From an uncultured Algibacter sp. (GTDB lineage Bacteria > Bacteroidota > Bacteroidia > Flavobacteriales > Flavobacteriaceae), in assembly GCA_947502405.1 (NCBI GenBank), contig CANMZT010000007.1, forward strand, positions 124,001-188,000: DNA of 64,000 bases. The letters run 5' to 3'. A model generated the notes under the pieces. The model ran no database searches. It was not told where the DNA came from and saw only the letters and a program-made list of their open reading frames with translations. Both the position numbers and the translations under genes were made by a program. The first letter of the stretch is position 1, and every line of letters starts with the position of its first letter. Below, in pieces: positions 1 through 64,000 of this stretch.

Positions 1-1
1 G

Positions 2-43
2 ATAGACATCAATGAAGATGGTGAGATTACAGGATTATTTTAA
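2..43 (+). CDS. C-terminal tail of a truncated unknown protein
   Basis: Only the last 13 codons and a TAA stop lie in the window, in the one frame that stays open from base 2. The residues read IDINEDGEITGLF. The D-x-N-x-D-G-x-I spacing resembles an EF-hand or dockerin-type calcium loop, but the final Glu is replaced by Phe and 13 residues are too few to name a family. It could equally be a chance open stretch. The next gene on the same strand follows after about 44 bases. Confidence 0.4.
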   Translation: MDINEDGEITGLF

Positions 44-87
44 CTATATTTCAACTTGATAATTCCAAGTACAAAAGAATAAGCAAA

Positions 88-660
88 ATGGCCCAACACT
101 TCATTGATGAAGAAACCTTTGAAAACAAAACATTCTCGAAGTACGAATTTGAAAAAGGAGACTATGAGTTATGCACGTTTGTAAATTGTAATTTCTCTAA
201 TGCTGATGTATCTAATACACGTTTTATAGAATGTGAGTTTTATGATTGCAACTTAAGTTCGGTTAACGTTTTTGATACCGGTTTTCAAGATGTATTATTT
301 AAAAATTGTAAAATACTAGGTGTAGATTTTGAAAAGTGTAGCGATTTTGCTTTTGAAATAAAACTTGATAATTGCCAGTTGAACTACGCATCGTTTTACA
401 AGAAAAATCTATCTAAAATGATGTTTATAGACACAAAAATGGAAGGTGTTGATTTTACAGAAAGTGATTTAAGTGCAACAACTTTTAATAATTGCGATTT
501 ACTAAATGCTACGTTTTTTAATACTAATTTGGAAGACGCTGATTTTAGAAACTCCTTTAACTTTAACATAGACCCTGAAAATAATAACATGAAAGGCGCT
601 AAGTTTTCTTTAAAAACTATTGAAGGGCTTTTAAGTAAATACAATATCATCATTGAATGA
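88..660 (+). CDS. pentapeptide-repeat protein
   Basis: The 190-residue protein is built from five-residue units with Phe or Leu at the centre and Asn/Asp/Cys before it (FVNCNF, ADVSN, FYDCNL, ESDLS, NCDLLNATF, NLEDADF). These should form a right-handed quadrilateral beta-helix. The C-terminal segment with IDPENN and KGAKFS resembles the end of Qnr/McbG-like pentapeptide proteins, some of which mimic DNA and protect gyrase. That role is not shown here, since many such proteins have no known function. No signal peptide or membrane segment is seen, so it is probably cytosolic. The ATG at 88 is the first in frame. It stands alone, 74 bases before the next gene. Confidence 0.85.
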   Translation: MAQHFIDEETFENKTFSKYEFEKGDYELCTFVNCNFSNADVSNTRFIECEFYDCNLSSVNVFDTGFQDVLFKNCKILGVDFEKCSDFAFEIKLDNCQLNYASFYKKNLSKMMFIDTKMEGVDFTESDLSATTFNNCDLLNATFFNTNLEDADFRNSFNFNIDPENNNMKGAKFSLKTIEGLLSKYNIIIE

Positions 661-734
661 CGAAAACTATATTTTTATAATAATCTTGATTTAGATAAAT
701 GAGGTGTAACTGTTAAAATAAATAATTCAAAACC

Positions 735-1334
735 ATGAAAAAGATTTATTCGGTTGAAGAGTATATTGAAGAACACAAAAACTACAGTGAAGCTTTAATA
801 CGTCTTAGAAATATTATAAACTCCACTGAGGTTGAAGAAACTGTAAAATGGAGCGCTCCTGTTTACATGGTAAATGGAAAAAATGTTTTAGGGCTTGGGG
901 CTTTTAAAAACCATTTTGGTATTAGGTTTTTTAATGGTGTTTTCTTGAAAGATGAACACAATTTGCTGATAAACGCGCAAGAAAGTAAAACAAAAGCGTT
1001 GAGACAAATGCGTTTTAAAACAATTGAAGATATTGACAAAAACATTGTTTTAAGTTATGTAAAAGAAGCTATTGAAAACCAAAAACTAGGTAAAGAAATT
1101 AAGCCCGATAGAAAGAAAAAAGAAACTATTATCCCAGATGAATTAAACAATATTCTAAAAACTAATAAAGATTTAAAATCGGCTTTTAAAAGCTTATCAC
1201 CTTATAAACAGCGCGAATATTGTGAGTATATAAGTTCTGCAAAACGAGACACTACAAAACAAACACGCTTAGAAAAAATTACACCTATGATTTTACAAGG
1301 TATTGGATTAAATGACAAATATAAAAACTGCTAA
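735..1334 (+). CDS. DUF1801 / YdeI-OmpD-associated family protein
   Basis: A 199-residue soluble protein with two parts. Residues about 15-115 match the DUF1801 fold (VEETVKWSAPVYMV, then FGIRFFNGVFL). Residues about 135-195 match the YdeI/OmdA C-terminal domain (LNNILKTN, FKSLSPYKQREYCEYI, AKRDTTKQTRLEKI). The biochemical role of the family is unsettled; related E. coli YdeI has been linked to stress and antimicrobial-peptide tolerance. The gene stands alone and ends at a strong bidirectional terminator shared with convergent yajC. Confidence 0.8.
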   Translation: MKKIYSVEEYIEEHKNYSEALIRLRNIINSTEVEETVKWSAPVYMVNGKNVLGLGAFKNHFGIRFFNGVFLKDEHNLLINAQESKTKALRQMRFKTIEDIDKNIVLSYVKEAIENQKLGKEIKPDRKKKETIIPDELNNILKTNKDLKSAFKSLSPYKQREYCEYISSAKRDTTKQTRLEKITPMILQGIGLNDKYKNC

Positions 1335-1367
1335 GTTCACCTTTTACATTATTCAATTATAATCCAT

Positions 1368-1400
1368 AAAAAAAGCTTCCATAATCTGGAAGCTTTTTTT
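1368..1400. terminator. bidirectional intrinsic terminator
   Basis: A perfect 14-base-pair stem (1368-1381 with 1387-1400) closes on a 5-base loop. Each strand ends in a run of T residues (AGCTTTTTTT on the plus strand). It lies between the convergent DUF1801 gene and yajC and should stop transcription from both sides. Confidence 0.9.
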
Positions 1401-1424
1401 ATTATCATACAACTAAATGCTAAT

Positions 1425-1721
1425 CTATTTAACTTTAGCAGGCGTATTAAGCTTTGTGCTCATTTCCATAGAAATAGCGGATCTATCAAACTTTAACTTT
1501 CCAGCCATAGTTTCAATAACGCAGCTATTATCTTTATCATTTAGTTCAGCAACTTTTCCGTGTAAACCACTTTTGGTAATAACGCGATCACCACGTTTTA
1601 GTTCTGCTGCAAATTTCTTTTCTTTCTTAGCACGTTTCATTTGTGGCGCAATCATAAAGAAATACACAACCACAAACATTAATACAAATGGCAGTAAACT
1701 ACCGAATCCTCCTTCTCCCAT
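1425..1721 (-). CDS. yajC: preprotein translocase accessory subunit YajC
   Basis: A 98-residue protein with one N-terminal membrane segment at about residues 8-26 (LLPFVLMFVVVYFFMIAPQ), followed by the basic stretch MKRAKKEKKF and the YajC core with GDRVITKSGLHGKVAEL. This is the normal size and layout of YajC, the small inner-membrane partner of SecDF in Sec-dependent export. It is the last gene of the nusB-DUF1573-yajC run, 10 bases after the lipoprotein gene, and is followed by the terminator at 1368-1400. Confidence 0.95.
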   Translation of the reverse strand: MGEGGFGSLLPFVLMFVVVYFFMIAPQMKRAKKEKKFAAELKRGDRVITKSGLHGKVAELNDKDNSCVIETMAGKLKFDRSAISMEMSTKLNTPAKVK

Positions 1722-1731
1722 TATAATTTAT

Positions 1732-2217
1732 TTAACTTTTAGCTGGTACAACAGTTTTATTAACTTTGTTTGGGTCTGGCTTCACAAAAGCTGTAATCTT
1801 TACAGTTTCAGTCCCTTTTTCTGTATTAGCTGTTACTGTTATTGTTTTAGAAACTTTGTTAGTACCACTACCATTAAACTTTACCGTAAACTCACCCTTA
1901 TCACCTGGTAATAAAGGCTCTCTACTCCAATTTTGAGGCACTGTACACCCACAAGAACTTTTAATATCTGTAATTACTAAAGGTGCATCACCAGTATTTG
2001 TATATTTAAATGTGGTTTCTACTTTTGTTTTAGCCTCAATTTCCCCAAAATCATGCTCTTTTTTATCAAACTTAAGTACTGGGAATTTTGATGCTACTGC
2101 ATCTCTTTCAGCAGCGGCAGCTATATTTGTTTCATCAATCTTTTTAGCAGTATTCTCTTTACAAGAGGTTAATACTATTAAGCACATAGCGCTAAGTCCT
2201 AATATTATTTTCTTCAT
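1732..2217 (-). CDS. DUF1573 lipoprotein
   Basis: A 161-residue protein that begins with a lipoprotein signal (MKKIILGLSAMCLIVLTSC; Cys19 is the predicted lipidated residue). The mature part from about residue 45 is one DUF1573 Ig-like domain, with FDKKEHDFGEI, TTFKYTNTGDAPLVI and SSCGCTVPQNW as hallmarks. DUF1573 proteins are common envelope proteins of Bacteroidota with unknown biochemical role. Its place between nusB and yajC is a conserved flavobacterial order, so it is probably co-transcribed with both. Confidence 0.9.
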   Translation of the reverse strand: MKKIILGLSAMCLIVLTSCKENTAKKIDETNIAAAAERDAVASKFPVLKFDKKEHDFGEIEAKTKVETTFKYTNTGDAPLVITDIKSSCGCTVPQNWSREPLLPGDKGEFTVKFNGSGTNKVSKTITVTANTEKGTETVKITAFVKPDPNKVNKTVVPAKS

Positions 2218-2319
2218 AATAGATATTTTTGTGTTTTTTAGTTGAGCAAAAATAGTAATTATTTAACCGATTGAAAATTTTTGCAATCTTCTTAACAAAT
2301 ATTTGAGAGTTTATGTTAC

Positions 2320-3267
2320 TTACATTAAGCCTCTACCCACTTTGTTCAACGTACCTTCAGCTTCATACTCTTTAACCAATTTATCCAATATACCATTAAT
2401 AAAAATGCTACTCTTAGGTGTAGAATACTCTTTAGAAATCTCTAAATACTCATTAATTGTTACTTTTACAGGTATTGATGGGAAATTTTTCAACTCACAA
2501 ATAGCCATTTGTAACAATACGTAATCTACATTTGCTATACGGTCTGAGTCCCAGTTTTTTGTTCTCTTATCAATCTCTTCATTAATAGCTGTTCTGTTTA
2601 AAAGTGTTTTCTTAAACAAGTCAATAGCAAACTGTTTATCATCAACATCCTTATACAATTTAGGTATAAAATAATTTTCAGAAGTACTCGCTTTCACTTT
2701 TCTTAGCAGCTTTAAAATAGTAGTATTTACCGTAGGAAGATCATCTAACCACGTTAGGTTTTTATCTTCCATATAATCGTAAAGCTTATCATTTGGTGCA
2801 ATAATATCTTTAAAAACATCAACAATAAAATCCTTATCTTCTTTAAAGTCAGACACCCTAGTCTTCATATAATCAGTATATAAATCACTAGAAATAATGT
2901 CCTTAAAAATAATATCTACGTATTCATCATCCAACTCCCAATTGGTAATTTTCTTTTCCTCAAATTGCGCTTTTAATTGAGTATTTTCTCTAAGAAGTCT
3001 CAGTATTTGATTATTAACAAACTTTTTGTTGGGGTCTTTATCCTCTTTAGTAGCAAGATGTTTGTTTCGTTTCTTTTGTAAATCGCTTTCAGCTCTTTTT
3101 TGAACTTCAATTAACAGAGACATCAATAACAAATATAAATTGTACATATTGTCTATACTAAAAAGTAAAAACTTCTGATCTTTAGCAAAATCATCACTTT
3201 CACTACCTTTAAAAGCATACATAGTTTGCATCACTTTCACACGTATATGTCTTCTATTTAGCATCAT
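2320..3267 (-). CDS. nusB: transcription antitermination factor NusB (long Bacteroidota form)
   Basis: A 315-residue protein. It opens with MLNRRHIRVKVMQTMYAF, the NusB N-terminal helix, and ends with the classic NusB core at about residues 170-300 (AIDLFKKTLLNR, VDYVLLQMAICELK, VTINEYLEISKEYSTPKSSIFINGILDKL shortened here to key stretches). Proteobacterial NusB is about 140 residues; the extra central alpha-helical insert is normal for Bacteroidota. NusB binds boxA RNA with NusE (S10) in rRNA antitermination complexes. The start is one of two adjacent ATG codons. A -7 box at 3319-3326 lies about 50 bases upstream. Heads the nusB-DUF1573-yajC operon. Confidence 0.93.
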   Translation of the reverse strand: MMLNRRHIRVKVMQTMYAFKGSESDDFAKDQKFLLFSIDNMYNLYLLLMSLLIEVQKRAESDLQKKRNKHLATKEDKDPNKKFVNNQILRLLRENTQLKAQFEEKKITNWELDDEYVDIIFKDIISSDLYTDYMKTRVSDFKEDKDFIVDVFKDIIAPNDKLYDYMEDKNLTWLDDLPTVNTTILKLLRKVKASTSENYFIPKLYKDVDDKQFAIDLFKKTLLNRTAINEEIDKRTKNWDSDRIANVDYVLLQMAICELKNFPSIPVKVTINEYLEISKEYSTPKSSIFINGILDKLVKEYEAEGTLNKVGRGLM

Positions 3268-3318
3268 TACAAAGAACTTTTTTAAAAAGATGAATTATTC
3301 TTCACGGTTTTAATGCCG

Positions 3319-3326
3319 CAAAAATA
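3319..3326 (-). promoter_or_regulatory. -7 promoter box for nusB
   Basis: On the minus strand the bases read TATTTTTG, a full match to the Bacteroidota -7 consensus TAnnTTTG. The predicted start of transcription is near 3312, about 45 bases before the nusB start codon. I see no clear -33 TTTG at the right spacing, so this is a prediction. Confidence 0.5.
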
Positions 3327-3364
3327 ACACTATATTTTAGTACACCACACAAAAATTAAACATA

Positions 3365-3466
3365 TTTGGGCGTTACCCAAAAGGGTCGGGCTATCCGTTA
3401 CAAGTCCTCGCTTCTGCGCTAAGGCGCAAAAGCTCTGGGCTTTCCACTTCTATCCCTAACGCGGGT
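3365..3466. repeat. dispersed flavobacterial palindromic repeat, copy 1
   Basis: This intergenic, locally GC-richer element starts with TTTGGGCGTTACCC, continues AAAAGGGTCGGGC and ends with ATCCCTAACGCGGG. The same ends occur in opposite orientation at 14171-14326. It contains small hairpins (ACCC-AAAA-GGGT, TGCGC-TAAG-GCGCA). Such non-coding repeats are scattered in flavobacterial genomes. It lies between divergent nusB and the ABC exporter gene and carries no open reading frame of note. Confidence 0.75.
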
Positions 3467-3568
3467 TGGTCCGCAAATAACATCATGTCTCCTAAAGCCA
3501 CTTCTTTTTTTAAAAGATATTTAACACTTTGTAAACTTTATAAATCACCCTATTCTTTATTAATGAGT

Positions 3569-3576
3569 TATATTTG
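3569..3576 (+). promoter_or_regulatory. -7 promoter box for the ABC exporter gene
   Basis: The bases TATATTTG match TAnnTTTG exactly. Transcription would start near 3583, 17 bases before the ATG at 3600. This makes an upstream TTG at 3585 an unlikely start because it would sit at the transcript end. No convincing -33 element was found. Confidence 0.55.
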
Positions 3577-3599
3577 CAAACCTATTGCTAACACTACAA

Positions 3600-5363
3600 A
3601 TGAAAGAATTAAGGCACCTTAATAAATACTTTTTTAAATATAGAACACATCTTATTATTGGTTCTATCATTACTGTGGTAGCACGTCTATTTCTACTCTA
3701 CACACCACGTTATGTAAAAAAAATATTTGTAGCTATAGAACGGTATTTTGATAAATCTATAGACGAAACCGTATTTAAAGCCAATTTATTAGAAGCCATT
3801 CTATACATTATTGGGGCTGCAGTAATAGCTGCTATTCTTACATTTTTTATGAGGCAAACCATTATAAACGTGTCTCGTTATATAGAATACGATTTAAAAA
3901 ATGAAATCTACGCTCAATACCAAAAACTCTCATTAAACTTCTACAAACAAAATAGAACAGGAGATTTGATGAACCGCATTACCGAAGATGTAACAAGAGT
4001 TAGAATGTACGGCGGACCAGCATTAATGTACAGCATCAATACGCTAGCTCTTTTTGTAATTGTTATTATTTACATGATAAATGCATCACCAAAGTTAACA
4101 TTATATACCATCGTTCCTTTACCCATTCTCTCTGTTATCATTTATAAATTAAGTAAAGAAATACACAAACGAAGCACCATAGTACAAGAATATTTATCAA
4201 AACTCTCAACCTTTACGCAAGAATCTTTTAGTGGTATTTCTGTAATTAAAGCCTATGGAATTGAGCCACAAACATCTGTTAACTTTAAAGCTCTTGCTGC
4301 AGAAAGTAAAGCAAAACAAATAGATTTAACTAAAGTACAAGCTTGGTTTTTCCCAATGATGATACTGCTAATTGGCACAAGTAACCTCCTTGTAATTTAC
4401 ATTGGTGGTATGCAATACATTAATGGCGAAATAGAAAGTATTGGCACCATTGCAGAGTTTATTATTTATGTAAATATGCTTACATGGCCAGTGGCTACTG
4501 TAGGTTGGGTAACTTCCATTGTACAGCAGGCTGAAGCGTCTCAAAAACGAATTAATCAGTTTTTAAAAATAGAACCTGAGATTAAAAACAATACAACAAG
4601 CCATACAGAAATTACAGGAGACATTATTTTTAAGAATGTATCCTTTACATATGATGACACTAATATTCAAGCATTAAAAGATATTAGTTTTGATATTAAA
4701 GCGGGGGAAACTTTAGCTATTTTAGGAAAAACAGGATCTGGAAAATCAACAATTTTAGATTTAATTGGTCGACTTTATGATATTGATGCTGGTTCCATTT
4801 TAATTAATAACACCGCTATTGATAAGCTAAATTTAACCAACTTACGAGACAGTATTGGCTATGTTCCGCAAGATGCTTTTTTGTTTTCTGATACCATAAA
4901 AACAAATATAAAATTTGGTAAAGAGGATGCTACAGACCAAGAAGTAATTGAAGCTGCAAAAAACGCCTATGTACACAAAAACATAATTAAGTTTAACAAG
5001 GGATATGATACTGTTTTAGGAGAACGTGGTATAACCTTATCTGGAGGACAAAAACAACGTGTATCTATAGCCAGAGCCATTATAAAATCTCCAAAAATTT
5101 TATTATTCGACGATTGTTTATCTGCAGTTGATACAGAAACAGAAGAAAAAATCTTAAAAAACCTTAGTAAAATATCAGTAGGAAAAACATCTATTATTGT
5201 TAGCCATAGAGTGTCTTCAGCAAAAAACGCAGATAAAATCATTGTTCTAGATGATGGCAAAGTTGTTCAAGAAGGTACGCACGACAGCCTAATAGATACT
5301 GATGGATATTACAAAGACCTATATCTAAAACAATTAAGCGAAACTTCGTCTAAGAAAACTTAA
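3600..5363 (+). CDS. ABC exporter, fused permease and ATPase (MsbA/YheI-like)
   Basis: A 587-residue half-transporter: six membrane helices in residues 1-320, then an ATPase domain with Walker A GKTGSGKST (about 376-384), signature LSGGQ (about 480) and switch histidine in VSHRVSS. It should work as a dimer at the inner membrane and export a lipid or drug; the substrate cannot be told from sequence. The Walker B motif reads ILLFDDCLSAVD, so the usual catalytic Glu is Asp, as in degenerate sites of heterodimeric exporters, yet no partner gene is adjacent. I chose the ATG at 3600 over a TTG at 3585 because of the -7 box at 3569-3576. It is divergent from nusB, a common flavobacterial arrangement. 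Confidence 0.9.
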   Translation: MKELRHLNKYFFKYRTHLIIGSIITVVARLFLLYTPRYVKKIFVAIERYFDKSIDETVFKANLLEAILYIIGAAVIAAILTFFMRQTIINVSRYIEYDLKNEIYAQYQKLSLNFYKQNRTGDLMNRITEDVTRVRMYGGPALMYSINTLALFVIVIIYMINASPKLTLYTIVPLPILSVIIYKLSKEIHKRSTIVQEYLSKLSTFTQESFSGISVIKAYGIEPQTSVNFKALAAESKAKQIDLTKVQAWFFPMMILLIGTSNLLVIYIGGMQYINGEIESIGTIAEFIIYVNMLTWPVATVGWVTSIVQQAEASQKRINQFLKIEPEIKNNTTSHTEITGDIIFKNVSFTYDDTNIQALKDISFDIKAGETLAILGKTGSGKSTILDLIGRLYDIDAGSILINNTAIDKLNLTNLRDSIGYVPQDAFLFSDTIKTNIKFGKEDATDQEVIEAAKNAYVHKNIIKFNKGYDTVLGERGITLSGGQKQRVSIARAIIKSPKILLFDDCLSAVDTETEEKILKNLSKISVGKTSIIVSHRVSSAKNADKIIVLDDGKVVQEGTHDSLIDTDGYYKDLYLKQLSETSSKKT

Positions 5364-5516
5364 TCTTCCTGTTTATTCATTCTCATACGTTTATTCAATT
5401 AAATGCAACAAAACCAAAGATTATGAAAAGAAAATTTAAAATTTATTGGTTAGTATCGTTTTTTTTTAGATTTTTGATACAGTAAATAGATAATAATTTT
5501 AAAGAATTGTAATGAT

Positions 5517-5891
5517 ATGATGGAGAAAGAGGAAATTTTTTCGAAAGTATTAAGAGCAGGAAGAAGAACATATTTTTTTGATGTTAGAGCTACTAAAGCT
5601 CAAGATTATTACTTAACCATAACGGAAAGTAAAAAATTCACAAATGACGATGGATCTTTTCATTACAAAAAACATAAAATATACATTTACAAAGAAGACT
5701 TTGCTGAGTTTAAAGAGATTCTAGCTGAAATGACAGATTACATTATTGCTGAAAAAGGTGATGAAGTTATTAGTGAGCGTCATCAAAAAGATTTCAAAAA
5801 AGAATATGATGATGGGTCAAGAGTTACTGAAGCAGATTTAAAAACAGGTTCAACTGAAAGTTTTACAGATGTAAATTTTGATGATATTTAG
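5517..5891 (+). CDS. DUF3276 / PUR-family nucleic-acid-binding protein
   Basis: A 124-residue protein with a single PUR-type domain (KVLRAGRRTYFFDVRATK, then DYYLTITESKK, KIYIYKEDF) and an acidic, probably disordered C-terminus. The family occurs throughout Bacteroidota and resembles eukaryotic Pur-alpha, which binds single-stranded DNA and RNA; the bacterial role is not firmly known. It begins at two consecutive ATG codons, and either could be used. It follows the ABC exporter by 153 bases and ends at a clear terminator. Confidence 0.9.
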   Translation: MMEKEEIFSKVLRAGRRTYFFDVRATKAQDYYLTITESKKFTNDDGSFHYKKHKIYIYKEDFAEFKEILAEMTDYIIAEKGDEVISERHQKDFKKEYDDGSRVTEADLKTGSTESFTDVNFDDI

Positions 5892-5914
5892 TCTACAAAC
5901 ACAATATAAAATTC

Positions 5915-5940
5915 AAACCGCAGTTTCCAACTGCGGTTTT
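5915..5940 (+). terminator. intrinsic terminator
   Basis: An 11-base-pair stem (5915-5925 with 5929-5939, core CCGCAGT/ACTGCGG) with a 3-base loop is followed by a run of T. It lies just after the PUR-family gene. Because the left arm starts with AAA it may also help to stop minus-strand transcripts, but the minus-strand gene here ends at 5942. Confidence 0.85.
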
Positions 5941-5941
5941 T

Positions 5942-6973
5942 TTATATCTTAACTGCTAGTAGCGTAATACACAAACTAATAAACAAATAGCTCAAGGCTA
6001 CTTTCCATCCAAAAACCATTACAAATACTCCGCAACAAGCAATTAACCATATTGGTGCAATAGTAATAGCCAAGGCAAATCTAAACGTAGATAGAAACTC
6101 GATTTCTTTTATTTTAGGTTTTACCATATACTTCCAAAGTAAAAAAGGCACTATAAAAAACATTGCAAGTAGTCCTTTAAAAACTTTACGGACAAATGTT
6201 TTCTTTTTGACTTTAGAGAAATCACAAGTTGTAAAATCCGATTCAATACAAGCATTTACCTTTTTAGGATTTAAAAAATCAGCATTAAAACTTTCAAGTT
6301 TATTCAGAGTTTCTTGATAATACGCTCTAGGAATATGAGTTGTTAATTGAGATATCTCAGACTGAATTTTAGCTTTTAAGTTAAGAACATCTTCACTTTT
6401 ATTCCCTGAAACATAATATTTTGCCTCAATAGGCTTTCCAAAATAAATAGAAGTATTATCTGGAAACGCTTTGGCTTTAGTAAAGTTTAACCCAACCGGA
6501 ACTAATAGTAAGTCTAGTTCTGGATACTTTTCAAGTGTATCCAAAACTATTCTTGTAAACCCTTTACTTAAAGGTCTTACTGTACGGTTTAAATGATGAT
6601 TGCCTTCTGGAAAAATAACAATACACTCACCAGAATTCAAAAGTTCAGAACACCTCTCAAAAATAGCATTGTTATTTGTTAAATTCCCCCAGCCATCTCT
6701 AATTCTGTAAACAGGAAGCATTTGTAAACTACCAAATATTTTTGCAACAAGTGGCTTTTTAAACACACCCGCTCGTGTTAAAAAATAAGAAAATCTACCA
6801 CATTTAGTCGCAATTAATAAGGCGTCTAAAAGTGCATTTTGATGATTACTTAAAAGTAAAACAGGTTTGTTCTTTGGCACATTTTGGACATCATGGATTT
6901 CTATGCTTCTAAAATAGAAAAACATGCCCAAGCTTAAATAGCTTCTTACAAAGAACAACCAAATTCTTCTCAA
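5942..6973 (-). CDS. lysophospholipid acyltransferase family protein (PlsC domain)
   Basis: A 343-residue membrane enzyme. The acyltransferase signature H-x4-D appears as NHQNALLD (about residue 43) and the glycerophosphate-binding motif as FPEGNHHL (about 122). Two or more hydrophobic helices lie after residue 265 (GLLAMFFIVPFLLW and the last 45 residues). It probably moves an acyl chain onto a lysophospholipid or a related lipid at the inner membrane; the exact acceptor is unknown. Longer than housekeeping PlsC (about 245 residues) because of the C-terminal membrane part. It overlaps the upstream BASS transporter gene by 4 bases (ATGA), so the two are translationally coupled. Confidence 0.85.
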   Translation of the reverse strand: MRRIWLFFVRSYLSLGMFFYFRSIEIHDVQNVPKNKPVLLLSNHQNALLDALLIATKCGRFSYFLTRAGVFKKPLVAKIFGSLQMLPVYRIRDGWGNLTNNNAIFERCSELLNSGECIVIFPEGNHHLNRTVRPLSKGFTRIVLDTLEKYPELDLLLVPVGLNFTKAKAFPDNTSIYFGKPIEAKYYVSGNKSEDVLNLKAKIQSEISQLTTHIPRAYYQETLNKLESFNADFLNPKKVNACIESDFTTCDFSKVKKKTFVRKVFKGLLAMFFIVPFLLWKYMVKPKIKEIEFLSTFRFALAITIAPIWLIACCGVFVMVFGWKVALSYLFISLCITLLAVKI

Positions 6974-7872
6974 AATTCATTAATTTTTTTGGACCAAAAT
7001 AATGCTAATATTAATCCAGATATAATATGCCAAATCCCCCAAAAAGCAGCTAAAATAGCCATTCCTCCTAAACCGTTAAAAAAAGAAAAAATGAGCAACA
7101 ACCCCAAACCAGAGTTTTGTATACCAGTTTCTATGGCTAGAGTTTTTTGATTTTTAAAAGACAATCTAAAACCTTTAGCTAATAAAAAACCTAACAATAA
7201 TGCTATAATATTGTGTCCAATACCTATAGCCAATACATGATGTATATAATTGTGAAATACATCCATGTTGTTTGAAAAAGCTATTACAACAATAGCTCCG
7301 AACACCAAAATAGATAATGGTTTTAATACCTTAGATAGTTTTAATGCTAAATCTGGGAGTTTATATCTAAATGTCATTCCTAAAACTAATGGCACACCCA
7401 AAATTAGAATAACAAGTTTTACAAGTTCGAAGGAATCTAATTGAACTTCTTTAAGGATTTGAGATGTTGGTTGATACAAACCACTGTAGACGTGAAAGTT
7501 AAAGGGCGTCATAAACACTGCTAAAAAAGTAGCAAATGCAGTTAAACTGACTGATAAAGCTGTATTTCCTTTGGCCAAATGCGTCATAAAATTTGAAATA
7601 TTTCCTCCTGGGCACGCAGCAACCATAAACATCCCCAAAGCAATACTCGGTTGAGGCTTTATTAAAATCACTAATAGAAATGTTACCAATGGCAATAACA
7701 CAAATTGAGACAACACACCTATTAAAACTAACTTTGGCTGTTTTAATAACGCCCTAAAGTCATCAAAAGTGATTCCTAGAGCAACACCAAACATAACCAC
7801 TGCAAGTGCTATATTTAATACCCATAAGCCATTGCTGTCAAAATTAATTTGGACCTGATCTAAATCTTGCAT
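6970..7872 (-). CDS. bile acid:sodium symporter family (BASS) transporter
   Basis: A 300-residue inner-membrane protein with about nine or ten hydrophobic helices. Family hallmarks are MFMVAACPGGNISNFMTHLAKG (positions about 82-103, here only the key run CPGGNISNF matters) and ETGIQNSGLGLLL. BASS proteins use a sodium gradient to take up organic anions such as bile acids, pantoate or keto acids; the substrate cannot be read from sequence. It lies 3 bases after csaA and overlaps the acyltransferase gene, forming a three-gene minus-strand operon. Confidence 0.88.
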   Translation of the reverse strand: MQDLDQVQINFDSNGLWVLNIALAVVMFGVALGITFDDFRALLKQPKLVLIGVLSQFVLLPLVTFLLVILIKPQPSIALGMFMVAACPGGNISNFMTHLAKGNTALSVSLTAFATFLAVFMTPFNFHVYSGLYQPTSQILKEVQLDSFELVKLVILILGVPLVLGMTFRYKLPDLALKLSKVLKPLSILVFGAIVVIAFSNNMDVFHNYIHHVLAIGIGHNIIALLLGFLLAKGFRLSFKNQKTLAIETGIQNSGLGLLLIFSFFNGLGGMAILAAFWGIWHIISGLILALFWSKKINEF

Positions 7873-7875
7873 AAG

Positions 7876-8211
7876 TTAATTTACGGGTGAACCATTTTTA
7901 ACTTTGGTCTCTGGATTTAAAAGGGTTACGTCTTTTTCTTTTACAGCACCTAAAACTAAACATTCACTCATAAATTTAGCTATCTGTTTTTTTGGAAAGT
8001 TAACCACTGCAATAATTTGTTTGTGTAATAAATCGTCTTTGGAATATAAAGTGGTAATTTGTGCAGAGGATGTTTTTATTCCCAAACCTCCAAAATCTAT
8101 GGTAAGCTTGTATGCTGGATTTTTAGCTTCAGGAAAATCATTAACTTCAATGATGGTTCCAACGCGCAAATCTACTTTAGAGAAATCTTCAAAAGATATT
8201 GTGTTACTCAT
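7876..8211 (-). CDS. csaA: tRNA-binding protein CsaA
   Basis: A 111-residue single-domain protein of the EMAP/Trbp111 OB-fold. Visible motifs are FSKVDLRVGTI, AYKLTIDFG, and the conserved end with KNGSPVN. The length and the start MSNTISFEDF are typical of stand-alone CsaA, which binds tRNA and in Bacillus has been described as a secretion chaperone. It is not a fragment of methionyl-tRNA synthetase, because no catalytic part is nearby. It heads an operon with the BASS transporter and the acyltransferase. Confidence 0.93.
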   Translation of the reverse strand: MSNTISFEDFSKVDLRVGTIIEVNDFPEAKNPAYKLTIDFGGLGIKTSSAQITTLYSKDDLLHKQIIAVVNFPKKQIAKFMSECLVLGAVKEKDVTLLNPETKVKNGSPVN

Positions 8212-8257
8212 TTTTTAAAAATACAAATTTTAACGAACTTTGAGGAAATATTAAATT

Positions 8258-8815
8258 ATGGCAAGAACACCTTCAAATATGCTTCCGTTAGGAACAAAAG
8301 CACCCGATTTTTCACTTTTAGATACTGTATCAGATAATACATTAAGCTTAAATGAATTAAAAGGAGAACACGGAACAGTAATCCTATTTATTTGTAACCA
8401 CTGCCCTTTTGTAATTCATGTTAATTCTGAATTGGTTGCTATGGCAAATGAATATACTTCTCAAGGTATTTCGTTTATTGCTATTTCAAGTAACGATGTT
8501 ATAAACTACCCGCAAGACAGCCCTGATAAAATGAAGGTTCATGCAAAAAATGAAGGCTATCCGTTTCCTTATTTATATGATGAAACACAAGATGTAGCTA
8601 AAGCTTATGATGCTGCATGCACTCCAGATTTGTATCTTTTTGATGCTGAATTAAAACTCACTTACCGAGGTCAGCTTGATGATTCTAGACCTGGAAATGG
8701 TATACCACTTTCTGGAAAAGATTTAAGACACGCGTTAGACTGTTTATTAGAAAACAAAGAAAATACTGAAACTCAAAAGCCCAGTATTGGTTGTAATATT
8801 AAGTGGAAAGACTAA
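8258..8815 (+). CDS. thioredoxin-family (AhpC/TSA-like) redoxin
   Basis: A 185-residue soluble protein with a thioredoxin fold. APDFSLLDTVSDN begins the redoxin domain. The active-site pair is in FICNHCPFV (C-N-H-C) at about residues 47-50. The later CTPDLYLFD and RGQLDDSRPGN are typical of this subfamily, common in Bacteroidota and cyanobacteria. No signal peptide is visible, so it probably acts in the cytoplasm as a thiol oxidoreductase with unknown partner. The stop codon overlaps the end of the convergent GNAT gene by 4 bases. Confidence 0.9.
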   Translation: MARTPSNMLPLGTKAPDFSLLDTVSDNTLSLNELKGEHGTVILFICNHCPFVIHVNSELVAMANEYTSQGISFIAISSNDVINYPQDSPDKMKVHAKNEGYPFPYLYDETQDVAKAYDAACTPDLYLFDAELKLTYRGQLDDSRPGNGIPLSGKDLRHALDCLLENKENTETQKPSIGCNIKWKD

Positions 8816-9297
8816 CTTAATTTTAACTGCCATATACCTACATGCTGCCATTCGCCAAACTTCATACCAACCTCTCGTAAGTTAGCCACTTGTTTAAAAC
8901 CTAGTTTTTCGTGCAATTTTATGCTCGCATCATTAGGGATGGTTAAAACTCCCAAAACGGTATGAAGATCTGTTTCTTTTAGCAACTTTATTAATTCAGT
9001 ATATAACTTTGTGCCTATCTGCTTCCCATGAGCATCGTGTTTTACATATACTGTAGATTCTGCCACAAAATCATAAGCTGCTCTGGGTCTAAATCTGCTT
9101 CCATAGGCATACCCTAATATTTCATTATCTTCCTCGTAAACAATATATGGATAATGAGGTATGATGTTTTTTAATTTATCCGTAAACGTTTCAATAGTCA
9201 AAGGCTCTATATCAAAATTAGCCGTTGTGTTTATCACGTAATAATTATAAATATCCAACAATGCTTGGGCATCATCCATATGTACTGACCTTATCAT
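8812..9297 (-). CDS. GNAT N-acetyltransferase (phosphinothricin acetyltransferase-like)
   Basis: A 161-residue GNAT protein. It opens with IRSVHMDDAQALLDIYNYYV, a start typical of the Pat/YncA group, and has the acetyl-CoA loop as KHDAHGKQIGTKLY (about 88-101) followed by NDASIKLHEKLGFKQV. The group acetylates amino groups of small molecules such as phosphinothricin, methionine sulfoximine or other amino acids; the substrate is not predictable. Translation starts directly after the stop of the upstream YfiT-like gene, so they form an operon. Confidence 0.88.
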   Translation of the reverse strand: MIRSVHMDDAQALLDIYNYYVINTTANFDIEPLTIETFTDKLKNIIPHYPYIVYEEDNEILGYAYGSRFRPRAAYDFVAESTVYVKHDAHGKQIGTKLYTELIKLLKETDLHTVLGVLTIPNDASIKLHEKLGFKQVANLREVGMKFGEWQHVGIWQLKLS

Positions 9298-9843
9298 TTA
9301 CAACCAGCCTTTTTGTTTCATTATATTTTCAACATGCGCATAATGATGATTGCTATGCCACGCATAATTACCTGTATTGTAACTTAAAAGTACTTCGCTA
9401 TTAGTTTCAGGATGTATAAAGCTTCTATTAAAATCTTCTTTTGACATGCCTTTAAGCAGATTCACGAGTTTATAATGAATGGCTTTTAAATGCTCTATAG
9501 ACATCTGGATTGGTGCCGATTTACTGTCTTCTAATTCAGCCCAATCTGCCTCGTTATAAGCTTTAATTAATGGCTTGTCCTCAGTTAAAGCCCATTTAAA
9601 ACGTGTATAACTATGATGATGACTATCAGAAACATGATGTACAACTTGCCTGATAGTCCACCCATCTGGCCTGTAAGGTGTATCTAATTGCGTTTTGGTA
9701 AGATGCTTCACTAATGCTTCAAAACGAATTGGAAATGTTTCTAAGGTAGAAACCCATTCTGCAATATGTTCTTCAGTAATATTCTCAGGACATTCAAATT
9801 GTCCGATAGGGTATTTTAATTTCTCTAGTGCTTTCGAATCCAC
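9298..9843 (-). CDS. DinB-like YfiT/BstA-family putative metal-dependent enzyme
   Basis: A 181-residue four-helix-bundle protein of the DinB superfamily. KLKYPIGQF and GWTIRQVVHHVSDSHHHSY are signatures of the YfiT/BstA group. The three metal ligands are probably His in QVVHHVSD and the two His of YAWHSNHHYAHVE near the C-terminus. Bacillus members transfer bacillithiol to small molecules. Flavobacteria often keep such enzymes, but the thiol cofactor here is not known from this window. It is followed with no gap by the GNAT gene. Confidence 0.87.
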   Translation of the reverse strand: MDSKALEKLKYPIGQFECPENITEEHIAEWVSTLETFPIRFEALVKHLTKTQLDTPYRPDGWTIRQVVHHVSDSHHHSYTRFKWALTEDKPLIKAYNEADWAELEDSKSAPIQMSIEHLKAIHYKLVNLLKGMSKEDFNRSFIHPETNSEVLLSYNTGNYAWHSNHHYAHVENIMKQKGWL

Positions 9844-9888
9844 AATATAAATTTTAAAATGTGGTTCTAAAATAAGTATTATTTGTGG

Positions 9889-10311
9889 TTATGCAACCTC
9901 AACTATTCCTTTTTTAGCCCAATTTACAGCCTCAAATAATGAATTGAAGTTTTTGATTTTGTTTTTGAAAAACAAATTTTCAACTACAAAATTAATTTTG
10001 CTATTAGGATTAGCAGAAACAATATAGTAAGCTTTTAAAGCGTAGTTATTTTTAAAGAATTTCAACCAATCTGCTGCCATAACAGCATAAGAGTTTATTC
10101 TATTTGAAATATAAATCACGTCTTTTCCATCTGTGCCTAAATAACAAGACACATCTTCAACAATCTGTTTAGCATGATTACTCCAACTAACGTTTGTACC
10201 TTGTTTTATTTCTGAAACAATAAATCCATTAAATATAAATACATTTCCAAAAGAATAGTTGAGTTCTTTTAAAACTTCTGGGTATAGGTTGGTTTGTTTT
10301 ACGCTAATCAT
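9889..10311 (-). CDS. small conserved protein, STAS/SEC14-like (SpoIIAA-like fold possible)
   Basis: A 140-residue soluble protein. The order strand-helix-strand with GFIVSEIKQGTN, HAKQIVEDV, VIYISNRINSYAV and WAKKG resembles small flavobacterial proteins labelled STAS/SEC14-domain. I recognise this pattern only loosely. No catalytic motif, signal peptide or membrane helix is seen. A full -7 box (10316-10323) lies so close to the start codon that the transcript may have almost no leader. It lies 45 bases upstream of the YfiT-like gene and may share its transcript. Confidence 0.7.
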   Translation of the reverse strand: MISVKQTNLYPEVLKELNYSFGNVFIFNGFIVSEIKQGTNVSWSNHAKQIVEDVSCYLGTDGKDVIYISNRINSYAVMAADWLKFFKNNYALKAYYIVSANPNSKINFVVENLFFKNKIKNFNSLFEAVNWAKKGIVEVA

Positions 10312-10315
10312 GAGG

Positions 10316-10323
10316 CAAAACTA
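10316..10323 (-). promoter_or_regulatory. -7 promoter box abutting a start codon
   Basis: On the minus strand the bases read TAGTTTTG, an exact TAnnTTTG match. The box ends only 4 bases before the start codon of the gene at 9889-10311, so transcription would begin at or next to the A of ATG. Either a leaderless mRNA is made or the box is fortuitous. Confidence 0.4.
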
Positions 10324-10392
10324 TAACTATAAAATACTCAGTTTTAAAAAACTCGATGAATAAAATAATTTAACGCTATTATGCTAAAACCT

Positions 10393-10421
10393 AAAAAGAC
10401 ACCTAAGTTAGGTGTCTTTTT
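10393..10421 (-). terminator. intrinsic terminator of the PPIase gene
   Basis: A 13-base-pair stem (10393-10405 with 10409-10421, core AGACACCTA/TAGGTGTCT) with a 3-base loop. The minus strand ends in a T run. It lies about 90 bases after the stop of the cyclophilin-FKBP gene and can work on either strand. Confidence 0.85.
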
Positions 10422-10507
10422 ATCTAATATATATTTAATCTGAATGAATCCTTCAATAACTTTCAGGATAATCGATTCACTAGCTTTTTAAAAAAGCTGT
10501 TCTCTGC

Positions 10508-11440
10508 TTACTTAACATCCATTAACTCTACATCAAAAACTAATGTAGCATCTGGTGGAATTACACCACCAGCACCAGCGCTTCCATAACCTAAATGGCT
10601 AGGAATTACTAAACGCGCCTTATCACCTACTTTTAATAAGCTAATACCTTCGTCCCATCCCGGAATTACTTGACCAACACCCAAAGGAAAATCTATAGGA
10701 GCATTACGTTTGTATGAAGAATCAAAAACAGTTCCATCTGATAACTGACCTTTGTAATGTACAGATACTGTTTGTCCTTTTTCTGCTTTTACACCAGAAC
10801 CTTCTTGAATAATTTGGTAGCGCAAACCACTATCCGTTTTATCAAAACCTGTTGCAAGTTTATCTAATTCTGCTTCTGCTGCAGCTTTTGCTTCAGCTAA
10901 TCTTTTTTCTCTAGAACCTTCAAATGTTCTAAATGCTTCAACAGCATTAAAAGATTCAGCTTCTGCCCCAACTCTTACAATTTCTATACTTTCAATTTTA
11001 TCACCTTGTGCTATAGCATCAACAACTTCTTGTCCGTGTTCAACCTTTCCAAAAACAGTGTGCTTATTGTCCAACCAATCAGTTGCAATGTGCGTTATAA
11101 AAAACTGACTCCCATTTGTTCCTGGTCCTGCATTTGCCATAGATAGAACACCTGGTCCGTCGTGCTTTAAGTCTGGATGAAACTCATCATCAAACTGATA
11201 TCCTGGGTTTCCAGCTCCTGATCCTTGAGGACACCCTCCTTGAATCATAAAATCTGGTATAACTCTATGGAATTTTAAACCATCATAATATGGTGTTCCT
11301 TGTGGTTTTGCTGAATTTTCTAAATTTCCTTCAGCTAAAGCTACAAAGTTACCTACAGTTCCTGGTGTTTTTTTGTATTCTAAAGCGACTAATATTTCGC
11401 CTTTTGATGTATTAAATTTTGCGTATAATCCGTCTTGCAT
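10508..11440 (-). CDS. peptidyl-prolyl isomerase, cyclophilin-FKBP fusion
   Basis: A 310-residue protein that joins two unrelated proline isomerases. Residues about 3-165 are a cyclophilin ([29 protein letters not shown]). Residues about 205-310 are an FKBP domain ([39 protein letters not shown]). An Ala/Glu-rich helical linker lies between. No signal peptide is seen, so it should help folding in the cytosol. I chose the ATG at 11440. A longer reading from 11479 would begin upstream of an exact -7 box at 11464-11471 and adds no conserved residues. Confidence 0.92.
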
Positions 11441-11463
11441 GATGCTTATTTTATTTGAAGTTG

Positions 11464-11471
11464 CAAATATA
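11464..11471 (-). promoter_or_regulatory. -7 promoter box for the cyclophilin-FKBP gene
   Basis: The minus strand reads TATATTTG, an exact TAnnTTTG match. The transcript would start near 11457, about 17 bases before the ATG at 11440, and this decides the start codon. No clear -33 element. Confidence 0.55.
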
Positions 11472-11576
11472 TGAAACATAGATAACTAAAACTGAATACT
11501 GAAAAAAAATCATATGATGTATGTTGCATATACCTTTAAAAAAATAACCATCATTATATAAAATGATTTAGGATTA

Positions 11577-11584
11577 TAATTTTG
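11577..11584 (+). promoter_or_regulatory. -7 promoter box for the 146-residue protein gene
   Basis: TAATTTTG matches TAnnTTTG exactly. Transcription would start near 11591, about 35 bases before the ATG at 11626. Confidence 0.45.
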
Positions 11585-11625
11585 TAGTTTTAATTATAAT
11601 TTTAGTTTTACAAAAACGCTTTATA

Positions 11626-12066
11626 ATGAAATTTAGCTTAGATAAAATTCTTGCCGCTTTTGGTAATATTCGCGCCATGGAACGAACACATGTTGATAAT
11701 CATACCGAAGATATTATTAACGCTATTGATGAAGAAGCTTTTGCTGTTTCTGAACAAAATGTTTTGTTTGCTAAAACTTCAGAATTAGGAGGGTATTTTT
11801 ATGTAATAACTATAGTTGTAGGTAGTTTTAAAATTAAAACGATTAAAGGCGCTAAACTTGCATTAAAAGGAGCTGAGATTGATTTAGTACTAAAATCTGA
11901 CATGGATGAGTTTGAATCAGACCATTCTAATGTTTCAAATAGATACATTACTAGAATAGATTTTCAGATTGAAGAAGGCGATGTTGCTAAGTTTGATAAA
12001 AACAAAATTGAATCTTTAACTTTGAGTGCGAAAAAGCAGGAAGTTTTCTTTAAAACTATTAGCTAA
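11626..12066 (+). CDS. conserved hypothetical protein
   Basis: I do not recognise this 146-residue protein. It starts with MKFSLDKILAAFGNIRAMER, is acidic in the middle and has alternating strands (YFYVITIVVGSFKIKTIKGAKLALKGA, shown only by its ends YFYVI and KLALKG). No signal peptide, membrane helix or catalytic motif is visible. A plausible promoter precedes it and base composition looks like that of neighbouring core genes. It stands alone before the accessory patch. Confidence 0.65.
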   Translation: MKFSLDKILAAFGNIRAMERTHVDNHTEDIINAIDEEAFAVSEQNVLFAKTSELGGYFYVITIVVGSFKIKTIKGAKLALKGAEIDLVLKSDMDEFESDHSNVSNRYITRIDFQIEEGDVAKFDKNKIESLTLSAKKQEVFFKTIS

Positions 12067-12179
12067 TTAACTGTTTTAGTATAAGTTTTGATATATAATA
12101 TGTTCGCTTTCGTGGAAATAGAAAATCTAAGATATTGCCTCAAAAAAATTATCTTTACAGGATAACGACAAAAAAGGTA

Positions 12180-12208
12180 TCATATCCTGATTTATTTACG
12201 GGATATGA
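12180..12208. repeat. short inverted repeat
   Basis: TCATATCC at 12180-12187 pairs with GGATATGA at 12201-12208 across a 13-base loop. No T run follows, so it is not a clear terminator. It lies at the left side of the accessory patch between the 146-residue gene and the RteC-like gene. Confidence 0.45.
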
Positions 12209-12232
12209 AACATAAATGTTACTACATAACGA

Positions 12233-12242
12233 GTTATGGTGC
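12233..12242. repeat. left arm of an inverted repeat flanking the RteC-like gene
   Basis: GTTATGGTGC here is the exact inverse of GCACCATAAC at 13272-13281. The left arm also sits in its own palindrome CATAAC-GA-GTTATG (12226-12239). Together they bracket a single gene, as expected of a small mobile cassette, though target duplications and a recombinase are not seen. Confidence 0.5.
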
Positions 12243-12298
12243 ATTTGAAAGCAACATACCGTAAGTGAGATGTAATTGATATCTGAATATATTCGCTT

Positions 12299-12306
12299 TA
12301 CATTTG
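12299..12306 (+). promoter_or_regulatory. -7 promoter box for the RteC-like gene
   Basis: TACATTTG matches TAnnTTTG exactly. It overlaps a TTG at 12304, which therefore cannot be the start, and supports the ATG at 12319 with a very short leader. Confidence 0.5.
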
Positions 12307-12318
12307 AACAAAAAAAAG

Positions 12319-13266
12319 ATGATATTACACCCATTCCATTTCACGCCAAAAATCGAAAATATTAACCAAATTCTTTGGAAAGAAGAAACTGAAATAACTT
12401 CTTTACGCAGAATGACATTTAAGAAGTTTAACAAAAAAGAGGTTTTACATTATTATGATTTAATTTTTAAAAACTTTCCATTAGAAATAGAAAACGCAAC
12501 TGAAGAAATTAGTATTTCCATTTTCGCAACTGAAATATTTGATTTACATTATCAAATAATAGACCTTAATAACCAGATATCTGCAAGTGAGGAAATTGAA
12601 CTTCTTGAGAAAAGAAAAAATTTTAAACCAGAAGAGAACTCTGAAACAATTGAAGATTTTATATCAACTTTTTTTCATTGTTTGGTTTACAATTACGAAG
12701 ACTTTCTAACTAATACCTTAAAACAACATTACTTTGTCGGAATAAATAATGAAGTTAAAATTTTATTAAGCATTTTAAATAGATACAAAAGCGTTTTAAA
12801 AGACAAAACCAAACAAATAGATTTATTTTGGTGTATTAAACTCAACAAACATGTATCTGATTTGATATTAGAAATGCTTATTGAGTTTATAGAACAAAGG
12901 CTAAATTTACTTACTATTTCAACTGAAAATATAAACCTTGCAAATGAATTAAATTATGTGGAAAATGAGATTTATAGTATAGATTGGAATGGTTCACAAC
13001 AAGAACTTTGCGAACTAATTTTGGAATTAGAAAAAAAGGAATGGATATCGGAAATAAGAAATGGAGATAGGAAAAAGTTTGCTAATTCGATAACAAAAAT
13101 TTTCAACTTATCGAATACAAAGAAAAATAAGAAATCTAATCCAAATAATTCTTTTTATCAGTTATTAAAAGGGGAATTTGAAAACAACAGACGAATATAT
13201 CCTTTTATGGAAAAAGAAAATTACGAGAAAAAATTTGACGAAATAATGAAACAAAAGAATAAGTAA
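12319..13266 (+). CDS. hypothetical protein with RteC-like C-terminus
   Basis: A 315-residue protein, helical, rich in Lys, Asn, Glu and Ile, without signal peptide or membrane helix. The C-terminal part (IDWNGSQQELCELILELEKK, WISEIR, ANSITKIFNLS) has the W-x-G-S/T-x-x-EL layout seen in RteC-type proteins, which in Bacteroides regulate excision of conjugative transposons. The N-terminal half (HYYDLIFKNF, FFHCLVYNYEDFL) is also compatible with RteC. I assign this only weakly. The start is the ATG at 12319, supported by the -7 box. It lies alone between inverted repeats and probably came by transfer. Confidence 0.6.
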   Translation: MILHPFHFTPKIENINQILWKEETEITSLRRMTFKKFNKKEVLHYYDLIFKNFPLEIENATEEISISIFATEIFDLHYQIIDLNNQISASEEIELLEKRKNFKPEENSETIEDFISTFFHCLVYNYEDFLTNTLKQHYFVGINNEVKILLSILNRYKSVLKDKTKQIDLFWCIKLNKHVSDLILEMLIEFIEQRLNLLTISTENINLANELNYVENEIYSIDWNGSQQELCELILELEKKEWISEIRNGDRKKFANSITKIFNLSNTKKNKKSNPNNSFYQLLKGEFENNRRIYPFMEKENYEKKFDEIMKQKNK

Positions 13267-13271
13267 AAAAC

Positions 13272-13281
13272 GCACCATAAC
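13272..13281. repeat. right arm of the inverted repeat flanking the RteC-like gene
   Basis: GCACCATAAC is the exact inverse of GTTATGGTGC at 12233-12242 and begins 6 bases after the stop codon of the RteC-like gene. It is followed by an AT-rich stretch ACAACATATATATC. Confidence 0.5.
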
Positions 13282-13329
13282 AACATATATATCATATCTA
13301 ATTATTTGATTAATAGAAGTTAATACATA

Positions 13330-13371
13330 TTTGGAAAGTCGCCAAATTTTTAAATTTGACGATTTTCCAAA
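13330..13371. repeat. long near-perfect hairpin
   Basis: Two 20-base arms (13330-13349 and 13352-13371, outer ends TTTGGAAA and TTTTCCAAA) pair with only two mismatches, one of which is a G-U pair in RNA, around a minimal loop. No T run follows on the plus strand. It lies in the 256-base gap between the RteC-like gene and parD and may be a recombination or transcript-end structure. Confidence 0.65.
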
Positions 13372-13490
13372 CAAAAAATAAATAGTAAAATTTAAAAATC
13401 TGGCTTGTGCTTTATTCGAAGATAATCGCTAATTTATATGCTATGAGCCATATACAAGACCGTTACCAAGACATTTGGAAATGATTCGAA

Positions 13491-13512
13491 TTTGGTGTAT
13501 ATTTACACCAAA
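13491..13512 (+). promoter_or_regulatory. parDE operator-promoter palindrome
   Basis: TTTGGTGTA and TACACCAAA form a 9-base inverted repeat around a 4-base centre, 10 bases before the parD start. A near-match to the -7 box (TATATTTA, 13498-13505) lies inside it. Ribbon-helix-helix antitoxins bind such palindromes to repress their own operon, so this is the likely operator. Confidence 0.65.
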
Positions 13513-13522
13513 TAATTAGATT

Positions 13523-13762
13523 ATGTCGAGACAAAGTATATCATTTACAAAGCCGAACGATGAATGGCTAAAATCCCAAGTGGACAATAAAGAATATTCA
13601 AGTAAAAGCGAGCTAGTTAACGATTTGATTAGACAAGCTAGAAAACAGCAAGTTCAAATTAACTGGATTCGAACTAAAATTGAAAAAGCTGAAAATAGCG
13701 GATTTACGAATGACGGCAAAGAAAGTATTTTAGCTCAATCAAAGTCTATGCTAAATGTCTAA
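13523..13762 (+). CDS. parD: ParD-family antitoxin
   Basis: A 79-residue protein with a ribbon-helix-helix N-terminus (QSISFTKPNDEWLKSQV, then KSELVNDLIRQARKQQ) and a charged helical tail (WIRTKIEKAENSGFTND) that should wrap and inhibit the toxin. The size and the SKSELVND motif are typical of ParD/CC2985-type antitoxins. It overlaps the toxin gene by 8 bases, the usual coupling. The palindrome just upstream is its probable binding site. Confidence 0.88.
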   Translation: MSRQSISFTKPNDEWLKSQVDNKEYSSKSELVNDLIRQARKQQVQINWIRTKIEKAENSGFTNDGKESILAQSKSMLNV

Positions 13763-14042
13763 ATACAAACTGTCAAACGAAGCGAAAAATGACTTAATTC
13801 GGATTCACCATTATGGATTTAAAAAATTCGGTATGACCCAAGCGGACAAATATTTTGAGTCTTTTTTTGAATATTTTGACATTATTGCTAAAAGACCTTT
13901 TTCCTTTGAATCTGTTGACTATATAAAAAAAGGATACAGACGTTGCGTGTGTGGAGTTGATAGTATTTATTATAAAGTCAATGAAAATATTGTTGAAATA
14001 ATGACCATAGTTGGAAGACAAGATTTGAATGAAAAATTATAA
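13755..14042 (+). CDS. parE: RelE/ParE-family toxin
   Basis: A 95-residue basic protein. YKLSNEAKNDLIRIHHYG matches the first helices of ParE, and the end has SIYYKVNENIVEIMTIVGRQD with the typical R-Q-D close. ParE toxins generally poison DNA gyrase, while RelE relatives cut mRNA at the ribosome; ParD pairing favours the former. The start lies within the last codons of parD. It lies in the accessory patch, and the pair may stabilise it. Confidence 0.88.
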   Translation: MSKYKLSNEAKNDLIRIHHYGFKKFGMTQADKYFESFFEYFDIIAKRPFSFESVDYIKKGYRRCVCGVDSIYYKVNENIVEIMTIVGRQDLNEKL

Positions 14043-14170
14043 TGGAATTAAAATGCTGTAGCCAACATGCGTATATAACAAATAAAAAAAGAGCAAATTC
14101 TTATAAAAAAATTCAGAACCTTCAACCAAAATAAAAAGCCTTTCAGTTTTAACCAAAAGTTAGCAAACTC

Positions 14171-14326
14171 GCCCGCGTTAGGGATTGCAGCGGCATCCTT
14201 TTTAAAACATGGTAAACTATAATTTAATTTGGAACTAGGATTGACAGATTGCCACGTCGCTCACTCCTCGCAATGACGTTTTAAAAAGATATAGTGGAAA
14301 GCCCGACCCTTTAGGGTAACGCCCAA
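14171..14326. repeat. dispersed flavobacterial repeat, copy 2 (composite)
   Basis: This 156-base element begins GCCCGCGTTAGGGATTG and ends GCCCGACCC-TTTAGGGTAACGCCC. Read on the minus strand, its ends match copy 1 at 3365-3466. Its middle is different and holds a second repeat (14244-14278). It fills most of the gap between parE and recQ. Confidence 0.75.
14244..14278. repeat. nested GTCATTGCGAGG-type repeat
   Basis: On the minus strand this reads GTCATTGCGAGGAGTGAGCG followed by ACGTGGCAATCTGT. This non-coding motif is familiar from many bacterial genomes as a short dispersed repeat. Here it lies inside the flavobacterial repeat of 14171-14326, so one repeat has apparently inserted in or merged with another. 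Confidence 0.65.
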
Positions 14327-14338
14327 ATAATTTTTAAC

Positions 14339-16543
14339 TTAATTGGCTACTTCACTGATAAATTTAATACGGTATAGTCTAAGTTCTTCATCGTCGTAAT
14401 CGCCATCAAACTCATCTATTGCCGCGTCAATATCATCGGTTTCGGATTCCATAAAATATTCGTGGATTTCTTCTTGTTGGTCTTCATCCAGAATATCATG
14501 CAGCCAATAATCAATATTCAATTTAGTGCCTGAATAGACGATAACTTCCATTTCTTTGATGAAGGCATCCATCTCCATACCTTTAGAAGACGCAATATCA
14601 TCTAATGGGAGTTTTCTATCTATATTTTGAATGATGTATAATTTATTTGCGGAGTTACTTCCGGTTGATTTTACAACCAAATCGTCTGGACGAGTAATCT
14701 CATTTTCTTCAACATACTTTGCTATAAGCGCCACAAAATCTTTACCGTATTTTTTTGCTTTACCCTCGCCTACTCCGTGCACATTACTTAACTCGGATAG
14801 GTTTATGGGGTATTTTAGTGCCATATCTTCAAGAGAAGGGTCTTGAAAAATAACAAACGGCGGTACACCAAGTTTTTTAGCACTCTTTTTACGCAAATCT
14901 TTTAGCATGCCCATAAGCACATCGTCCGCCACAGCACCTCCTCCTTTTTCTGCTGTTATTATGGTACCATCTTCTTGCTCGCCTTCAAAAATATGATCTT
15001 CGGTCATCATAAAAGACTTTGGATTTTTTATAAAATCTTTACCGTCTTCAACTAACTTTATAACACCGTAAGTCTCAATATCCTTTTTAAGATAACCAGC
15101 AACTAAAACTTGCCTTAATAAGGCCATCCAATACTTATTGTCTTGGTGTTTTCCTTTTCCAAAAAATGGTTGTTCGTTAGTTTTATGGGAGTTAATTAAT
15201 GCATTTTCTTTACCCACTAACACATTAACTAAATCTTTAGACTTATATTTTTGATTGGTATTATCAATAGTTTCAAGTAATAATTTTACGTTGTCTTTGG
15301 CTTCCACTTTCTTTTTTGGATGTCTTACATTATCATCCATATCGCCTCCTTCGCCAGTTTTAGTATCAAACTCTTCACCAAAATAATGAAGAATAAACTT
15401 CCTTCTGGATATGGATGTTTCCGCAAAAGCTACAACTTCTTGAAGTAAGGCCTGCCCTATTTCTTGTTCTGCCACAGGTTTACCAGACATGAATTTTTCT
15501 AATTTTTCTATGTCTTTATAAGCGTAAAATGCCAAACAATGGCCTTCGCCACCATCTCTACCTGCTCTACCAGTTTCTTGGTAATAACTTTCTATACTTT
15601 TTGGAATATCATGATGGATTACAAAACGCACATCGGGTTTGTCTATTCCCATACCAAATGCTATGGTTGCCACCACTACATCTACATCTTCCATTAAGAA
15701 TTTATCTTGATGACTGGAACGTGTTTTGGCATCTAAACCTGCGTGGTATGGCACTGCATTAATGCCATTTACCTGAAGGACTTGAGCCAATTCTTCAACA
15801 CGTTTTCGGCTTAAACAATAAACTATTCCTGATTTTCCTTCATTTTGTTTTATAAAACGAATAATGTCTACATCTACATTCTTAGTTTTTGGTCTTACTT
15901 CATAATAAAGGTTAGGCCTATTAAAAGACGCTTTAAAGGTGGTTGCATTTCCTATACCTAAATTTTTAATAATATCTTCTTGAACCTTTGGTGTGGCTGT
16001 TGCTGTTAAACCTATAATGGGAATATTGTCTCCAATACGTTTAATGATGTGGCGTAAGTTTCTGTATTCAGGTCTAAAATCATGTCCCCATTCACTAATA
16101 CAATGCGCTTCATCTATGGCCATAAACGAAATCTTTACGGTCCTTAAAAACTCGACATTCTCCTCTTTTGTTAAGGATTCTGGTGCTACATAAAGCAGTT
16201 TAGTAATACCGTTTACAATATCTTCTTTAACCTGTTTTATTTCGGTTTTATTTAATGAAGAATTTAGTACATGGGCAACACCATTATCTTTTGAAACACC
16301 TCTAATGGCATCCACCTGATTTTTCATTAATGCTATTAAAGGCGATACCACAATGGCTGTTCCTTCTTGCATTAAAGCTGGTAATTGGTAACATAAAGAT
16401 TTACCCCCGCCAGTAGGCATAATAACGAAAGTGTGATTTCCTGATAATAAGCTTTCTACAACATCTTCTTGAAGTCCTTTGAATTTATTAAACCCAAAAT
16501 ATTTTTTAAGAGCAGCATGCAAGTCACTTTTTGTTATTGACAT
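14339..16543 (-). CDS. recQ: ATP-dependent DNA helicase RecQ
   Basis: A 734-residue superfamily 2 helicase. Motif I is IMPTGGGKSLCYQLPAL (about 40-56), motif II is the DEAH of AIDEAHCISEWGHDFRP (about 140), and motif VI is QETGRAGRDG. After the helicase core come a zinc/winged-helix (RQC-like) region and an HRDC-like domain (about 565-630, HGVGEGKAKKYG). A further acidic C-terminal tail is common in Bacteroidota RecQ. It unwinds DNA 3' to 5' in recombination and fork repair. It is divergent from kdsD across a 199-base gap. Confidence 0.95.
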   Translation of the reverse strand: MSITKSDLHAALKKYFGFNKFKGLQEDVVESLLSGNHTFVIMPTGGGKSLCYQLPALMQEGTAIVVSPLIALMKNQVDAIRGVSKDNGVAHVLNSSLNKTEIKQVKEDIVNGITKLLYVAPESLTKEENVEFLRTVKISFMAIDEAHCISEWGHDFRPEYRNLRHIIKRIGDNIPIIGLTATATPKVQEDIIKNLGIGNATTFKASFNRPNLYYEVRPKTKNVDVDIIRFIKQNEGKSGIVYCLSRKRVEELAQVLQVNGINAVPYHAGLDAKTRSSHQDKFLMEDVDVVVATIAFGMGIDKPDVRFVIHHDIPKSIESYYQETGRAGRDGGEGHCLAFYAYKDIEKLEKFMSGKPVAEQEIGQALLQEVVAFAETSISRRKFILHYFGEEFDTKTGEGGDMDDNVRHPKKKVEAKDNVKLLLETIDNTNQKYKSKDLVNVLVGKENALINSHKTNEQPFFGKGKHQDNKYWMALLRQVLVAGYLKKDIETYGVIKLVEDGKDFIKNPKSFMMTEDHIFEGEQEDGTIITAEKGGGAVADDVLMGMLKDLRKKSAKKLGVPPFVIFQDPSLEDMALKYPINLSELSNVHGVGEGKAKKYGKDFVALIAKYVEENEITRPDDLVVKSTGSNSANKLYIIQNIDRKLPLDDIASSKGMEMDAFIKEMEVIVYSGTKLNIDYWLHDILDEDQQEEIHEYFMESETDDIDAAIDEFDGDYDDEELRLYRIKFISEVAN

Positions 16544-16643
16544 GAATTGTATAAAATTATTGTTTGATTAAAACTCTAAATTGCTATAATATTGGTTTAT
16601 TAATTTCATTAGGCATTTAGAGAACCCTCATATTTTTTTTCGT

Positions 16644-16651
16644 TAGTTTTG
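16644..16651 (+). promoter_or_regulatory. -7 promoter box for kdsD
   Basis: TAGTTTTG matches TAnnTTTG exactly. Transcription would begin near 16658, giving a leader of about 85 bases before the TTG start of kdsD. No clear -33 element. Confidence 0.45.
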
Positions 16652-16742
16652 TAACGAATTTTCAAATTACAACAAAGTTTGAATCTTTGATTATGATTAA
16701 AGATAATAAAATCTTTAAACATCAACTCAAAAATAATAAATT

Positions 16743-17708
16743 TTGAAAGACAAAAGTTCTATTATTGATATTGCGAGACATACCATTGAAATGGAAAGTA
16801 AAGCCATTTTAAATTTATCCAAATTAATAACCAACGATTTTGCCGAAGCTACACAGCTTATTTATAACTCAAAAGGTCGCGTTATTATTACTGGTATAGG
16901 TAAAAGTGCTATTATTGCAAACAAAATTGTAGCAACATTAAATTCCACCGGAACACCTGCTGTTTTTATGCATGCCGCAGATGCAATTCATGGTGATTTA
17001 GGACTTATTCTGAAAGATGATGTTGTTATTTGTATTTCAAAAAGTGGAAACACACCAGAAATTAAAGTGCTTATTCCTTTAATAAAAAGTGCTAACAATA
17101 AAATGATAGCTATAACGGGAAATAAGGATTCTTTTTTAGGAGAGCATGCCGATTTTATTCTTGATGCTTATGTTGAAAAAGAAGCTTGCCCTAATAATTT
17201 AGCTCCAACTACAAGTACCACAGCACAATTAGTAATTGGTGATGCACTTGCTGTTTGCTTGTTAGAACTACGTGGTTTTTCGAGTAATGATTTTGCAAAA
17301 TACCACCCTGGTGGTGCTTTAGGAAAGAAATTGTATTTACGCGTTCAAGACATTTCTTCTGTGAATGAAAAACCAAAGGTTAACCTTAGCACCAGCATTA
17401 AAAATGTTATTGTTGAGATAACAGAGAAAATGCTAGGTGTTACAGCTGTTGTTGAAAATAATGCCATAGTTGGAATTATTACTGATGGCGATTTAAGACG
17501 CATGCTAAGTAAAGTTGATGATTTTTCTAAATTAACAGCAAAAGATATCATGAGTGCTAATCCAAAACGTATTGAAGCTAATGCTATGGCCATTGACGCT
17601 CTTGAAGTTATGGAAAATAATGGCATATCGCAGTTGTTAGTTGAAGAAAATGGTAAATATGCAGGTATTGTACATCTACATGATTTGATAAAAGAAGGTA
17701 TTATATAA
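16743..17708 (+). CDS. kdsD: D-arabinose-5-phosphate isomerase (KpsF/GutQ family)
   Basis: A 321-residue protein with an N-terminal SIS sugar-isomerase domain (about 30-180; VIITGIGKSAIIANKI, ISKSGNTPE, APTTSTTAQL) and two C-terminal CBS domains (about 205-320; IVGIITDGDLRRML, ISQLLVEENGKYAGIVH). It turns ribulose-5-phosphate into arabinose-5-phosphate, the first step to Kdo for lipopolysaccharide. The start is TTG; the first in-frame ATG would remove the first 16 residues, which are conserved in form (IIDIARHTIEMES). Its stop overlaps the tatC start by one base. Confidence 0.92.
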   Translation: MKDKSSIIDIARHTIEMESKAILNLSKLITNDFAEATQLIYNSKGRVIITGIGKSAIIANKIVATLNSTGTPAVFMHAADAIHGDLGLILKDDVVICISKSGNTPEIKVLIPLIKSANNKMIAITGNKDSFLGEHADFILDAYVEKEACPNNLAPTTSTTAQLVIGDALAVCLLELRGFSSNDFAKYHPGGALGKKLYLRVQDISSVNEKPKVNLSTSIKNVIVEITEKMLGVTAVVENNAIVGIITDGDLRRMLSKVDDFSKLTAKDIMSANPKRIEANAMAIDALEVMENNGISQLLVEENGKYAGIVHLHDLIKEGII

Positions 17709-18532
17709 TGACAAAAAAGAATATTAATGAGATGTCTTTTTTAGATCATCTTGAAGATTTACGTTGGCATTTAATAAGAATATGTTTAGCAGTTGTTATT
17801 GTTGCTACCTTGGCATTTATTTTTAGTCGCTTTGTTTTTGATCAAATTATTTTTGCACCTCTAGATATGAGTTTTCCAACTTATAATATGTTGTGCCAAA
17901 CGGCTAAGTTTATAGGTGTTGACACCACTTTTTGTGCAGAGGAAATGCCAATGATTCTTCAAAACAGAACCATGGCAGGTCAATTCTCAGCAGATATCTG
18001 GACGGCTATTCTAGGTGGTTTTATAATATCATTTCCGTACGTTATTTATCAATTATGGAAGTTTATTAGTCCTGGACTTCATCAAAACGAACGCAAGCAT
18101 TCAAGAGGGTTTATTGTAATTTCTTCTATGCTATTTTTTATAGGTGTGCTTTTTGGATATTATATTGTAACACCACTTTCATTAAACTTTTTAGCCAATT
18201 ATAGTATTTCTACTAAGGTTGACAATCAAATTGACATTAGTTCCTACATAGCTTTGGTTAGATCTTCTGCCCTAGCATCAGGATTAATTTTTGAGTTACC
18301 TATTATTATCTACTTTTTAACCAAAATAGGACTAGTAACCCCTCAGATACTAAGAAAGTATAGAAAATACGCGCTTGTTATTGTTTTAATTCTTTCAGCA
18401 GTTATAACACCTCCGGACATTGCAAGTCAGGTTATAGTAGCCATACCTATTTTAATCCTATATCAAGTAAGTATTTATATTTCTAAAGTGGTAATTAGAA
18501 ATCAAAAGAAAAAAGAAAAACAGCTTGCTTAA
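17708..18532 (+). CDS. tatC: twin-arginine translocase subunit TatC
   Basis: A 274-residue inner-membrane protein with six predicted membrane helices. It opens with the family signature MSFLDHLEDLRWHLIR and ends with VITPPDIASQV...IPILILYQ, also a TatC hallmark. An insert between the first two helices (about 55-95) is usual in Bacteroidota. It recognises twin-arginine signal peptides of folded proteins. No tatA or tatB is nearby. It is coupled to kdsD through a TAATG overlap. Confidence 0.95.
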   Translation: MTKKNINEMSFLDHLEDLRWHLIRICLAVVIVATLAFIFSRFVFDQIIFAPLDMSFPTYNMLCQTAKFIGVDTTFCAEEMPMILQNRTMAGQFSADIWTAILGGFIISFPYVIYQLWKFISPGLHQNERKHSRGFIVISSMLFFIGVLFGYYIVTPLSLNFLANYSISTKVDNQIDISSYIALVRSSALASGLIFELPIIIYFLTKIGLVTPQILRKYRKYALVIVLILSAVITPPDIASQVIVAIPILILYQVSIYISKVVIRNQKKKEKQLA

Positions 18533-18616
18533 ATTATTTAAGTAGAATAAGAAAAATAACATTCCGTTACTGTAGTGTATATGATTTCACTATTTTTAAC
18601 GTTCAGTATATAAAAT

Positions 18617-19357
18617 ATGATTTTAAGAGCCGAAAACTTAATGAAGTCCTACAGCGGACGAAAAGTAGTAAAGGACGTTTCACTTGAAGTTAAACAAGGT
18701 GAAATTGTTGGTCTTTTAGGACCTAATGGTGCCGGAAAAACAACATCGTTTTACATGATTGTAGGTTTAATTAAACCCAATGGCGGACATATTTATTTAG
18801 ATAATACTGAGATTACAAAATACCCAATGTATAAACGTGCCCAAAACGGCATTGGATACCTTGCTCAAGAAGCTTCAGTATTTAGAAAATTAAGTATTGA
18901 AGACAATATTTTAAGCGTACTACAATTGACTAAACTGAGCAAAAAAGAGCAACACATGAAAATGGAATCGCTCATTGAAGAGTTTAGTTTAGGACATATC
19001 CGAAAAAGTCGTGGTGATTTATTATCAGGTGGTGAGCGTAGACGTACTGAGATTGCACGTGCTTTGGCAACCGACCCAAATTTTATTCTTTTAGACGAAC
19101 CCTTTGCAGGTGTTGACCCTGTTGCTGTGGAAGATATTCAGCGTATTGTAGCCCAACTTACCAAGAAGAATATCGGTATTCTTATTACTGACCATAATGT
19201 GCAAGAAACACTAGCTATTACGGATAGAACCTATTTAATGTTTGAAGGCGGCATACTTAAACATGGTATTCCTGAAGATCTTGCAAATGATGAAATGGTA
19301 AGAAAGGTATATTTAGGGCAAAATTTTGAATTGCGTAAAAAGAAAATCAGGGATTAA
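18617..19357 (+). CDS. lptB: LPS export ABC transporter ATP-binding protein LptB
   Basis: A 246-residue ATPase with Walker [10 protein letters not shown] (about 35-43), the LptB-type [15 protein letters not shown] stretch, signature [15 protein letters not shown] (about 137) and Walker [13 protein letters not shown]. It powers extraction of lipopolysaccharide from the inner membrane with LptF/LptG, which are not in this window. The kdsD-tatC-lptB order joins Kdo synthesis and LPS transport. Its last codons form the left arm of the terminator at 19347-19391. Confidence 0.95.
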
Positions 19358-19391
19358 TTGTTTTTTAAATCGAAAAACAACTAACCCCTGA
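19347..19391. terminator. bidirectional terminator overlapping the lptB stop
   Basis: Arms 19347-19365 (TCAGGGATTAATTGTTTTT) and 19373-19391 pair over 19 bases, with two G-U pairs, around a 7-base loop. The left arm contains the end of lptB and its TAA stop. It lies between convergent lptB and the GH5 gene and should serve both. Confidence 0.8.
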
Positions 19392-19401
19392 GATTAAATA
19401 T

Positions 19402-20529
19402 TTAATTTTTGTTTGCAGCAGCATCTGCTATTCCAGGAAAATCCCAAACAAAATTTCTTCTGTTTAATAAACCAAAATCACCGCCATCATCCCAAACTAC
19501 AGGTACTATACCTTTACTCATACAAGCTTCAACAAAATAGTCTGCGTGCTTTAATCTTTCAGATTTATCAGCTAAGAGCCCTATACTACCCCATTCTCCC
19601 ATAACCACAGGTAAACCTTTAGATATAAAATTAGCTTCAATTCTATTCATCAAGGCATCAATATCTGCTTTATCAGCATCTGAACCCCAATCTGGATCGC
19701 TTGCATCTAAAGCAAATCTAAAAGGCACGTAAGCATGTAATGAAATAATTACATTAGGATCATTGTTAGGTATCACAAAGTCATCCCAAGTTTTTTGAAC
19801 TACAGAAGCTGCATATGGAGCAATCATGACTTTTCTGAGCGCATTGTTACCTCCTGTCTCTCTTATAGCATCAAGTATTGTTGCATAATAATCATTTAAA
19901 ACTGTTCTACCTTCTTCTGTACCACCAGTCCACTCTTCAGGGGTATCTTTGTGCCTAGGTTCATTCAGTAATTCAAAAATTAAATAATCACTATAGTCTT
20001 TAAAATTATTTGCTATTTGTGTCCAAACTTTATCTAATTGTTCTTTTGTAGACTCAGCTTGATCAAAAGTAGGTACTATCCACTTATCATCATGATGTAT
20101 ATTGATTATAACATACATGTCTTTAGAAAGTGCATGATCTATTATTTTGGTTACACGCTCAAAATAACTTGTCTCTATTTCATAAGACGGAGCATCACCC
20201 ATATTATACCCCCAAGTCACAGGAAGTCGAAGGGTTCTAAATCCTCTATTGTAAACAGCGTCAACCACACCTGTAGTTGGCAGAGGATTACCCCAAGCTG
20301 TCTTATCATTATCTCTAACATCAAAAGAATTTCCAAAATTCCAGCCTGGTTCCATATCTGCAACTAGCTGAGTAGGTGTAATATTTCTTATATCTCCTAC
20401 CTCTACTTCAATTTCTTCAATTTCTTCTTCAGGTTCACGATCTATTTTTGAAACTTCTCCATCATCATTTGACGTTGAACAATTCAATACAACTAAGCCA
20501 CACAAAATTATAAACCATTTAATCTTCAT
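19402..20529 (-). CDS. glycoside hydrolase family 5 lipoprotein (endoglucanase-like)
   Basis: A 375-residue protein. The signal ends in VVLNCSTS with lipid-anchoring Cys17, followed by an acidic linker (about 22-46). The GH5 domain has GWNFGNSFD and TAWGNP, RLPVTW, the paired His of NIHHDD (145-146), the acid/base Glu190 in LLNEP and the nucleophile Glu312 in MGEWGS. It should cut beta-1,4-linked glucan or mannan at the cell surface. I start at the ATG at 20529, since a longer reading would bury the signal peptide and pass the -7 box at 20547-20554. It stands alone, not beside SusC/SusD genes. Confidence 0.92.
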   Translation of the reverse strand: MKIKWFIILCGLVVLNCSTSNDDGEVSKIDREPEEEIEEIEVEVGDIRNITPTQLVADMEPGWNFGNSFDVRDNDKTAWGNPLPTTGVVDAVYNRGFRTLRLPVTWGYNMGDAPSYEIETSYFERVTKIIDHALSKDMYVIINIHHDDKWIVPTFDQAESTKEQLDKVWTQIANNFKDYSDYLIFELLNEPRHKDTPEEWTGGTEEGRTVLNDYYATILDAIRETGGNNALRKVMIAPYAASVVQKTWDDFVIPNNDPNVIISLHAYVPFRFALDASDPDWGSDADKADIDALMNRIEANFISKGLPVVMGEWGSIGLLADKSERLKHADYFVEACMSKGIVPVVWDDGGDFGLLNRRNFVWDFPGIADAAANKN

Positions 20530-20546
20530 AATAAAACTTTTTTTTA

Positions 20547-20554
20547 CAAAAATA
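20547..20554 (-). promoter_or_regulatory. -7 promoter box for the GH5 gene
   Basis: The minus strand reads TATTTTTG, an exact TAnnTTTG match, 17 bases before the ATG at 20529. It supports the shorter start of the lipoprotein. Confidence 0.5.
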
Positions 20555-20761
20555 ACACCTGAAAAATAAAAATATTGTGACAAATCAAGCATCTGCTATT
20601 AATTATCTGTCCATTTTTTAAATATATATCAAAAATAAATAACAAATTAAATTACCTGAAACAAAAAGGACGTCTCAAAATTTTTATAATTCACATACCT
20701 AAATCAAAATTTTTATCATATCTTTATGATATCAAAATAATATCATTTTAAATTATAAATC

Positions 20762-21622
20762 ATGAAAGAAGAGAAAATAATTACACCTGCTAACGGCTAT
20801 TTAATGCTATTTATATTTCTTGCTACATTTATAGGAAGTATAGTTGCTATCATTTTAACAGAAAATCTTTTCTTTATTTTCACAATATTTCTAGCCATAG
20901 TTATAGCTTTTGGCTTTATCATGGTTCAACCAAATAACTCCAGAGTTCTATTACTTTTTGGAAAATATATAGGCACTATTAATAAAAATGGTTTCTATTG
21001 GGTTATACCTTTCTATACTAAAAAGAAAATATCCTTACGCGCTAGTAATTTTGACAGTGAGCGCTTAAAAGTCAATGATAAATTAGGGAACCCAGTTATG
21101 ATAAGTACTATTTTAGTATGGCGTGTTCAAGACACTTACAAAGCTGCATTTGATGTGGACAATTATGAAAACTTTGTCCGTGTTCAAACCGATGCTGCGG
21201 TTCGTAAATTAGCAAGCATGTATCCTTACGATAATTTTGCAGATGAAGGCCATGTGGAAGACATAACATTACGCTCTAGTGTTAATGAAGTGAGTGAAGC
21301 CCTAGAAAAAGAAATCCACGAACGTCTTTCTATAGCAGGTATTGAAGTTTTAGAAGCAAGAATAGGCTATTTGGCTTATGCACAAGAAATTGCTAACGCT
21401 ATGTTAAAACGCCAACAAGCAACAGCTATAGTAGCCGCAAGACACAAAATTGTTGAAGGTGCCGTGAGCATGGTTGAAATGGCACTTGAAGAATTAGGAA
21501 AAAAAGATATTGTTGATTTAGATGACGAACGTAAAGCGGCTATGGTAAGTAACCTAATGGTTATTTTATGTGGTGATAAAGATGCGTCTCCTGTTTTAAA
21601 TACAGGTACTTTAAATCAATAA
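20762..21622 (+). CDS. SPFH (band 7/stomatin) domain membrane protein
   Basis: A 286-residue protein. Two hydrophobic segments at about 14-60 anchor it, and the SPFH domain follows (PNNSRVLLLFGKYIGTI, then VWRVQDTYKAAFDVDNYENF, RLSIAGIEVLEARIGYLAYA). The C-terminal helix is charged and likely oligomerises. Members organise membrane microdomains or protease complexes; the exact role of this group is unknown. It is followed after 44 bases by a small Arc-type gene, a pairing that suggests joint function or regulation. Confidence 0.88.
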   Translation: MKEEKIITPANGYLMLFIFLATFIGSIVAIILTENLFFIFTIFLAIVIAFGFIMVQPNNSRVLLLFGKYIGTINKNGFYWVIPFYTKKKISLRASNFDSERLKVNDKLGNPVMISTILVWRVQDTYKAAFDVDNYENFVRVQTDAAVRKLASMYPYDNFADEGHVEDITLRSSVNEVSEALEKEIHERLSIAGIEVLEARIGYLAYAQEIANAMLKRQQATAIVAARHKIVEGAVSMVEMALEELGKKDIVDLDDERKAAMVSNLMVILCGDKDASPVLNTGTLNQ

Positions 21623-21666
21623 GTTATATTTGGCATATTAAACACACTTGAATAACCTAAATCTAA

Positions 21667-21831
21667 ATGGCAAAAAAAAAGGCTTTTGCATTACGTATAA
21701 ACGAAGAAATGCTCAAGGCTATTGAAAAATGGGCTGCGGATGAATTCCGCAGCACTAATGGTCAAATTGAATGGATGTTGAATGATAGCCTAAAAAAGGC
21801 TAAACGTACTCCTAAAAAAAACAAGGAATAG
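21667..21831 (+). CDS. small Arc-type ribbon-helix-helix protein
   Basis: A 54-residue protein read from ATG at 21667 to TAG at 21831. It starts MAKKKAFALRINEEMLKAIE, a ribbon-helix-helix beta strand and first helix, continues KWAADEFRSTNGQIEWMLND and ends in a Lys-rich tail. This is the layout of Arc/MetJ DNA-binding proteins. It follows the SPFH gene in the same direction and nearly abuts the convergent terC end (8 bases). It may regulate the SPFH gene or bind to its product. Too short for routine gene lists, but codon use and placement make it convincing. Confidence 0.8.
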   Translation: MAKKKAFALRINEEMLKAIEKWAADEFRSTNGQIEWMLNDSLKKAKRTPKKNKE

Positions 21832-21839
21832 TTATAAAT

Positions 21840-22655
21840 TTATTCTTTTTTACTTGGCACCTCCTGCTGCTGTAATAACTTCTTTTGATATCTACCTTGA
21901 ACAATGTCTACAATTACTAAAACAACAATAACAAAATAGAAGGTTGTTTTACTCATTGGAACAATTTCATTTTCAAATATTTTTAAATGCGCCAAATGCC
22001 CACCTTCTGTAACTAACATAATCCCTACAATAAATAAGATAAATAACCCCAACACTTCATACATTCTATTTTTAGCTAGGAATGCTGAAATTCTATCTGC
22101 CAACACCAACATTAACAGACCACTAAAAACAATAGCGATAGCCATTATAATAAATGCTGTTGTAGAATTTTCTATAGAACTTGTTAGCCCAATTGCAGCT
22201 AAAATAGAATCAAATGAAAATACTAAATTCATTATTACAATGCTTGTTATTGCTGCATTGGCTGATTTTCTTCTTCCACCATCTTCACTTTCAACATCAT
22301 GACTCAAATCTTTTGTTGAAATCATGTGCCAAATCTCTTTAATAGCTGTATAAATAATAAAACCTCCTCCTGCTAGGACAATTAAACTATGCCCGTTAAA
22401 TGCAAACTTTAAAACATCATCTATCCCTCCTGTTAAAAAAGAAAATGGTTCTTGAAAAAAATCTATAATCGATACCAAAACAAAAAGCAAAACAATTCTT
22501 AATGCAATAGCAATCAAAATACCTACTTTCCTAACGCGTTTCTGGTCTGAAACAGGTGCTTTTTTGCTTTCAAGAGAAATGTACAACAGATTATCAAATC
22601 CTAAAACTGCTTGTAAAAGCACTAGCATAAGTAGTGTAAAAATGTTTTCTAACAT
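21840..22655 (-). CDS. TerC-family integral membrane protein
   Basis: A 271-residue protein with about seven membrane helices. The two acidic family motifs are VLGFDNLLYI (about 18-27) and VFSFDSILAAIG (about 144-155), which should bind a metal ion. TerC relatives act in manganese efflux or in tellurite resistance, sometimes helping metal loading of exported enzymes. It lies 10 bases after pssA in the same direction, so both are probably on one transcript. Confidence 0.88.
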   Translation of the reverse strand: MLENIFTLLMLVLLQAVLGFDNLLYISLESKKAPVSDQKRVRKVGILIAIALRIVLLFVLVSIIDFFQEPFSFLTGGIDDVLKFAFNGHSLIVLAGGGFIIYTAIKEIWHMISTKDLSHDVESEDGGRRKSANAAITSIVIMNLVFSFDSILAAIGLTSSIENSTTAFIIMAIAIVFSGLLMLVLADRISAFLAKNRMYEVLGLFILFIVGIMLVTEGGHLAHLKIFENEIVPMSKTTFYFVIVVLVIVDIVQGRYQKKLLQQQEVPSKKE

Positions 22656-22665
22656 AGGTTCTAAT

Positions 22666-23427
22666 TTATTTTGAAGTTATGTTGTCTAAAACAGACATAA
22701 TAATGTAAAGTAGTATGATAACAGGTATAGCTGCAAATTGCAAAACAATTAACAGCACAATACACAAAACTATAAAGATATAACGGGTAACATTATCTTT
22801 AAAACTATAATTTTTGAACTTTAATGCGAATAATTTGATACCCGAATTAAGTAAATAACAACTTAAAAAAGTAACACCTATTAAAAACCATTTATTTAAA
22901 ATAATAGCATTTATAGTATCATTATTCTGAAATTCGATGATTAAAGGCAATGAAATAATCAATAAAGTATTTGCGGGTGTAGGTAAGCCTTTAAAATATG
23001 TTTGCTGATCTTCGTCAATATTAAATTTCGCTAATCTGTAGGCCGAAGCCAATGTAATTAATAAACCTATAAGTGGTAATACATAATAAAACTCTGGGTT
23101 ACTAAATTCAAACCCTATTGTTCTATTATAACCAGAACTACCAACTGTCTCTTGCCATGAAGGACCTGTAAGTTGCAATAACTTATACATAACAATTCCT
23201 GGGACTAATCCACTGGTTACCATATCTGCTAATGAATCCAATTGCAATCCCAATTCACTCTGCACTTTTAATTTTCTTGCAGCAAAACCATCAAAAAAAT
23301 CAAAAAATATACCCAAAAACACAAAAAGGGCAGCAGAAACAAAGCTAGCGTTAACTGCTAGAAGTACAGCAACACACCCACAAAACAAATTTAGTAGCGT
23401 AAGTGCATTAGGTATATGTTTTTTCAT
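22666..23427 (-). CDS. pssA: CDP-diacylglycerol-serine O-phosphatidyltransferase
   Basis: A 253-residue inner-membrane enzyme with about eight hydrophobic segments. The CDP-alcohol transferase signature D-x2-DG-x2-AR-x8-G-x3-D-x3-D is seen from DFFDGFAARKLKV to GLQLDSLADM (about 50-75). It makes phosphatidylserine, precursor of phosphatidylethanolamine. I start at MKKHIPNALTLLNLFCG (ATG at 23427), where family members begin; a longer reading from 23460 adds a non-conserved piece. It is the first gene of a pair with terC. Confidence 0.93.
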   Translation of the reverse strand: MKKHIPNALTLLNLFCGCVAVLLAVNASFVSAALFVFLGIFFDFFDGFAARKLKVQSELGLQLDSLADMVTSGLVPGIVMYKLLQLTGPSWQETVGSSGYNRTIGFEFSNPEFYYVLPLIGLLITLASAYRLAKFNIDEDQQTYFKGLPTPANTLLIISLPLIIEFQNNDTINAIILNKWFLIGVTFLSCYLLNSGIKLFALKFKNYSFKDNVTRYIFIVLCIVLLIVLQFAAIPVIILLYIIMSVLDNITSK

Positions 23428-23517
23428 AGTTAGTTTGCTTAGATTTTGTAAAAATAACAAACAAATTGAGTCTAAAGCAATATCTATTATATTTTGAAGT
23501 TTTAAAGAATGTAAATT

Positions 23518-24615
23518 ATGTGCATCTTTGTAAAAAAATTGCGATTGAGACTTTACATCACCACATGCTTTTGTGCTTTATCTGTGTCTTTATTTAGTCA
23601 AACCGTTAGAAAATACTCTAATGAGTTTATGAATATAGGTGTAGATGCTGCTGCATTGGGCATGAGTAGTGCCGTAACAGCACACGCCTCTGATGTTAAC
23701 GCTGGGTATTGGAATCCTGCTGGACTTTTAAAACTTGAAGACAGCCAGCTTGCTTTAATGCACTCCAGCTATTTTGCAAATATTGCTAATTACGATTATG
23801 CAGCCTACGCAATGCCTTTAGATGATAGAAGTGCGGTTGGCATATCATTAATTCGTTTTGCGGTTGATGATATTTTAAATACAACTCAACTTATTGACGC
23901 TGATGGGAATATAAATTACGACAGAATCAGTTTGTTTTCAACTGCAGATTATGGATTAACATTTTCTTACGCCCGAAAATTACCCGTTCAAGGTTTAAAT
24001 TATGGTATAAATGCAAAAGTTATAAGACGTGTTATTGGAGATTTTGCCTCTTCATGGGGTTTTGGTTTAGATGTTGGTGTACAATTTGAAACCAATAACG
24101 ACTGGAAGTTTGGTATAATGGCCAGAGATATTACAACAACTTTTAATGCTTGGGCTATTGATGAAGATGAATTTGCAACTATTAGTGATGCTGTTGAAGG
24201 ACAAAATCAAGAATTACCCGAGAGTACAGAAATTACTATTCCTAAATTACAAATTGGAATTTCCAAGTTAGTAGATTTTAATGTTGATTATACGCTTTTA
24301 ACTTCAGTTAATTTGAATGTTAGGTTTGAAGAAAATAATGATATTATTTCAACATCGTTTGCCAGTATAAATCCTGCTTTAGGCTTTGAATTTGGTTATA
24401 TCGATATGGTTTACCTTCGTGCTGGTATGGGAAATTTTCAAAATGAACTGCAAATTGACAATAGTGACCAGCTAACCTTTCAACCCAGTTTTGGCTTAGG
24501 TTTTAAATACAATGGTATTCAAATTGACTATGCTTTTACCGATATTGGAGACCAAAGTGTTGCTCTTTACTCTAATGTATTTTCTCTAAAACTTGATTTT
24601 AGTATCTTTAGGTAA
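23518..24615 (+). CDS. PorV/PorQ-family outer-membrane protein (PorV2-like)
   Basis: A 365-residue beta-barrel protein. A signal peptide of about 27 residues ends at VSLFSQ. The mature start EFMNIGVDAAALGMSSAV and DVNAGYWNPAGLLKLE are hallmarks of FadL-like PorV/PorQ proteins of the type IX secretion system. The protein ends in alternating strands with a final aromatic (FSLKLDFSIFR). PorV shuttles type IX cargo; this second homologue type (PorV2) is common in flavobacteria, and its own job is less clear. It is divergent from pssA and precedes a DUF4105 gene by 55 bases. Confidence 0.85.
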   Translation: MCIFVKKLRLRLYITTCFCALSVSLFSQTVRKYSNEFMNIGVDAAALGMSSAVTAHASDVNAGYWNPAGLLKLEDSQLALMHSSYFANIANYDYAAYAMPLDDRSAVGISLIRFAVDDILNTTQLIDADGNINYDRISLFSTADYGLTFSYARKLPVQGLNYGINAKVIRRVIGDFASSWGFGLDVGVQFETNNDWKFGIMARDITTTFNAWAIDEDEFATISDAVEGQNQELPESTEITIPKLQIGISKLVDFNVDYTLLTSVNLNVRFEENNDIISTSFASINPALGFEFGYIDMVYLRAGMGNFQNELQIDNSDQLTFQPSFGLGFKYNGIQIDYAFTDIGDQSVALYSNVFSLKLDFSIFR

Positions 24616-24670
24616 CACTTAGCATACACTTGCAAAATAATTAAACCGTTTAATGGTAAAACTTTAAAAA

Positions 24671-25846
24671 TTGAAAAAAATACTACGCATTCTATTTCTT
24701 TTTTTATTTGCTAATCCTCTTTTTGCTCAACAAAACCAACTATCGCCTCAAGCTGAAATAAGCGTACTTACGGTAGGTCCAGGAACATCCCTAAATGATG
24801 CCTTTGGTCATAGCGGGTTTAGAATTAAAGATCTAAACAAGGACATTGATGTTGTTTATGGTTATGGCGAATATGATTTTGATGCCCCAAATTTCTATTT
24901 AAAGTTTGCACAAGGAAAACTCAACTACCTCATAAATAAAACTGAATTTAATCGATTTTATCAAATCTACAAATACTACAATAGAGGGATAAAAGAACAG
25001 CTTTTGAATCTTTCGCAAAACGAAAAACAAAAACTCTACGATTACTTAATTGAAAATTATAAACCAGAAAATAGACGCTACTTATACGAGTTCTTTTTTG
25101 ATAATTGCGCAACAAAAATTAAAGATGTATGTAATATAACTCTGGATAACGCTATTACATTTAACAAACCTAAAGATTTTAAAGATGCTACCTTTAGAAC
25201 CTTAATACATAACAATTTAAACAGAAATTCTTGGGGAAGTTTGGGGATTGATTTAGCTCTTGGGTCAGTTATTGACAGACAAGCAACACCTGAAGAACAT
25301 ATGTTTTTACCAGAAAACATCTATAGATTTTTTGAACATGCAACCATTGAAAACTCTAACAAATCTTTGGTTAAATCAAGCAGAATTTTGTACTCAAAAA
25401 AAGTCATCCCACAAACCACTAATTTTATATTAAGCCCGCTGTTTATTTTAGGTATAATAGGCCTTTTAATTATTTATATAACTTATAGAGACAATCAGAA
25501 AACAATAAGAACGAAGTGGTTAGATGTAATACTTTTTATTTTTACAGGATTAGTGGGTGTTCTAATTTTATTATTATGGTTCGCCACCAATCATACTGGA
25601 ACGCATCACAACTATAATTTACTTTGGGCGTTTGCACTGAATATTTTATTTATTCATCAACTTTTAAAATCAAAAACAAGCGCATGGTTTGTAAAATACA
25701 TTAAGCTATTAATCATTTTACTTTGCCTACTAACACTTCATTGGATTATTGGCGTACAAGTATTTGCTCCTGCATTAATACCTTTATTAATTGCTCTTTT
25801 TATCCGATACATATTCTTGGTAAAACATTACAAGAATCATCTATAA
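24671..25846 (+). CDS. DUF4105 membrane protein
   Basis: A 391-residue envelope protein. A signal peptide (about 1-19, ending LFAQ) is followed by a DUF4105 domain (about 28-240) with the motifs GPGTSLNDAFGHSGFRI and FFDNCATKIKDV, a His/Cys arrangement like NlpC/P60 or lipobox-type hydrolases. At least four membrane helices fill the C-terminal third. Catalytic activity is not proven for the family. The start is TTG at 24671; no in-frame ATG gives a signal peptide. It may be co-transcribed with the PorV2-like gene. Confidence 0.85.
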   Translation: MKKILRILFLFLFANPLFAQQNQLSPQAEISVLTVGPGTSLNDAFGHSGFRIKDLNKDIDVVYGYGEYDFDAPNFYLKFAQGKLNYLINKTEFNRFYQIYKYYNRGIKEQLLNLSQNEKQKLYDYLIENYKPENRRYLYEFFFDNCATKIKDVCNITLDNAITFNKPKDFKDATFRTLIHNNLNRNSWGSLGIDLALGSVIDRQATPEEHMFLPENIYRFFEHATIENSNKSLVKSSRILYSKKVIPQTTNFILSPLFILGIIGLLIIYITYRDNQKTIRTKWLDVILFIFTGLVGVLILLLWFATNHTGTHHNYNLLWAFALNILFIHQLLKSKTSAWFVKYIKLLIILLCLLTLHWIIGVQVFAPALIPLLIALFIRYIFLVKHYKNHL

Positions 25847-25914
25847 TTGGTCTATATCCTAAAAATAAATAATTAAGTCGCAAAGTTCTGATTACTAACT
25901 TTTCATTAATAAAA

Positions 25915-27306
25915 CTACTGCCCTCGGAAGAAAATAACAGTACTAAGTGTTTTTATTAAAATATTCATATCAAGAAAAAAGCCTCTGTGTTTAATATAAT
26001 ATAAATCGTATTGCAGCTTCAGCAAACTATCATCAATTGATGCTGCATACCTTGTTTTTACCTGAGCCCAACCTGTAAGCCCTGGTTTTACAATATGCCT
26101 TGTTTCGTAAAAAGGCAACATTTTAGATAGTTCTCTAACAAAAAACGGACGTTCTGGTCTTGGACCAATCAAACTCATTTCTCCTTTCAAAATATTGACA
26201 AACTGTGGAATTTCATCTAATCTTGAATGCCTTAAAAATTTACCAAAAGGCGTCACTCTTACATCTCCTTTTTTTGCCCATGCAATACCAGATTGTTCAG
26301 CATCTCGTATCATGGTTCGAAATTTAATAATCTTAAAAAGTCTACCATTTTTACCCACACGTTCTTGTGAGTAAAATAACGGTCCACGATTTCCTATAAA
26401 ATTTCCTAATAATACAAACGGCACAAAAATCAACCCAATCAAAACACCAAAAAATGATATTAAAATATCGAAAAGACGATGAAAAAATAGATACAGTTTA
26501 TTTTGATTATTTCTACTAAAAGGAAAGTACTTATAGAAATCTTTACCCACAAACTGAACTGGTATACGTTGTGTTAAATCTTCATAAACTTGGGTATACT
26601 CATTTATTGGAAAACCTTCTTCCAATAACTTTATAAGTGTATAATAAATTTCAGAGGTAATATTCTCTGAACTATAACTAGCAACAACAATCTCTGATAA
26701 ATTTTCTTTTTTAATAACATCAATAATATGTCTTGGTGCATATTCCTTAACGGCATTAAACTTTACAGACGACAACTTATCTCGCTCACAATTAACAAAA
26801 CCAACAATCTTATAATTTGGATCTGAACTTTTAAAAGCCTCAATAATGGTTTCAATATTAGAAGTTTCTCCAATAATTAAAACTTTTTTATAAAACCTTG
26901 GTGATACTATAAATGTGATATAAGCAAAACGCCATAAGAATAATGCAATAAGAATTGAAAAATAAAAGAATAAGATTTGCAATCTATTATCTGGTAAAAC
27001 AGGTGTGTAAAATGGTGTTAAAAGATAAAAAAGCACAGTTGTGGATACTGTAAAAACTATACCTGAAGCTATTTTTTCTATTTTACTGGACTTTTGTAAA
27101 TCGTAAAGCTCAAAAACGGTAGCAAAAATAGATACATACAAAACAAGCACCAATACCCATGTCCAGTTTTCTTTTGTAATAGTAAAGTAATCAAAATCTA
27201 AACTATTACTAACAAAATAAAGTGTACATAGAATAGACAATACATCGAAAATACGTAGGAGTATTTTTCGTTCAGATATATTAAAATGAATACCACTATT
27301 AGACAT
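25915..27306 (-). CDS. polyprenyl-phosphate sugar-1-phosphate transferase (WbaP/WcaJ-like)
   Basis: A 463-residue initiating enzyme. Four N-terminal membrane helices, a CoA-binding-like domain (about 145-260, KKVLIIGETSN) and the C-terminal phosphotransferase core follow in order. The core has YSQERVGKNGRLFKIIKFRTM, SRLDEIPQF with the Asp-Glu pair and GPRPERPFF. It places a sugar-1-phosphate on undecaprenyl phosphate at the cytoplasmic face, the first step of the repeat unit. The sugar (glucose, galactose or another) is not clear. It is the last gene of the polysaccharide block, and no good terminator is seen in the 68 bases before the convergent DUF4105 stop. Confidence 0.93.
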   Translation of the reverse strand: MSNSGIHFNISERKILLRIFDVLSILCTLYFVSNSLDFDYFTITKENWTWVLVLVLYVSIFATVFELYDLQKSSKIEKIASGIVFTVSTTVLFYLLTPFYTPVLPDNRLQILFFYFSILIALFLWRFAYITFIVSPRFYKKVLIIGETSNIETIIEAFKSSDPNYKIVGFVNCERDKLSSVKFNAVKEYAPRHIIDVIKKENLSEIVVASYSSENITSEIYYTLIKLLEEGFPINEYTQVYEDLTQRIPVQFVGKDFYKYFPFSRNNQNKLYLFFHRLFDILISFFGVLIGLIFVPFVLLGNFIGNRGPLFYSQERVGKNGRLFKIIKFRTMIRDAEQSGIAWAKKGDVRVTPFGKFLRHSRLDEIPQFVNILKGEMSLIGPRPERPFFVRELSKMLPFYETRHIVKPGLTGWAQVKTRYAASIDDSLLKLQYDLYYIKHRGFFLDMNILIKTLSTVIFFRGQ

Positions 27307-27363
27307 TCGTAAAGGGAATTTGAGAGATCATAAAGATAGTAAGTAAATTCTATTCTACTTACA

Positions 27364-28377
27364 TTATTTTAAAAGTTTAATCCAGTGTTTCTTAACATTT
27401 TCCCAATCAAACTGTTCTACGAAATTTCTAGCCTCTTTTGTTATTTTATTAGTTTTCTCATTTGAATCTGCAATTTCAAGAATCATACTTACAAACTCAT
27501 CTGCGCTATTAGGTGCAACCAAAAAACCATTCTTTTTGTGTTCTATTAAAAATGGAAGACCACCAACATTTGTTGACACCACTGGCAAACCTAAAGCCAT
27601 TGCTTCAATGACACTAACGGGCATATTATCAAAATTTGTAGTATTTATAAAAATATTATATTGTTCAGATAACTCAATCCATTCTTGTTTAGTTAATTTT
27701 CCTTTAAAATCAACTCTTACAGCTAATTTCTCTGCATGTTTTTTTACTATTGATAAGCTTCCATCTCCATCTGGACCTATCATACAAAGTTCAGCATGAA
27801 TATTTTTATCCTTAAGTGCTTTTAAAACTTCAACAGCTAATATTGGATTGTATATTCTTGAAAATGAACGTACCCAAAGCAACTTTATAGTATCAAAAGG
27901 TCTTTCTTTAAAAGTGTAATTATCTATCTCAATAGTATTAGGAATATAAATAATATTCTCAAATCCTAAAGCTTCAAAATTCGATTTTGTATACATTGAA
28001 GGCGCTACATTGGTATACGAATCATTGAAAATAGCTTTTGATAGTTTAGATGTTTTTTTTAAACGATTAGGAAGGTTACCACCGTGAAGAATTGGAATGT
28101 ACTTTAATTTCAATATTCTACACAATTGACTAACAAAAAAAGCATAGTAAAAGTTTAAGGTACTATAGGTATCTATTAAAACATAATCTGCGCTTCTTCT
28201 ATGTTTCACACAAAACCAAAGCATATCCAACAACCTAAACAAGATATTCTTTTTTGCAGAAGCCGAATAAACTTTGTAATCCTCTCCTTCCAATAACTTA
28301 CCTAGAATATCTATAGAAGACAAGTTTGCTTCACTTTTAACGCCTTCTTTATTACCAATATAAATTAAGGTTTTCAA
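27364..28377 (-). CDS. glycosyltransferase family 4
   Basis: A 337-residue GT-B enzyme. The N-terminal Rossmann half is divergent (YIGNKEGVKSEANLSSI). The C-terminal half has the GT4 donor site with E-x7-E in PVSVIEAMALGLPVVSTNVGG (about 262-282) and KKNGFLV. It likely adds one sugar from a nucleotide donor with retention of anomeric form. Its ATG overlaps the stop of the upstream O-antigen ligase gene by 4 bases. Donor and acceptor are unknown. Confidence 0.88.
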   Translation of the reverse strand: MKTLIYIGNKEGVKSEANLSSIDILGKLLEGEDYKVYSASAKKNILFRLLDMLWFCVKHRRSADYVLIDTYSTLNFYYAFFVSQLCRILKLKYIPILHGGNLPNRLKKTSKLSKAIFNDSYTNVAPSMYTKSNFEALGFENIIYIPNTIEIDNYTFKERPFDTIKLLWVRSFSRIYNPILAVEVLKALKDKNIHAELCMIGPDGDGSLSIVKKHAEKLAVRVDFKGKLTKQEWIELSEQYNIFINTTNFDNMPVSVIEAMALGLPVVSTNVGGLPFLIEHKKNGFLVAPNSADEFVSMILEIADSNEKTNKITKEARNFVEQFDWENVKKHWIKLLK

Positions 28378-29753
28378 GAGCTTACAGAAATTAGTTTCTT
28401 TTTAGATTTTAAACGCTTCAATTGTTTTACTTTAGTTTTTTTAAATTGAATATCTAACAAACAAAGTCCGTAAACAAAAGCTGGTGCAGCAATTCTCATA
28501 GAGGAGTGATTAATGGTTAAGAACCAAAAAAAATAGCACGAATAAAAGAAAACATTAGATTTACTTCGTATTCGAAATAATAAAGGCGTAAACAACAAAA
28601 TTAAAAATGCAGTCATTCCAAACAAACCATGTTCAGATAAAATTCTACTCATCTCATTGTGAGAAGCCGCTTCTATACCTTCGCTTTTTTGTCTTAGTTC
28701 TTTAATTTTCCCAACTCCGACTCCTAAAACTGGATTTTTTAAAAACTCATCTATTTCAAAAGACACTAAATCTGCACGACCTGTTGAAATATCGGCTTTC
28801 TCTCTACCAAGGGCATCCCTGTTAGTATAACGTTTATCAATCAGACCACTAGTTTGAATAGAAGAAAACAACCATATTAACAATCCAATACTTATAAATA
28901 AAAATACCGTTCTACTAATTCTGAATTTTGCTTTTGCATTTACCTTAATAAAATAAAAATAGATAAACGCTACAATCATAATTAATGCAGTAATAACACC
29001 ACCACGACTAAAGGTTACAATAGCTCTATAACTGATTAAGGCAACTATAATACCATTTATAAGTTTCAAAAAAAAGGATGGAGAAAGCATAAAAAATCGG
29101 ATACTATAAACAAACATACCAAGTCCTAAAACAGTAGATACTTGATTTGGACCAAAACCACCTGATGCCGCAAAATTGGATCCTGTTCCAGTGAGTGTCT
29201 CTTTTATACTTGGCGTATACAAAAACAAATACACCATAGTAGACAAAAGTGGTAATGCCATAGCTAACAATACTTTATGTATATCTTGATAGGTAATTTT
29301 CCTCTTATAACAAAAAACAGAAACTATACCTAAACAAACAGGACCACTTAAATTAAACGCTATAGCAGTTCTAATCGTTGTTTGCTCTGTTATATTAAAG
29401 CCAGCTACCAAAATTCCTGGAATTAATAAAAATATATAAATTAAGTATGGAATAGGTTGATTAAGCCTTACACTAAAAATACCAAACAGACAAAATAGGA
29501 TAACCAAATATTTTGAAGTTTCATACAAAAAACTACCTCCCGTCATTCGTAAAAAAACCTCTGCACCAACAACATAACTACAAGCCATTAAAACTTGAAC
29601 CGCTTTTTTTGACGGTGGACTCTTAAAAATCTGATTTGAAAAATAAAGAAAAATACCCAGTAGATACACTTTGGAAAGCAACTCTAAACTATAAATTGCA
29701 AATCCTATTAAAATATGCAAACCAATAAGTTTTATGTAATTAGAATTTTTCAA
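28374..29753 (-). CDS. O-antigen ligase / Wzy-like polymerase family membrane protein
   Basis: A 459-residue protein with about eleven membrane helices. A large periplasmic loop (about 325-385) holds the O-antigen ligase signature GRADLVSFEIDEFLKNPVLG and SHNEMSRILSEHGLFG. The family joins undecaprenyl-linked glycan to lipid A-core or polymerises repeat units in the periplasm. Sequence alone cannot tell ligase from polymerase. It sits between two GT4 genes with 4-base and 1-base junctions. Confidence 0.88.
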   Translation of the reverse strand: MKNSNYIKLIGLHILIGFAIYSLELLSKVYLLGIFLYFSNQIFKSPPSKKAVQVLMACSYVVGAEVFLRMTGGSFLYETSKYLVILFCLFGIFSVRLNQPIPYLIYIFLLIPGILVAGFNITEQTTIRTAIAFNLSGPVCLGIVSVFCYKRKITYQDIHKVLLAMALPLLSTMVYLFLYTPSIKETLTGTGSNFAASGGFGPNQVSTVLGLGMFVYSIRFFMLSPSFFLKLINGIIVALISYRAIVTFSRGGVITALIMIVAFIYFYFIKVNAKAKFRISRTVFLFISIGLLIWLFSSIQTSGLIDKRYTNRDALGREKADISTGRADLVSFEIDEFLKNPVLGVGVGKIKELRQKSEGIEAASHNEMSRILSEHGLFGMTAFLILLFTPLLFRIRSKSNVFFYSCYFFWFLTINHSSMRIAAPAFVYGLCLLDIQFKKTKVKQLKRLKSKKKLISVSS

Positions 29754-29754
29754 A

Positions 29755-30831
29755 TTAACTGATTACTTTTTTATAAACTTCCAAGATTTTATTTAACTGC
29801 GATTGCTCCGAAAAGTTACCCTTAACATGTTGATTAAACTTAGTTAAATGCTCATTTCTAACTGATTCATTTTTAATATAAAACATTAAAGCTTTAAATA
29901 ACTCTTCCATATTTAAAGATTTAACTACCAACCCATTAATGTTATTAAAAATCACATTTTCAACCTCACCAACCCGAGTTGCTATTACCGCTAGGTTTGA
30001 CAATCCGTATTCTAATAAAGCTACTGGCAACCCTTCAGATTTTGAAGATAAAACTCCAATTTCACATTGCTCTAAAATATTAAAAATATCAGGCTTACTT
30101 CCGTAAACAAATACAGACCCATCTAAATTCAGTTCCTTAATTCTAAGCTTAACTTGTGACGAATAATCATCGTTAAAATCCTTACCAACACAATGCAAAG
30201 TCCATTCAGGATAAAACTCTAATACTTTCTTAAAAGCACCTAACAGGGTGAAATGGTCTTTTTGAGGCCTTAAATTAGCTAAACAAACTATACGCTTCCC
30301 CACAACACCTTTTAAAACTGATGACGCTTCTCGTTTATCAACAGAAGCGAAATTTGGCAAGTAAGAAATATTTTTAGTGTTTAAATTTTGTTTCGCCCAT
30401 GCTTCAAGATCTTTATTAACACTAAAAATATGAGAAAAATACTTAGAGCAAAATTTCAACATTCGAGATTTTCTATTATCAAGAAACTCACTATCCCCAT
30501 AATGATCATGCCACACAACCATTAAGTTATTATTAAAAAACTTTGCAATTGCTGCCAGAAAAAAAGATGATGAATGCGCGTGAATAACATCTACCTTATA
30601 TGCTTTCAAAAAACGATTAAGTAGTTTTATTGCTTTTAAATCTATAGTCTTTTTCTTTCCTAAAAAAAGATACCCAACATCATCAGATAAGCTTTTTTTC
30701 AATAACCCCTCCTTTCTTGTAGCACATAAAAAAGAGGCTTCAATCTTACCAGAGAATGCATTTGCTAAATTAACAGCTACACGCTCTGATCCACCAGGGT
30801 CTAAAGAATCTATTAATTGTAAAACACGCAT
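29755..30831 (-). CDS. glycosyltransferase family 4
   Basis: A 358-residue GT-B enzyme. The start MRVLQLIDSLDPGGSERVAV has the acceptor-side glycine loop typical of GT4. The donor site carries SEGLPVALLEYGLSNLAVI and ATRVGEVENVI (about 270-305). The start overlaps the upstream gene by one base and the ligase gene follows after one base, so the three are made together. Confidence 0.9.
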   Translation of the reverse strand: MRVLQLIDSLDPGGSERVAVNLANAFSGKIEASFLCATRKEGLLKKSLSDDVGYLFLGKKKTIDLKAIKLLNRFLKAYKVDVIHAHSSSFFLAAIAKFFNNNLMVVWHDHYGDSEFLDNRKSRMLKFCSKYFSHIFSVNKDLEAWAKQNLNTKNISYLPNFASVDKREASSVLKGVVGKRIVCLANLRPQKDHFTLLGAFKKVLEFYPEWTLHCVGKDFNDDYSSQVKLRIKELNLDGSVFVYGSKPDIFNILEQCEIGVLSSKSEGLPVALLEYGLSNLAVIATRVGEVENVIFNNINGLVVKSLNMEELFKALMFYIKNESVRNEHLTKFNQHVKGNFSEQSQLNKILEVYKKVIS

Positions 30832-31949
30832 TAAGCTTCTAATAATTTAATAATTTCAGTCTCAAAAACATCTAAAGTATAGTTTTGCGACCATTTAAAA
30901 GCATTTTTTGACATTGATTTTAAGCCTTCTAAGCTTTTTACATGCCTTAAAATAATCTCTACTGCGCTTTCTAGATTACAATCAATTAAAACCCCTCTAT
31001 TACCGTAATCCAGCATAAACGGAACACATGAAACCGAAGTTGAAATAGGAATTACACCAAAAAACATGGCTTCAGCAATAGCTTTTGGCCAACCCTCTGA
31101 TTTTGAAGGTAGTATTAAAAAATGAGCCTCTCGAAAAGCTTTCTTTATCGCATCTTTATCTTGATTACCCATTAATTTAACATACTCACCAAGGTTATTA
31201 TGAGCAATATACTTTTGCAGTTCTAATTTCAACTCACCATCACCAAACAAATATAATTCAGCTTGAACCCCTTGTTTTACTAATGCTTCAATAATTTTAA
31301 TTGTAAATAACGGACGTTTTCCCTCAACTAATCCACCAACAAATATGAATGTAAGGCAACCTGAGTAATCACGAACTTTGGGAATTATGCGTTCTTCATT
31401 TTTATAGGTTGCCGTAAAAAAAGGCTTAATATTTTTTGATTGATCTTCCCAATCACCATAAACCAAAACCTGTGTTTTTTTTGTTAAAACAGTATTAGAA
31501 AGAATCCATTTCTGAAATTTATAACTTAAAGGTTGCCTCGCTTCCGGATCCCAATTTCCAGCATATTTTGCCGTTTTAGATTTATTTGGAAAAAGCATCT
31601 GAACCAAACATCCTAACAACCCAATATTACCTGGACACCTTAAATGAATATGATCTGAATCTCTACAGGCCTTAAAAATCTCAAATAGTATTAATGGTAT
31701 TTTAAAAAATGACAAAAACGCCTTCTTTAAACCTGTGAAATCTATAGATGAAACCTCTTTAAAAATCAGATTATCATGACTATAAGATAAATCAATTAAA
31801 CTTTTACTTTTATAGTGTTTTGGCGCTAACAAAACCACCTCATCTGCATGTTTTAACCATAAATTCATTTCTCGCACATAGGGTGCGTATGCATAAATTC
31901 CATCTTCATCCACTAAATGCGGCACATGAGTTATGATTAAAAATTTCAT
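30831..31949 (-). CDS. glycosyltransferase family 4
   Basis: A 372-residue GT-B enzyme. The donor half starts with TFIFVGGLVEGKRPLFTIK (about 208-226) and has LPSKSEGWPKAIAEAMFFG with the two conserved Glu (about 287-305). The N-terminus (IITHVPHLVDEDGIYAYAPY) is a divergent acceptor domain. It overlaps both neighbours (ATGA upstream, TAATG downstream). The sugar donor is unknown. Confidence 0.88.
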   Translation of the reverse strand: MKFLIITHVPHLVDEDGIYAYAPYVREMNLWLKHADEVVLLAPKHYKSKSLIDLSYSHDNLIFKEVSSIDFTGLKKAFLSFFKIPLILFEIFKACRDSDHIHLRCPGNIGLLGCLVQMLFPNKSKTAKYAGNWDPEARQPLSYKFQKWILSNTVLTKKTQVLVYGDWEDQSKNIKPFFTATYKNEERIIPKVRDYSGCLTFIFVGGLVEGKRPLFTIKIIEALVKQGVQAELYLFGDGELKLELQKYIAHNNLGEYVKLMGNQDKDAIKKAFREAHFLILPSKSEGWPKAIAEAMFFGVIPISTSVSCVPFMLDYGNRGVLIDCNLESAVEIILRHVKSLEGLKSMSKNAFKWSQNYTLDVFETEIIKLLEA

Positions 31950-32959
31950 GAATCTAACCTTGGCTTATTAAAAAGTAAAGATAACCAACCCAATTTTCTC
32001 CCCAAAGCCTCAGTAAAGGCCTCTTTCTTGTTTTGAATAGTAAAAACATTTACAAAACGAACAGTTGTTAAAAGCAAAACCGTAGCATTCCATTTAAGTC
32101 TTGCCTTAAAATTAGGCTTTGGATATTTTACACGCCACACATACCATCCATTCCTAACAACCATTTTACCATATTTAAAATGATTTGGCCTTCCAGAAGC
32201 CTCATGATAATGCGATAATCTAGCATTTGTATTTACATACAACTTTCCTAATTTAGAAACCCTTAAAGAGAAATCAGCATCCTCATACAAGCCGTAGCCT
32301 TCAAAATATGTAGAAAAAGAAAGTTTATCAAAAACCTCTTTTTTATAACTAGAAACACCTCCCATAATCAATTCTACCTCATAAACTTCACCCGAAGGAG
32401 GTAAAAAACCTATAGACCTACCATGAGCAAATGTAGGCAAGTATCCCGGAGGCGCATCAGGCAGCAAACCTAGTTTATGCCTTAGCCTAAATCTTGATGG
32501 CTCATTTCGCTCCCAACCATCAAAACAAAACATATTAGTATTTTTTGTTTTAGAAACAGATTTAGACCAACTCACTTCGTTTGTGATATAACCCCCAACA
32601 GCTAAAGCAGCTGGATTAACCTTATAAGTCTCGATTAAATTCTCAAAATAATCAGACTCCAAAACCACATCATCATCTAAAAAACAAATTACCTGAGAGT
32701 CTTTAGCAACTAGCCCCAATCCGTAATTACGTTGTTTTGTTAAACCCCTATCCTTATCACCAACCTTGTAATATTTTAAGCACTCAAAGCTATTATTTTC
32801 CAAAATACTCTGTGTCTCGTCATTAGTTGAACCATCAATTATCAATATTTCCGACGGATATACCGTTTGCTCCTTAACAGACTTAAGCAATTTTAGCAAA
32901 GACATGCTCCGCATATAAGTACAAATGATTAACGTAAAATCCATACTAAAATGCTTCAT
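31946..32959 (-). CDS. glycosyltransferase family 2
   Basis: A 337-residue inverting GT-A enzyme. FTLIICTYMRSMSLLKLL begins the nucleotide-binding fold, FLDDDVVLE is the metal-binding D-x-D region (about 92-100), and FEGYGLYEDADFSLRVSKLG holds the catalytic E-D pair (about 240). The annotated start overlaps the upstream gene by 14 bases. An ATG five codons later (32944) would leave no overlap and is equally likely. Confidence 0.88.
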   Translation of the reverse strand: MKHFSMDFTLIICTYMRSMSLLKLLKSVKEQTVYPSEILIIDGSTNDETQSILENNSFECLKYYKVGDKDRGLTKQRNYGLGLVAKDSQVICFLDDDVVLESDYFENLIETYKVNPAALAVGGYITNEVSWSKSVSKTKNTNMFCFDGWERNEPSRFRLRHKLGLLPDAPPGYLPTFAHGRSIGFLPPSGEVYEVELIMGGVSSYKKEVFDKLSFSTYFEGYGLYEDADFSLRVSKLGKLYVNTNARLSHYHEASGRPNHFKYGKMVVRNGWYVWRVKYPKPNFKARLKWNATVLLLTTVRFVNVFTIQNKKEAFTEALGRKLGWLSLLFNKPRLDS

Positions 32960-34475
32960 TTAAACGATTAGCCCACAACTTACTTAAGCGCCATTGTTTT
33001 TTAAAAACAGAAAGATACTTAAACGGATTTTTGATTTTTTGTTGCGAATAGTATTTCAAGAATAACACCGTTCTGTATCCTAATAATTGCTCTTTAGTTG
33101 AGTTTTTCATCCTATTCAACATCACTGTGGGTGATGGTTTTGGCAATAAAACACCTTCTTCCCAAGAGCGCTTAAACTTAGTCCTAAAACCACCTATTGG
33201 AGCTTTTAGGTGTTCTATTTCAGGAAAGGGCAAATAAACGACATCGACCCCTTTATTCCTAAGCTGCATACCAAAATCTACATCTTCACCGTAACCAAAT
33301 TCAAACTTCATATCAAATTTAAGCCCTTTAAGCCTATTAGCTTTAACCACACTACAACCAGAACCAAATGACGCCCACTGCACAACAGTATTTAAGCTTT
33401 TTATATCGCTCTCCTCCAAACAACTTAAAGTAACAGCATGCAGGTCTAAATCTTTCATTTTTGACAAAACAGTTTTTATAAAACCTGAATCAATTCTAAC
33501 ATCATCATCTGCAAGAAAAACATAATCTGCATCAACTAAGTCTAGTCCAATATTTCGAGCATTACAAGCCCCTGTTTGATGCGTAAATTGATGAACTACA
33601 CTAAAACTCCAGTCCTCTTTTTGAAGAAAATCTAACTCAGAGACACTATTTTTATCATCGTTTTGTTCAACAATTATCACTTGATTTAATTGATATGTTT
33701 GTTTTTCTAAATCTTTTAGAAAATTATACAGATGCTTTTTTCTACCTAATGTAGGCACAATTACATCAATTCTATCGTCATGAACTGGGATCAATTTATT
33801 AATTGGAGTTAAATCAAAATAAAAATCAGCATCAAGTTTTTTTACAAATAAAGTTCTCAAAAAAGAAACCACCGGAAACCTTCTTTCATTAATAATTAGG
33901 TTAACCAATAATAAAAAACTCCATATTGGCTTGTAATGCATTTTCACAAATTTGAATAGCTTTGAAGTAGAAATTTTAGGCGCCTCAAAATCACTTAAAA
34001 CGTTAATTAAACGAGGCTCTGAATAACAAAACAAACCACGAGACATTCCTAATTTTGCCATTGAATTCAAACCAAAATTTAATTCTTGATTTTTATCAAC
34101 CACACCTTCAAACTTAATTAATTGTGAATTATGAATACAACCTAACAAAGAGCTAACCAGCCAACTAGGATACTTTACATCTTTTTTCACTTTAATAAAA
34201 GGAGAATCTTCAATATAACCTATTTCTTTAGAAATAAAACTTGTACTAGAGTATGAGAGCAATGTGTTTTTAAGCTTAAAGACTTGCTCTATGGCTTCAA
34301 AATTAATATTAGATTCAACACAATCGTTACACCAAATAAGAATTCGATTTTCGAATTGTTTTGCCAGTTCAAAAAAAGCAACAAAAGGTTTCTCTGAAGT
34401 GAATTTTAAATTCTGATTTGAATTTAAATCCACAACTCGTAATACCTTTTCATTTTTATGAACCAATAAAATCAT
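32946..34475 (-). CDS. glycosyltransferase family 2 with extra N-terminal domain
   Basis: A 509-residue protein. Residues about 235-460 are a GT2 domain (IDVIVPTLGRKKHLYNFL, YVFLADDDVRIDSG, FGYGEDVDFGMQLRNKG). The first 230 residues match nothing I recognise. They look like a soluble alpha/beta domain and may be a degenerate second transferase. Typical single-domain GT2 proteins have about 250-340 residues. The start overlaps the upstream GT4 stop by 4 bases. Confidence 0.85.
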   Translation of the reverse strand: MILLVHKNEKVLRVVDLNSNQNLKFTSEKPFVAFFELAKQFENRILIWCNDCVESNINFEAIEQVFKLKNTLLSYSSTSFISKEIGYIEDSPFIKVKKDVKYPSWLVSSLLGCIHNSQLIKFEGVVDKNQELNFGLNSMAKLGMSRGLFCYSEPRLINVLSDFEAPKISTSKLFKFVKMHYKPIWSFLLLVNLIINERRFPVVSFLRTLFVKKLDADFYFDLTPINKLIPVHDDRIDVIVPTLGRKKHLYNFLKDLEKQTYQLNQVIIVEQNDDKNSVSELDFLQKEDWSFSVVHQFTHQTGACNARNIGLDLVDADYVFLADDDVRIDSGFIKTVLSKMKDLDLHAVTLSCLEESDIKSLNTVVQWASFGSGCSVVKANRLKGLKFDMKFEFGYGEDVDFGMQLRNKGVDVVYLPFPEIEHLKAPIGGFRTKFKRSWEEGVLLPKPSPTVMLNRMKNSTKEQLLGYRTVLFLKYYSQQKIKNPFKYLSVFKKQWRLSKLWANRLNEAF

Positions 34476-35620
34476 GAATTAATAATTGAATTGTAATAGT
34501 CTATATTAATATCTGCATTTTTTTCAATATCAAAAGTTTCTTCAACTTTATGTCTGGCGTTCTTTCCTATTTTTTCACATAAAGCTTTATCTTCAAAAAG
34601 CATTAAAATTCTATTTGCATAAGAATCAATATCTGATGGATGCACCAAATAGCCGTTAATACCATCATCAATTAATTCTTGCGCCCAACCTATACTGGTA
34701 TTCACCACGGGTTTTTGCATTGCCATAGACTCTATAGTTACCATTCCTAAAGTTTCTGCAAATGATGGATAGGTACAAACATGAGACTTTTTAATATGCT
34801 CCTGAACCTCCTCATAAGGGATTCCACCTAGATAATTGACCTGACCTTTAGCCTCTTCTGAAAAAATATCTTGCATTAGTTTGAAGGTTGAAGCATTTCC
34901 TGTTTTAATATCGGATGAGTCCCCCCCTATTAAAACCAATTTAGCTTCTGGTTTTTCTTTAATAACCTTATTAAATATTTCAGCCAATTCTAAAACCCCT
35001 TTTTTTCTTATGATGGTACCAATATATAAGATGGTATTAGTATCGAATTCCTGAGGCTTATCATTAACAAAATGCTGTAATTGCAAACCGTAGTGAATGG
35101 TTTTTATTTTCTTTTTATCTAACCCAAAAATCTTTCGGGTTTCTTCTCCTGCATAAGTTGTTGGTGCTACATAAGCCGAAGCACTTTTTAAAGCCAGCTT
35201 TTCAAACATAAAGTTTTTAAACTTCTGCTGGCGTTTATCTAATTTACAGAAATAAGCATCGCTACCATGAAATCTAATCACTAAAGGTACTTTAAACCTC
35301 ATAAATGCTGTAATACCCGTCCAATCTGGTGCTTCTAAAATATCAATACTTTTCTTTTTTACTATAGCATTGACATAATTTTGAACAAACTTTCGGTAGA
35401 AATACCATGTAAACAACTTGTAACTCTCTTTTTTTATAAGATGAATTTCTACACCTTCATCATGCACAACCGTTGACGCTTCTTGATGATAAACAAATAC
35501 CGTAACATCAACACCTTTTTTAACCAAGGTAACAGCTAAATTTTTAATACTCGTTGCTATACCTGCAGCAAACTTTACTTTTGGATGTGGATACTCTGAT
35601 GTTATAAGACCTATTCGCAT
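34472..35620 (-). CDS. glycosyltransferase family 4
   Basis: A 382-residue GT-B enzyme with a textbook start (MRIGLITSEYPHPKVKFAAG, GIATSIKNLA). The donor half has NTILYIGTIIRKKGVLELAE (about 192-212) and PSFAETLGMVTIESMAMQKPVV with E-x7-E (about 285-306). It ends 4 bases into the next gene. Donor and linkage unknown. Confidence 0.92.
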   Translation of the reverse strand: MRIGLITSEYPHPKVKFAAGIATSIKNLAVTLVKKGVDVTVFVYHQEASTVVHDEGVEIHLIKKESYKLFTWYFYRKFVQNYVNAIVKKKSIDILEAPDWTGITAFMRFKVPLVIRFHGSDAYFCKLDKRQQKFKNFMFEKLALKSASAYVAPTTYAGEETRKIFGLDKKKIKTIHYGLQLQHFVNDKPQEFDTNTILYIGTIIRKKGVLELAEIFNKVIKEKPEAKLVLIGGDSSDIKTGNASTFKLMQDIFSEEAKGQVNYLGGIPYEEVQEHIKKSHVCTYPSFAETLGMVTIESMAMQKPVVNTSIGWAQELIDDGINGYLVHPSDIDSYANRILMLFEDKALCEKIGKNARHKVEETFDIEKNADINIDYYNSIINS

Positions 35621-35623
35621 GGT

Positions 35624-37018
35624 TTATTTTAAAATTGAGCTAATGGTATTCCATATATTTTTAGAAGCTTCTGTTGGCGTTTTTCCAACCACAGTCTCAT
35701 ACCATGCTTTGCAGGTTTCAACATTAGAAAGCGTGCCATCTAAAATCTGCTTCACTAAACTTTCTAATTCTTGTTTATCCGTACAAAAAATTGCAGCTTC
35801 TTTACTAGGCATACTTCTAAAATGTACATATTTGTAATTCTGTCCAATATCACGTATACCTTTTTTTAACTGAGGTTGCTCATAATTATAGTAAATACAA
35901 GGTTTATTATGTGCAACAAAATCAAAAACTGTTGAAGAACACACGTTGGTTACAAACTCTGTATGCTCACAAACATTATATAGCATTTTAAAATCTTCTG
36001 GGGTTGGCAATACCTGATTCCATTGACTACCAACTTGTTTCCAAATAGGATCTAAAACTTCAATAATATCTTTATTAGCAGCTATAACAGCATCGTACCT
36101 TGATGTAAAATCTACAGGACATTTTCTATATAGAATAGCCAAATTTTCGCCTTTACTATTTAAACTTCTAACTGCATTGGCCAAATCTTCCAAATAGTGT
36201 TGGTCTAGTGGTGAAGTGGTTTCGTCATCACCAGAAAAACAGATATATTTTTTGTTTACATCCAAATGATACTCTTTAAAAAAATCTGCCCTTGTTTCTT
36301 TTAAAGACGAATCATAATGTGGTTCAAATTGAGGTGTTCCTGTTACAAAAACCTGATGTGCTTTTACAAACGGATAATACTGTAACACCTGCTCTTTCAT
36401 CAAATCACTCCAAACAAAATAATAATCTGTTTCTACAACTTGCATCGCTTTCGGCACATTATCCCAAGAATATACAAAAGCAACTGTTGGGATTCCTAAA
36501 TCTTGCGCCGCTAACAAAGCACTTATAGATTGTGTTGCTCGTTGTGTAGTGCAGAATACTAAATCTGGCTTATGCTTTTCTAATTGGGCTTTACAATATT
36601 TATACTTTGATGTAGAACGCTCTAACTTATTAATTTTTGCCCTTAATTTTACAATACCTCTTTCTGATGAATATAAGCCTATTAAGCATTTTGTATATAA
36701 ACTTTTTAGGCTATTTTTTAAACCTTTATAATTAAATGGAAACTTATAAGTTGGGTATACACTATCATTAAACTTATCTCTAGAAACGTTTAATTCAGCT
36801 CGTTTTCTAGCTCTTGAATATATTGGCAATAAAGGATGTGTTGAGTGATCTTCAATCTTCACTTCTTTAAAACCTAAATTATCTTCGAGAGAAAAAATGG
36901 TATTATTCCAATAGGTGATATCAAAACCCATAGATTCTCCAACATTTTTAAAATCTGTAAAGGCAAAATTTCTTAATCCTACACCATCAGGAAAAAAAAC
37001 AAATACTTTCTTCTTCAT
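35624..37018 (-). CDS. GT-B type glycosyltransferase-like protein
   Basis: A 464-residue cytosolic protein. KVFVFFPDGVGLRNFAFTDF is a start seen in capsule-cluster proteins of flavobacteria. KPDLVFCTTQRATQSISAL, PTVAFVYSWDNVPK and NVCSSTVFDFVAHNKPCIYY resemble the GT-B folds of UDP-sugar or glycerophosphate transferases. I see no exact family signature. A role as a transferase in assembly of the glycan is inferred from the fold and context. It lies between a GT4 gene and the pyruvyltransferase gene. Confidence 0.7.
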   Translation of the reverse strand: MKKKVFVFFPDGVGLRNFAFTDFKNVGESMGFDITYWNNTIFSLEDNLGFKEVKIEDHSTHPLLPIYSRARKRAELNVSRDKFNDSVYPTYKFPFNYKGLKNSLKSLYTKCLIGLYSSERGIVKLRAKINKLERSTSKYKYCKAQLEKHKPDLVFCTTQRATQSISALLAAQDLGIPTVAFVYSWDNVPKAMQVVETDYYFVWSDLMKEQVLQYYPFVKAHQVFVTGTPQFEPHYDSSLKETRADFFKEYHLDVNKKYICFSGDDETTSPLDQHYLEDLANAVRSLNSKGENLAILYRKCPVDFTSRYDAVIAANKDIIEVLDPIWKQVGSQWNQVLPTPEDFKMLYNVCEHTEFVTNVCSSTVFDFVAHNKPCIYYNYEQPQLKKGIRDIGQNYKYVHFRSMPSKEAAIFCTDKQELESLVKQILDGTLSNVETCKAWYETVVGKTPTEASKNIWNTISSILK

Positions 37019-37027
37019 CTATTTTAA

Positions 37028-37849
37028 TTAAACTTTAAAAGGACAAACACTCATAAGCCCGCTACACAATTTTTCTACAACACGCGTTTCAGGGAGCGAT
37101 TCTTTATCTTTAAAAAGGCCTTCTAATGTATTTAAACTCATTTTAACATCAATTATTTTTGATGCATAATTTGTGATTTTTACAGACTCAAAATAATCTT
37201 GGTACTTTATATCATCACCAAATACATCGCCTGAAAACTTCTGCCATACAGCCGGAATTCCGTATGCATGGGCTAAAATAACACCATGAAGTGAAGACGA
37301 CACTATTTTTTTACATTTTAGAAAAGCGTTTGTAGTTTCTTCAACGTCATTTGTCATTAAATCAATTAATAAAATATCCTTTTCACTTTTGTAAAAATCT
37401 TTAATCTTATTAAAATCTCTATAATGTGGAACAATACCAACGGCATACTCTTTTTCTATTTTAGGGCTGTAATAATTAGGCAGCAACAAAGCTGGATCTC
37501 CATAAATTTCAGGCACCTCATAGCCTTGACTCATTAAATGTTTTCTGGTCTGAGGACCGCGCACCGCTAAAAATTTTGCTTTTTTTATGGGGTACTCCTT
37601 TGATACAATACCACTACCCCAAACAATACATTTATGATTAACATTAGTGAGAATACTGCCAATTGTAACATAAATAGGCGAAAAAAAATCGTGTAATGAG
37701 AATTGTGATGGCTTACTCCAAATCACTTCTTTTCCAGATATCTTTTCTACTAAATATTTACCAAGTAAATCTCCGTAATTCTCTTTTGTTTTACCTTGAA
37801 GCTTAATTTCATTCCACCAAAATAGTCTTATCTTATCTGATGAAAGCAT
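37028..37849 (-). CDS. polysaccharide pyruvyl transferase family protein
   Basis: A 273-residue protein of the CsaB/PssM group. The hallmark is VSSSLHGVILAHAYGIPAVW near residue 190, with FLAVRGPQTRKHLMSQGY and YGDPALLLP before it. Such enzymes place a pyruvate ketal on a hexose using phosphoenolpyruvate, adding negative charge to the polymer. It lies next to the NeuB-like gene, which also uses phosphoenolpyruvate. A second pyruvyltransferase domain occurs in the fusion at 54203-56383. Confidence 0.9.
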   Translation of the reverse strand: MLSSDKIRLFWWNEIKLQGKTKENYGDLLGKYLVEKISGKEVIWSKPSQFSLHDFFSPIYVTIGSILTNVNHKCIVWGSGIVSKEYPIKKAKFLAVRGPQTRKHLMSQGYEVPEIYGDPALLLPNYYSPKIEKEYAVGIVPHYRDFNKIKDFYKSEKDILLIDLMTNDVEETTNAFLKCKKIVSSSLHGVILAHAYGIPAVWQKFSGDVFGDDIKYQDYFESVKITNYASKIIDVKMSLNTLEGLFKDKESLPETRVVEKLCSGLMSVCPFKV

Positions 37850-37850
37850 A

Positions 37851-38726
37851 TTACACTTTTTGATTTTTTAATTTATCGCGTTGTACTTGTTCGATAGGTA
37901 AAATATCTTGATTTTTAAATTGAAGTGCATCATAAACAGCATTAACATCCCTAGTTAACTTCCGTAACCCCATGGGCTCTAAAGATGCAGCATGATCGGT
38001 ACCTTTCCAAGTTCTATCTATAGTATAATGGCGTTCAATAACATTAGCTCCTAAAGTGTAAGCAGCTACATCAACTGCGATTCCTAAATGATGTCCTGAG
38101 AAACCAATATGCTTAACATCGCCTCCATATTTTTCTATAAGTAGATTAATATCCAAAAGACATACATCTTTAAAAGGCACTGGATACCCTGATGTGCAGT
38201 TATAAAGTACTAAATCTTTATTTCTGTGCTTTCTTTTAAAAAGATCAACAAGGTCTTCAATCTCATTTTTAGTAGTCATACCTGTAGAAATATGAATTTC
38301 ACCCTTGTAATTATCACACAACCATTCCAACATCTTAATATTGTTGTTACATGCAGAAGGAATTTTAATAAAATCTGGATTAAGAGATGCTATCTCTTTA
38401 GCAGATGTTAAATCCCACACTGAAGTTGAGTAGGTAATACCAATAGATTCACAATAGGCTTTTAAATCCCTATGCTGATTAACATCAAACTCTAAAAACT
38501 CTCGATGTGCTCCATAAGTTTCACCATAAGAATTGACTGGATTAGGATGCGGTTGATTGTATTGCTCCTCAGTTAACAGCTCTTTATTATTTCGCTTTTG
38601 AAATTTTACAGCATCAACATTACAAAATATTTTAGCCACCTTTATAAGCTCTTTTGCAATCTCCATATCTCCTTTATGATTGCAACCTATTTCAGCTATT
38701 ACGAATGGTTTTTTGTACAAATTCAT
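37851..38726 (-). CDS. NeuB-family nonulosonate (sialic-acid-like) synthase, no SAF domain
   Basis: A 291-residue TIM-barrel synthase. Family motifs are FVIAEIGCNHKGDMEIAKEL, DAVKFQKRN, IKIPSACNNN and HIGFSGHHLGI followed by ANVIERHYTIDR. It condenses phosphoenolpyruvate with a six-carbon sugar (N-acetylmannosamine, mannose, or their 6-phosphates). Bacterial NeuB usually has about 340-350 residues with a C-terminal SAF (antifreeze-like) domain, which is absent here. The gene abuts one for a CMP-sugar synthetase fused to a phosphatase, so a 9-phosphate product is likely. No neuC epimerase is in the window. Confidence 0.9.
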   Translation of the reverse strand: MNLYKKPFVIAEIGCNHKGDMEIAKELIKVAKIFCNVDAVKFQKRNNKELLTEEQYNQPHPNPVNSYGETYGAHREFLEFDVNQHRDLKAYCESIGITYSTSVWDLTSAKEIASLNPDFIKIPSACNNNIKMLEWLCDNYKGEIHISTGMTTKNEIEDLVDLFKRKHRNKDLVLYNCTSGYPVPFKDVCLLDINLLIEKYGGDVKHIGFSGHHLGIAVDVAAYTLGANVIERHYTIDRTWKGTDHAASLEPMGLRKLTRDVNAVYDALQFKNQDILPIEQVQRDKLKNQKV

Positions 38727-38732
38727 ATAAGC

Positions 38733-39890
38733 TTATTCAAATCTTTTATTGTAATTCATAATAAATTGGCAGGCTTCTCTAATCGCTCCTGCTCCCGAGT
38801 TTTTTGAGAGTACTATATCTGCATTAGCCTTCACGATGTCTGTTGCATTATTGGGCGCCAAAGACCATCCCACACTACATATATTTGTTAAATCGTTTAC
38901 ATCATCTCCTACATATGCTACATTACTAAGCGTTATATTTTCTTTGGAAATGATATTATTAAGCAAGGTATATTTATCTTTTACTCCGAGAAATACATGT
39001 TCAATTTTTAATTTCTCCATACGTTTAGCCACTAATTGAGAATTTTCAGAAGTCATAATCATTACCTCAATATCAAACTGTCTTAAAATTTCAAGCCCCA
39101 TACCATCACGCATGTCAAAGCTTTTCGTATGTTCACCATCTTTAGTGTAAGTTATTGTACCATCAGTAAAAACACCGTCTACATCTAAAACAACATGTGT
39201 TATTTTTTTAGATGCTTTTTCTCGTTTTTGCCTTTCAATTAAAAGACTTTCAACAGCAACCCAATCCGATTCACTATCAATTTCTAGCAAAGAATCTTCA
39301 GGCATCTTTACAACTGCCGTTTTATCACCTAATCGGTTTTTATGCTTCTTTAAAGCCTGCTGTGTTACAGTATAAACAGCTCCATTTTCAACTAAAAGTC
39401 CTTCAAAATCTTGACGTCTTGGTCTATTAAAAGGATTGTAGTTTATTGGCTTACCATCAGCTCCCCATAAAAATCGGTGCGTGTTTACAACGGTTAAAGC
39501 AGAATCGTAATTTCCATCTAATTTATTTAAACAAGCATTTATATCCTCCTTTTTTGTAAAAGGCGATGTAGCTTGCAATAAACAAAAGGCATCAAAATTA
39601 TAATCTATGGATTCGCAGAATTCTATCATTGCGGTTTCAGTTGAAGCTGTATCACTGGCACTAGCTTCACTTCGTAATAAAGCTTTAACCTTATTAGTCC
39701 AATGATATTCTTTATTGATAAATTCAATTATAAGTGCATCATCTGTGTATACCACTACTTCATCTAAATCAGAAAAAATAGCTTCACCTAAAACCCAAGT
39801 AAATAATGGCCTCCCAACCATTTTTCGTTTGTTTTTGTTAGGTATCCCTCTAGAACCTTTCCTAAGTGGTATAAAACCTATTGTTTTCAT
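38733..39890 (-). CDS. CMP-nonulosonate synthetase fused to a HAD phosphatase
   Basis: A 385-residue two-domain enzyme. Residues 1-225 are a cytidylyltransferase (IPLRKGSRGIPNKNKRKMVG, LLQATSPF, ENGAVYTVTQ). Residues about 230-385 are a KdsC-like HAD phosphatase with catalytic Asp236 and Asp238 in LDVDGVFTDG, Ser281 in MTSEN, Lys304 and Asp329-Asp330 in GDDVND. All HAD catalytic residues are present, so it should be active. It should remove a 9-phosphate and charge the sugar with CMP. The same fusion order is known from animal CMAS. It lies 6 bases before the synthase gene. Confidence 0.92.
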   Translation of the reverse strand: MKTIGFIPLRKGSRGIPNKNKRKMVGRPLFTWVLGEAIFSDLDEVVVYTDDALIIEFINKEYHWTNKVKALLRSEASASDTASTETAMIEFCESIDYNFDAFCLLQATSPFTKKEDINACLNKLDGNYDSALTVVNTHRFLWGADGKPINYNPFNRPRRQDFEGLLVENGAVYTVTQQALKKHKNRLGDKTAVVKMPEDSLLEIDSESDWVAVESLLIERQKREKASKKITHVVLDVDGVFTDGTITYTKDGEHTKSFDMRDGMGLEILRQFDIEVMIMTSENSQLVAKRMEKLKIEHVFLGVKDKYTLLNNIISKENITLSNVAYVGDDVNDLTNICSVGWSLAPNNATDIVKANADIVLSKNSGAGAIREACQFIMNYNKRFE

Positions 39891-39974
39891 TACTATTTAA
39901 TTAGATGAATAATCGCTAAAATACATTTTTTACAGATGAAACTATATAAAAGCTTTAGATATTTACAGCAAAAC

Positions 39975-40931
39975 TTAAGACTCTGAAACTATTGTTTTTA
40001 CTTTAAGAACTATATTTTCAAGCACTTTACCTCTTCCATTTTTTATTAATGATTCTCGATTATCACAAAGCATATTGTAAACCTCAATGCATTTATTCAT
40101 TCGCTCTACATATTCAGCATCAGACATATTACTTATGTATTCAAAAAGTTCTTCTGGGTTTTCAAACTCTGAGTAATCAATAAAACTATTTTTTGGAAAT
40201 AACTCATAAGCATTTGTGTTTTTTCCATAGTAGATAGGTAAACAATTGAAAAGAATACTATCCCATATTTTTTCTGTCATGTAATTAAACATTGCTGTAT
40301 TTTCAAAACATAAATTAAAGTGATAATTACTCATCAATGCTTTTTTGCGGTAAAAATACGCTCCATCTCTAGAGTCTTCTTTTGAAACATTATTAGGCCA
40401 ACCTTTACCATAAACATCTAAAGCGTTAATTTTATTACCGACAAGACAAATTTTAGACCTTAACGCAATTAAATCTATATTTTTTCCGTCCCTCATTAAT
40501 GGCTCAGTATCAACACCTTTGTAATAAGACATTAGAGCTATGGTTTTTTTAGATTTTAATTTGAAGTCTTTTGGAAAAAGATTTAAACGCTCTCCAAACA
40601 TTCCTGTAAAAAATGTGGTGTTAGACACAAAGACATCTCCTGTATAAACATTCATAATATGGCATTTAGCTAACCCAAAGAACTTTATTATTTGAGAACT
40701 AAAATTGGTATCAAATCTTGGTTCAAGCGTCCATATTAAAAACTTTTTTCCAAAAATAGATCTCCAGAAAAAAGGTTTCAGATATTTCATATTTTGTGAT
40801 ATAATGATATCTGCATCCTTTGCCTTATCAACTATAATTATATCGTTTTTATTTAGGAATTCTAAATCTCCTTCAACAAAATTATCAAAAGGAGTATATT
40901 TAAAATTTGAAGCTTTGTATAACTTGGGCAT
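39975..40931 (-). CDS. glycosyltransferase family 10 (alpha-1,3/4-fucosyltransferase-like)
   Basis: A 318-residue protein. The GT10 signature is clear: LDVYGKGWPNN, then HFNLCFENTAMFNYMTEKIWD and LFNCLPIYYGK (about 205-255). It would move fucose from GDP-fucose to GlcNAc or a related acceptor. No GDP-fucose synthesis genes are in the window, so the donor must come from elsewhere in the genome. A gap of 84 bases separates it from the CMP-synthetase gene. Confidence 0.92.
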   Translation of the reverse strand: MPKLYKASNFKYTPFDNFVEGDLEFLNKNDIIIVDKAKDADIIISQNMKYLKPFFWRSIFGKKFLIWTLEPRFDTNFSSQIIKFFGLAKCHIMNVYTGDVFVSNTTFFTGMFGERLNLFPKDFKLKSKKTIALMSYYKGVDTEPLMRDGKNIDLIALRSKICLVGNKINALDVYGKGWPNNVSKEDSRDGAYFYRKKALMSNYHFNLCFENTAMFNYMTEKIWDSILFNCLPIYYGKNTNAYELFPKNSFIDYSEFENPEELFEYISNMSDAEYVERMNKCIEVYNMLCDNRESLIKNGRGKVLENIVLKVKTIVSES

Positions 40932-40946
40932 GGACTTAAACGCTTA

Positions 40947-42092
40947 TTATTTGTTAATAGAATTATATTTTGAAATCACTTCTTTAGCTATCTTATTTCT
41001 GTTTAGTGTTAACTTAACAGTTTCTTGATTTATTTTAAAAGCTTCTTCTATTAAATCCGGATTACTAATTCCCAAATCTATTAGTTTAAAGATAGCTTCA
41101 ACATCGTTACAATCTTGAATTAATAATCCATTCTTTTTATGTTGAATAATATCTTCCGTTGCGCCTCCAGGATTTGATTGAATAGGAAAAGCTCCCATAA
41201 TTATTGCTTCTAACAAGGTATTAGGCATGCCATCAGAGTTACTGTTACCAATATAAATTAAAGCTTGCCCCATAAGTTTAATAACTTCAATATGCGACAA
41301 TATGTTAGATTTCTTATAGATTTTCAAATTAAGCTTTCTTAAAGTACTTTTTTTGATGAAAACATCAACTTCTTCATCAGTTCCAAACACAACTATTTGA
41401 TAATCTTTAATCTTTTTTGTAAGTTTTTCCAAAGCCTTTAAAACTGGAATTGCTCGTCCTGAGCGACCTTGATATCCTTTTACTAATATGGTATTTCTAT
41501 TTTTTTGTGGTTGGATAAATTCTTCAAATGCATTAATAGCATAGCCTCCCCCTCCAGGAAAAACACCTAGAACCTCTCCATTAAACCCATACTTTTTAGC
41601 TAACTCAACATCACGATTACAATCCGTAAATAAATAATTTACTCTTGGCAGAACCTGCTTTATATCTTTTAAATAATCAGGTTGATGCTGAAAATAGAAC
41701 AAATCACTGCCCCATGAAGAGTAAATCCATTTTATATTGGGATGATTATTCATAACTTTCAAAATAGGCGCGCATGATACATAAAGCACAAAACTGTGTA
41801 CTACATCTGGCTTAATCTCTAAAAGTGTTTTTTCAAAGACCGCTTCAGTACTATGTTCAATTAAAAAGCTTAGTTTTTTATAAAGCCAAGGCAATCTCTT
41901 TTTTATAAAGAGTCTACCTTTTAAGTTAGGATATTTTAACTTCCATCCAGTTATTTGCTTTACCCAAGAAAGCTTCTCAGAATAACCACCATCTCTAACA
42001 TTAAACCAAAATACCTCGTGTCCAGAGTCTTTTAATTGATCTGTCCATCTTTGAAAATGGATAGAATTCATAGACACCATAAGTATTTTCAT
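40947..42092 (-). CDS. glycosyltransferase family 4
   Basis: A 381-residue GT-B enzyme. The start MKILMVSMNSIHFQRWTDQL has the usual acceptor-side form. NTILVKGYQGRSGRAIPVLK (about 195-215) and YIGNSNSDGMPNTLLEAIIMG (about 283-303) form the donor site, with the conserved Glu in LLEAI. A 100-base gap upstream of it (42093-42192) is the widest in the glycan block. Confidence 0.9.
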   Translation of the reverse strand: MKILMVSMNSIHFQRWTDQLKDSGHEVFWFNVRDGGYSEKLSWVKQITGWKLKYPNLKGRLFIKKRLPWLYKKLSFLIEHSTEAVFEKTLLEIKPDVVHSFVLYVSCAPILKVMNNHPNIKWIYSSWGSDLFYFQHQPDYLKDIKQVLPRVNYLFTDCNRDVELAKKYGFNGEVLGVFPGGGGYAINAFEEFIQPQKNRNTILVKGYQGRSGRAIPVLKALEKLTKKIKDYQIVVFGTDEEVDVFIKKSTLRKLNLKIYKKSNILSHIEVIKLMGQALIYIGNSNSDGMPNTLLEAIIMGAFPIQSNPGGATEDIIQHKKNGLLIQDCNDVEAIFKLIDLGISNPDLIEEAFKINQETVKLTLNRNKIAKEVISKYNSINK

Positions 42093-42192
42093 CTGTTTAA
42101 ATTTTATTGTTTTTTTATAAGTGAGATGTAATTCGCCATTAAATATCTCGGTGTTTTACCTTTTTATCATTATGGCTCATTTTATGAAACTA

Positions 42193-43260
42193 TTATAGTT
42201 TAATTATTAATGAGATATTTTCACTACTACTATCAAAATTATATAGATATGGTGCGTTTCTTAAATTTAAAATAATACTTTCCAAAAGTAAATCATTAAC
42301 CTCTTGCATATCCAAAAACGTTTTTACTTTTTTATCTAAAACCTTTTTAGCGACGTGTTTTATGCTTTTATATTCTGAATGCTTTTTTATTGATATAGAA
42401 ACAACTTTACCTTGACAATTTAATAGCAGATTACTTATAAGACCTTTAACCTCAGAAAGCTCATTAGTCAAATCAAACGCCTCTTCTATAGTTTCTAATC
42501 TTTTATAGTCTTCTTTATTATAGTAGCCCCAATTTAAATTCTGATTAGCTTTAGTATTGCCACTTTTTTTGGTAAACTCTAAATACTTTTGATTGATAGT
42601 TTCAAGTTGGGAATGAAAAGGCTCCAAACTCAATTTACTTCTATATGTTTTTGGATGCCATTGATGAAGTATTAGCGTGTTTTCTTCATAATAAAAAACA
42701 TGCTTATTAGCATTTTTTAGTCTTACATGAACATCTGTATCTTCACTTCCCCAACCATGATAAAACTCATCATAGCCATTTATACTCTTTAAAACTTCAG
42801 TATTATAAAGTGTCATTCCTGTTGCTTCGTGAGTAGATTTAAACTTTATATTAAACGCATCAAAAGGTTTATCTTTTTTAGATTCTTCTTCACTTAAAAA
42901 TCCAACTTGAAAATACGTTGCATCTGCTTTGAGTTGATATTGGGTTAATGTTTCGATAAAATCGGGATGATAAATCATATCTATATCTCCCACAAAAAAA
43001 TAAGGCGTATTACAAGACTTTAAAGCAATATTTATAGCTCTAGATTTACACCATAATTGTTTAGAAGTTTTACAAGAAACCAAGTTTACATGCTTAAAAT
43101 CTTTTATTAAAATTTTTAAACTTTTAAAATTCTTTTCAGAAGAACCATAATCTACAATAACACAATAAAAATCTTTAGTTGTTTGATTATCCAATGATTT
43201 TAAGCAACCTTTAATTAGCTTTAAATCTCTATTTCTATTTGTTAAAACAACAGTTATCAT
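42193..43260 (-). CDS. glycosyltransferase family 2 with GT7-type C-terminal motif
   Basis: A 355-residue GT-A enzyme. ITVVLTNRNRDLKLIKGCL starts the fold and FVGDIDMIYHPDF holds the D-x-D (about 90-102). YDEFYHGWGSEDTDVHVRL (about 175-193) is the galactosyltransferase C-terminal motif found in GalNAc and Gal transferases. A C-terminal extension of about 100 residues after 250 is of unknown function. The gap downstream (42093-42192) holds no gene. Confidence 0.88.
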   Translation of the reverse strand: MITVVLTNRNRDLKLIKGCLKSLDNQTTKDFYCVIVDYGSSEKNFKSLKILIKDFKHVNLVSCKTSKQLWCKSRAINIALKSCNTPYFFVGDIDMIYHPDFIETLTQYQLKADATYFQVGFLSEEESKKDKPFDAFNIKFKSTHEATGMTLYNTEVLKSINGYDEFYHGWGSEDTDVHVRLKNANKHVFYYEENTLILHQWHPKTYRSKLSLEPFHSQLETINQKYLEFTKKSGNTKANQNLNWGYYNKEDYKRLETIEEAFDLTNELSEVKGLISNLLLNCQGKVVSISIKKHSEYKSIKHVAKKVLDKKVKTFLDMQEVNDLLLESIILNLRNAPYLYNFDSSSENISLIIKL

Positions 43261-43266
43261 AGTTTA

Positions 43267-44178
43267 TTAAATAGATTTCTTGAGTGAATATATATAATAC
43301 TTAATTATATCTACAGGTTTTGAGTTTGAAAACATTATTCCAATAAAAACTTGGAATGCTTTAAAATATTGTTTTTCTCTATTATAACAAGCCAACAGCT
43401 CCTTTTTATGTTTTAAAACACTTTGTTTAATCACTTTTATTTTACCAGAAAAACTATTATCAGAAGCTATAGATTTAACAATTTCTAGATTTACTTTTGC
43501 CGTTTCACTGTGGTGCTTTCTAATTTTTGCAGAAACCCCAATATCTGTTCTATAAACTGCTGTTACATCATCTAAAAATTCCACGGTTCCTTTATCTTTA
43601 ATGGTCCATAGGTAAGTTGGCCAATCACCATAAGGGAATCTATTTATCCATTCTGGGATGGATTCTTGATTTTGAATATTCCTAAACATCACTGTAACAG
43701 AAGTCACTATGTTTTCAAAAATTAAGTCGTCAAACGTGTAAGTAGATGTAGGTAGTTCTTTTTTAACTAACTCAAATTCCCCGTTGCTGTATAACCTTTT
43801 ATATTTTGTTCCTAAAATGAAACATGTGGGGTTAGCTCTAAAATAATCTACTTGCTTTTGGAGTTTATTGGAATCAATCCAATAGTCATCCCCATCACAA
43901 ATGGCAATATATTCGCCATTACAAGCTTTAATTGTTCTTAAATAATTTTGAATTAAGCCGATATTCTTACCTAAATCTGGTAATAATTTAATTTTCTCAG
44001 GAAATTGTACGGCATATTCCTCGCATATTGCTCGTGTATTGTCTTCACTACAATCTTCACCTATTACCAATTGGTATTTAAAGTTAGTATCTTGATTAAG
44101 AATACTACCTATAGCCTGAGCAATAAATTGTTCTTGGTTATAAGTAAGCATAAATATACTAACGGTTATCGCTGACAT
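43267..44178 (-). CDS. glycosyltransferase family 2
   Basis: A 303-residue GT-A enzyme. VSIFMLTYNQEQFIAQAIGS, LVIGEDCSEDNTRAI and YIAICDGDDYWIDSNKL (D-G-D-D metal site, about 92) are typical of capsule and O-antigen GT2 proteins. Its start overlaps the stop of the upstream WbsX-like gene by one base. A short hydrophobic C-terminus (VFIGIMF) may lie on the membrane. Confidence 0.9.
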   Translation of the reverse strand: MSAITVSIFMLTYNQEQFIAQAIGSILNQDTNFKYQLVIGEDCSEDNTRAICEEYAVQFPEKIKLLPDLGKNIGLIQNYLRTIKACNGEYIAICDGDDYWIDSNKLQKQVDYFRANPTCFILGTKYKRLYSNGEFELVKKELPTSTYTFDDLIFENIVTSVTVMFRNIQNQESIPEWINRFPYGDWPTYLWTIKDKGTVEFLDDVTAVYRTDIGVSAKIRKHHSETAKVNLEIVKSIASDNSFSGKIKVIKQSVLKHKKELLACYNREKQYFKAFQVFIGIMFSNSKPVDIIKYYIYSLKKSI

Positions 44179-45251
44179 TATTTAAAAACTTCTTTAGTGA
44201 CTTCCAAATAATCTTTACCCCATTTTTGGCAAGGTTCCAGATGATTACCTTCTGCCCATTCATTCCATGCATTTATAAAAACAAAATTTTCAGGCACTTC
44301 TTTCCATGGGTAGTTTTCCTTAATATGTTTTAGCCAATTTTTATATTTAGTGGGTGTTGAATTATTTAGAATAAACGCTTTATTCTTTCTCGCTGAGTTA
44401 TCCCACATAGGTGTAGCACCAGGAAAAACTGGCGCTTTAAAAGGTTCATTCATTTGTTCTTCAGTGTAAGCTTCATAATCATAAACAGATGAAATACCAT
44501 TATTTTCAAATCCTAATTTTGATAAAACCTTATTCTTGATTCGTTTTATAGTATGGCTACTCATTGGCTTAGGTAACCTGCCAAAGTTAGGCTGAAACTC
44601 AAAAGCAAAATCAAATCCAGCTGACAAAAACTCAACTTGAGATTTTTGTGCATACCCCAAATACAACCCAGGTAATCCAGATTTTACAGCTTCTTCTCTC
44701 CATATTTTTATTGTTTTCTTTATATCTGGAAACAATTCAGGGCGGTAGACTATAAACATAGGTTTATCTTGCACCTTTATATATCGTGCATCTTTAAAAA
44801 AGGTTAACAAATGCTTTATATGGTTTAAATCATCATCAAAACCATAATCTTGCTTTAGTAATACTTTATTTTCCGAAGCTTCCCAAGCTCTAGTCCAATC
44901 TTCGTTAGCCCAACACAACATAAATGGAAAATCTTCTTTTGGATTTTTTAATTTTCTATCCAAAGGCTCGTACAACATCTTTTTACCATTAAACCAATAG
45001 TGATAATAACAAAATCCATGTATTCCGTAGGCTTTAGCTAAAGCTTCTTGTGCTAATCTTGCCTCTTCTAATCGTAAATCGTAAAACCCTAAATCGGCAG
45101 GTAAATGCGGTTGATAATGTCCTTCAAAACGTGGGGTAGTTTTGGCAACATTAGTCCATTCAGTAAACCCCTTGCCCCACCATGCATCATTTTCTGGTGT
45201 AGGATGAAACTGAGGAAGATGTATAGCTATAGGCTTAATTTTTTCTGACAT
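44178..45251 (-). CDS. WbsX-like glycan-biosynthesis protein (GH99-related fold)
   Basis: A 357-residue protein. KPIAIHLPQFHPTPENDAWW and GKGFTEWTNVAKT at the N-terminus, GFCYYHYWFNG (about 98) and FVFINAWNEWAEGNHLEP near the C-terminus are diagnostic for WbsX. Such proteins occur in O-antigen clusters, and the fold is like endo-mannosidases of family 99. They are often called glycosyltransferases but the activity is poorly known. The 17-base overlap with the upstream GT2 stop suggests translational coupling. Confidence 0.9.
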   Translation of the reverse strand: MSEKIKPIAIHLPQFHPTPENDAWWGKGFTEWTNVAKTTPRFEGHYQPHLPADLGFYDLRLEEARLAQEALAKAYGIHGFCYYHYWFNGKKMLYEPLDRKLKNPKEDFPFMLCWANEDWTRAWEASENKVLLKQDYGFDDDLNHIKHLLTFFKDARYIKVQDKPMFIVYRPELFPDIKKTIKIWREEAVKSGLPGLYLGYAQKSQVEFLSAGFDFAFEFQPNFGRLPKPMSSHTIKRIKNKVLSKLGFENNGISSVYDYEAYTEEQMNEPFKAPVFPGATPMWDNSARKNKAFILNNSTPTKYKNWLKHIKENYPWKEVPENFVFINAWNEWAEGNHLEPCQKWGKDYLEVTKEVFK

Positions 45252-46095
45252 ATCTGTAACAATAAGCTAGTTTTGAATAGATTTTAGACTTTATACGTTT
45301 TATAAAAGGCACTCTACCCCTTTGATACACTTCATGGTATTTTTCTTTTGCAAGCTCATTGAATTCAGTATCCTTTTCTTGTTTAAAAAAACGTTGCAAG
45401 ATTTTTGCTGCTTGCAAAAAACCTTGTTTCATTAACTTAAAATCTACACTCATAGAATGTTTTCTAATTCTATATAATGCTAAAATATTCTTATTATTTT
45501 TTATACTTTTTGAATAGTAAAATAACTGTGTCCAAAATACCCAATCTTCGTGATTAGGTAAAGCTTCGTTAAAAGATAACTCATTTTCAAGAATAAGACT
45601 TCTTTTAAATAATACGGCATGACAAGGTATAGATTTTCTATATTCCCAATCCAATATAACCTGTTTTTTATAGTCTTCTTCAGACAAAAAAGGAGATAAG
45701 TATCGGTGTGGAGCTTCATTATTAGTCCCATCTATAAAAGACAAATAATCGGATACACTTATCTCAGAATCCAAAAGGTCTTTAAGTTGTTCTGAGAACT
45801 TTTTTGGCTTTATTAAATCATCCGAATCTAAAAGTTGAACGTATTCTCCACATGCCATTTTTAATCCAAAATTCCTTGCGCTACTTAAGCCTCCATTTTC
45901 TTTATATTTATATAGAAATCGTTTATCTTTTTTGCACCATATTGCAGCTATTTCTTTAGAATTATCTGTACTACCATCATCAACAATAATACACTCCCAA
46001 TCTTGATGCGTTTGCTTATAAACAGATTCTAATGTTTCTCCTAAATAGGATGCTTGATTGAAGCATGGTACAATGACAGAGACTTTTAAACTCAA
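45235..46095 (-). CDS. glycosyltransferase family 2
   Basis: A 286-residue GT-A enzyme. VSVIVPCFNQASYLGETLES, WECIIVDDGSTDNSKEIA, GGLSSARNFGLKMACGEYVQ and LLDSDDLI (D-x-D at about 95) give the family. It is closely similar along its length to the protein at 46886-47722, so both probably arose by duplication, with the gene at 46092 between them. It overlaps the upstream gene by 4 bases. Confidence 0.92.
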   Translation of the reverse strand: MSLKVSVIVPCFNQASYLGETLESVYKQTHQDWECIIVDDGSTDNSKEIAAIWCKKDKRFLYKYKENGGLSSARNFGLKMACGEYVQLLDSDDLIKPKKFSEQLKDLLDSEISVSDYLSFIDGTNNEAPHRYLSPFLSEEDYKKQVILDWEYRKSIPCHAVLFKRSLILENELSFNEALPNHEDWVFWTQLFYYSKSIKNNKNILALYRIRKHSMSVDFKLMKQGFLQAAKILQRFFKQEKDTEFNELAKEKYHEVYQRGRVPFIKRIKSKIYSKLAYCYRYVRKN

Positions 46096-46871
46096 AATTT
46101 TTCTGGCTTATTAAAAATGAATTTTATTAAGTAAAAATAACGTTTAAGAGCATACCATAAGTCTACAAAAAAGCCTTTAAACAGTTTAAATATTGAAATT
46201 ACAAAACCTTTTGAAGCGGCCATGAAACTAACATCATCATGCCAAAGCTGATAGTTACCAACTACATCATTCTTAAATCTAAAAAATAGCTGCTTTTTAG
46301 TTCTGCTTATTTGATAACAAAATATTGCCGGAACAAAATCAATATCATAACCCGCTTTAAGAACTCGTGTTGTCCACTCTTTATCTTCAAACGTAGCTAC
46401 ATCTTCTCGAAATGAAAGTTTTTCCCAAACTGATTTTCTAAACGCTGAACCTGAAAAAATTAAACCTGATTTATTGGGGTCTTGTTTTGCTGAAACCTTG
46501 TTTATATAATTCTGATAATCATTAGGGCTGTGTAAACACCTAACACCAGCCAAATTAGAATTTTCGTTAAATTTCTGTTTTATCAATTTAAAAAAATCAT
46601 GACTTACCGGATAAGCATGTGCACTAAACATAACTACGATTGGAAACTTAGTTTGTTCTGCTGCAAAGTTGGCACTTCCGCCATAACTAAAATTATTAAT
46701 AGTAATAAATCTAGCACCATAAGCCTTTGAAACCGATTCGCTTTCGTCAGAAGACAGATTATCTATAACTATAATTTCTCCAATATCATCAAAATAGCGT
46801 TCCTTGAGGTTTTTAAGTAAAAACCCTAATGCCTTTTCTTGATTTTTATTTCTTATTACTACTGAAATCAT
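46092..46871 (-). CDS. glycosyltransferase family 2
   Basis: A 259-residue GT-A enzyme. ISVVIRNKNQEKALGFLLKN and EIIVIDNLSSDESESVSKAY match the rhamnosyltransferase-like GT2 group. The metal site is not a plain D-x-D but lies near VVMFSAHAYPVS (about 75-86), so this may be a variant or inactive form. FEDKEWTTRVLKAGYDI holds the usual E-D pair. It lies between two related GT2 genes. Confidence 0.85.
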   Translation of the reverse strand: MISVVIRNKNQEKALGFLLKNLKERYFDDIGEIIVIDNLSSDESESVSKAYGARFITINNFSYGGSANFAAEQTKFPIVVMFSAHAYPVSHDFFKLIKQKFNENSNLAGVRCLHSPNDYQNYINKVSAKQDPNKSGLIFSGSAFRKSVWEKLSFREDVATFEDKEWTTRVLKAGYDIDFVPAIFCYQISRTKKQLFFRFKNDVVGNYQLWHDDVSFMAASKGFVISIFKLFKGFFVDLWYALKRYFYLIKFIFNKPEKF

Positions 46872-46885
46872 AGAATAGAACCTCT

Positions 46886-47722
46886 TTACTTTTTAAATAA
46901 CTTTAACGACTTAGATATGTAATTAGCCATTTTATGCGTTGATGATTGCTTGATTTTAGATACCGTATTTTCTTTGTTTTTTAAAAGATACAGTAAGTAA
47001 TTAACCGTTTCATCATGATGTTTTTTATATAGCGCTTTGTGTTTATTGAAAACATATTTCATATTGGATATACGGTGGTTTTCTAAAGTATCAATTAACA
47101 TGGATTGTTTTTGTTTTCTATAATAAAACAGAAACTCCTCAACCACTTTATAAATCCAACCACGTTTTGTAATAGCTAGCCAAAATTCCCAATCTTCAAA
47201 ACCATTTTTCATGTTTTCATCATAACCACCAACTTCATCCCAGCATTTTTTTCGATAAAGTGATGTAGCAATCAAACAATTTTCAAAAAGAATTGCATGA
47301 TACGTTGTGCCTTCTGGTTTCAATTCATGGATAATATTTTCTTTTCTCTTATAAAAAAACTTACTGTAACAGGATACTATGGCTAAAGCATCATTATTTT
47401 CAAGTTCTGGAACTAAAGTAGACAAAAACTTCTCATGTATTATATCGTCTGCATCAAGAGGTAAAATATATTCCCCTTTACTAAGCTTTACTCCAGCATT
47501 TCTTGCACTACTTAACCCTCCATTTTTCTTTTCAATATACTTAAAACGATTATCGTTTTCGCACCATACATTTGCTACTAGTTTCGTATCGTCTGGACTC
47601 CCATCATTAACAATAATACATTCCCAATTTGCATAAGTTTGATCCATAACCGATTGCAATGCCTCATCCAAAAAATGAGCTTGATTATAACACGGAACAA
47701 TTATGGATACCAAACTACTCAT
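46886..47722 (-). CDS. glycosyltransferase family 2
   Basis: A 278-residue GT-A enzyme. VSIIVPCYNQAHFLDEALQS, WECIIVNDGSPDDTK, GGLSSARNAGVKLSKGEYIL and PLDADDIIHEKF (D-A-D-D, about 95) define it. It is a close paralogue of the protein at 45235-46095, which also has the WECIIV and GGLSSARN blocks. FEDWEFWLAITKRGW carries the catalytic Asp/Glu region. Confidence 0.92.
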   Translation of the reverse strand: MSSLVSIIVPCYNQAHFLDEALQSVMDQTYANWECIIVNDGSPDDTKLVANVWCENDNRFKYIEKKNGGLSSARNAGVKLSKGEYILPLDADDIIHEKFLSTLVPELENNDALAIVSCYSKFFYKRKENIIHELKPEGTTYHAILFENCLIATSLYRKKCWDEVGGYDENMKNGFEDWEFWLAITKRGWIYKVVEEFLFYYRKQKQSMLIDTLENHRISNMKYVFNKHKALYKKHHDETVNYLLYLLKNKENTVSKIKQSSTHKMANYISKSLKLFKK

Positions 47723-47724
47723 GA

Positions 47725-48507
47725 TTAAAACTTATTTAATATACCAAGCCTTACCAAGAGCTTAATAATTCTGGAGTGTCGCAAATTATTTATTTTCTTT
47801 CGATATAAGAGAATATCGTTTACATCTTGTGTAAAAATAGCATAATCTGTTTTTAAAACAGCCTCCTTTTCATTGAACTTAACAACTTGATTTTTAGGAT
47901 TAGAACTCAATCCTCCAATATAAAACGTTGAAAGTGGTTTTGCAATATGCTTATAACTTAAATTATATTTACAGATAGCATCAATAAAGAATTTCCAGTC
48001 TGAGACTATTTTAAAATCTTCTTTATACAAGTTTGTTCTTAAAAATGCCTCTTTATTTATAAAAGTGGCTGGATGTGGCAAGGTATCTTCCACAAAATAG
48101 GAAAATGATAAGGCATCTGGATATGTTTTTATAAAGGTTTTATCTCCCTCAACAACTTGTAAATCAAAATACACTAAATCAAAATCTTTAATGTGCTCTT
48201 TATTTTTTTCTAAAACTTTATTATTGTAAAAATGGTCTCCGCTATTTAAAAACAATAAATAGTCTCCTGATGCATGTTTTATTCCTTTATTCATGGCTTC
48301 ATAAACACCACTATCTGGCTCACTAACCCAAAAATCAAATCGATTGGTGTTTTGTTTTAAATAATCAACACTTCCATCTGTTGAATTACCATCAATTACT
48401 ATATACTCGAAATCTTGAAAAGTTTGTTGTTTTACACTATCCACTGTTCGTTTAAGCCCTTCAAGATTATTATAGTTAACCGTTATTATGGAGAGTCTTG
48501 GTTTCAT
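47725..48507 (-). CDS. glycosyltransferase family 2 (WcaA-like)
   Basis: A 260-residue GT-A enzyme. SIITVNYNNLEGLKRTVDSV, YIVIDGNSTDGSVDYL and LLFLNSGDHFY (N-S-G-D, about 88) are typical of the WcaA/EpsE-like group. It is a clear paralogue of the protein at 52170-52946, down to the C-terminal block LRHSRIIKLLVRLGI. It starts 29 bases after the GT-acetyltransferase fusion gene. Confidence 0.9.
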   Translation of the reverse strand: MKPRLSIITVNYNNLEGLKRTVDSVKQQTFQDFEYIVIDGNSTDGSVDYLKQNTNRFDFWVSEPDSGVYEAMNKGIKHASGDYLLFLNSGDHFYNNKVLEKNKEHIKDFDLVYFDLQVVEGDKTFIKTYPDALSFSYFVEDTLPHPATFINKEAFLRTNLYKEDFKIVSDWKFFIDAICKYNLSYKHIAKPLSTFYIGGLSSNPKNQVVKFNEKEAVLKTDYAIFTQDVNDILLYRKKINNLRHSRIIKLLVRLGILNKF

Positions 48508-48536
48508 TCAGTTACTAAGAGGTGCTATAAATCAGT

Positions 48537-50069
48537 TTATTCTACTTTGTTTAAGGATTGTAAAAACTCTTCAACCTCGAAAAAATGTTTTTCAACTAGG
48601 TGCAAATCATCACTATTAAAATTCCACCATTTAATATTTAATAGCTTTTTAATGGTTTCATCTTCAAACCTATATTTTTTTATTTTTATTGGGTTACCAA
48701 CCGCAATTGCATAAGGCGGTATATCTTTAGAGACAACAGCACCTGCCCCAATTATAGCTCCATCTCCTATAGTTACTCCATCCAATACTGTAACATTCAT
48801 TCCTATAAAAACATCATTACCAATTGTAATGGGCTTAAATTCTTCAATTTTATTATCAGAACTTAAAGTCATCCCATTTTGCTTTGCTGTAGAGTAAAAC
48901 ATAGGGTGTGTAGATACGCCTTTGGTAGGATGCATACCTCTACCTGCCATAAAATTAGCCCCTATAGAACAAAACTTTCCAACAACTGTATTGTTGATTA
49001 CAGAATTTTCAGAAATATAAGTGTAATTACCAATTATAGAATTAGACAATCTTGAAGATGGATAAATTTTGGTGTTTGTCCCAAGATATGTCTTAACACT
49101 TACAATGTTTTGATTATACCTAAGTACTTTTTTTAAATCTGGAAAAATTAAAAAAAACAGGTTTCTAAGTTTATTTTTAACACTTCTCTTCACATTTTTT
49201 TTAGCTGGTTTCTCTTTAAGTGATTTATAAAAGTTTTTAATAATTAAATTAGCGTTTTCATCTTCAACAATATCTATTAACTTAACTTCAATATGTTTTA
49301 CTAACTCGTTATGATTAAATTCGGTATGAACGCCATTATGTTCTCCTGTATTATCAAAACCAAAATTTTGAACTAATGACTTATTAGGAAATAAAGTATA
49401 ACCATTTTGAAGTAATACTGATGCATGCCACTTCACAAACCACGTATTAAGTTTGCCTGTAATATTATCTGCTAATTGGCTACTTAAATAATCTCCACCA
49501 AATTTATCTAGGCTGTTAAGTAACTTTTTTTGTTTTAACTCATTCCAAAGAAAAAGCGCATCATCATTAAAATGTTTCCATGATCTCTCCCAGGTTGCCC
49601 AACCCCAACACAATGGCACATTATAAAAAAAAGTGTTAGGTAAATTTGATTTATGCGGATACATATACCCTGAAACATGCATAACCTTATCATTTTCTTG
49701 ATAAAGATGTAATGCGTTATTCATGTAATTCAAGAACCCAGAAGAGGTTTCAATATCATCTTCTAGAACAATAACTCTTCCGTGTTTTTCAACTACCTCA
49801 GTTACACCATTGATAATGGATTGCGCTAAGCCTCTATTTTTATCACTAACAATAACTTTTACACTTTGAAATCTATCTTCTGCTTTTGCTATTTCATGAA
49901 CTTTATTAATGTTTTTTAACTCTTGCTCTTCAATATGTTTTTTTGGACCATCGCAAAAAATATACAAATCACTTTGTGCAGCTTCAGGATTTAAAGAAAG
50001 GGCATCCAAAGTTCTTTTCGTATGTTTTGGCCTGTTAAAAGCGAAAAGAACTATTGGTGAAAAACTCAT
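48537..50069 (-). CDS. glycosyltransferase fused to a left-handed beta-helix acetyltransferase
   Basis: A 510-residue fusion. Residues about 1-260 form a GT-A-like domain (PIVLFAFNRPKHTKRTLDAL, GRVIVLEDDIETSSGFLNYM with E-D-D at about 97, VPLCWGWATWERSW). Residues about 325-495 are a hexapeptide acyltransferase of the xenobiotic/VatD type (SNSIIGNYTYISENSVI, SIGANFMAGRGMHP with probable catalytic His, ITIGNDVFIGMNVTVLDGVT, IGAGAVVSKDIPPYAI). It may transfer a sugar and O- or N-acetylate it. An uncharged linker joins the two parts, and no frameshift is needed. Confidence 0.88.
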   Translation of the reverse strand: MSFSPIVLFAFNRPKHTKRTLDALSLNPEAAQSDLYIFCDGPKKHIEEQELKNINKVHEIAKAEDRFQSVKVIVSDKNRGLAQSIINGVTEVVEKHGRVIVLEDDIETSSGFLNYMNNALHLYQENDKVMHVSGYMYPHKSNLPNTFFYNVPLCWGWATWERSWKHFNDDALFLWNELKQKKLLNSLDKFGGDYLSSQLADNITGKLNTWFVKWHASVLLQNGYTLFPNKSLVQNFGFDNTGEHNGVHTEFNHNELVKHIEVKLIDIVEDENANLIIKNFYKSLKEKPAKKNVKRSVKNKLRNLFFLIFPDLKKVLRYNQNIVSVKTYLGTNTKIYPSSRLSNSIIGNYTYISENSVINNTVVGKFCSIGANFMAGRGMHPTKGVSTHPMFYSTAKQNGMTLSSDNKIEEFKPITIGNDVFIGMNVTVLDGVTIGDGAIIGAGAVVSKDIPPYAIAVGNPIKIKKYRFEDETIKKLLNIKWWNFNSDDLHLVEKHFFEVEEFLQSLNKVE

Positions 50070-50137
50070 AATCTATTATTGTTTATACAAAAATGGGAAA
50101 AGTTTCTGTCTAAGCCTAACTATAGACATGTATTAAT

Positions 50138-51151
50138 TTATTGAAGTGATTTATTTTTTTTCATTTTCAAAAATAATTTTACTCTTCTTTTTAAGGATTC
50201 TGGAATAAACCTTAATACCCTAGCTTTTATAGAATTTCTCTGGAACACATCCAATAAAATTAAATCCGCATTACTTACATCTTTCTGGGTATTATGATTT
50301 TTTTTATATGTTTTATGAACCAATTTAAATAAATTTATAGGAACCCAACTTAGGTTTAGACTATTCATTTTTACATATTTTGAGGTTTCAAGATGGTAAC
50401 AATAAAAATTGCCATTTGTATCAAAATATATCTTTTTTAAATACTGATTATTCAATATTGATTCATAGGTTTCATAACCATGATCTAGACAAATACAGTC
50501 ATCAAACGATTCATTATCAATTATTTTATTGAGTCTGATACTTTTTATTCCTTCTTGGTCTCGGTAAGCTTTATAAGCCCTCATTTCAGTAAAAGCGTAA
50601 TCGGGATGCTTGATAAAATCCTTTTTTTGCTCGTTTAAATACGCCTCGTCTGTAAATAATTCATTAATCTTATTTACATAACCATGAACAACTTTTGATG
50701 AAGAAATATAACCATTCATACAAATACCATTGCATTGTTCAGTACAATGAAAATCTTTAAATTTTTCTTCTTGCTTATTCAAGTCTGATAAAATCATGTT
50801 ATCAGAATCAAAATGCCAAAAAGCATCAATGCTATTTTTATTTATAAAATTGTGTATGTAAAACCAACGTTTGAATACAAACTTTGTCCAAAATTCTTTT
50901 TTATGTTTTACTCCTGCAATGTGCTTATAAACTTTATCAAAAACCGTAATCTCATCACTCGCATCATAATCTTGAAATCTATGATGCTCTACTTTAGCTT
51001 TTTTTGCAACAATCGCATTTTTTTCATCACCAAGTAAAATTATTCTATTTTGAGGGTTAGTTAATTTTACTTGTTTAAGCGTGTAATATAAATACGGTGA
51101 GTTGCCATAATGGCAAAAAATTATTGGTTTTTTTGAATCTTCAATGTTCAT
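50138..51151 (-). CDS. putative glycosyltransferase (GT-A like, family unclear)
   Basis: A 337-residue protein. PIIFCHYGNSPYLYYTLKQV, IILLGDEKNA and AFWHFDSDNMILSDL (D-S-D at about 112) are consistent with a GT-A nucleotide-sugar fold. TEQCNGICMNGYISS is a distinctive later block. I cannot assign a CAZy family. It lies among transferase genes with gaps of 68 and 40 bases, so a role in glycan assembly is likely but not proven. Confidence 0.7.
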   Translation of the reverse strand: MNIEDSKKPIIFCHYGNSPYLYYTLKQVKLTNPQNRIILLGDEKNAIVAKKAKVEHHRFQDYDASDEITVFDKVYKHIAGVKHKKEFWTKFVFKRWFYIHNFINKNSIDAFWHFDSDNMILSDLNKQEEKFKDFHCTEQCNGICMNGYISSSKVVHGYVNKINELFTDEAYLNEQKKDFIKHPDYAFTEMRAYKAYRDQEGIKSIRLNKIIDNESFDDCICLDHGYETYESILNNQYLKKIYFDTNGNFYCYHLETSKYVKMNSLNLSWVPINLFKLVHKTYKKNHNTQKDVSNADLILLDVFQRNSIKARVLRFIPESLKRRVKLFLKMKKNKSLQ

Positions 51152-51191
51152 CTTAAATTATCTCCAAAAAGAATTAAGCTATAATTAAATC

Positions 51192-52142
51192 TTACCTTTT
51201 GTTTTTGTAAAAGAACGGAAAAATACTTTTTCTACGTGCAACTATTGGAAAATACTTAATGCTAAGTAATGAAAATAGAATTCTATTGTTACTAAAAAAA
51301 ATAGAAAACCAAGACATAATACTTTGTTTCAAACCTTTACCTTCTTGATAGTTGAGCATCCAATATTTTTTTAAGAGTGCATCTATTTTTTTTAAGGAGA
51401 CTTTATGTTTACAGCTCCAAAAAATAAGCTTCTCGTAGACTTTAAGTTTGTCATATAATTTTCCGTTATTAAAAACATTAGTATCGTGTACACCTCTCAT
51501 AGCCAAGGGCTCATGAATAACACCTGTGGCTAATTTAGTTTTTAAAGCCATTTTTATAAACATGTGTGTATCTTCATCTACTGGTAACAACTCATTAAAA
51601 AAACCAACCTTATCAAAAACCGATTTCTTTACTGTTAAGCCATCAATTGAAAAATGCCCTTTTTTGTAATGTAATAATACTTCAAAAAGTGCTTCCGGCT
51701 TTACTTTTTCTGTAATTGTTGTTAATTTTAATATAGACCTTTCAAATTCCTTAGATTCCCTGTAAAAATGAGCTCCGATGGCATTGTAAACTCCATCAAT
51801 AGAATGGTCTTTAGCAAATACTTTTTGGTCATTTTTAAATCTATTTTTTAAATAAAAATCATCTGAATCTAAAAACGCAATATAATTACTCGAAGCCTTT
51901 TTAATACCCAAGTTTCTACTAGCAGATCTCCCTTTGTTTAGTCCATTAGGATGATGAAATATTTTAATTCTATCATTTTCTTCCTGCAATTTTTCAATTA
52001 TGTGTAACGAGCTATCCTCGCTTCCATCATTTACTACAATAACCTCAACAACCTCTGGTTGATCTAAAGCAGAAGTTATCGCTTTTTCAACAAAACGTTC
52101 CGTATTAAAAACTGGTATGATTACAGAGACTAAAAACTTCAT
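51192..52142 (-). CDS. glycosyltransferase family 2
   Basis: A 316-residue GT-A enzyme. LVSVIIPVFNTERFVEKAIT, EVIVVNDGSEDSSLHII and YIAFLDSDDFYLKNRF (D-S-D-D, about 95) are typical. It is basic at the C-terminus (RRKSIFPFFYKNKR), perhaps to lie on the membrane. Upstream and downstream genes are GT2 and GT-A-like, all in the same direction. Confidence 0.92.
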   Translation of the reverse strand: MKFLVSVIIPVFNTERFVEKAITSALDQPEVVEVIVVNDGSEDSSLHIIEKLQEENDRIKIFHHPNGLNKGRSASRNLGIKKASSNYIAFLDSDDFYLKNRFKNDQKVFAKDHSIDGVYNAIGAHFYRESKEFERSILKLTTITEKVKPEALFEVLLHYKKGHFSIDGLTVKKSVFDKVGFFNELLPVDEDTHMFIKMALKTKLATGVIHEPLAMRGVHDTNVFNNGKLYDKLKVYEKLIFWSCKHKVSLKKIDALLKKYWMLNYQEGKGLKQSIMSWFSIFFSNNRILFSLLSIKYFPIVARRKSIFPFFYKNKR

Positions 52143-52169
52143 ATATATTACCAGAGTATTTTAATGATA

Positions 52170-52946
52170 TTAAAATTCATGAATTAAACCGAGTTTTATT
52201 AATACCCTAATAGTTCTGGATTTTCTTAAGGTTCTTAAGGTTCTTTCCAATTTATAGCGGTCCTTAAGGTCAATCATAAAAGGCTTAAACTCTTTATTTA
52301 AAACCTGTTCTCTTTCTGCTTTTACGGCAACTTGGTTTTCTTTTAAAGAACTTAACCCATCTCTGTAGTAAGTAGAAAATGTTTCATCTATACACTTGTA
52401 AGTTGCATGATGCTTACAAATTGCTAGAATTAGAAATTTCCAGTCTGATACAATTTTTAGATTTTCATCATAATTACCCAATTGATTAAATAACTCCTTT
52501 TTTATAAATGTTGCTTGATGTGCAGGTAAATCTTCGTGCAAAAATTTAAATGTTAAGCTTTTAGGAGGCTTTTTTATATAACTTTTGTTTTCACCAATTA
52601 CATTAATGCTAAAATAAATAACATCATCATTTTGTAAAAAACTATAAACTTTATTTAAACTATTACTATCATTAAAATGATCTCCACTATTCAAAAAATA
52701 TAAATAATCTCCTTTGGCAACATGAATACCTTTATTCATAGCATGGTAAATACCATTATCTGGTTCGCTTACCCAGTAGCTAAAGTTATCCTTATTAGCT
52801 TCTATTATTTTTTTACTTCCATCAGTAGAATCGCCATCAATTACAATATGTTCATAATCTTTAAATGTTTGCTCTTTAACGCTTTGTATTGTGCGCTCAA
52901 GACCTAAGCAATCATTATAATTTACGGTAATGATGGATATTAACAT
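52170..52946 (-). CDS. glycosyltransferase family 2 (WcaA-like)
   Basis: A 258-residue GT-A enzyme. ISIITVNYNDCLGLERTIQS, HIVIDGDSTDGSKKII, YLYFLNSGDHFND and SEPDNGIYHAMNKGI identify it. The protein at 47725-48507 shares almost the same blocks, including VSDWKFLI and the C-terminal LRKSRTIRVLIKLGLIHEF. The two are paralogues about 3.7 kb apart. Confidence 0.9.
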   Translation of the reverse strand: MLISIITVNYNDCLGLERTIQSVKEQTFKDYEHIVIDGDSTDGSKKIIEANKDNFSYWVSEPDNGIYHAMNKGIHVAKGDYLYFLNSGDHFNDSNSLNKVYSFLQNDDVIYFSINVIGENKSYIKKPPKSLTFKFLHEDLPAHQATFIKKELFNQLGNYDENLKIVSDWKFLILAICKHHATYKCIDETFSTYYRDGLSSLKENQVAVKAEREQVLNKEFKPFMIDLKDRYKLERTLRTLRKSRTIRVLIKLGLIHEF

Positions 52947-52953
52947 AATGTAA

Positions 52954-54222
52954 TTATTGCAATATATTTTTAAACAATTTTATGTAATTCTTAGCCTGTA
53001 TGGCGTCATCATATTTTTTAAGAGCTTCATCTCTAATAACTTCCGCACTATTAAAAACACCTTCCTTTAGAAAATTGGAAATTGACTTCGCTAATGCGTC
53101 TACACTTATTTCATTTGCTAAAATCCCATTTTTCTTATGATTAATCATATCTGGTATTCCTCCAATAGGAAAGCCAATTACTGGTGTACCGCATAACAGA
53201 GACTCAATTACGGTGTTAGGCAAGTTATCCATTAATGATGGTATAACAAAAACATCTGCTGCTGAATATACCGAACTTAACAATTCATCATCAGTGATTT
53301 TCCCATACTGAATGATGTTTTCAAACTGGTTTAAAGCTTCATTTTTATTTCCTATAACGAATAGTTGAATATTACCATCATCCAACTTTTTAATAGCTTC
53401 AAGAAGAAATCTGAAACCTTTTCTATTTGCATTAATTAAATCTGCAACAAACAGCACTACCTTTTTATTTTGAGGAATATTAAGTAACTCCCTAGAGTTT
53501 ATTTTATCTCTTATTTTAAAAATATCAGAATCGATTCCATTGGGGATTTTATGAACAGGAAAATTATTAAAAAAATCACTTTGCTTTAATTGATTTGTCA
53601 TCCAATCACATAATGTAACAAAGTGTAAATTATTAACATGCGCTAAAGCTTCTTTTTTAAGTTTAAGTACTTTATTAAACTGCTCTAATTCTTTGTTTGT
53701 AACAGTTCTTTTAATAGGAAACCCTCTTTCGTCCATCCCTAAAAAAACTTCTTCATAATGTTCACCTCCTGAAAAGGGATTCATATCATGCAAGGTCCAA
53801 ACTACAGGTTTAGTGTTTTTCTCAAAAAAAGATTTGTAATCTATAAATTCTGAAACCCAATGTAAATTTATTATGTCGGCTTCTTTATATTGGTCTGATT
53901 CTGTTATGTCGTATTTTGAATTTGGGAATGAAAACTTCTCTAACCCATCAATTCTGTTTTCAATAAATAATGCTTCAGCAATTTTTTTTGGAGGTGCCAA
54001 TATCTTAAATTTAGTGAGAACCTTTATGAATCTTCTTTTTAATTTACTGAATAGGGAATTATTTGTTTTTTGATGAAAAACATAGACTTCTTTATAATTT
54101 GACGACTTATTGGCTAATAATAATTTTGAGTTTATATTATTCTTAAGCAAACCCAGATGCAGTCTTACGCAAGCTTTACCTGCACCGCCTTTATCACTTG
54201 TATTAACCAACAATACCTTCAC
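52954..54222 (-). CDS. glycosyltransferase family 4
   Basis: A 422-residue GT-B enzyme. MKVLLVNTSDKGGAGKACVR is the acceptor-side start of the GT4 group that often lies in capsule clusters, and WTLHDMNPFSGGEHYEEVF is a hallmark of the same group. The donor site shows VVLFVADLINANRKGFRFLL, PSLMDNLPNTVIESLLCGTPV with E-x7-E (about 332-352). The start overlaps the radical SAM fusion gene by 20 bases. Confidence 0.92.
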   Translation of the reverse strand: MKVLLVNTSDKGGAGKACVRLHLGLLKNNINSKLLLANKSSNYKEVYVFHQKTNNSLFSKLKRRFIKVLTKFKILAPPKKIAEALFIENRIDGLEKFSFPNSKYDITESDQYKEADIINLHWVSEFIDYKSFFEKNTKPVVWTLHDMNPFSGGEHYEEVFLGMDERGFPIKRTVTNKELEQFNKVLKLKKEALAHVNNLHFVTLCDWMTNQLKQSDFFNNFPVHKIPNGIDSDIFKIRDKINSRELLNIPQNKKVVLFVADLINANRKGFRFLLEAIKKLDDGNIQLFVIGNKNEALNQFENIIQYGKITDDELLSSVYSAADVFVIPSLMDNLPNTVIESLLCGTPVIGFPIGGIPDMINHKKNGILANEISVDALAKSISNFLKEGVFNSAEVIRDEALKKYDDAIQAKNYIKLFKNILQ

Positions 54223-56383
54223 TATAGTCTTTAATTAATTGATTAATAGTAAGTAGATTTTTTGATTCGCTATTTTCAGAAATATAAGCAGCTATTTTAC
54301 CTCCCAAAGTATAATCAAGAGCTAAAAAATTAGTATTAAGCGTTTCAGCAAATAAAACAGAATGAAAACGCATACAAATATTGAGTTCAGATGATTGCAT
54401 ACTTGCTACAATAGAATCAACAGTTGATAATTTTTTCTCGTAGCTTACCCTAGAATCTTTTGAGAAATATGTTTTTATAAAGCGTCTTGAAAAATCTCTA
54501 TCATCTCCTCCCAACACAAAGTTATGCATGTGGTTAAATACAATTTTTTCCAGATTAAGCTCATCTGCTTTTTTCTTAATCAAATTCGCCAGAGCATCTT
54601 CAAATTGTGCTTTTGTTTTAGCAAATGCTTCTTCAGTCATATCTCCTTTAGCATATAAATACTCCCAATCTCTAAGGTATAAAGAAAGAGTATTCTCTTT
54701 CTTTGGTTGCTTTTGTTTTAAAAAAGATTGCAAATACAACTTAGCTGGATCTCCAATCATTTCAGTATTAGAAATATTGAAGTTTTTAAGAGCATATTTT
54801 TGACTATTCGCGTCTCTTAACTTAATCTCATCAGCTAACAGCAATATTTTGTGAATGGCTTTTTTATATGTTTCGTTATTTATTGGTCCTAATCCACAAC
54901 CATAAACTGTGGATTTTTTGTTGTGTTTTTTTGCCACACTAAATGCAAGTAATGGTACATAAAGCTCGTTTAAATCCATTAAGGGTCCGCCTCCCATAAT
55001 AACTTCATCACAGCTTTTGGAATATCGTAAAAAATCAAAATTACTGGTACTTACAACATTTGCTTTTATTTTAAGCTCTTTTATAGTTTGATGTGTTATA
55101 AATGGATATAAACTTCCTATAACCACATTTAGTTTATCTCCATATTGTAGCTTATATGAATTTACAATGCCCGCTAAAATAGCTTTATCTCCAACGGTTT
55201 CAGTACCATACCAACCCATTATAAAAATACTATACTTAGCTTTTGGTAGTTTCGGTGCCCTTAAAACACTTGACAGTTGTACAACTCGAGCTTCATCATA
55301 TGGTCTTAAAAACTTCTTTATAAATCCATCTTTGTATACTCTAAGTTGTTCTTTATAGGTTATTTCAGAATGATAATCATGTATACAATCGTTGCACTCA
55401 TCAGTTATTAAGCGTCTTTTTTCATCTAAATTATTCGCATATATGGCAGTTGAAGACTCATTTATGGCATTTCCAATTATTTTAGACTTAGGTGCACAAT
55501 AGGCTAACTCGCCTTTTGCATTAATATTTATGCCTTTAGTATGATATGGGCAACCTATAGTTCTCTTTCCTCCTAACAACATGTTCTGAATGCTAGAATA
55601 AGTGCGTTTATACGTTTTATTGGTTTCGTAAGTTCTTTTTAGCTTCTCAAAAAACAAGGCTAAATGATAACTTTCATCACTTGTAAAATTGCGGATAACT
55701 TCTTCTCTATCTTCATTATACAAACGCTTAATAAATTCGGCCACCCTAAAACGCCCGTATATATCATTCGCTTTGGCGAATTCGAGTAACTCATCTATTT
55801 CCCATAAATTATCTTTAGATATTGTAGCACCAAAAGAGATAGGAATTTTTAAATCTTCTTTAACGTAATTAATAACCTCAATAGCTGTTTCAAAATTGCC
55901 AGATCTTCCTCTTATTTTGTCATGTACTTCACCAAAGCCGTCTAAAGAAACCATAACACTAAAGTTAACATTGTGCTGTTTACACAACTTATTTACTTTA
56001 CATAACTGCTGTTTAACCTCTTCAACTTTAATACAATTTGTGATAATGCTTAAGTACTTTAACTTAGGTAGAAAATCTATACAGGCTTTGTACAAATCAA
56101 CTAAGTCTTCCCTTAGTGTGGGCTCGCCTCCAGTAATACCAACTCCTGTTACATCTGAATAAAGTGAATCAGAGAAAATCAATTTCAAATCATCATAAGT
56201 AACTTCTTTACCTTGTTTATTCTTCCAAATGTTACACATGGTACATTTGGAATTACAAATATCATTAGCATTAAGATTTATAATGACAGGCTTCTTTGTC
56301 TTATTTAGAACATGTATTTCATTGAGTTTTAAACGCAAAAGCGTTTTTACTTTTTGAAATACTAATTTTAATTTTTTCAACAT
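54203..56383 (-). CDS. radical SAM protein fused to a polysaccharide pyruvyl transferase
   Basis: A 726-residue fusion. Residues about 36-340 are a radical SAM domain with the cluster motif C-x3-C-x2-C at Cys43, Cys47 and Cys50 (CNSKCTMC), GGEP at 85-88, and a SPASM-like set of Cys at 278, 296, 330 and 333. Residues about 384-700 are a pyruvyltransferase-like domain (FIMGWYGTETVGDKAILAGI, MGGGPLMDL, VYGCGLGPIN, CMRFHSVLFAETLN). No frameshift is needed between them. It may oxidise or modify a sugar and transfer a pyruvyl-type group, but the reaction is unknown. A -7 box at 56406-56413 lies just upstream. Confidence 0.88.
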   Translation of the reverse strand: MLKKLKLVFQKVKTLLRLKLNEIHVLNKTKKPVIINLNANDICNSKCTMCNIWKNKQGKEVTYDDLKLIFSDSLYSDVTGVGITGGEPTLREDLVDLYKACIDFLPKLKYLSIITNCIKVEEVKQQLCKVNKLCKQHNVNFSVMVSLDGFGEVHDKIRGRSGNFETAIEVINYVKEDLKIPISFGATISKDNLWEIDELLEFAKANDIYGRFRVAEFIKRLYNEDREEVIRNFTSDESYHLALFFEKLKRTYETNKTYKRTYSSIQNMLLGGKRTIGCPYHTKGININAKGELAYCAPKSKIIGNAINESSTAIYANNLDEKRRLITDECNDCIHDYHSEITYKEQLRVYKDGFIKKFLRPYDEARVVQLSSVLRAPKLPKAKYSIFIMGWYGTETVGDKAILAGIVNSYKLQYGDKLNVVIGSLYPFITHQTIKELKIKANVVSTSNFDFLRYSKSCDEVIMGGGPLMDLNELYVPLLAFSVAKKHNKKSTVYGCGLGPINNETYKKAIHKILLLADEIKLRDANSQKYALKNFNISNTEMIGDPAKLYLQSFLKQKQPKKENTLSLYLRDWEYLYAKGDMTEEAFAKTKAQFEDALANLIKKKADELNLEKIVFNHMHNFVLGGDDRDFSRRFIKTYFSKDSRVSYEKKLSTVDSIVASMQSSELNICMRFHSVLFAETLNTNFLALDYTLGGKIAAYISENSESKNLLTINQLIKDYSEGIVG

Positions 56384-56405
56384 AAAAACCCGAGTAATAC
56401 CATTG

Positions 56406-56413
56406 CAAATTTA
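56406..56413 (-). promoter_or_regulatory. possible internal promoter of the glycan block
   Basis: The minus strand reads TAAATTTG, an exact TAnnTTTG match. The box overlaps the wzt stop codon and lies 23 bases before the start of the radical SAM fusion gene. It could let the transferase genes be transcribed apart from the export genes. Confidence 0.4.
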
Positions 56414-57688
56414 ATTTTTAACAGAATTCATACTCCATTTACAATCTAGCATAACACACCCAAAATCAACACCTTGATATTTGTGGAAAATAGTTCCTGT
56501 TTCTTCAATTTTAAAATCTACAACATCAAATAAGCTTCTGATTTTTTCTTTATTAGGGACATGATACCCTATAATAACTCTGTACTCGCTTGGTAAAAGA
56601 ACGGCCTTTGGAAACTTTACATTCGCAATATAGTTTCCATCTTTTTTTATAAACTGGTGTAAGTCTATTTCGGATGAAAACACAACACGCTCAAATTGGT
56701 CTCTTATCCTAAAACCTACAGAACCATACTCAACAATATCTTGAGATACTTTCAATTTTACCTGAAGTATAATTTGCTCTTCAAAACCAAATAATCCGCA
56801 AATATTATTTTGATCATCTCGCATAGAGACTTCTAATATATCTGAAGATTTATTGGGTTTTTTATTTATATAATGTGCTTGAGTATTGGCCTCATCACTC
56901 TTCAAATAAAAATCTACTGCTTTATGAGTTTCTCCTTCAAAAACAGTTTTACCGTGCTGCAGAACAATAGCTCGTGTACATAAACTCTTTACCGCTGCCA
57001 TATTATGGCTTACAAATAGTACCGTTCTACCTTGGCTATTACTAATGTCTTGCATTTTACCAATGGCTTTCTTTTGAAATTCGGCATCTCCTACAGCCAG
57101 TACCTCATCAACAACTAAAATATCTGGATCTAAGTGTGCTGCCACAGCGAATGCTAAACGCACCGTCATCCCAGAAGAGTATCGCTTAACAGGTGTATCA
57201 ATATAGCGTTCACATCCAGAAAATTCAACTATTTCTTTTAACTTAGATTGAATCTCTTTTTTGGTCATACCTAAAATAGCACCATTTAAGAACACATTTT
57301 CCTTACCTGTCATTTCTGGATGAAACCCAGTTCCTACCTCTAATAAGGAAGCAATTCGTCCTTTGGTTTTTATCTCTCCTGTTGTAGGCCCCGTTACTTT
57401 TGAAAGTATTTTTAATAAGGTAGATTTACCAGCACCATTTTTTCCAATAATACCTACCACTTCCCCGCGCTCAACATCAAAATTAATATCTTTTAGCGCC
57501 CAAACATATTCAGATTCACCTTTTCTGCTTCTGTCATTACTTTCACCTATTTTAAGATACGGATCTTCTTTTCCTCTTATTTTACTCCACCATCTATTTA
57601 AATCATGGCCAAGTGTACCTGTACCAACTAAACCTAATCGGTATTGCTTAGAAAGATTCTCAACTTTTAAAATAATATCCTTTTCCAT
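56411..57688 (-). CDS. wzt: polysaccharide ABC exporter ATPase Wzt with C-terminal glycan-binding domain
   Basis: A 425-residue protein. The ATPase domain has Walker A GIIGKNGAGKST (79-90), the TagH/Wzt-type TGFHPEMTGKENVFLNG, signature RYSSGM (about 175) and Walker B ILVVDEVLAVGD. Residues about 275-425 are an immunoglobulin-like Wzt C-terminal domain (FEEQIILQVKL, PSEYRVIIGYH, FKIEETGTIF) that in O-antigen systems reads a chain-end modification. It pairs with the upstream Wzm permease gene, which it abuts. Confidence 0.93.
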   Translation of the reverse strand: MEKDIILKVENLSKQYRLGLVGTGTLGHDLNRWWSKIRGKEDPYLKIGESNDRSRKGESEYVWALKDINFDVERGEVVGIIGKNGAGKSTLLKILSKVTGPTTGEIKTKGRIASLLEVGTGFHPEMTGKENVFLNGAILGMTKKEIQSKLKEIVEFSGCERYIDTPVKRYSSGMTVRLAFAVAAHLDPDILVVDEVLAVGDAEFQKKAIGKMQDISNSQGRTVLFVSHNMAAVKSLCTRAIVLQHGKTVFEGETHKAVDFYLKSDEANTQAHYINKKPNKSSDILEVSMRDDQNNICGLFGFEEQIILQVKLKVSQDIVEYGSVGFRIRDQFERVVFSSEIDLHQFIKKDGNYIANVKFPKAVLLPSEYRVIIGYHVPNKEKIRSLFDVVDFKIEETGTIFHKYQGVDFGCVMLDCKWSMNSVKN

Positions 57689-58561
57689 TTAGATGGTATC
57701 TATGAAACTCTTTTCTGTTTTATTAAATATTATTAGGCCTAAAAGAAAAACTACAATGCTAAATAGTGCGGTATAAACCATTTTAGGTAATGAATAATCG
57801 CCAACGCCTAAAGTCATATATCTAAACGCTTCAATAATTGTTGTCATGGGATTATATTCTACTACCCAAGAAATATTTGGTAATTTTTCTTTAAAAAAAG
57901 ACAACGGATACATAACAGCAGAACCATACATAAGTAATTGCACTCCAAAGCTTATTAAAAACTTTAAATCTCTATACTTAATTGTCATTGAAGATATAAT
58001 CATACCTAAACCTAATCCCAAAATCCCCATAAAAAATATTAGCATTGGTATGAATATTATAGCTGATTTAGGGCTTGCGCCTCCTGCTTTATCAGTAAAA
58101 AAAGCATAGTAAATATAAAATCCAATAAACACTAATATTTGTATTCCATACTTTACTAGATTTGTTAAAACTACCGATAATGGCACAATAACTCTAGGAA
58201 AATAAACTTTACCAAATAGACCTTGATTTTGTGAAAATGTATTACTGGTTCCCGTTAAACATTCCTTAAAATAATTCCAACACGTAATTCCTGCAAGGTT
58301 AAACAAAAAAGATGGGACACCATCTCCTGTTGGGATGTTGGCCATGTTATTGAATATCAAAGTAAAAATTACCGAAGTAAATAATGGCTGTATAAAATAC
58401 CATAACGGACCGAGTATGGTTTGCTTATATACCGTAATAACATTACGCTTTACAAACAGCAGAAGTAAATCTTTATAGTACCATATCTCTTTAAGGTTTA
58501 AATCTATCAACTTTTGCTTAGGAGAGATGGTATAAAGCCAATTGTCGTTTTTATTAGCCAA
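57689..58561 (-). CDS. wzm: polysaccharide ABC exporter permease Wzm
   Basis: A 290-residue inner-membrane protein with six membrane helices. LLFVKRNVITVYKQTILGPL, PLWYFIQPLFTSVIFTLIFN and VEYNPMTTIIEAFRYMTLG are signatures of the ABC-2 polysaccharide permeases (Wzm, KpsM, TagG). It forms the channel for a lipid-linked glycan with Wzt. The stop touches the wzt start, and it follows the Wzc gene by 11 bases. Confidence 0.93.
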   Translation of the reverse strand: MANKNDNWLYTISPKQKLIDLNLKEIWYYKDLLLLFVKRNVITVYKQTILGPLWYFIQPLFTSVIFTLIFNNMANIPTGDGVPSFLFNLAGITCWNYFKECLTGTSNTFSQNQGLFGKVYFPRVIVPLSVVLTNLVKYGIQILVFIGFYIYYAFFTDKAGGASPKSAIIFIPMLIFFMGILGLGLGMIISSMTIKYRDLKFLISFGVQLLMYGSAVMYPLSFFKEKLPNISWVVEYNPMTTIIEAFRYMTLGVGDYSLPKMVYTALFSIVVFLLGLIIFNKTEKSFIDTI

Positions 58562-58572
58562 TATTTTTTAGT

Positions 58573-61038
58573 TTAAATTTTGAAAAAAGATTTAATCTTA
58601 GTTGATAATTTATTCTTAGCAGAGTCATCGTCATTATATCCATTACCATAGCTTCCATAACCGTAACCATAACCATAGCCGTAGCCATAGCCATAACCAT
58701 ATTTACCCTTTTGATTATATCCGTTGTAAACAAAACTTAGATTTTCAATTTCGCCCTTATTATATTTTGTATTAATAAGATTAATCATTCCCTTTTTAGT
58801 ATAGTCTTGTCTCACAATATAAACAGTTGCATCAGCATACTCTGTTAACTCCAAAGCATCGGCTACAAGCCCGATTGGTGGTGTATCCAGAACAATATAA
58901 TCGTAAGATTTTTTTAAAGTTTTAATTAAATCACCCATTCGCTCTCCAATCAATAATTCCGCAGGGTTTGGGGGTATTGGACCAGAAGTAATAACATCTA
59001 AATTAGGCACTTTTGTTTTTTGTAGAACCTCATTTAAATCCTTTTGTCCAATTAAATAATTTACTACACCAATATCATTTTGAATATCAAAGTCGCCAAA
59101 GATTTTTGGCTTTCTTAAATCTAATCCAACCAAAATTGTTTTCTTACCACTCATTGCAAAAACCGTAGCAATATTTATGGAACAGAATGTTTTTCCTTCC
59201 CCACTCACAGACGATGTAACCATTACCGTTTTAGTTCCATCTAAATTGTGTTTTTTATAAAAATACTGCAAACTTGACCGTATAGACCTAAAAGCTTCAG
59301 CAATTGTTGATTTTGGTTTTAAATGAACCGCTAAATTATTATCTAAATTGTTTTTACCAACTACACCCAGCATTGGTATACTAGATAAATTTTCAAGTAC
59401 TTGCGGATTGTGTATTTTGTTATCAAAAAATGTTAATAAAAAAGCTAAAAGGAGCGGCGGTATTAAACCACCAATAATTGCAAATAAATACCTAGAACTC
59501 AGTTTTAAATCAATAGGTGTAGCTCCAGTATCCTTAGCTGGATCAATAACAAGAATATCCGAAACACTTGCTGATTTTATTATATCTGCCTCACCGCGTT
59601 TCGCTAGAAAAACATTATAGGTTTTCTCACTCAAAGCATATTGCCGTTGTATATCAAACAACTTTTGTTGAGCCGCTGGAAGCTTTCTTATTTTAGCATC
59701 CTCTATGGCTATTTTATTATTTACTATTTGCATTTCGCGCTTTAGCTCATTAGTAACTGAACTGATATTCTCTAACAGCACCTCTTTTAATCCTTCAATT
59801 TGCCTGTTTAAGTCTGCAAAAATTGTAGCATCTTTTCTTACTGTAGACCCGTATTTAGATTTTTGTACTGATAATGCATTAATCTTAGAGACATTAGCTA
59901 AAATATTACCTTCATCTATTCCAGATACTGCTGGTGCTGGTACATCTGTAAAATTATTACTTGTTATTAGGTAGTTTTTTAAACTTGAATAATAGGCGAG
60001 TTTTCTATTAATTTCGTCTTTGTTAATTTCTAAATCTGAAAGCTTACCATTAATAACAGTACTTTTATCATCCAGATTGTAAATCCTGTTTTTTTGCCTA
60101 TAATCATTTAAAGAATCAGCACTTAAAGTTAGCTGGTTTTTCACTCTACTTAATTGCTCATCAATAAACGCTATTGTGTTTGTAACAAATTGATTCTTTC
60201 TATTAAGTTGGTCTTCGCTTAAAACCCTAACTGTTTCATTTAGATAGTCAACTATTTTAGGTTTATTCACATCAACCATACTTAAGTTTAAAATAGCTGA
60301 GTTTCTGGGGTTATTTATAGCTAGTTTACTTCTGTATTTTGACACAACCGCATCAAAATCACTAAACTGAATATAAAATTCTTCATTAGGTTTAACAGTT
60401 CTTCCTTCAGCTAAATAAACTGTTCCATTAAAGTGAGGTAAATTAACTACATCTCCTAAACTAAAAACTTGCTTAAACTCACCAATTGTAACATCTAAAT
60501 TAGTTTTCTTATAATCTGAAAAGTTTTGAACTCTAACAGGAGTCGATTCAAAATTAAAGTATAATTCGTATTTATTATTTTCTAAAAAAGTAACCCTAAT
60601 AGGTACATTTAACAATTGATAGGTATCTGGAGACAAATTAACCCTAAAAGGCGCATCTGTATAAACATCATCCTTTCTAAATCTAGATTGTTTTAAATAC
60701 GTAATGTAATATTGTAAATTTTCAACCACTTTTTCATGAATACTCCTTGACCTTAAAGCATTAATCATGGTTTGCACTTTACCAGAAACACCACCCCAAT
60801 TAAACGTTAAGCTTGTATTTGATGTGAATAAAGGATTAGATTCTTCTTCAATTGAAATTTGCGTTCCTAATCTATAAGACTGCTGCGTACGAATGTTTTG
60901 CTGATAAACTATAAACACTCCTATTCCAATAAATAAAACAAATAACTTCCAGTAGCTAAGAACACGAATCAAAAACGCCTTTATATCAAAAGATGGCTTT
61001 TGTATTTGTGACTCTGAAACATCAAATTCTTCTTCCAT
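58573..61038 (-). CDS. wzc: polysaccharide co-polymerase / tyrosine autokinase Wzc-like
   Basis: An 821-residue protein. A membrane helix at about 30-50, a long periplasmic Wzz-type coiled coil (about 60-490) and a second helix at about 510-530 precede the BY-kinase. The kinase has Walker A SSVSGEGKT (about 604-612), Walker A' VGLDLRKP and Walker B VLDTPP (about 716). The C-terminal tail has 12 Tyr, eight of them in Tyr-Gly repeats (about 780-795), the expected phosphorylation cluster. It controls chain length and export through Wza. It follows the Wza-like gene by 6 bases. Confidence 0.94.
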   Translation of the reverse strand: MEEEFDVSESQIQKPSFDIKAFLIRVLSYWKLFVLFIGIGVFIVYQQNIRTQQSYRLGTQISIEEESNPLFTSNTSLTFNWGGVSGKVQTMINALRSRSIHEKVVENLQYYITYLKQSRFRKDDVYTDAPFRVNLSPDTYQLLNVPIRVTFLENNKYELYFNFESTPVRVQNFSDYKKTNLDVTIGEFKQVFSLGDVVNLPHFNGTVYLAEGRTVKPNEEFYIQFSDFDAVVSKYRSKLAINNPRNSAILNLSMVDVNKPKIVDYLNETVRVLSEDQLNRKNQFVTNTIAFIDEQLSRVKNQLTLSADSLNDYRQKNRIYNLDDKSTVINGKLSDLEINKDEINRKLAYYSSLKNYLITSNNFTDVPAPAVSGIDEGNILANVSKINALSVQKSKYGSTVRKDATIFADLNRQIEGLKEVLLENISSVTNELKREMQIVNNKIAIEDAKIRKLPAAQQKLFDIQRQYALSEKTYNVFLAKRGEADIIKSASVSDILVIDPAKDTGATPIDLKLSSRYLFAIIGGLIPPLLLAFLLTFFDNKIHNPQVLENLSSIPMLGVVGKNNLDNNLAVHLKPKSTIAEAFRSIRSSLQYFYKKHNLDGTKTVMVTSSVSGEGKTFCSINIATVFAMSGKKTILVGLDLRKPKIFGDFDIQNDIGVVNYLIGQKDLNEVLQKTKVPNLDVITSGPIPPNPAELLIGERMGDLIKTLKKSYDYIVLDTPPIGLVADALELTEYADATVYIVRQDYTKKGMINLINTKYNKGEIENLSFVYNGYNQKGKYGYGYGYGYGYGYGYGSYGNGYNDDDSAKNKLSTKIKSFFKI
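58654..58701 (-). repeat. coding hexanucleotide repeat: eight Tyr-Gly units in the Wzc tail
   Basis: Eight consecutive six-base units on the minus strand encode Tyr-Gly, followed by S-Y-G-N-G-Y. Codons alternate between TAT/TAC and GGT/GGC/GGA, so the units are not identical at DNA level. Repeats of this sort can change in copy number by slippage and so alter the number of phosphorylated tyrosines. Confidence 0.85.
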
Positions 61039-61044
61039 AGCTTT

Positions 61045-61833
61045 TTAAAGATTCTTTGTTAAAAAGTAAGTAGAAACTAAAACAGATAATATTGAAGCAA
61101 TTGTAGTCAAGTTTTGAAAAGCTGTCTCTCCTGTACCAATAGCTTTACGTTTTAAAGGTTTAACCAAAATCATATCATTGGGTTGTATGAAGTAAAACGG
61201 CGATTTCATAGCTTTAATATCTGTTAAATCGATATGATGTATTTTTTGACCATCTGGATATTGCCTAATCACTAAAATATCTTTTCGGTCAGCTGTTGGA
61301 GGAAGACCTCCCGCATTTGCTAGCGCCTCTATAATATTTACACGGTCTTGAAACAAGGTATATACACCAGCACCACCCTCTCCAGTTACAGTATATCTTA
61401 ATCCAGATAATTTAACTGTTACAAATATCTCTGCTGTTTCTTTAAAATATTTTTCGAGTAAAGCATTTTCAACCTTAGTTTTTATCTCATCTATAGTGTA
61501 GCCTAACACATTAATTTTTCCTAAAATAGGAAACTCAATATTACCGTGTAAATCAACCGTAAAACCACTAAAATATAAACCTCCATTTCCCAATCCCCCA
61601 TTAGTACTTTCAACAGGGTTAAAAATATCAACAAGTTCTGGATCTAAAGCTTTTACATTAATACTTAAAATATCACTTACCTGAACTTTATATGGTTTTG
61701 GCAACTCATTTACTATTAAAGACGTATCTACACCATCACCTTTATCTTGTAAGTAAACAAGGTCCTTATTAGTAATACAAGAGCTTAGTAGCAAGCTAAT
61801 AACCAATAAAATAACAAGAAAACGGCTCTTCAT
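61045..61833 (-). CDS. polysaccharide export outer-membrane lipoprotein Wza-like
   Basis: A 262-residue lipoprotein (signal ends LLLSSC; Cys19 is anchored). A polysaccharide-export domain (about 45-135; PKPYKVQVSDILSINVKALD, GNIEFPILGKINVLGYT) is followed by an SLBB domain (RYTVTGEGGAGVYTLFQDRV, IEALANAGGLPPTADRKDIL) and a C-terminal hydrophobic helix (about 243-260). It is shorter than E. coli Wza (379 residues) but normal for Bacteroidota. It should form the outer-membrane exit. First gene of the glycan block, with a -7 box 23 bases upstream. Confidence 0.92.
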   Translation of the reverse strand: MKSRFLVILLVISLLLSSCITNKDLVYLQDKGDGVDTSLIVNELPKPYKVQVSDILSINVKALDPELVDIFNPVESTNGGLGNGGLYFSGFTVDLHGNIEFPILGKINVLGYTIDEIKTKVENALLEKYFKETAEIFVTVKLSGLRYTVTGEGGAGVYTLFQDRVNIIEALANAGGLPPTADRKDILVIRQYPDGQKIHHIDLTDIKAMKSPFYFIQPNDMILVKPLKRKAIGTGETAFQNLTTIASILSVLVSTYFLTKNL

Positions 61834-61855
61834 ATTGAGGCAAATTGATTTAACA

Positions 61856-61863
61856 CAAATATA
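61856..61863 (-). promoter_or_regulatory. main -7 promoter box of the polysaccharide block
   Basis: The minus strand reads TATATTTG, an exact TAnnTTTG match. Transcription would begin near 61849, about 16 bases before the wza-like start codon. It is the best candidate for the promoter of the block down to 25,915. No clear -33 element is seen. Confidence 0.55.
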
Positions 61864-61939
61864 ACTTTTAGTGTTGAAGAATAAAACTTATGGCGGATTT
61901 TTTGGTTTTTTGTCCGTTATTTGCAAAAAACAAAAGCTT

Positions 61940-63805
61940 TTGAATTACTTAACCGTTGAAAATATTTCCAAATCTTATGGAGAACTGATGCTTTTTGAGG
62001 GCATATCCTTTAGCGTTCATAAAGACCAAAAAATAGCTTTTGTAGCCAAAAATGGAACCGGTAAAACATCTATATTAAACATATTATCTGGTGACGACGC
62101 TGCTGACTCTGGCAACGTTATTTACAGAAAAGATATCAAGACTTCTTTCTTGTCTCAAGATCCAAAATTCGATAATTCTCTTACGATTGAAGAAACAATT
62201 TTTGCTAGTGAAAACCCAATTTTAAAAATTATTTCAAACTATGAAAAAGCACTTTTAAACCCTGAAGACATTGAAGTGTATCAGGCTGCTTTTGATGCTA
62301 TGGATCGACACCAAGCATGGGATTTTGAGACCCTTTACAAACAAATTCTTTTTAAACTTAAACTTGATAATTTAGGGCAGAAAGTAAGCACCCTTTCTGG
62401 AGGGCAAAAAAAACGTTTAGCTTTGGCAAATGCATTAATCAACAAGCCCGATTTACTTATTCTGGATGAACCTACAAACCATCTGGATTTAGAAATGATA
62501 GAATGGCTTGAAGCCTTTTTTGCTAAGGAGAACATAACTCTTTTTATGGTAACACACGACCGTTATTTTTTAGAGCGTGTTTGTAATGAAATTATAGAGT
62601 TAGATAATGGGCAGCTTTATAGCTATAAAGGTAATTACTCCTATTATCTTGAAAAACGAAATGAAAGGTTAGAACGCGAAGCTATAGAAGCTGGAAAAAC
62701 CAAACAACTTTTTAAGAAAGAACTGGAATGGATGCGAAGACAGCCAAAAGCCAGAACTACAAAATCAAAATCTAGAATTGATGACTTTTTCGATATCAAA
62801 CATAAAGCGCATCAAAGAAGGAAAGAACACGAAATTCAGTTAGAATTAAACATGGAACGACTAGGGAGTAAAATCCTAGAGTTTCACAAAGTTTCAAAAG
62901 CTTTTAAAGACAAAACCATTCTAGATGCATTCGATTACACGTTTAAAAAAGGAGAACGCGTTGGTATTATTGGAAAAAATGGCACAGGAAAAACCACATT
63001 TTTAAATATTTTAACCCAAACTAACCAGCCCGATTCTGGCAAAGTAGTAAAAGGTGATACAGTTAAGTTTGGCTACTACACCCAAAATGGAATTGCCATT
63101 AAACCAGAACAAAAAGTTATTGATGTTATTAAAGAATTTGGTGATTATATTCCTTTAAAAAAAGGCAGACAAATAAGCGCACAACAATTTTTAGAGCGTT
63201 TTTTATTCAGTAGAAAAAAGCAGTATGATTTTGTTGAAAAATTAAGTGGTGGTGAGCGTAAACGCCTTTATTTATGTACAGTTTTAATACAAAACCCTAA
63301 TTTTCTAATTCTAGATGAGCCTACAAACGATTTGGATATTGTTACTCTTAATGTATTGGAAAGTTTTCTACTAGATTTCCCTGGCTGCATTATTGTAGTT
63401 TCTCATGATCGCTATTTTATGGATAAAGTTATCGATCATCTTTTTGTTTTTAGAGGTGATGGTGTTATTGAAGATTTTCCTGGAAATTATACAGATTTTC
63501 GAGTATATGAGGATAGTCAACCTGTGATTTCAAATGCAGCACCTGATGATAAAAAAGATAAAACATCCTGGAAACAAAACGAGGCATCAAAATTATCATT
63601 TAATGAAGAAAAAGAATTACGAAATATTGAGAGCAAGCTGAATACTTTAGCGTTTGATAAGAAAGCATTAGAAAACAAGTTCAATAACCCTGATTTGTCT
63701 CAAGACGAAATTAATAAGCTGTCAGATGAGCTTCAAGGTATTATTGATACTATTGAAGCTAAAGAAGAACGCTGGTTTGAATTATCTTCTAAACTAGAAG
63801 AATAA
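61940..63805 (+). CDS. ABC-F family ATPase (ribosome-associated, Uup-like)
   Basis: A 621-residue protein with two ATPase domains and no membrane part. Walker A motifs are AKNGTGKTS (about 38) and GKNGTGKTT, signatures are LSGGQKKR and LSGGERKR, and Walker B motifs are LLILDEPTNHLD and FLILDEPTNDLD. The linker has RRQPKARTTKSKSR, and the C-terminus is a coiled coil (about 555-621). ABC-F proteins act on the ribosome. I start at TTG 61940 (reading MNYLTVENISKSYGE), because family members begin there; an earlier GTG at 61871 adds 23 non-conserved residues. Confidence 0.9.
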   Translation: MNYLTVENISKSYGELMLFEGISFSVHKDQKIAFVAKNGTGKTSILNILSGDDAADSGNVIYRKDIKTSFLSQDPKFDNSLTIEETIFASENPILKIISNYEKALLNPEDIEVYQAAFDAMDRHQAWDFETLYKQILFKLKLDNLGQKVSTLSGGQKKRLALANALINKPDLLILDEPTNHLDLEMIEWLEAFFAKENITLFMVTHDRYFLERVCNEIIELDNGQLYSYKGNYSYYLEKRNERLEREAIEAGKTKQLFKKELEWMRRQPKARTTKSKSRIDDFFDIKHKAHQRRKEHEIQLELNMERLGSKILEFHKVSKAFKDKTILDAFDYTFKKGERVGIIGKNGTGKTTFLNILTQTNQPDSGKVVKGDTVKFGYYTQNGIAIKPEQKVIDVIKEFGDYIPLKKGRQISAQQFLERFLFSRKKQYDFVEKLSGGERKRLYLCTVLIQNPNFLILDEPTNDLDIVTLNVLESFLLDFPGCIIVVSHDRYFMDKVIDHLFVFRGDGVIEDFPGNYTDFRVYEDSQPVISNAAPDDKKDKTSWKQNEASKLSFNEEKELRNIESKLNTLAFDKKALENKFNNPDLSQDEINKLSDELQGIIDTIEAKEERWFELSSKLEE

Positions 63806-63808
63806 GCT

Positions 63809-64000
63809 ATGCTTTATCAAGTTAGTCAATACACTAAATTTCTTTTAAAATCCACCAATCAACATGGTGTACACTCACCTTTTGTGTACAATTTAGTTAC
63901 TAAATGCTTTTATGATAAAAAGCACTATAAAGCATATAATATTATTTCGGACTACAGAAAATCACTTTTAACTAATAAGAGTAAAATTGAAGTTATTGAT
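63809..64000 (+). CDS. class I SAM-dependent methyltransferase, N-terminal part
   Basis: The first 64 codons are present; the gene runs off the window. The start reads MLYQVSQYTKFLLKSTNQHG and continues VHSPFVYNLVTKCFYDKKHY, the typical N-terminus of a flavobacterial O-methyltransferase-like family. The SAM-binding glycine loop would follow just after the window edge (IEVID begins that strand). It starts 3 bases after the stop of the ABC-F gene, so both probably share a transcript. Confidence 0.75.
   Translation, partial: MLYQVSQYTKFLLKSTNQHGVHSPFVYNLVTKCFYDKKHYKAYNIISDYRKSLLTNKSKIEVID

Follow-up and report, generated by a model that had tools for sequence, protein, structure and literature searches.

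The window, a stretch of 64,000 nucleotides from an uncultured Algibacter sp., contains a minus-strand polysaccharide operon of about 25.9-61.8 kb, and within it lies a gene that joins a radical SAM domain to a polysaccharide pyruvyltransferase domain (Table 1). The initial annotation had described this gene as a single uninterrupted reading frame, and the ORF listing agreed: the frame starts with ATG, has no internal stop and encodes 726 amino acids. Both Pfam domains cleared their cut-offs. Radical_SAM (PF04055) matched residues 41-203 (E 6.1e-16, 59.5 bits against 29.5), and the C-x3-C-x2-C and GGEP motifs of this superfamily are present; PS_pyruv_trans (PF04230) matched residues 398-691 (E 1.3e-28, 101.2 bits against 25.3), in keeping with a pyruvyltransferase domain that had been placed after about residue 384. 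The positions first given for C43-x3-C47-x2-C50 and G85-G86-E87-P88 were also correct. An assembly chimera or a chance adjacency was ruled out because relatives in other genomes, 25-80% identical, retain the fusion. At E <= 0.001 the genome itself has two PS_pyruv_trans matches, and each of them lies within this glycan cluster.

Table 1. Features of the fusion gene and its surroundings, in positions of the window
Feature	Position	Strand	Basis
Radical SAM (twitch) and polysaccharide pyruvyl transferase fusion CDS, 726 aa	54203..56383	(-)	ORF list, Pfam, alignment, AF2 model
Radical SAM core, residues ~28-215	55739..56302	(-)	Pfam Radical_SAM 41-203; fold matches SkfB, BlsE, anSME, MoaA
SAM-binding [4Fe-4S] motif C43-x3-C47-x2-C50	56234..56257	(-)	41/41 sequences; also in relatives found without motif seeding
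Twitch auxiliary-cluster region C278-x17-C296 (C-x12-G-x4-C), C330-x2-C333, H335, D336	55376..55552	(-)	Cys conservation
PS_pyruv_trans domain, residues ~384-700	54284..55234	(-)	Pfam 398-691; GT-B type fold matches
C496, fusion-specific Cys in the loop G-C-G-x-G-P	54896..54898	(-)	39/41 sequences; 36/38 fusions vs 0/23 unfused rows
R672-F673-H674, aligned to R-L-H of Pvg1p (5ax7)	54362..54370	(-)	Alignment, profile match
GT4 glycosyltransferase, 20 bp overlap with the fusion gene; conserved partner	52954..54222	(-)	ORF, Pfam, locus comparison
Wzt-type ABC exporter ATPase carrying a Wzt_C domain; gene immediately upstream of the fusion	56411..57688	(-)	Group in 21/42 loci
Wzm-type ABC-2 membrane protein	57689..58561	(-)	Group in 21/42 loci
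Chain-length/tyrosine-kinase-like protein and polysaccharide export protein	58573..61833	(-)	Pfam
Sugar transferase, Wzy_C, many glycosyltransferases, NeuB, CMP-sugar synthetase, second (unfused) PS_pyruv_trans	25915..52946	(-)	Domain scans

A pattern scan of a collection of named genomes returned 59 loci, and blastp found both domains in 40 of them (including L018, whose frame is interrupted), while the other 19 were radical-only or not rescued by blastp. Distant bacteria share this arrangement of both domains in a single frame, each domain keeps the residues typical of its family, and the gene mostly lies in glycan clusters, where it often overlaps a GT4 gene. By record title, the fusions fall into about six phyla (Bacteroidota, Planctomycetota, Cyanobacteria, Chloroflexota, a Halobacteriovoraceae bin and a Zetaproteobacteria bin), phylum names being taken from titles and many of the 40 loci being metagenome bins. 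These 40, together with L009 and the window, make up the 42 loci compared below. The conservation alignment held 41 distinct sequences, the window protein and 40 others that are 25-80% identical to it; L018, a metagenome record with an in-frame stop, was counted as a locus and excluded from the alignments. Alignments A3-A5 used 38 of the 41 sequences, as L016, L017 and L053 are near copies of the window protein and were dropped.

Among 299 family genomes, protein searches that were not seeded with motifs found the fusion in at least 5 (own genome included). Among 395 genomes of the phylum it was found in at least 4 (including the own genome and G176, which also appeared in the family search), and among 184 genomes sampled from the phylum to which L037 belongs, by its title a cyanobacterium, in at least 3, the genome of L037 included. 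These counts are lower bounds because only 2-5 candidates per genome were scored. A fifth match in the phylum, G632, was radical-only. Within the order (119 genomes), the window's was the only one of 22 PS_pyruv_trans matches listed at E <= 1e-10 to lie in a frame longer than 700 aa. The fusion is therefore rare but widespread. Mobile sequences yielded the radical half only, with one match in plasmid records, three in phage records and one radical-only locus in viral contigs.

The seven cluster cysteines of the radical half, C43, C47, C50, C278, C296, C330 and C333, were invariant in all 41 sequences, and so was G85-P88. The conservation of the radical cysteine motif in the 40 scanned loci is partly by construction, as the scan patterns included it; the iron-sulfur ligands were also kept in both of two further relatives found without motif seeding, and no loss of these ligands was seen among these relatives. 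The spacing between C278 and C296 was 17 in 40 of 41 sequences, the glycine of C-x12-G-x4-C was present in 37 of 41, and the gap from C296 to the C-x2-C pair ranged from 31 to 35. After C333, no conserved cysteine follows in the radical half, and PF13186, the SPASM domain, reached 15.2 bits against a cut-off of 21.5. The SPASM motif has seven cysteines and two auxiliary clusters, and the twitch subclass, a 'truncated SPASM', has one, as set out in the available portion of PMC6231123. A twitch protein was defined here by C-x9-15-G-x4-C, a gap and C-x2-C, without additional cluster cysteines. Since the four later cysteines correspond to the beginning of the SPASM motif and the rest of its cysteines are missing, the protein was assigned to twitch and the SPASM assignment was rejected. 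Of the initial label 'radical SAM/SPASM-like', the first part (59.5 bits) thus stood, and the second was corrected to twitch, with four cysteines for one auxiliary cluster. Two narrower models were missed, the MoaA equivalog TIGR02666 (49.7 against 284.05 bits) and the twitch radical SAM subfamily NF033640 (61.9 against 170 bits).

The number of auxiliary ligands bears on the reaction. According to the accessible parts of PMC9012708 and PMC6231123, BtrN carries an auxiliary cluster with four cysteine ligands and performs a two-electron oxidation, while the auxiliary cluster of MoaA has three and its reaction is redox-neutral. Four auxiliary cysteines and no other conserved cysteine in the radical half therefore favour a BtrN-like oxidation of a sugar hydroxyl as the predicted activity, by analogy and only tentatively, because the same text of PMC6231123 cautions that sequence networks in this subfamily are poor predictors of fold or function. 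BtrN, the twitch radical SAM dehydrogenase of butirosin synthesis, shares the radical SAM cluster and the four-cysteine auxiliary cluster with the fusion and, in the portion of the source available, differs in acting on an aminocyclitol; at E <= 0.001 there were matches to 18 PDB sequences, and none of them carries the name BtrN.

An AlphaFold2 model of the fusion, built with 38 sequences, reached a pLDDT of 92.4 and a pTM of 0.91. Among the best 50 of 1715 Foldseek matches, those to the radical half included SkfB, SuiB, BlsE, anSME and MoaA, and others were GT-B proteins, chiefly UDP-GlcNAc 2-epimerases of the WecB type, which I take to fall on the C-terminal half from knowledge of the fold, because the Foldseek table gives no query ranges. 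SkfB, BlsE, MoaA and anSME resemble the fusion in their radical SAM (SPASM/twitch) fold and in sequence, and differ in their substrates and, for MoaA, in the missed equivalog cut-off. The best match with a solved structure was SkfB, a peptide maturase, which would fit a radical half that acts on a peptide or protein instead of a glycan; I consider this highly improbable, given that the gene sits in a glycan cluster and that its nearest unfused radical relatives (L055, L059, L060 and L061) seemingly lie beside glycosyltransferases, as judged from ORF letters alone.

In the C-terminal half, R523, R672, H674 and K696 were invariant across all 41 fusion sequences. For comparison with unfused pyruvyltransferases, 30 loci were given and 23 yielded unfused rows (L082/L107 and L086/L103 being the same gene each and L098/L099 nearly so), some of which match the profile only partly, so that the alignment is uncertain there: R523, H674 and K696 were common to 23 of 23 rows, D545 to 22 and R672 to 20. 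The ketal-pyruvyltransferases CsaB, WcfO and Pvg1p, also of PF04230, have the PS_pyruv_trans domain in common with the fusion, and core residues, R-x-H among them. A profile of the C-terminal half matched Pvg1p (5ax7) weakly (E 0.027), with R-F-H on R-L-H; by my own count of the chain numbering, R672-F673-H674 would be the counterparts of R337, L338 and H339 of Pvg1p, which contact PEP in a computed model described in the available part of PMC6801904. The structure 5ax7 was not among the best 50 of 1715 Foldseek matches, and the cut-off of the CsaB equivalog TIGR03609 was not reached (96.1 against 213.1 bits), which sets the fusion apart from CsaB. I regard genuine PEP-dependent pyruvyl transfer as a somewhat probable activity of this half.

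Two positions distinguish fused from unfused sequences, namely Cys496, where the unfused rows have Q, V, I, N, R, F or T, and a proline at 467, found in 38 of 38 fusions and 1 of 23 unfused rows. These subfamily-specific residues, together with the fold matches to WecB-type GT-B proteins, would suit a C-terminal half that has ceased to be a pyruvyltransferase and become a different GT-B-fold transferase within its superfamily, a distinctly unlikely reading in view of the retained R523, R672, H674 and K696, the D545 shared with 22 of 23 unfused rows and a PS_pyruv_trans score of 101 bits.

Cys496 also touches on the question of what the radical half does to its substrate. AviX12 and NeoN are said to be radical SAM epimerases acting on sugars, and the radical half may be an epimerase of the same kind, not a dehydrogenase, with the other half ketalating the epimer. 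Peptide radical SAM epimerases are known as well, and the accessible part of PMC8326336 proposes for them a cysteine hydrogen donor (Cys223, Cys372), a role that the nearly invariant C496 might, speculatively, play if it faces the radical site. The donor cysteine proposed for the peptide epimerases (in the text available) lacks a counterpart in the radical half, however, where no non-cluster cysteine was conserved beyond 26 of 41 sequences, the best positions being 134 (cysteine in the window protein) and 186 (alanine in the window protein). Epimerisation is thus quite unlikely, and oxidation is tentatively retained as the favoured outcome of the radical half.

In the 395 phylum genomes, four fused genes scored 327-438 bits with a profile of the pyruvyltransferase half and 402-482 bits with one of the radical half, while the next matches listed had 71 and 117 bits, respectively; high-scoring copies of either half were fused in 4 of 4 cases among the at most five candidates scored per genome. 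Split forms, sought in the same genomes at cut-offs of 1e-8 and 1e-25, were represented among the matches listed only by far lower-scoring unfused relatives. A fusion-type pyruvyltransferase profile (E <= 1e-5) run on the collected loci other than L001-L008 and L010-L014 found, beyond the known fusions, only the second half of L018. Tree distances of the radical and pyruvyltransferase halves were closely correlated (Pearson 0.93, Spearman 0.89, n=36), compared with 0.82 and 0.84 for Wzt and Wzm (n=15), and correlated poorly with those of the GT4 partner (radical half 0.31 and 0.10, pyruvyltransferase half 0.46 and 0.37, n=26); L015, L016, L017, L027 and L053 were left out of these comparisons. 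The mirrored trees of the halves, set against the poor correlation with GT4, therefore suggest that the halves were joined once, long ago, and have not been reshuffled since, and that the GT4 gene was exchanged more freely.

It is nevertheless conceivable that two ordinary enzymes were joined for co-expression only and act on separate sugars without any coupling. Each half does retain its own family residues, and the other pyruvyltransferase of this cluster, which is unfused, indicates that the family does not need the fusion in general. I judge this rather unlikely, since no high-scoring separate halves occurred among the at most five candidates scored per genome in 395 genomes, the two halves form one confident model (pTM 0.91) and C496 is specific to the fusion.

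The neighbourhood was conserved in part. Of the 42 loci, 26 have the GT4 group (c0) directly after the fusion, at +1, and in 24 of these 26 the genes overlap or lie within 5 bp; 30 loci have it at a distance of up to 9 kb. Gene groups were formed by blastp from my own ORF calls (>= 80 aa), so that starts are uncertain, and several loci end near the fusion. An overlap of -199 bp in L021 is probably a mis-called start. Among the 12 loci without the c0 group within 9 kb is L009, where a GT4 domain resides in frame in the same 2290-aa protein, along with TPR repeats and a second radical SAM domain. The divergent Flavobacteriia loci L044-L048 have gene group c10 nearby, at +1 in four and at +3 in L046, and this group appeared glycosyltransferase-like by eye. 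Half of the loci (21 of 42) have a Wzm group within 9 kb, and 21 of 42 have a Wzt group there. One exception is L052, whose three scanned neighbours encode CHAT/TPR, alpha-2-macroglobulin and cadherin proteins and no glycan gene. The link to glycans that had been proposed for the fusion is supported by this context of a polysaccharide export operon and a GT4 partner.

Taken with the domain evidence, I propose with moderate confidence that the fusion is a bifunctional glycan-tailoring enzyme of a capsule or O-antigen-like pathway, predicted to combine radical oxidation with ketal pyruvylation; that it is a bifunctional glycan-tailoring enzyme at all is likely. Its substrate, reaction order and chemistry I infer as follows. 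GT4 would place a sugar on a lipid-linked or growing glycan, and the radical half, with SAM, its [4Fe-4S] cluster and one four-cysteine auxiliary cluster, would abstract a hydrogen from a sugar carbon. The electron would pass to the auxiliary cluster and the sugar hydroxyl would become a ketone, as BtrN does, and the C-terminal half would then add pyruvate from PEP as a ketal on the same or a neighbouring sugar. Counted against this proposal are the weak Pvg1p match, the predominance of UDP-GlcNAc 2-epimerases over any 5ax7 match among the best 50 of 1715 Foldseek matches, the missed CsaB cut-off, the GT4 tree mismatch, the 12 of 42 loci without the c0 group within 9 kb, the context of L052 and the caution voiced in the available text of PMC6231123. 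A bolder version, in which one enzyme couples radical oxidation (or epimerisation) to a pyruvate ketal on the same surface-glycan sugar, Cys496 acts across the halves and the product is an undescribed monosaccharide unit made in this way in about six phyla, seems somewhat unlikely. The best explanation and its rivals overlap, so the likelihoods given to them do not add up to certainty.

In the open-licence full-text literature, no paper joining radical SAM and pyruvyltransferase was found, no title among the matches listed concerned such a fusion, and no characterised homologues with the same fusion came to light; because no paper matched, the fusion architecture is called undescribed within these full texts. 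Database entries with this domain pair presumably exist. The action of radical SAM enzymes on surface polysaccharides is little explored. In the colanic acid system, the pyruvyltransferase gene of WcaK lies beside the GT4 gene of WcaL, and the fusion locus resembles it in that a GT4 gene comes after the pyruvyltransferase. The GT4 of the window differs from WcaL, reaching only 27.8 of 537.6 bits with its model. The WcaK/WcaL pair is not known to have a radical domain, nor BtrN a pyruvyltransferase half. The portion available of a 2019 review of ketal-pyruvyltransferases (PMC6801904) contains the words 'radical' and 'fusion' 0 times, and its section 5.1 names only three functionally characterised enzymes.

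Each half is of a known kind and belongs to a known family, and what is new is their lasting combination, which may create a new glycan modification and with it new chemistry. The age of the fusion and the GT4 gene that usually accompanies it help to narrow down the sugar in question. By record title, relatives occur in the culturable genera Algibacter, Flavobacterium, Pedobacter and Reichenbachiella, where glycan analysis could test the proposal directly.

Aligning fusions of a radical SAM half and a pyruvyltransferase half with PS_pyruv_trans sequences that lack the radical half revealed a residue that separates the two groups: Cys at the position of C496 was present in 36 of the 38 fusions, as opposed to none of the 23 unfused sequences.

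Features of the window and of loci from other genomes
Feature	Location	Strand	Remark
C496, Cys of G-C-G-x-G-P loop, pyruvyltransferase half	window 54896-54898		alignment with unfused sequences
2290-aa multidomain protein	L009 3267-10139	-	
721-aa frame near fusion	L050 6757-8922	+	
510-aa protein	window 48537-50069	-	domain matches
337-aa protein	window 50138-51151	-	
PS_pyruv_trans protein, short (273 aa)	window 37028-37849	-	second such protein in window

The 2290-aa protein of L009 unites two radical SAM domains with pyruvyltransferase, GT4 and TPR domains, and the adjoining frame encodes several glycosyltransferase domains. A second PS_pyruv_trans match of the L050 genome falls, by my own coordinate count, inside the 721-aa frame. 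By eye, the N-terminal start of this frame resembles a zinc-ribbon methyltransferase; the frame is perhaps a methyltransferase-pyruvyltransferase fusion.

Within the window's glycan cluster, the 510-aa protein is glycosyltransferase-like (GNT-I family) in its N-terminal region, whereas its C-terminal region is of the hexapeptide acyltransferase type. The 337-aa protein, encoded four genes downstream of the fusion gene both in the window and in three near relatives, gave zero matches in Pfam (E <= 0.1) and NCBIfam (E <= 1e-5) searches. The 273-aa protein matched only profile positions 84-275; its gene lies immediately next to those of NeuB and a HAD-domain CMP-sugar synthetase, and its substrate may therefore be a sialic-acid-like sugar.

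The nearest unfused radical SAM relatives (L055, L059, L060 and L061) apparently also lie, by eye, amid glycosyltransferase-like genes, which suggests that the radical SAM enzymes of glycan clusters form a broader class.
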